DNA of 27,236 bases, taken from positions 1 through 27,236 of the forward strand of contig JAHBMJ010001681.1 of NCBI GenBank assembly GCA_018398765.1, written 5' to 3'. The stretch's first letter is position 1, and each line of letters starts with the position of its first letter. Below, one piece after another: positions 1 through 27,236 of the stretch. The stretch is from Chromera velia. Taxonomy: Eukaryota; Sar; Chromeraceae. The position numbers and the translations under genes were made by a program. A model generated the notes under the pieces. That model was not told the origin of the DNA. It saw nothing but the letters and a program-made list of their open reading frames with translations, and searched no databases.

Positions 1-990
1 CCTCTTCCCAAGTTACCCTTTTTTTCTTCGTCTCCCCCCCCCCCCCCCCTTCCCTTCGTTTTTCCCTTCCCCCCCTTCCGACCTCTGATCCATCCGACTT
101 GCAGAGGGACGAAAGAGGACCACGCGATCCTGCAATGAATGTCTTGGGCCGGCAGGTTCTGACGGGGTCTACGTACGGGTCTGTGTATGCATGAAAGATT
201 TTTGTTTTGCAACCAGGAATTGGTCTAGGAAATGAAATTCGAGGAGCGCCAAGAGGTGCACACAGAAATGATCAGGAAGATGGACAGGCACCCAGCGGCT
301 GGTGGAGGGAAGGAGCAGTGCCGCGCACATTCCTGTCTCTTTCCCTCACAGAGACTGACTGACACTCTCGGTGATGCTCCCGCTACACGCTGAGCTGTGA
401 CGCCAAAACTCCGAAATCCGTTCTCGTTTTGCAACCCACTCAACGAACTTCTGACCTGCAGGTACGCGCACGCATGCAGATGCAGATGGCGCACTGGACA
501 GCAAGAGCCGTCTGCACAGAGGGCTGCGCTAACATAGACAGGACTGCCGTCTTCCCAGTAGTGTCTCTTCGAAACGCATGTGCAACACAGAGACACACCG
601 ACACAAGAATGGGAGTGCTGATAGACTTACCAGCATTATGTCGCACAAAGGCCGTGGGTGCACTTGCGGATGTAGACGGGGTCCCGAGACCTATCAAGAG
701 AAGCTTTCCTCCATTCATCCTTTGGCACAGATACCCTCTTCTCTATACACCTGTCGAACAGAATAGCACACCTTTCTACATTTTCCGAGGCCTAAGTTTG
801 CACCCAAAGAATTCATCAGACGTCTTTTCCCTCTTTGTGATTCTGTACCTGTGAGCATTGCTCAGTGATCTTTGTTCGTTGAATGAATCTGAGCCTTGAA
901 TCGGAGACGGCGGAGATGGCGTCCGATCTAAAGGCTATTAAATATGCAGCACGTGCGGCGCGCCTCGCAAAGGTGCATGGCTCCAAAGTG
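1..990. other. Region without recognisable gene
   Basis: No reading frame here has a recognisable domain, and the open frames on both strands look like chance. The only marked feature near the left end is a run of 16 C at 34–49 inside a pyrimidine-rich stretch. It could hold the 5' UTR or promoter of the bestrophin-like gene, or the end of a gene outside the window. I see no tRNA or rRNA. Confidence 0.5.
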
Positions 991-1037
991 TGCATGCATG
1001 CATGGCGACGCCGCATCCATGCAAGACTGCATGCATG
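991..1037. promoter_or_regulatory. TGCATGCA motif cluster upstream of bestrophin-like gene
   Basis: Overlapping TGCATGCATGCATG is at 991–1004 and TGCATGCATG at 1028–1037, with a GTGCATGG at 973–980. TGCATGCA is a known ApiAP2 transcription-factor site in apicomplexan parasites, so these may be promoter elements about 240 bp before the proposed start codon at 1275. CATGCA words also occur elsewhere in the window, for example at splice acceptors, so a role here is an inference. Confidence 0.35.
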
Positions 1038-1274
1038 ACTGACCTTTGCTTACTGTTGACAACCGAATGTCGCGTGCACATCAGTGGAAACGTCGGAAAG
1101 ACACATCAAAACAGCTCAAAGTTCAAAATGCGTACATAAATACATACACACACGCAAATACACCAGAGAAAAACAGTGGCTTGCAAGCTGAGAAGCCTTC
1201 TCGAAGGGTCTGTGTCTGTACACATCAACTCAATCACATCCACGACAGAGCGACAACATCCTAAAGAAGTCACG

Positions 1275-3679
1275 ATGAGAAGGCGCCTGGGAGGAAGTGA
1301 AATCGCAATCGGGGCAGAGAAGGGATTCGGTGGGGGCACAAACCCACACGTGCTCTCATACATTCCAAACATCAATGTGATATGGGCCCCCTTGCTTCGG
1401 AGAGAGCTGAGTGTCTGCAGTTCTCTGACGATGTGGTCCCGTCACATCGTCTGGTTGCTCTACGCCTGTGCGTTGATGTTGGTGATTGGATACGTGGGCT
1501 TTCCTGACGGTGAGATGGGAGGAGGCCCTGCGTGTGCAGACGGAAAGAACATTCGAGTCTGTCAGTTGGAGGCTCTGCTGGCGGACTCGAAGGCCGAGTT
1601 CCGTTTTCTCATTGCCTTCGTGCTGGCTGGGTATGTTGCGGGTACAGTGGCCATGTGGGGCATCAGAAGAAAGAACTACGCATCTCTGTGTGGAAACGCG
1701 CGGAACCTCTCCATTCAGATACTCTCCTTCGTGCCTGTGGAACATCAGGACGAGCAGCTGATGCAGACGAGGAAGAACCTGAGCAGGTCAGATGCGAAAG
1801 TGAATTGTCCACATGCATGCTCTGCCTTTTGGCGGCACAAAGGTCAGTCAGTCTGTGACACACCGAACCCTGTTCCTTTACAGAAGTGCTTCGTCATGTA
1901 GTTTTCAACTTAGCGTCACACAGGATCACTGGGCAGAGACAAAGACATTTTTTGGTGTTGGTAAGCCGGAGTGGACGGCTGTCGGTAACTGACAGCAAAG
2001 TGTAAGCGTTCCAACATGAATACCTATGTACCTTCACGCAGGTGGGTGATGCTCGCGTTTGAGTTGGCATTTCTGAAGGCCAAAGGAGCGATGGACAAGG
2101 AGGAGGCAAAGGCGTACCTTGTGGAGGAAGGGCTGCTGGTTGAGGGGGAGTGGGAGAATATGGTGGTGGGAGACCGGCACTCGTCTGTGTTCTTCTGGAT
2201 CCAGACACAGTTGGCAATCCTGTCAAGAGAGGGCAGGATAGAACAGGAATTCGTGGCGGCTGTGTCGCAATCGGTAGGTCTTCTTCTCTTGTGCAAGAGT
2301 AGCCGATTCATTACCGGGATTCAGGGAGCGACAGAGGGGCGTATTTTCTTTTTGGCTCTACAGCTCACCATGTGCAGCTGGCTGACGGTTTTCATTTTCA
2401 AATGTACTGGTTCAGATCGTGTGCAAACTGATCCCGTCAATACGCTTAGTTTTCTCTATTTTTTCTGTCTGTTGCACGCTCAGGTCGGGAGTATGCGGGG
2501 CCAAGCGAACGACTTGATGTCATCTCTGGACAGAGACAAACCCTATCCCTATGTTGCCCTGTGCGGAGTTTTGGTGATGATCAACATCGTGATCTTCTCT
2601 ACGTGGAAGGGGGTCCTATGGTGAGGGGAAGGGGTGTGGGTGTCTTCTGTCTGCTTGGGTCTTCTTCCAATATCAGAATTCTGTGCTTACCCCTTTTGGA
2701 AGAGCAGAAAACAAAAGAACAGTAGCCCTGTCTGCATGTTCACATGCAGGTGCAGTGCAGCAGTCCTTCGATCACCCATACATGTACTCATACACACACT
2801 CTACATGCACACATGCACGGATGGATAATTGTTCGAACGTGCGCATGCAGGTCCGTCTGGTTCCACACGTTTGGGTCCAAAATCGTGGAGCAACCCAAAC
2901 TCTGGGTCGATATTCTCGTGCTTTTCACCTGGAACCTCTCCTATCAAGTCAGCCTTCGTTGCTCAGTGAGAGTGGAATGACGCTGCCGCTACGAGAAGTA
3001 CGTTTTCTTTCTTTAATTTTGACTTTCAATGAGACGATGTACGGCATAGAAATACGTGGACATGACCAGATGCATAGACACTCCTCAGTGACTCGCCGTC
3101 TGTTTGAACCCGCTTGCTAACTGATGCGGAGAGACTCGGTACGTCTCTATGCGCTTGTGCGTTCATCTGAGTGTTGTTGTGACTCGAGCTGTGCAGGCCC
3201 TCTACGAACTCTCCTACGTCCTCTACAATCCATTCGGAGACAGACTTGTCGATGTGGGACATGAGACCATCGGCAGGGGTATCCGGCGTCTCTCCTTCGC
3301 CCTCGCAGAAGGCCACGTGCTCCCCCCCGCGTTGTCCCTCTACCCAACCCCGCCTGCTGAGAAGACCAAACCGCCGAGAAACTTCCAAGGAGGGGATAAA
3401 AGCCCAACCAGATACTCGGGGGGGGGCAGTCCCACCAGACAGGGCCAGGGGGGGGAGCAGACGCCACAGGGGTTCTCTGACGTTTCCCACCCGGTGCCCC
3501 CCTCCCAGTCTCCTCAAATCGGAAGGAGCCCCCAGGCGCTCCCGTCTCCTTCTGCACCCAACACGGAAAGAGTCAGTCAGTCAGCCAATCAGTCAGCCAG
3601 GCAGGCAGTCGGTCGGTCGGTCGGTCAACCGACTGCTTCCTTGTGGGGACGCCACGTTCCGCTCATACTAGGTGTGTGA
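1275..3679 (+). CDS. Bestrophin-like anion channel (5 exons)
   Basis: Exons are 1275–1786, 2042–2273, 2484–2620, 2851–2947 and 3197–3679. They join in frame to 486 residues; all introns are GT–AG. The product has four hydrophobic segments: about residues 57–76, 110–130, 269–288 and in exon 4. The family landmarks are an N-terminal WAPLLRREL (like W..L..RE in bestrophins), RKNLSRWVMLAFELAFL after segment 2, and NPFGDR at 337–342 after segment 4. Bestrophins form pentameric chloride or bicarbonate channels in membranes. The acidic Ca-clasp that follows NPFG in animal BEST1 (EDDDD) is absent. The tail after about residue 360 is Pro/Ser/Gln-rich and has no domain. Uncertainties: translation could start at 1176 (33 residues longer) or in an upstream exon; exon 4 could end at 2965 instead of 2947 (6 more residues, same phase); intron 2 (210 bp) is open in frame. 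No other family fits as well. Confidence 0.75.
3569..3634 (+). repeat. GTCA/GTCG tetranucleotide tract inside the bestrophin-like tail
   Basis: A degenerate (GTCA)n–(GGCA)n–(GTCG)n tract lies inside the last exon and is read as a Ser/Gln/Ala/Arg-rich stretch. A 4-bp unit changes frame on each step, so length changes would alter the last 30–40 residues of the protein. Confidence 0.7.
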
Positions 3680-4220
3680 GAGAACGGTCTCACAATTAGC
3701 TAGAGATCAGGACACCAAGATGCAAACACACAGACCCATGCGCATTCATTTCGTCGTTCCTTCCTGCCTTCTTTTCTTTTATTGTTGCAAGCTCTCTACG
3801 TACGTTGCTTTTCGTCTCAACTGATCGATCCGTGCCTGCTTCGCTGGACGTGCCAGCTTGTATTCACATCGGTAGCTGCAGTGTGTTCTTTTCTATCGCT
3901 GTCTGCCCGTTGCTCTACTCTCTCTATAGGGCAAGACTGCATCTGTCCCCGTTGTCTCCTTGCAGGGCGTGAAGGTGGCTGACGATACACATTTCGTCTA
4001 ACGATCACCACAATCTGCTTTCTTCTGCGGGGTTCTAGCCGCCCCGAATCTAGCGAGCCCTACCTCTTGCTAGCTGGTTTGTCCGCGTATCCGGACTCTA
4101 GCTTCCTTAATGGTTGATCGATCAATCACTTCCTGATTTTCTGGCGCGCGAGACGCAAGACGCCATCCCGGAAGGCCGGACCCTGACGCCTACGGCCCTG
4201 AAAAGGCCTTTGCACCGTCG
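3680..4220. other. Intergenic, no gene seen
   Basis: This follows the bestrophin-like stop codon and probably holds its 3' UTR. An open frame at 3782–3982 has no domain, no good splice context and ordinary composition, so I do not call it. Confidence 0.5.
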
Positions 4221-4418
4221 AAATCCTAGGGAAATCATAGAGAAATCAGCGGGAAATCATTGGGAAATCTATGGGAAATTTCGGCCCAGATTTCCCATCA
4301 ATTTTCCCTAGAATTTTCCATGGATTTCCCTATTATTATTAAAGATTTCCCTCGGATTTCACTAGAATTTCCCTAGGATTTCCCATCAATTTCTCACAGA
4401 TTTCCCTACGATTTCCAT
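4221..4418. repeat. Inverted minisatellite with GGGAAATC units
   Basis: From 4221 to 4281 the + strand carries about five loosely spaced copies of GGGAAATC or GAGAAATC. From 4287 to 4418 the complement, GATTTCCC, recurs about nine times at a similar 13–16 bp spacing. CCTAGGGAAATC at 4227–4238 has its near-exact complement around 4366–4378. The whole is an imperfect palindrome around 4282–4286. It is not telomeric repeat of the TTTAGGG type. It may be a hairpin-forming transposon end or an unstable satellite. Confidence 0.7.
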
Positions 4419-4742
4419 ATTTTTTTGTAGGGTTAACAAGCCCAGCAACAGGTGAAGAACTGTTTCTTGAATTTTGAATGTTAGAAAAAAGATAGCAAGA
4501 GTGTTGGAAGGGGTATTGCATTAAGAACTCTTAGGTTTTTCACTAGGTTTTTCAACTCTTAGTTCAACTCTATTAGGAAATCTTTGATTCTTTTTTTTTA
4601 ATGTAATGCAAGGTCTCTAGCAATTAAGGTCTTAGTTTGTTTTTCAAAGTTTTTTGAACCTTTTTTATTCGGAGCGTCGACCACGATACCACAGTTCGAT
4701 CATTCCTGTTAATTTATATTTAAAAAATTAAAAAAATCTAGT

Positions 4743-4787
4743 AAGTTGGCTGCTGGGAGTATAGCTCCACTCTAGCAAAGCCAACTT
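4743..4787. other. Small hairpin with tRNA-like core
   Basis: AAGTTGGC at 4743–4750 pairs with GCCAACTT at 4780–4787. Inside, TGCT pairs with AGCA, and GGAG pairs with CTCC around TATAG. The core GGGAGTATAGCTC resembles the start of a tRNA, but no anticodon or T arm follows. It could be a relic of a tRNA-derived SINE or a chance stem. Confidence 0.3.
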
Positions 4788-4829
4788 CATTCATTTATTC
4801 ATAGCGGGAAGGCCCTAGGGCGGAACATA

Positions 4830-5001
4830 TCAATCAATCAATCAATCAATCAATCATTCATTCATTCATTCATATATAGTGATCTAAATTAACATAGTTA
4901 TATCATACTACAATCCTAGCTGCAAAAATGAATGAATGAATGAATAAATGAATGAATGAATAAATAAATGAATGAATTGATGAATGAATGCATGAATGAT
5001 G
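4830..5001. repeat. Inverted AATC/ATTC and AATG microsatellites
   Basis: A (CAAT)n tract then (CATT)n at about 4830–4873 is followed, after some 50 bp of AT-rich sequence, by (AATG)n with AATA variants at 4927–5000. The (CATT)n and (AATG)n blocks are complementary and could fold into one hairpin. Confidence 0.75.
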
Positions 5002-6325
5002 CTACCCTTCATAGATTGTCATGCCAAAAAAATATCACATGTCATAAATGAATCAGAAAGTGTTGCGTTACATAAATTGTTCTCATGAATTGGTCTATTT
5101 ACAGTGGCAATCATCGAGCTGTAGCAGCCAAAGAGCCAAGCCTGTCAACGAAGACCACACATGAACCCAAAAACCGCTTGCAAGGTGCCGGAATGGCAGA
5201 CTCGCAGAGATTGACTCCCACGCTTCCTGCCCATCAGCCAGTGAGTGCGTAGCCCCCTTTGTTTGAGAGCTACGGGAAGAACCCGTCTGCGTTGCCTGCC
5301 CGTTTGGACTATTGACTCCGAAACTTGGGGTGGGGGTGAAGGATCGACAAAGGGGTCCCCGGCTCGGTCACCTTCTTGACCCCGAGAGGAAAGAGAGAAA
5401 GAATGAAGAGGAAAGTGCATTTGCTTTCAGGAAGGTCGAGGGCGAGAAGCAACAGGGAAACAGATCACCTGTGCTCGCAAGATGCTGTTTGTTAAAATAA
5501 GAAAAGAAAGCGACAGTCAGACCACCTGAAGGAAGGGTTTAGGGCATGGACGATTCCGCCAAGACCCTGGAATGAAGACTGCATGAGCATTCTGATTGAT
5601 TTTTTGTGCTGCTCCTTGTCCCATCCCTCGAAATTAGTCAGTTAATGAAGGGCACGCACAAGCACAAGGATGAGCAAGGTAGGGAGGGAGAAAACTGTTC
5701 AGAGTCTATGTGTCAGTGGAGAGAGGGGCGGAACAACAAGACCTTCCATCGGTCCCAAGAGGTAACCCTGCTCCCTCCCTCATCATGTCAGCACCTCCCA
5801 ACCCCCCACCTTTCTGCTGGCAGAATTCAGGCCCAAGGGACCGATCATCGAAGAGATCAATGACCATCCCCAAAAGAGAAAAAAGAGTGAGTTCACAAAC
5901 AAAAAGACAAACAGTCAAACAAAGTGACAGGGAAGAAAAAAGAGAAGACGGGAGCGGGAAAAGGGGATCGAGACGAGTGAAAAAGGAAATAAAAAAGGGA
6001 CTCTCGACTGTCTGGGTTCAACCTGCTTCATTCTCTCCCGAAGTTTCTTCACAGACAGAAAAGCCACCTCAACCAAAACCACCACGCTAAGACCTTTTTC
6101 CTGCTGCCTTTTTCCTTCCTTCTTTCCTTCCTTCCCTCCGTCCTTCCTTCCTTTTAGATTTGTCCCAACAACCTTTGAGCAACCGTGTCCTTCACTCTGC
6201 TTCAACCCCTCCCTCCAGCCCAAATGCTCCCTTTCCTTTCACAACACCCAAACTTGCATCCATCCCTACTTCCTCTTTCATTAGACGTGCCTGCCTGCCT
6301 CGCTTCATTCTCCCCATGTTTCTCA
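5002..6325. other. Intergenic; likely 3' UTR side of the kinesin gene
   Basis: No convincing gene lies here. The open frames at 5145–5420, 5312–5500 and 5706–6223 overlap on both strands and show no domain. The stretch next to 6325 should contain the 3' UTR of the minus-strand kinesin gene. A CCTT/CTTT pyrimidine tract lies at 6111–6155. Confidence 0.5.
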
Positions 6326-9300
6326 TCATCGCATTCCCACGTGAGGCCCCGGCACCCCTCCCTGCGGTGGATGATGCTGCACTAGGTGGGTGGGGGGGTG
6401 AATGGGCAGACCTCCGTGTGGGTGTGGGGGAAGGTTGGCATGTACCGCAGGGGTGATGAAGGGAGCTTGGGGACCCATCGGGGGTGCGTGTGGGTTTGCA
6501 GGAACTAGATGGGGGGGCGGGTAGGGACCGGGGACTGCGAATGAATGAGGGGCTGCATAAAGGGTGTGTAGGGATTTTTGGTTGCCCTTCTCGGGGGCCA
6601 TGGCATGTCCCTGCGACGCCTGCAGAAAGGCTCTTCTGCTGCCGTGGTCGGAAGAGGAGGAATGCTGCATGAAGCGAGACTCGCCCATGAGGTCCGTGAA
6701 GGGACGCGGGCCACGTGCAGACAACTGTGGGTGGCCCCCCTCTCTCATCATCATCAGGGCTGCAGCTGAGTTTGTGTTTGCAGACCGATGGAGATCTGCA
6801 AGAGAGCCGGGACCCACGCGGCCTGCTGGAGGCGCATGACGGCGGTGTGTGGCGAGGGCTTCTGTGTCTGTCACGTCGTGCGGACGGCGGCGCGTGAGGG
6901 ATCCGTGTGTTAGAATTTCTTCGTTTGAGTGGCCGAGGTCCGATGTTCGGAGATGAGTGGCGGAATTGGTTCTGGGAAAGTGAGTGTGCCCCGGGGCAAC
7001 GAATGCGAGAGTGGGGGAGAGAGCAGAATGGGCAGGGGCCTGAAGCCGCCCTATGGCATTGAAAGGTGCGGGCTGATAGGAGATACCGCTGGGTCTTTCG
7101 GCCTCCTGATGGTGGGGGTGGAGGGATTCTTGGGCTTTTCTCTTGGGCAGACTGGGTTTTTTGATGGGAGGAACCTTCGTTCCTTCTTTGGGTGAGGCTG
7201 TGGTGTCCTCCTCCTCTTCCTTCTCTGCTGTGACTGCAGGGTTCTCTCCTGTTGCCTTCTCTTCTCTGTGGGGATCCATGTCTGCTGTCTCATTGTCTTC
7301 CTCTTCTTCTTCTTCTTCTACGTGCTCCTCCTCTTCTTCGTCTGCAGACTCCTCGCGCAAGGCTCCGTCGCTCTTCTGACGCCTCAAGCGACTGCTTCTC
7401 TTGCTCTCTCTCTGCCCCCTTTCTGTCTGAAAACCGGGCCCACAAGTCTCTTCATGCGTCTCTTGACGGGAACGAAAACCCGACGTTGGCAGGTGGACAA
7501 GGGACGCATGGTGACGTCCTTTCCCTCCCCTCCCTTGTGCGTTGGAAGAAGACAAAGGAGGGGACTGACGGGGACCGGCCCGTCCGGGGCCGTTCTGACG
7601 TCCACGTCCCTCTGCCAATCTGCCGGCAGCCAAAGGGTTGCTGCTGTGATTTGCCTGACGGACAGGGACGAAGTTTCTTGCCAGTGTGGGTGAGAGATTA
7701 AGCTCTGAGCGGCGTGGGTGAAGGCTGATATTGGCGGCACGGTTTCGGCCGCACCGTGCGATTTTGTCTCTTTTTCCTCTGCCTGCTGCTTTTGTTGAAG
7801 ACCCCGGGAGGATTTTTGAAGACTGGTGCGGTGGGGCCTCTCTCACCTTTTCCTTCTCCTTTCCTTTCCGTGCCTCTGTGTAAACAGTCGTCGCAGGAGG
7901 AAGAGAAACCTTTGAGCGTCCCTCTGCCGCGCCTGACCTTAATTCCATTTTGGGTGCTGGAAGTACGGGGGAACGGGGAGACAACGCACGGCCACTGCTC
8001 AGGGAGGCGGCTACTGCAGAGGTCCCTCCCGCTCTCGAGCTTCCTTTGCTTATCTGAGAAATACAGTCGGGCAGAGGGGGGGAAGCGGTGAGGGAAGGAG
8101 AGACAGGGGATTCGTGGGGGGCCTCTGTTCTCTCCCTGCGTGGGGAACACTGGGACAGCATTGGAATGGGGGGGGGACGTTTTGCAGTTGCCTGAGACTT
8201 GACGTTTTCTGCGGTGGTCCCTTCCTTGCCCTCCTGATCTCTCCCTCTCTGCACTCTCAAGGGAGGAGGGGAGGACTCAGCCATAGGACTGGAAGCGGAA
8301 GCAGAAGCAGAGGAAGAGGACGGGACCTCCGGGGAATACAGTTGAAGCTGAGCCACATGTGCAGGTGGACCTCCAGCAGGAGGCTGTGTGACGGGGTGGT
8401 TGCGCTGTGGAGAGGGTGTGCGGGGGTGGTTTGGGGGAAGATCGGGGGACTGGTGACGTTTGCTGTCGGGGACGTCTGGCTTGGAACTGGGGAGCTTGGA
8501 GGGGGCGTTGGCATTCGTGCTGGATGGTGCTGAACGTGTTGCATGGCTGTTGTTGCGTATTTCTCCTGAAGAAGAATCGTGAATACGGCTGGGAGGTCGG
8601 AATTTGTGAGCTGGTTGAGAGGGAACGTTGTGGTGTGATGTTGGGTGGGATGGCGGTATTGCCTTTGGGAGGTGTGCGCGTCGTGAGGGGGCGACAGGGG
8701 CGACCGCGTGGTGAGAATGAGAAGTGACAGCGGCAGGGCCGCCATCGAGACGGGAGGAGGAGGAGGGCTGTGGCTGTTGTGTGTGTGTCCGTTGTGATGG
8801 CAGAAGGCGGGTGGCAGCGGATGCAACAGGCGGATTGAGGGGACGAGGTCCGGGGCCTCCTCCTCTGTGAGGAAGTCCGGAGGCCCTGTGTGAGTGAGTT
8901 TTGCCGTCTCTGTTTGCGTGTTTCTCTTTCTCTTCTTCAAGCCTTCGCGCCGTGCGCGGTGAAGAAGCAGAAGGGATACCCGAGTGGTATGGGGGTTGTT
9001 TGGCCTGCCGTGGAGACGGTAACGGATTTGGTTTGCTAGAAGACTCATGCTGCTGCCCCCCGCCCCCTCGTCCACTTTGTCCCCGACCTGCTGCTGCTCT
9101 TGGAGGAGGATTTTGTGGAGGGAGGGAGAGCCGCGGGATCTTCGGACGCAAATGTCCACCCTGCTTGGCAGTAGAGGGTTGGGCAGTGCTTGGAAGGCTG
9201 GAAGGTTGGGATTTGGATGGCTGCTGTGTGGCGGTATCGGATTCAACGGACGGCTGAGAGGGGTCTATGGAGACGCCGCGTGAGACCCCCCCTTTGATAG

Positions 9301-11634
9301 AGCCTCCAGAAGGGGCGGCATCAGAGGGCAAAAGCCCATCAGTGTCGCCTGAATGCTGCGACTGCTCGATGGACATCAAACGTGATACCCCTCCCTTCGG
9401 TGTGTTACCAAAATTCGGGGTGTCTGACCTGGATTTCACCGATACAGCTGTCAGCGTGCGTGAAGCGTTGTTCGATGAATGACGCGACACGTCCGCAGAC
9501 CCGGACGAACTCGGACCCCTCTCTTCCCCACTTAATTTCAAAGAAAGGGGAAGACGACAGGGGTGATTAGAAGCCGTCTCGTTGACAGGAGGCAGAGACG
9601 GCACAAAGTCTGCACCCCCTGTGCCGAAACAACCCGTCCCCCCAAGCCCTCCTTGGGAAGAGGAGGAGGAAGGGTCCGCCAGGTCGAAAGTACAATCGGG
9701 ATTGAAACGGTCGAATGTTGCAGTGGAAAAATTCCCCTGAACCACTGACTGTAACGCACCCCCCTGCTGTCTCTTCAGGCTTCGTGCCGATGAAGGACGA
9801 GACGTTGTCCCCACCCCCCCTGCAGCTGCAGAAGAAACTGCAGAGGCAGCTGCCGCTCCAGTCGTCTGTGCCTCTGATGGCAAAACAGCAGGTGTGTCGG
9901 CATGAGAGGGCCGACTCATTTCGGAAGAGGAGTGAGGTTCTTCCCTCTCTTCCCCTTCTCTTCCCTCTGACTCGTCACTCTCCGCTTCGACCTCCTCTTC
10001 CGAATCTTCTCCACCTTCCACATCCGAAAATTCACCCTCTACCCCACCTGCCATCCCTGGAACGCAGTCATTCTTCTCATCTACTTTGTTCTCCCCTCCA
10101 TTTCCATTGGAATGTATGCGAACGTCGCCCTCCCCCGCTGTGACGCACACAGGCGCACTCACTCTCTCACCCCCCCCACGACTCTGCACTGTATCTACAC
10201 CTTCTCTCTCCAGCTCTCCCAACAGCATGATCGAAGATGCTCTCTCAGTCCCCCCCTGTCCTTCCTCTTTCGATCGACTCCTTTCAGAGATATCTTTCGG
10301 ATCTCTCTGCGTGCAGACGCGGGAGGCGCCAGAGGGCCGCTCTCTCTGAGGAGAGCCCCGGCGGGGGGAGGGCGCAGGCGCACCAGGGCCGGAAACGTCC
10401 CGGTTGGCGTTCTGGGAGACGGAGACGTTCCTCCCTCCTCCCCTTTCCCCTTGCTCCCTCTGATTCGTTCTCGGAGACGCACACGGACCTCTGGCCTTGC
10501 ATGCGGATGGAATGCCCTTTCCGACAACGACGCCCTTCTGATTCTCATGCGATCGGACTTTGAGGTTGGATGCCGGCTTGGACGACACGGTCAAATGATT
10601 CGGGTGGTTGACCTTCCCCAAACAAACCTCCGATACGTACCGCCTCAAGCTCAGGTTCTCGTGCTTCATTCGCCGCATCTGATCGTCCTTGTCGAGCAGC
10701 TGCCGTTGCTGCGCCGCGCTCATCTCCTTAAAGCGCTTCATCTCAAGCAGCATTTGCTGCAAATACGACGCAAAAACAGAAAAAGGGAAGAAAGAAGTCA
10801 GTACCTCAAGAGAGAGAACACCTCGTCAGAAAGAGACTGTCACATCCGAATTTCACAAAAGCAAGACACGGAGAAAGGAAACAAGGACACCAGCAAAATA
10901 GACCTGAGAGAGTGAAACAAGCAAAAACGGAGGAAAAAACTGACGTCATAGTCTCTCCCCTTGGTTGCTTTGCCGAGCTCCACTTTGTTGACTCTCTGTG
11001 CGAAGTGCAGGGAGTTGGCCGTCTCTCGTAGGTCCTTCTTCAAGGGAGACACCTGAAACAAAAAAAAAGAAAAGGAGGGGGATGAGGCACGTAGACGCAT
11101 GGAGGCAGGTAACAAAAATCATCCCGGAAGAGAAGCCAACTACAGCCCGAACCGGGCCTGACTTCAAAACTTCTCTCCCCGCACACAATCCGTTGGGGGG
11201 CTTTTGCACTATCTTAGAACCCCGGCTCCATGCCTGTTTCACAGGAACTTGCAGGGCTCTTTTGCTTTTACAGTAGAAACGTTGGGGGAAATGTTCGCAC
11301 TGAAAGAAGAGACCTCAAAATTGCAACACTGCAGGTAGCTCCTTCCGTTCAACTGTGTCGATTTGGTCCAAAAATGACAGACCTGAACAAGCATGAGAGT
11401 CTTGCTTTCGCCCTTTAAAGAGTCCTGCAAGAAGATTGAGTGAGACAGGGGGGAAGAAAATCTACGAACGAAACAGACCCCAAAAGGCGATGAAGCACAA
11501 TCAACTCTTCCGGCCCCCGCACACTTGCCCGTCTCCCTTCTGATGATTGAGGAAGGAAAGCGTCGGGATGCAGCTACACAATCATCGAGCAAAACGATTT
11601 GGAAAATTGGGGTTGGGTGGCAGACAGATCCATT

Positions 11635-11671
<37 letters not shown>

Positions 11672-14600
11672 GGACATGGAGAGGTGGGAGTGTTTATTGC
11701 CTCATCGATCTTGGTGGAAAAATCTTTTTTCACTCTCACCAGCACAGCCCCGGAATGCCAACGCACTGGGAGTCCAAAGTAGCAAATACGTTGTAATCGT
11801 AATCATAGGCAGACACAAAGACAATTGGACAATTACTCAAGACAGACGAACACAAACAAATGCAGCTCTTGGAAGCGAATCACACGTATGTTGGTTTTCT
11901 TTTGATTCTTTCTTTGACTTCACTTCAGACTCACCGAGAGCAAGTGCGTCAGCTTTGAATCTCTGTATGGTACGTGATTGGCCTTTTGAAGCAGTTTCTG
12001 TATCACGTTTCCGAGTGTGGACAAGCTCGTGTTGATGTGTTTCGTCTCCTCTAATCGGTTTCCTTCCGCCCCCGACTCCGACACCCTTTCTGATCCTGCC
12101 AGATCAACCAGGTTCAACTTCCCTACAAATTTCGACAAACAAACAGCTCTTTCCTCTTCTCCTGCAAAATTCGTCGTCTGTCCCCTCACTTTAGTCCTCC
12201 CCCTTTCCCTTCCCTCCTCGACTGCTGATAAATTACTGATGTACTTCCCTCCCACAGAGATTGGTTTCTCTCTCTCTCTCGCTGTCAACGGCGCTGCTGC
12301 AGGCAACGGAGGGTGCCCAGACAACCGCGGCCTGCCGGAAGGACTCGAGGCGCGGTGCACCTTCCGTCCCCTGCCCTGCCGAGGCGGTGGCATTGACATA
12401 CGCCGATCCCTTTCCCTTTCCGGGGCAGCCGCCCCCGCTGGTTGTGTGTCTGTCTCCGGATGTATCTCCACCCTGATGGTGAAGATAAAGTGCGAACGGG
12501 AGGAGTGGTGGTTGATAGAAGTTTTCCCTGTCGTTCGGGTTCGGCTTCCAATTTTGAGCCAGTAATGAGCATCACACCAAGCAGACACGCTGTGCTCTTT
12601 GGCGGTGCAGAAGACACCTCCCTGCAAAACCGATGAAGAACGGGAGAAGTGAGGGCCAAGCGCGGAGGAGGAAGATCGTTTCAAGGGACATGGTGACGAA
12701 GAGGAGAAGGAACAAGACGAAAGCCAGAAAGACAAAAGCAGAGGGGCCTCAAGAAACAGAGAAACGACGTAATACATCCCAACACAAATTGACATAAGGC
12801 ACGCCAGCAGAAAGACGCGCGCAGGCACAAAAGCAGTCGCACACGAACACACACTCACACACAGAGCGACGTAAAAATGAGAACAAGGGAGACATACAGA
12901 AAATCAGACGCATGACGACACTGACAGATACGGAGGTGGACAGGCATCAATGCAAACACAAAGTTAGGACTGACAGACTATGCCGTCTCTCTTTTCTTTT
13001 TTTGGCTGACAGACCCACACACAGACAGACTTTGTGTTTTTGCCACCAAAGAAACAGACCGTCCGAAAAGACAAACAGACAGGTTGATGATGCTTTGCTT
13101 TGACTCACAGGTGTCTGTTGGATTTCGCACGTCTCGTCTGTCATCAGGTCCACCACCTCGTCGTTGTAGATCTCTACCATCGACAGGAAGAATGAGTGTC
13201 GCCTCACCTGCTTCCTCTCCTCTGCCAAACGAAACAGATCCTGCAACGCCAGCACATTCACTCCCGGAGCGTCTATGGACTTGTCGGGAGGCCCGTCCAT
13301 CGTGTAGGTCTTTCCGCTCCCCGTCTGACCATATGCAATAATACAGACGTTAAAACCGTCCAGTACTGTCTGCACAAGAGGCGCCACCTCCCCATAGACG
13401 GCCGTTTGCGTTGCTGTGGGGGGAAAAGCGTGGTCGACCCTGAAGTGGCGCTTTGCCCCCTCTGGCGGGCCTGGATGGTGGCAGTGGGAGGGTCCGGCAC
13501 AGTCGGGGCTCGGGGAGGGACAGCAGACAATGGAGGTATTGGGCATGATGGTGACACAGCAGGTCTCCTTCCTCTCCTTCTCCAAGGGGGTCAAACCTCT
13601 GCATCCATCCATCCATCCATCCATTCGCTCACTCATTCACTCACTCACTCACTCACTCATTCACTCACTCACTCATTCATTCATTCATTCATTCATTCAT
13701 TGACTCACTCATTCACTCATTCATCCATTCACTCAACCCTTCATTCTGGCAGACAAACAGAGGGAGACACGCATAGAGACCAAAGGGATGCAAGGTCGAC
13801 CTTCAGCCTGAAAGGGTAACAAGAGAAAAGAAGAGGGGCAGGGCACAAGATTGGAAAAAAACAGCTCACACAAATCAACTGCTGTAGAGCTCATGCACAA
13901 GCAAAAGCAAGCACAGACCGTAACACAAAGAAAGAAACGAAAAATGACCGACGGATCCCCAGGAAGGACACAGGAAGAGGCGTCGACGAATAAATGTCCC
14001 CATGCAGAAAGAAAAAGGACCAAAGAAAGAAAAGTCGCCGATGGACTGACTGACTGACCGGATCCTCACGAACACCCGGATTCTGCCCCTCAGGTTCAGG
14101 TTCTCGTTCAACAACGCCGAGGCCCTCATCTCGCTATTCTCCAAATGGCGACGGAGAGATTGGATGCTCCGTTCCAAAACCTCAGGAACTTTCCGTAATT
14201 GATTTCTCTGCAGGCAAACACGAACACGCGGGTGAATTAGGATGGCGTGGAGACATCAACACACAGAAAGAACTCAACGGCTTCACGAAGGAATGAAGAT
14301 GGACTCATTTTTCAGAAGAACGGGAAGGCAGCTTGTGGAGACAAGGGAATGAAAGGAACCTCTGCAGGGTGTGCATGGGCAGCATGGGGCAGAAACGCAG
14401 AGAGAAGAAGGCCGCCAAACAAAAGAAGATAAATTAAGCAGCTGGACAGACAGACCTCCTGAAGAAATTGGTCCATCTGTTTTGCCATCTGCAAAACGAG
14501 TGCCTTAGAAGAATCCACACAACTCCCATCCGAAGACAGGACACCTCCCGATTTTCCTCTCCGCAAAAGAATCTGTGAACCTTTTTGGCTTTTCGGTCTT

Positions 14601-16810
14601 GACTCTTCATCCCTCTCCCTCTCCTTTCCCTCACCCGCCGCCCCCTCCACCTCCTCAACATCCGTGTCCGTCCCAGCCAAACGGGAAGACGGTGATAATG
14701 CCTCCGCCTCACCCTTGTGCTCTTCAACTGAAGAAGCGGCAGCTTCAGCCCCCCGAACTACCTCCTCAAAAACGCCCCTCCCCCTCCCGTTTAACTCTTG
14801 TTCAATCAAATTGTTAATTCCCTCATTCCCCCCATCGATGCCTGAAGATGAAGAAAACGACAAAGACCCCCGGCGCGCCGCCTCCATTCCGGTGCCTGCC
14901 GATCCCCCCACCCCCCCCGCAGATGGCACTGAAGGGGAAGGTGCGGATGGAGACCCGGTTTCTGTCTCTCTGTCATTCTCAGTCTCTCCGGCGGCCCCAG
15001 GGGACCCAAAGAACCGCGCGTAAACTTCGGGGAAATGGTCATAAATGGCGTTCAAAAGCTCGTCTAAATTCTCTGCCTCCTTCTCTCGCCGCTCCAGCGC
15101 CGCAGTGGACGCGACTCCCTCGAACGGCCCTTCACCCTCTCCGTTGTTCCCTTGATACTGGCTGGGTGCGAGCGTACCTTGTGTGTAGGAGTTCGCTATT
15201 TGGCTGGATAGGTCGCACGAGGTAGCAGAATGAAGCACCTGAACAGCGCTTGAGACGCCACTCCCCGCACCACTAGCTGAAGACTGGAGACGTTCAGTTG
15301 GGGGTATCTGGACATGCGGGGGTGCTCTGGTGCTTCCGCTGTGAGAGGTCATGAGGGGGATGGATATATGGGGAGGGGGGGGATACAGCCGAGGCGACGC
15401 TATGGGGTGACCTGGTGGTCCCATGGGGGGCGTTGGTGCCGGAGGGGGAAGGACGGAATGCGGCCGTGAGGAGACGGCAGGACAGTAGGTGGAGGGGGGT
15501 GCGCCTGCGTGACTTGAATCTATCGATCTGTGTGTGTTCAAACCGATCACACAGGCACCCCCTCCCATGGGTTGAGAGTGAACAGACGGAGATGGAAGTT
15601 GCGAGGAGTCACTCACAAAGATCGGAATGCGGTGTCTGCCGTCTTCGGCAACGAAGCAGATTTCCATTTTTGTTTGAGGCTTCCCATCCGGATCTCTCCA
15701 GTCTCTGAGGTAGATCTGCAAGGACACGCAGAGACGACAACGCAAGAAGGAACAAACGGATCTCGCTATGCAGTCAGGCAGGCATGTGGACTGGCTGAAG
15801 ACACAACCGGACAGCCAGCCAACCGGGGAAAAAATGAGCGAATTGCGCCATGCCTCATCTGGCCATGCGTTGCTTTACTCTTGCTTTGCTTTTCCCGTAC
15901 CCACCCACCCTCCCACCCGCCCACACAGACAGACCTACCTCAATGTTTGAGTGTTGCTGTACAGTCGGTACTGCGGGTCTGAACTCAATGACGGGGTGTC
16001 TAACAAGAGTCCAGTCAGGGTGCCCTCCCTCTTCTGTAGGTAGTGATGAAGGGAGGGGGGGGGAGGAAGAGGAAGAGGAACAAGAGGAAGCGGAGGCAGA
16101 GTCGCCCCCCCCCTCCCCTCGGGGCTCGTCTCCCCTCCTGTACCAGACGAGGTACGAGTACTTAAAAAAGTTCACGGGGGTTGTCCTCACAACGCACTGC
16201 ACGGACAGGACAAGGAGAGGGAACAAAGGTCAAGCTTTCTTTTTCCCGGAACGTCACAACGCTGTCGTGCGTCAGAGGATGGAACAAAAGATTTCAGTCG
16301 GCAGGGTGCAGAAGCAGAAAGAGCAACATTCGGGGAAGATTTGTCGCCTGTTCGTATGTTTTCGATGTGAGAGCGAGAAGCAGAGGTTTGCGGGCACAGA
16401 AAGTCCGCAGCAGAAGACACTACAACACAGAACGAGGGGAGTTGTCGAAGAGTCAAGTTTGAGTAGAAGGTCGGCAGTCTCATGTCCAAATCAACGAAGT
16501 GGCTTGAAAAGTAAAGCCTATCGACTCACAGTCCATCCCCCCGCAGACTGCTGGTATGCCATTCGAAGGGCATGCCCCTCGTCCCAGTTGCCGTTGGGAC
16601 GGCCATTCTGATCGTCCCATTTGCCGCCAAGAATTTGGGGGGTCCCCACCACGGCAACTGCAGAAGAAAAAAAACCGAGAGAGGTTTTGGGTCTCATGCT
16701 ATATATCGGGAGGAGCTGGAGAAAGGGAAGAGGTGCGGAGTCATAGAGGACGTACCTCTGACAGCCTTTGTGTCCTTGTATTCAAAGTGGATGCACCACT
16801 CGTTGAGCAT
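6326..16810 (-). CDS. Kinesin-14-type motor with N-terminal CBM20 starch-binding domain (10 exons)
   Basis: Exons in coding order: 16810–16756, 16657–16530, 16196–15939, 15715–14456, 14207–14059, 13598–13109, 12621–11935, 11424–11383, 11052–10945 and 10756–6326. All introns are GT–AG and the phases match at every junction, giving 7,608 bp and about 2,535 residues. Order of domains: CBM20 (about 1–140), low-complexity linker (about 180–560), coiled-coil neck (about 560–604), motor (about 605–1055), a short coiled coil (about 1060–1105), then a disordered Pro/Ser/His/Glu-rich tail. The motor has GQTGSGKT (707–714), SSRSH (820–824), DLAGSE (953–958) and YRDSKLT. The neck abutting [11 protein letters not shown] and the ending [12 protein letters not shown] point to kinesin-14, whose known members move toward microtubule minus ends. 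The start at 16810 has an A at −3 and sits at the beginning of CBM20; further upstream exons cannot be excluded. Confidence 0.88.
11640..11669 (+). repeat. GA dinucleotide microsatellite in a kinesin intron
   Basis: About 15 uninterrupted GA units lie within the intron at 11425–11934. On the transcribed sense (minus) strand this is a CT tract, about 215 nt upstream of the acceptor. Confidence 0.95.
13601..13737. repeat. Tetranucleotide array next to a kinesin splice acceptor
   Basis: A mosaic of (CATC)n, (ACTC)n and (ATTC)n fills 13601–13737. On the coding strand it is GAATGAGT/GGAT repeats that run directly into the GATGCAG acceptor of the exon starting at 13598. The usual pyrimidine tract before the acceptor is therefore missing. 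Confidence 0.9.
15939..16810 (-). other. CBM20 (starch-binding) domain of the kinesin, exons 1–3
   Basis: The spliced sequence reads [19 protein letters not shown], then ILGGKW…[10 protein letters not shown], then GGWT, then FFKYSYLVW…[12 protein letters not shown]. This follows the CBM20 β-sandwich plan: first strand, a VVG..P.LG.W.…AL.L block, W.V.LP…FEYKF and a closing W…NR…V. The two aromatic positions that usually contact α-glucan have Trp (NWDEG and DWTLV). The usual NR after the second Trp reads RH. Two insertions are present: about 12 residues in the LG.W loop, and about 40 Gly/Ser/Pro/Glu-rich residues between the YLVW strand and DWTLV. CBM20 domains bind starch or glycogen-like glucans and also occur in laforin and plant dikinases. 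Confidence 0.78.
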
Positions 16811-17693
16811 GATTTCCTTGCGCTCCTCAAGTGTGCATAGCAGGACAAAAGATCTCCAAACGAAATGTATCGCCCAAGCAAAAACCTTGAGCACGCCTTT
16901 ACAGGTCCTCAGGCAGCCATCAACACAAAGACCAGTGCGATAGTACGACCAGAAAAGACGAAGCCAGGCGGTTTGGACGTGCCTGCGAGTACACAGGAAG
17001 AGACTTGATGAAAAACCGCTTCCGCTGACAAGACGAAACACCCTGATAGATCGACAGATTTAATGATTGGTGGCTTCTCGAGGTCTGATCGAAGACACAG
17101 AGGGGCTCGATACATGAAAGATGGATGCTAGATGCGCGACCAAGGTCTCTGTCGCCCCAGCTGTGCAGCCCTTGGCACTGCACAACACACTAACAGTCAC
17201 CACTGTCTGTCAGCCAGACCTCAAAAATTTACGCCCCCTCAACATATACGACGTGATACACTCCGTCTGTCATTACCTGCAAGGGTGAGATAGGGTGAGT
17301 GCCGTGACTTCCATAAAAGCTGAGTGTAAGACACTCGCGAGAAATGTTATGGCGAAATGTAGATGTACTGGGGCCCTTTTTTCAGCGCGGAGCTGCCCTC
17401 CAGGCATACCGATATATCGGTCTGGCCCAAGCCGGCAGCTTTTCATGTTTTCGTAACTGCAGGTGTCAGAAAGCCGATTATTAATAAGAAAAGGAAAATC
17501 CACAAAATCGGATTCTCAAGACATGGATAGTAACAGTAACCCGATCTACTAAGGAGACTACTTGCTGGTTGTCATTGAAGTTGTGAAATTCCCCGTATCC
17601 AGTACAGCAGCTACTGATCAGAGTGGTGCCGGAAGCCATTCCGAGCCATCAATAAGGTTTAACAAAGAGAACACTTCTCCGAAAAATCTGTTC
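16811..17693. promoter_or_regulatory. Divergent intergenic region between kinesin and ankyrin genes
   Basis: The kinesin start (minus) and the ankyrin start (plus) face away from each other, about 880 bp apart, so promoters of both probably lie here. I see no clear TATA box. A possible extra exon at 17169–17284 encodes LKNLRPLN, close to LKNLRPFK in the later ankyrin exon at 19009–19041, and begins after a TGTGCAG acceptor. It is too weak to call. Confidence 0.4.
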
Positions 17694-18662
17694 ATGAATC
17701 TCACACTGATCATGACGAAGCCTTCTGCCTCCGTCTCTTCCTTTCCGATCATGGCTCCGTGGAAACAGGTAAACTGCATTCTGCATTTAGAGCTGGTGAC
17801 GTGTGGTGGTCTTGTCTTGAGGTCCACTCTTTCGCTTCTCCTGTCGCCGTCTCCGTTTTCCCGTCTCTTCTTCAATATCTTCCTGTCTCCCGAGCCTCTC
17901 AGACCGTCATTCCCCGTTTCGTCACTTCCCTGTGGAATCCATAGAATCGCCACATTCCAGCTGAAGAAAAAAAAATCCCTAAAGTGTCATGGTCATCGGT
18001 GTGACTGTTCTGTCGATCTGTCTTTCACCCTTCTTTTTCTGTCAACGCAGAATGGCGAGACCGCAGGGGGTATGCCGCCTACCAGCCCTCGGGCCTTCAA
18101 GCACACTGCGGTGAGTGTAACTCATTGACACTTAGCAGACTGTAGTCGTCTTCTGTGACAATCGCTGTCGACTGGGTGATGCCACAAAAAATACATACTC
18201 AGGTGACACGTCTGTTGTATCGAGCATGGGTTTTTGGTAGCTACCCGGAAGCACATCAATTTCCTGGCCCAATCCTAACGAAGAGGAAACCTTCACCGAA
18301 AAGTCTTTCTATGCCATGAACGTGACTAAGTCTTCTGTCTTCGTCTGTTCTGTTCCATTTATGGCTCTGTTGGATTCTGTAGAGTCAATGGCGTGTGATG
18401 CCCTCGTCTCACCCTCCACGCTTCTTCTTCTCTCCTCCTGTCACGGTGTCTCCTTTTGCCGTCTCCTTTCCGTGTCTCTTCTTTGTGTCCTGTCTCCCAT
18501 CACGCTCAGGCCGTCATCCTCCTGTCGCGAGCGGCCTGTTTCTTGTTTTAATTACTCATTCTTTCGAGCTCTCTTCCGCACCTTCTCTTTCCACCAACGC
18601 AGGAGGGTGAGGCGGCCAGGTTTGTGCCCCCTACCAGTCCTGAGGCCTTCACGCTTACTGCG
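17622..18662 (+). repeat. Tandem duplication of a two-exon 5' cassette
   Basis: Unit 1 has an exon-like block ending at 17768 and a 60-bp exon at 18051–18110. Unit 2 has the matching block ending at 18378 and a 60-bp exon at 18603–18662. The 60-bp exons encode GMPPTSPRAFKHTA and FVPPTSPEAFTLTA and are flanked by the same AACGCAG acceptor and GTGAGTG donor. The first blocks both have a Met-Asn (17694; 18316) followed by similar Ser/Val-rich sequence and a phase-0 donor. The spacing is 552–610 bp. Confidence 0.75.
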
Positions 18663-19831
18663 GTGAGTGCATGTAGCATTCCACACTTCAGATCCTTTCG
18701 ATGAGATGAGCAGCTAGGTGAGAGAGAGGTTCCAACAAGGACGCTTACAAACTCACACCATACCCCCGTGCAGCCTTTTTTTCGAGATGATTGATGGATG
18801 TGCTCACACTCCGAGAAAGACTGAAGGATCGGCATCTCTAGACACATAGAGACCATGCAAGCTTCTCTATCTTATTTGAGTACATTCAAGCTTTTTTCGC
18901 CATGCCTGCTTTTGCAAGTTTTATTTGTACAGGTTTCTCTCTTGAGGACGGTTCGCTGATTCTCTCCCTACATTTGCGTGTGCTTGCTTGCTTACTTGCG
19001 GGCTGCAGATGATTTTGAAAAACTTGCGCCCATTCAAACCGGTGAGTTGTTGTCAACGCTTTGTTCCTTTCTTCTTCGTACCGGAGGTCTGGAAGGCAAG
19101 TTTGCCAAAACAATTTGAGGTCTGCTATGTGTGTGAACCTCTTTCTGTATCTACGCGAGCGCATGGCCGCACTCCTGTTTTGGGTCCCTGCATGCAGTAC
19201 TGACCCTTGAAGAAATCTATTCTCCCTTCTGCCCATCAAGCCGTCTCGCTTGTTTTTGAATGACTGTTCGCAGGTCTCCCCTGAAAGTTTGATGGCGGCC
19301 ATTGACAGTGGGGATGCGGACGAGCTCTTGAATCTCCTACGGCTTGGCGCAGACCTCCACGGGCTTGTGGTTAGTCTCTCTCGACATGCACAAAGCCAGC
19401 AGTATTGCAGTTCAACCAGGCACCTCAGTTGGCTACAGCGACTTTTCTTCTGTGGGCGCATGGAGAAAGAGAGGAGAGAGGGGACGGGAGTGGGACTAAT
19501 CATGCTTTGTTCGTCATGCAGAATGAGAAAAGGCGGGAACAATGTGAACGAAATTTCGGCGGCAGACAGTCTCCTTCTATCAGTGCTAGGCCGCGCTCAA
19601 AATCTGGTGAGGGATCTGATTCTGTGTGTCAATGTAAGCACTCATGTTTTGGCTCTGTAAGAATGCGAGGAGGACTTCATTCTGTTTGCACGATGGCTTG
19701 TCTTTGTACAAGGAACTGTCGTTTCTTATTCATGTACTCAGATGTCCCTCTCAACTTGTTCACGAAACACGTTTTTATCCATGAAAGGAGGCCAGCTCTG
19801 TGCGGCATTGCATCCTTTCTTCACGTTTCTT

Positions 19832-19863
<32 letters not shown>

Positions 19864-22359
19864 ACTTGGCTGCCTGCCTACTTGGCTGACTGGCAGGACT
19901 GTTGGGTTCCGAAGTCTCCATCTGCCCTGGGGTCTCCTATCTTCTTTCATCTGGGTCCTATTCACCTGGCAGCACGGAGGGGGAGTGAGGAAGCGGTGGA
20001 TACTCTGCTGAGGTTGGGGGGGAGGCTGGAGGCTCGTGCGGGGGTGAGTCTATAGATTCTCCTTGTTTGTTTGTTTGTTTGTTTTCCAGTCCCAGCACAT
20101 CGGCAGCGTTGGAGCCGGATTGTGCCCAAGTGAGGTTAACGAATGATGAATGACTGGGACTCTCAAAAGAAATTCTCTAAAAAACGCCAAGAGGAGGTCT
20201 CGAAGACATCCATGGTCGCCCCGAGTGTACAGATAATCAGGACCCTAAAAATCAGAAGTGAGATTATCTCATTGCCTCCCCAGCTGTCTCAATCCGCACA
20301 AATGCATGCGTGCATGCAGAATGGGTGGACGCCTCTACACCACGCAGTCTCACAGATTCAGAACGTGCATCTGCCAGAGAAGCTCCTCGAGAGGGGCGCA
20401 AATATTCACGCAGAAACAAAAGTAAGTCGCAGAAGGCGGGGGTGGGCAAAGCACAGGCAGAAGCATCAGAGTAGGAGTGGAGTGAATGTGTGCGTCTTGT
20501 TGTCACCTGTGTTCCTCTGTCTCGCCGTATTCACCTGAATGCTTCTCTGTGATTGAGGCACTACCCGGTTGACCACCTTGGTGCATTGCTAACTAGATGA
20601 TGGAGAGATAAAGGGAGATTTTGTTTTTGTTTGTTCGGGTCTGGAATCTCTGTGTAAGTCTGAGTGGTAAGAAACATGTCAATTGAGAAAGCGAAGCCAA
20701 TCCGGACTCTGCCTTTGTTTGTTTGTTCGTTTGTGCAGGATGGAGAGACTGTTCTGGTTGTTGCTGCCTCTTCACGATGGGACAATTTTGTAGTCGTGAA
20801 AAGCCTTCTCAAGAAAGGGGCCAGCCTCAACAGGGGAGCATCGGTAGGCGTCGGCATACATCGTGAGCGAGTGTGTGCTTTTTGTAGCTGCAAGTGTTTT
20901 GATTAAACTAGACCAGAAAATGACACATCAGCTTGAAGGCAGAACATTCCATTTTGTCCTTCCCGTGCACGGAAGTGGTCGGAATTCGAATGACCAATTC
21001 TTTAGTTTCTTTCTTCCTTCAATTATCAACCTCTTGCTAGCTTTCTCTGTAGCATCTCTCTCCATGCAGACTTGATTTGCTCTGTCGCTACCCTTTTCAT
21101 CTTCCACTCACTGACTTTTCATCCTCTCTTCCTTCCACCTTTTCTCGCTCCTTAAATTCTTTGAGGTGAGAGAGCACAAACTTCTTCCGCTCTACGCTTC
21201 CCCATTTCTGCTCTGTTCGATCCTCTGTCACACGCAAAACACAAACAAGTCTTTAATCATTGCTTCGCGTAGACTCTCCAAACACCGCCAGTCAGGTCCA
21301 TGCACCCGTCCACATGCATGTGCTCTGTCTCTGCAGCTGTACCCACAGATGTCGGCGCTCCATTGTGCCGCAAAAAGGGGGCACAACAAAACCCTTGCAG
21401 TTCTTGCTGACAAGTTTGGAGAAGAAGTGAATGCCACAGGACAAGTCGGTTTTCTCTTCTCCTTTCGTGCTTCCTTCTGTTCTTGTTCGAGCCAAGAGAG
21501 AGTGTTGGGTCTCAGGCTCATCATGCGCGAAGGAAATCAGCATAAGGCGCTCTCGCAGCAGTTTTTTATTTTTTCAAACACCATCTGTGTGTTTTCTCGT
21601 GTAAGAACACTCGCACTACGTGTGGGTGGCATCTCTTTCTACTTTCATTTCCTGATCCCGTTGAAAGCAGGCGTGCAAAATTTGTCAGCAGGTTTTGCTC
21701 CTTGAGAGAAGTGGTCATTCTATTCCCCTCGTACTTTTCTGCAGGCGCTGAAGACACCGCTCCATCTGGCTGCAGAGAATGGTCACCAGGGAATCGTCCG
21801 GTGGCTGGTGAAGGAAAAGGGGGCGGCAGTAGAGGCACAAGACGAGGTGCGTGAGTCACCCAAATGCACTTCAGGGGCATAGATTCCTTCTGACCTTCTT
21901 GTGATCTTCTTGAACACTGTGCATGTATTAGTGTGGACATTCGTTTTTGTATTTTCTCCATGGTGTCAATCTGTCGTCCGAATGGACCATGACTGCTGTG
22001 CAGGTCGGTAAAACACCGCTCCATTTGGCTGCTCAAGCAGGACACAAACAAATCGTCCTGGAACTTGTGAGGGAAATGGGGGCCCAATTGATGCCCAGAG
22101 ACAAGGTGGGAGGGAGACGTTTCTTTCTCTTGATTTTCTTGTGTGACTATCGGTTTCGTTTGAGGTGTCACCTATCAGACTGCATCAAGAACAAACAAGA
22201 GAGAGGGAGAGAGGGAAGAAGAAGGAGAGAGAGAGAGATGGTTGGGGAATCAGGTCATTCATGCCCCTGTAACTTTCTCTTTCCCCACTCCCTCCTGCCA
22301 CCCCGCCAACCTTCCTTTGCTCTCGTCTAATTCCGAGGACAGATTTCACGAGCGTGTGA

Positions 22360-22396
<37 letters not shown>

Positions 22397-23484
22397 CGTG
22401 CGTGTGTCCGTGTGGGTGCAGAACGGGTCCACCCCTCTTCACGTGGCTGCTGAGTGGGGCCGGCAGGATGTTGTGGAGGCCTTGGTGAAGATCCTGGGGG
22501 CAGACATTGGGGTAAAAGCCCTGGTGGGTGGGTGGGTCGCTGGCATCGATCGCATTCTTGTCTGTCTGCATAGCATGTGTGCAACATGTAAATGCACATG
22601 CTGTCATAAAAATTCCTTTTCTTCTTGTACGATCGCTTTCCTCTTTGTGGGCTGTGAAAGGGAAGTGCAAAAGACAAGTGTGACGAGTTTTTTGTGGAGC
22701 CGCTGCACGCATCGTTGCATTGTCGTCCACCGGGTTCGATTTTTGTGAATCTGGCCTCAAGTCTGCAAAGGCGAGGCGAAGTCAAACAGCAGTAGTCAAT
22801 TAGCGAAGTCAAACAGCAGTAGTCAAACAGCATCCGTCTGAATGGAATTGGATGAATGGAATTGGATGAATGGAATTGGATGATGCAGTCTGGGGGAGGG
22901 ACAGCCCTTCACTCGGCTGCCAAGTGGGGCCACAAGGACTTGATCGCCTGCCTTGTCAAGATGGGAGCAGATGTGACGGTGTTAGATGACGTCAGTCCTC
23001 TTTTGCATGGCTGTCTTTTCTTGTGCTCTTTCGGGGTGGAATTCGTTTCTATCTCTGTGTTTCTCCAGTTTTCTCTCGTTTTCTCCCCTCCTTCCTTCCC
23101 CCCTTTCTTTTTCCTTCCTTCCTTCCTTCCTTCCTTCCTTTCTTCTTTCCTTCCGTCCTTCCTTTCTTCCTTGCATCGTTTTCTTTTTTTTTACAATTCA
23201 AGTTTTATCGTCTCGTGTGTTTGCAAAATTCTGGCTCATGAAGAGGGGCCCGAAGAGGCAAAGGAATTGAAGGGAACGAAGAGAATCATTTGCCCGCCCT
23301 CTCGCTGGTGTTGACGTGTCATTTCGGGACACTGCCCTTCTTTCATGAGTCTTGCATTGTGTTGAAGCGCATGCAGGACAAAAAGAAGTCGCTTGACTTG
23401 TGGAAGAGCAGCCTCCAGTCTCTGAGGTCTTGCAACAAGGACGTCACTGCTCTGCTGGAGTCTGAAGATGAAGCCTCGAACTGA
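17694..23484 (+). CDS. Ankyrin-repeat protein, one repeat per exon
   Basis: Well-supported exons, all phase 0: 18051–18110, 18603–18662, 19009–19041, 19274–19369, 19522–19656, 19897–20043, 20320–20421, 20739–20843, 21337–21444, 21745–21846, 22004–22105, 22422–22523, 22889–22990 and 23377–23484 (stop). A likely first exon is 17694–17768; 18316–18378 (or 18241–18378) is a related copy. The sum without that copy is 478 residues. Eight exons encode ankyrin repeats of the pattern TPLHLAA.NGH..IV..LV…GA.; five of these are exactly 34 codons. The 32-codon exon at 19274 (IDSGDADELLNLLRLGADL) looks like a degenerate first repeat. The final exon is Lys/Ser/Glu-rich with no domain. Ankyrin stacks bind other proteins; the partner cannot be told. 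There is no signal peptide or membrane segment in the called exons. The 5' end and the borders 19656 and 19897 are the least certain parts. Confidence 0.82.
19832..19864 (+). repeat. CCTG tetranucleotide tract in an ankyrin-gene intron
   Basis: About seven CCTG units followed by degenerate copies run toward the CTGGCAG acceptor at 19896. The tract supplies the pyrimidines of this 3' splice site. The frame through it stays open, so retention would add Leu/Pro/Ala/Cys-rich residues. Confidence 0.85.
22362..22421 (+). repeat. GT microsatellite abutting an ankyrin-exon acceptor
   Basis: About 15 GT units (22362–22392) then GTGC/GTGT variants run into the GGTGCAG acceptor of the exon starting at 22422. 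There is no pyrimidine tract between them. Confidence 0.9.
22776..22888 (+). repeat. Two short tandem repeats before an ankyrin-exon acceptor
   Basis: A 24-bp block (GCGAAGTCAAACAGCAGTAG…) is repeated at 22776 and 22803, 27 bp apart. Next come three perfect copies of AATGGAATTGGATG at 22841–22882, directly followed by the ATGCAG acceptor. Confidence 0.9.
23111..23170 (+). repeat. CCTT pyrimidine tract in the last ankyrin intron
   Basis: A (CTTC)n array lies within the 386-bp intron 22991–23376, about 200 bp before its CATGCAG acceptor. Confidence 0.9.
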
Positions 23485-23689
23485 CATTATGTGGAAGTCT
23501 GGAAGATGAATGAATACTACATCATCAGTGATAAAAAATTTGTTTGCATGATTTAGACGCCTTCAAGTTACTGTTTTTGCCAGCTAGCTTACCAGCGGCA
23601 TAAAAATTAGTATGTATTACGGCTCTAGTTATGGCTATATATAAGTCAACTAAACACTTAGTTGTAATTTCTACTACTGCTACTACTCT
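23485..23689. other. AT-rich sequence after the ankyrin gene
   Basis: This probably contains the ankyrin 3' UTR. Composition falls sharply to AT-rich and ATTAGTATGTATTA-like and CTACTA words begin. I see no gene. Confidence 0.5.
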
Positions 23690-23818
23690 AGTTACTACTA
23701 CTACTACTAACTACTTCTGTATTAGTATGCTACTTATCATCATCATGCGCCATTGCCACCAACCTATAAATAGGCGTCTAACTTTCGATCGGCGGGCTGA
23801 CGGCGGCAATGTATGAGG
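23690..23818 (+). repeat. 130-bp direct repeat, copy 1
   Basis: It begins AGTTACTACTACTACTACTA and passes through CCTATAAATAGGCGTCTA and GATCGGCGGGC to GGCGGCAATGTATGAGGCA. Copy 2 lies at 25096–25224. It abuts the 5' edge of the LINE reading frame. The shared TATAAATA could be a TATA box. Confidence 0.85.
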
Positions 23819-24946
23819 CAAGACAGTCGAAGCCCGCATTGAGGCGGTAGAGAAGGCATTGGGAGCTGTGTTTGGTACTCTCTCTTCTCTGGGCTTTGTT
23901 TCTCACTTTTCTAAAATTACTTTGTTCAAGGCCCTCTGGCTGCCAGTCGTGCTGTATAGATTGGAAACAATCCTACTGAGAAAGACAGATGTTGCCTGCC
24001 TTGATACATTACAGTTACGTTTTGTTCGATGTTGTTTTGGTCTCTCCCATCACTCCTTTGTTTCGCCTTCCCTTCTCTCTCTCTCTCTCTTGAGCCATTC
24101 AATTCTCTACTTGGTAAGTTAAGTGGGGGCTTCATCCAATGCATCAAATCAATCGACCGTGCTCTACCCCGAGCAGTGTGGAATGAGTGCTTGACTAGCT
24201 CGTATGAACCCTTCATTAAGACAGTAAAATGGCTGGCCGTTCCATTAGATTGCTCCCTTTTGTGGCCTCTATTGCCAAACATAGTGGGGGACAAGTTTAA
24301 AAGGAAGGGCAAGGGCAGAAGGAAAAGGGCAGTAAAAAAGATCGTAGAGGGTGCCTGGCTGTCCGACTAGTTAAAAAAAGAAACTAGAAACGTTAAAGAC
24401 AGAGACAGAATTTTCCTCCGCCTTACGAATCTCCTCCCTTTCCAATCAGAGAATCCGATCAGACAGCGTTTGGCCATGCACCTTCTGAGTGAAAAGAAAT
24501 GGTGTCCGAGAAGTGAAATGATAGAGTGCAGTGTTAAACCTCTGCCAAAGAGTCTGTTACAGTCCTCCGCAGGCTTCGGTACGCTTTTTAGGGCTCTCAC
24601 AGGGGGGGATATAGATAGAACCCAACCGGAACGGCTGTGCAATAAATGTTTGTCCCCCTCGCGTATGATTAAAGATGAGGTTCATGTCCTGATGGAATGT
24701 AAGGACACAGAAAGGGAACGGAACAGGCTAAAAGAACTGTACGAAATTGTAAAGCAGAAAGCGCCCATTGACATAAGAATACAGATCGCACAACGCGTTA
24801 CAGGTGCAACCGGGAGGGGCACTTCTGATTATGAGAAAAAAATAAAGGATATAGTGTTGCTGTTGTACATAATCCTGCCTAGAAGCGGTTCCAAAGCTAT
24901 AGCCGACTGTCTCAAGAAGGTCCATTCTGTTGATAAAACAAGTTGA
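23817..24946 (+). pseudogene. LINE (non-LTR retrotransposon) reverse transcriptase, C-terminal remnant
   Basis: The frame opening at 23817 encodes ALWLPVVLYRLETILL followed by LRFVRCCFGL. This is the C-terminal block of non-LTR reverse transcriptases, commonly ALVLPVLLYG.ET followed by a leucine/arginine-rich LR..LG. The frame shifts near the CT tract at 24070–24092, then continues with an in-frame TAG at 24368–24370, to a stop at 24944–24946. Near the end is a CX2CX11HX4C zinc knuckle (CNKC…HVLMEC), usual at LINE termini. The catalytic palm with the YXDD box is absent, since the element begins downstream of it. So this is a 5'-truncated, dead copy. Confidence 0.82.
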
Positions 24947-25634
24947 GGTGAATCGATCCAATTGGCATAGCATTGCAGGCTTCCTCATCCCCCTACCCAT
25001 GAATGTGTACTCTGGGTTGTCCTCAAAGCCTTGCTAGTGGCTTAGGATTTGGCGTCGCTAAATCTAGGATTTAACCCTCTGAGTCAATCATCATCAGTTA
25101 CTACTACTACTACTAACTACTTCTGTATTAGTATACTACTCATCATCATCATACGTCATCGCCACCGACCTATAAATACGCGTCTAGCGTTCGATCGGCG
25201 GGCCAACGGCGGCAATGCATGAGGCAGTCTAGGAGGCAGTCTGATTCTTTACAACAGCACTTCACTTTGATTTATACTTAATTTCATAGGATAGTATTAT
25301 ATACCTAGTACAATACTATTATTACCAATACTACTACTACTGTCGCACTGACTACTATTAGTATAATACTACTACTATTACTATAATTACTACTACCATT
25401 ACAAGTACTACTACTAGTATACTGGTATAATTTTATTTATTTTTTTCTTTTTTTTTTTAAACAACTGTTATTCAAGTGTTGCACAGGTGTTGTTAATGTG
25501 CTGCACAACTTGAAACACACTAGGAATTAAACACAACTTTTGTTAGATGTTGTTGAGGGGGAAAAAAATAGAAAAGAAAGAAGAAAAAAAATCTCCTCTA
25601 ATCGCTTATTTTTTTTTTTTAGAAGAAAAAGGCA
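24945..25634 (+). mobile_element. LINE 3' tail, copy 1 (interrupted)
   Basis: Directly after the LINE stop, 24945–25085 (GAGGTGAATCGATCC … GGATTTAACCCTC) matches 26406–26535. Then 25086–25405 holds the second 130-bp repeat and CTA/TAC triplets that copy 2 lacks. From about 25406 to 25634 the match resumes (CTAGTATACTGGTATAATTT … CTTATTTTTTTT) and ends exactly at a T-rich TAG. Confidence 0.8.
25096..25224 (+). repeat. 130-bp direct repeat, copy 2
   Basis: This is about 90% identical by eye to 23690–23818, including the CTACTA start, CCTATAAATACGCG and GGCGGCAATGCATGAGGCA. It sits inside the LINE 3' tail, between two parts that are contiguous in the other tail copy. That suggests it was inserted there. 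Confidence 0.85.
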
Positions 25635-25859
25635 AAAGGGGAGCAAGCTGGTCGTGAGAATTCTGTGGTTTTCTTGTACAACCAGCCTGTGAAGCTAGCC
25701 TTCAAGTTTGAAGGAGAAGACATTTTTTCTTTTAACCCAATGAGAGACAGCTCTTCTCTTTCCCCGTTTCTCGTGCAAGAGATGGCAGTTGCCATGCTAG
25801 ACTATCTAGCAAATCAATACGGCTGCACGGCTCGTGCAAGCGTCGGGCCAGAAGGATGA
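25635..25859 (+). CDS. Short exon-like ORF, unknown product
   Basis: After the T-rich TAG at 25632–25634 an open frame runs to TGA at 25857–25859 (74 codons). It starts KKKAKGEQAGREN and contains VVFLYNQPVKLAFKFEGEDI and MAVAMLDYLANQYG. I do not recognise the family. Composition is more balanced than its AT-rich surroundings, and the frame lacks an ATG near its start, so it looks like the last exon of a split gene or a captured fragment. The proposed acceptor belongs to the LINE tail. It may equally be a chance ORF. Confidence 0.3.
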   Translation, partial: KGEQAGRENSVVFLYNQPVKLAFKFEGEDIFSFNPMRDSSSLSPFLVQEMAVAMLDYLANQYGCTARASVGPEG

Positions 25860-26404
25860 ATGACTCGTCTGATTATCGAAGGTGGAGACAGAACTCCTAC
25901 ATTATGGGAGAGCACGATCTTCTGAGCACATCAAGAGATCTGCGAGTACCTTATGAGATGGCCGCGGGGTCGATTAGGCTTTCAATGATGCGTTCTTGGT
26001 GTTTGTATGTATGTTTGGGTGTATGATGGTGTATGTACTTAATTGACCGGGTATTTGTTTTTATTGAATTTTCTTCTCTCTTTACTCCTTCCTCATAAAA
26101 ACCAGTTGATCATATATTGCGAGCATAAACTTAAACCTTTGTGGTTCCTTTTTCCCTTGTTGACTGAATTGTGGTATTGATTGCTTCGATTGAGTTGCCA
26201 CTTTGCCTTCGGGCGGCATACTAAGCCAGTGTAGATCTTCGAAAGAGTCTGTCATTAACCTTGTTTCTTCTCTCATCACCTCTCATCCACCCTTGTTTTT
26301 ACTCTCTTTCAAGTTCAGATTGATTCAGAATTCAATGTATAAATGTGGTATGTGCGTGTACCGAGCGCTTATGTCTCTATGCGCCTCCGCAGATGTGGTA
26401 TGTC
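25860..26404. other. No gene seen
   Basis: AT-leaning sequence with no domain-bearing frame. A 65-codon frame on the minus strand (26082–26279) and an 84-codon plus frame (26203–26457) are not supported by any motif. Confidence 0.5.
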
Positions 26405-26765
26405 TTGAGGCGAATCGATCCGATTTACATGTAGGCTTCCTCATCCCCCCTCCATGAATCTGTGTTCTGGATTATCCTCAAAGCCTTATTAGTGGCTTGA
26501 GATCTGGCGTCGCTAGATCTAGGATTTAACCCTCAATCATCATTATCACTACTAGTATACTGGTATAATTTTATTTATGTTTTTTTTTTTTTCTTTCAAA
26601 CAACTGTTATTCAAGTGTTGCACACTGTCAGGTGTTGTTAATATGTTGCACAACTTGAAACACACTAGGAATTAAACATAACTTTTGTTAGATATTGTTG
26701 AGGGGGAAAAAATAGAAAAGAAAGAAAAAAAAAAATCTCCTCTAATCACTTATTTTTTTTCTTTA
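26405..26765 (+). mobile_element. LINE 3' tail, copy 2 (5'-truncated)
   Basis: Homology to the LINE begins at its stop codon (TTGAGGCGAATCGATCC) and ends at CTTATTTTTTTTCTTTAG. Between these it is contiguous, without the 25086–25405 insertion seen in copy 1. Shared marks are GGCTTCCTCATCCCCC, GGCGTCGCTA, TATACTGGTATAATTTT and AACTTGAAACACACTAGG. A 5'-truncated tail is typical of LINE integration. Confidence 0.8.
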
Positions 26766-27236
26766 GCCGACGCCTAGTTCCTGCATGGCTAAATTCCTGT
26801 TTAAATTCTTAGGTGCTTGCAGGGTAGAATCAATATTTTAAATATTATTTTTAATATTCTGTATACATGTGTGCATAGATGTATGGTGTAAAGCGGACGT
26901 CAGACAACATGACTGGCACGCAGGTCTAGAGCTTCGGCTAGTGACCATGTTTGATTTGATTTGATTTGATTTAATTTAATTTGAGGTAGGGCTTAAGCTC
27001 AAATCAAATATCCAGTCAGGGAGGACCTAGTGTTTAAAGACCTATCAAATACGATCAAATATTTGATCAATATGACTTTTAACCTCAAATATGAAGGTCC
27101 CGAAAAAACTTTTGCAAGTACCGATCCGTCACGCATGCTGATTCAAATGAAAAAACCTAAATCTTGATGGTTTGCTCTCAAAAAAAAAACGTTTTGAGCT
27201 GCACTGAAATTGACGTTTCACCCCCTTTTACTTCAT
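26766..27236. other. AT-rich end of window with a TTGAT/TTAAT tract
   Basis: A (TTGAT)n–(TTAAT)n pentanucleotide tract lies at 26950–26984, followed by scattered AATCAAATA and ATCAAATATTTGAT words (the latter a palindrome near 27053–27067). No gene is visible. Confidence 0.6.

Follow-up and report, generated by a model that had tools for sequence, protein, structure and literature searches.

Membranes, protein complexes, RNA and chromosomes are the usual cargoes of molecular motors. Some plant kinesin-14s carry a malectin-like domain, which is also of a carbohydrate-binding type but differs in fold from CBM20. CBM20 itself is carried by STBD1, where it forms a tether on an autophagy receptor and not on a motor, and the starch of alveolates is cytosolic. 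STBD1 is named in the abstract of PMC12785236. According to excerpts of PMC2714694, laforin, which occurs in Toxoplasma and other protists, has its CBM20 at the N-terminus; the module is joined there to a phosphatase, whereas the CBM20-like head of the Chromera protein described here is joined to a motor.

Among the kinesin-14s, plant KCH proteins such as OsKCH2 likewise combine a central motor with an N-terminal tethering domain (excerpts of PMC12692232), with the difference that the KCH head binds actin, whereas the Chromera head resembles a glucan-binding module. The same excerpts describe a rice kinesin-14 mutant in which starch accumulates in the chloroplasts, explained in that paper by mislocation of SWEET11, and the mutant is not a precedent for direct starch binding. 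Starch metabolism is presented in the available portion of PMC3716720 as ancestrally cytosolic and shifted to plastids only in green plants, and excerpts of PMC4501334 include starch granules among the possible trafficking locales of chromerids. A Chromera comparison for Toxoplasma KinesinA has been published (PMC13387612), and the terms CBM, starch and carbohydrate occur nowhere in its available text. The original prediction knew of no described CBM20 kinesin; no such fusion was met in the titles and abstract openings of the open-licence PMC papers listed for kinesin with CBM20, carbohydrate-binding modules, starch or amylopectin granules.

Gene structure

The window, meaning the whole 27,236-nucleotide stretch of Chromera velia DNA analysed here, contains a predicted gene on the minus strand (16810-6326), whose ten exons form one frame of 2535 codons followed by a final stop. 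As had been claimed for this locus, the ten exons join without an internal stop at the following coordinates, giving 2535 aa, with all introns of the GT...AG type in the splice model.

Exon 1, 16756..16810, minus strand: aa 1-18; the start codon, then the opening strand of the CBM20-like domain (splice model)
Exon 2, 16530..16657, minus strand: aa 19-61; CBM20-like core, with 12 residues inserted (splice model, Pfam scan, profile alignment)
Exon 3, 15939..16196, minus strand: aa 62-147; FKYSYLV strand, low-complexity insert of about 36 residues, W123 (splice model, Pfam scan, residue listing)
Exon 4, 14456..15715, minus strand: aa 148-567; IEIYLRDW, the final CBM20-like strand (by eye), then a low-complexity linker of about 370 residues up to the neck (splice model, codon usage)
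Exon 5, 14059..14207, minus strand: aa 568-616; kinesin-14-type neck (aligned with the Ncd neck)
Exon 6, 13109..13598, minus strand: aa 617-780; motor with P-loop GQTGSGKT (Pfam scan, phmmer against PDB, residue listing)
Exon 7, 11935..12621, minus strand: aa 781-1009; motor, including both switches and about 105 residues inserted as a loop between them (Pfam scan, phmmer, residue listing)
Exon 8, 11383..11424, minus strand: aa 1010-1023; motor (splice model, phmmer)
Exon 9, 10945..11052, minus strand: aa 1024-1059; end of the motor (splice model, phmmer)
Exon 10, 6326..10756, minus strand: C-terminal tail (1476 aa) in which Ser, Pro, Ala and Gly are abundant (splice model, Pfam scan, residue listing)

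The order of the predicted protein is N-terminal domain, long flexible-looking linker, neck, central motor and long low-complexity tail. The ATG of exon 1 is the first in-frame ATG downstream of an in-frame stop, and a further spliced exon may lie upstream. No signal, transit or plastid leader is apparent by eye in the start MLNEWCIHF, which fits a cytosolic protein. Within intron 5, directly before the P-loop exon, a short tandem GAATGAGT-like repeat is visible by eye (window 13600-13760, minus strand). Another CBM20 exon of the genome (L065) starts one codon off the start of exon 2 and in the same phase, a likeness of intron position that is too weak to serve as evidence.

Kinesin motor, neck and tail

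Taken together, neck and motor (492 residues) match Pfam Kinesin at E=5.9e-94 and Microtub_bd at E=3.4e-29. The motor is complete, with the P-loop GQTGSGKT, switch I NHHSSRSH and switch II DLAGSE, bearing out the intact kinesin motor of the original prediction, and an insertion of about 105 low-complexity residues separates the two switches. A phmmer search of the motor against PDB returned 153 distinct sequences at E<=1e-20; among the best 60 of these 153, the closest are KIFC3 (229.7 bits), Ncd (197.6), KIFC1 (195.7) and KCBP (184.1), with KIF3B trailing the kinesin-14s at 180.2 bits. Directly N-terminal of the motor, the neck aligns with that of Ncd in phmmer, the kinesin-14 neck consensus being LxGxIRVFxRxR. 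By its PDB match scores and its neck, the predicted motor is kinesin-14-like, in line with the class assigned to it beforehand.

The likeness to KIFC3, Ncd, KIFC1 and KCBP lies in the motor sequence and in the neck ahead of the motor. The switch insert and the N-terminal CBM20-like domain set the Chromera protein apart from these four, as does the position of its motor: a C-terminal motor is usual, though not universal, for kinesin-14, whereas here the motor is central and followed by 1476 aa. No Pfam family was found in this tail at E<=1.

CBM20 resemblance of the N-terminal domain

Scanned against Pfam, residues 1-211 returned no family at E<=1. For the first 158 aa, unmodified, CBM_20 was the sole one of 24,736 families at E<=10 (E=0.22, 11.8 bits), in a scan where the HMMER filters discard most matches above E of about 0.1, and this score falls below the curated cut-off of PF00686, 23.3 bits; two unambiguous CBM20s from this genome score 42.6 and 75.6 bits. 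Cutting out the 36-residue low-complexity insert raised CBM_20 to 13.6 bits, and additional removal of the 12 residues that separate LG from NWD raised it to 24.7 bits (E=2.1e-5, profile columns 16-77); the loops were excised post hoc, chosen with the alignment already seen, and only thereby is the threshold passed. In the loop-less version CBM_48, which we take to be a related starch module, came second at E=0.1 and was the sole other family across the three versions scanned. The last third of the domain, including the IEIYLRDW strand, was assigned by eye. An NCBIfam scan of the 158 aa gave no match at E<=10. The three matches of the N-terminus to PDB in phmmer (E 1.2-1.7) were weak and unrelated, and were set aside.

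Because the excision was post hoc, the resemblance was tested by a loop-tolerant profile alignment combined with shuffles. The profile comprised 11 CBM20 sequences, nine from the genome and two from PDB, with loops nearly free under one hand-set gap cost. The N-terminal domain scored 31.0 bits, a value reached by none of 600 shuffles in a first run and by one of 20,000 in a second (mean 14.8, sd 2.9, max 32.05). All 374 real open-frame segments in a comparison set, each 120-158 aa long, stayed below it, with a maximum of 21.8; some of these segments overlap between loci, and some were drawn from the window itself. The corresponding Gumbel estimates were 4e-4 from the shuffles and 7e-5 from the segments. 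Other profile methods returned low scores: hhalign of the single sequence against the genome CBM20 profile gave probabilities of 3.1% (local) and 0.3% (global), and an HMM built from the same genome sequences gave 9.4 bits for the domain, with a best stretch of 5.0.

With profile models, the spliced protein thus matches the kinesin family decisively but falls below the CBM20 cut-off unless loops are cut. The CBM20 head of the original prediction stands in part: its resemblance exceeds chance, but the unmodified domain does not reach the curated score. We read the domain as a divergent CBM20, which is likely but falls short of proof.

Putative glucan-binding residues

We take W616, K651 and W662 of CGTase to be the residues of binding site 1. 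The profile alignment and residue listing place the first site-1 Trp at W43, and the second corresponds to W123 only if the exon-3 insert is spanned as a loop; the loop-less Pfam match extends there. The Lys position aligns with Ser75, with K73 two residues away, leaving predicted glucan binding uncertain. Other CBM20s of the genome carry Lys, Arg or Gln at that position, as judged by eye from translations. In laforin orthologues, the conserved Trp and Lys are needed for amylopectin binding, which their mutation abolishes (excerpts of PMC2714694).

Coding signal and the exon 4 bridge

Codon usage was scored in two ways. Scoring A was trained on 42 long open frames from other loci, including overlapping loci, and used the introns of the kinesin gene itself as background, which makes it partly circular; the coding frame topped the three sense frames in 10/10 exons, and intron frames were negative in 27/27 cases. 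Scoring B, with 18 distinct training frames and an independent background (window 1-6000 and 17500-27236), placed the coding frame above the other sense frames in eight of the ten exons, and 25 of the 27 intron frames were negative. The two misses, exons 5 and 8, are both short and are supported by motor homology, while exon 1 was uninformative, a near tie at -0.06. Antisense frames exceeded the coding frame under scoring B in exon 1 (-0.03 vs -0.06) and exon 5 (0.05 vs 0.00), and one antisense frame did so in exon 3 under both scorings (0.325 vs 0.265 in A, 0.19 vs 0.13 in B). With the independent background, codon evidence is weaker for exons 5 and 8 and stronger for exon 4.

Exon 4 is a single open frame of 1260 bases running from the end of the N-terminal domain to the neck, and the chance of 420 open codons is about 9e-7 at the intron stop rate or about 9e-8 from composition. 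In sliding windows along this exon, the coding frame was best in 8/10 under scoring A, a rival frame being slightly higher in two within 15595-15296, and in 10/10 under scoring B, with small margins in that same interval. A strong alternative donor lies within exon 4 after 15617, making the linker length uncertain; since it is in phase 0, the fusion would survive if a phase-0 acceptor, for instance the one at exon 5, were used, and a short-linker isoform is possible. The donors at 14456 (gtctgt) and, inside the motor, at 11383 are of one type. Overall, the continuous frame, with the open exon 4 tying the N-terminal domain to the motor, supports the single gene that had been proposed.

CBM20 and kinesin genes elsewhere in the genome

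Searches of the organism's own genome used a 177.8-Mb assembly of 4040 contigs, one of which, C1679, is the window. CBM20 was matched at least 59 times at E<=0.001, never in the exons of the kinesin gene, and the domain is greatly expanded in this genome (for example at L045, L049, L056 and L070). By pattern, CBM20s of the VEPREGQ- or VEVAEG-type occur in 13 of the 35 loci examined. At L047:651-1799 a CBM20 is fused to a GDSL lipase (CBM_20 1.1e-16, Lipase_GDSL_2 2.3e-14). With at least 59 CBM20 matches elsewhere, and at least one of these fused to another Pfam domain, CBM20 shuffling occurs in this genome. In four further loci a CBM20 is followed in frame by CEHG...C..C-type repeats, with pattern counts of four at L054:432-1799, three at L057:1-1401, ten at L058:354-2498 and two at L077; at L064 such repeats are present, but none of them in the CBM20 frame. 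In the repeat loci L054, L057 and L058, the sole Pfam assignment is CBM20.

Motor matches number 53, five of them the window itself, and several rows may represent one gene. No second CBM20-kinesin was found among the 59 CBM20 and 53 motor matches, and the sole contig with both (C3508) has them about 114 kb apart; since PF00686 does not list the window, this search would miss equally divergent heads. In four other kinesin loci (L081-L084, about 9 kb each), the CBM20 profile scored every segment at 21.8 bits or less. Searching the genome with the N-terminal domain retrieved only the gene's own exons and a match on C200 (E=1.43), whose charged, helix-like translation does not look like CBM20 and was rejected. 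Among viral and prokaryote contigs, patterns of the N-terminal domain matched 10 and 21 times, respectively, but tblastn gave no match and no relative was confirmed. For starch or glycogen synthesis, the genome yielded two weak partial GT5 matches of the starch/glycogen-synthase type (26.2 and 25.7 bits, cut-off 22.7), a hint of a starch or glycogen synthase for which contamination is possible, and one weak glycogenin-type GT8 match.

Interpretation and proposed role

The reading we favour, tentatively and just short of calling it probable, is that one gene encodes a kinesin-14-like motor with a CBM20-descended N-terminal head, the head holding alpha-glucan and the motor moving or anchoring it. 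Its main rival accepts the fusion and the CBM20 ancestry of the head but supposes that sugar binding was lost, leaving a protein-binding or self-inhibiting head. This appears a substantial possibility, although below an even one, and is suggested by Ser in place of the aligned site-1 Lys, by the two inserts together with the low CBM_20 scores, and by the laforin orthologues, in which mutated conserved Trp and Lys abolish amylopectin binding (excerpts of PMC2714694); against it, both site-1 Trp residues may persist, W43 and, if the insert is spanned, W123, and the exchange of Lys for Arg or Gln in several CBM20s of the genome, seen by eye, indicates that the position is not fixed. That the N-terminal domain has nothing to do with CBM20, its GNWD...A..M motif having arisen by chance or convergence within some other kind of domain on a kinesin-14-like protein, seems improbable. 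The unmodified score under the curated cut-off, the empty 211-aa scan and the weak hhalign scores speak for it, but chance reproduced the loop-tolerant score in just one of 20,000 shuffles and in none of the real segments, and the only other Pfam family to appear in the three domain versions was CBM_48, in the loop-less one.

A division into two adjacent genes, a small CBM20-like protein from exon 1 to early exon 4 and a kinesin starting in exon 4 or 5, is considered very improbable. The strong donor after 15617 and the weak coding signal in the first third of exon 4 (15595-15296), where two of ten windows are lost under scoring A and margins are small under scoring B, point towards it, but exon 4 stays open for 420 codons with the coding frame best in every window against the independent background, the alternative donor can join a phase-0 acceptor without breaking the fusion, and the donor at 14456 matches the type used inside the motor.

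If the favoured reading of one gene with a glucan-holding head is right, the head would grip alpha-glucan on the surface of cytosolic starch granules, or granule proteins, and the flexible linker of about 370 residues could give it reach. The motor, presumably minus-end directed as in other kinesin-14s, would pull towards microtubule minus ends, and the cargo may be carried or anchored on microtubules, for instance in granule positioning or in the sharing of granules at division. We infer this starch tethering from the type of domain, the absence of an apparent leader, the chromerid starch-granule locales and the weak GT5 matches, all of which favour it, whereas Ser75 at the laforin-type Lys position disfavours it. 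A dedicated starch motor, with granules as direct cargo and the glucan itself recognised rather than a membrane or adaptor protein, seems on balance rather unlikely.

The joining of kinesin and CBM20 would be a new architecture if CBM20 is confirmed. A motor that carries its own polysaccharide-binding head would then represent a new cargo class, and the placement and division of a membrane-less starch store would become testable in algae and parasites with cytosolic starch.

Neighbouring sequences in the window

Two features on the plus strand were recorded beside the kinesin gene.

19211-23314, plus strand: probable multi-exon ankyrin-repeat gene (Pfam Ank in 22856-23314, middle exons by eye)
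23817-24946, plus strand: frames downstream of the probable ankyrin-repeat gene

The first part of the probable ankyrin-repeat gene, 19211-19660, has no Pfam Ank match, and no Pfam family was found at E<=0.01 in 23817-24122 or 24371-24946. The downstream frames may be the end of a non-LTR retrotransposon.
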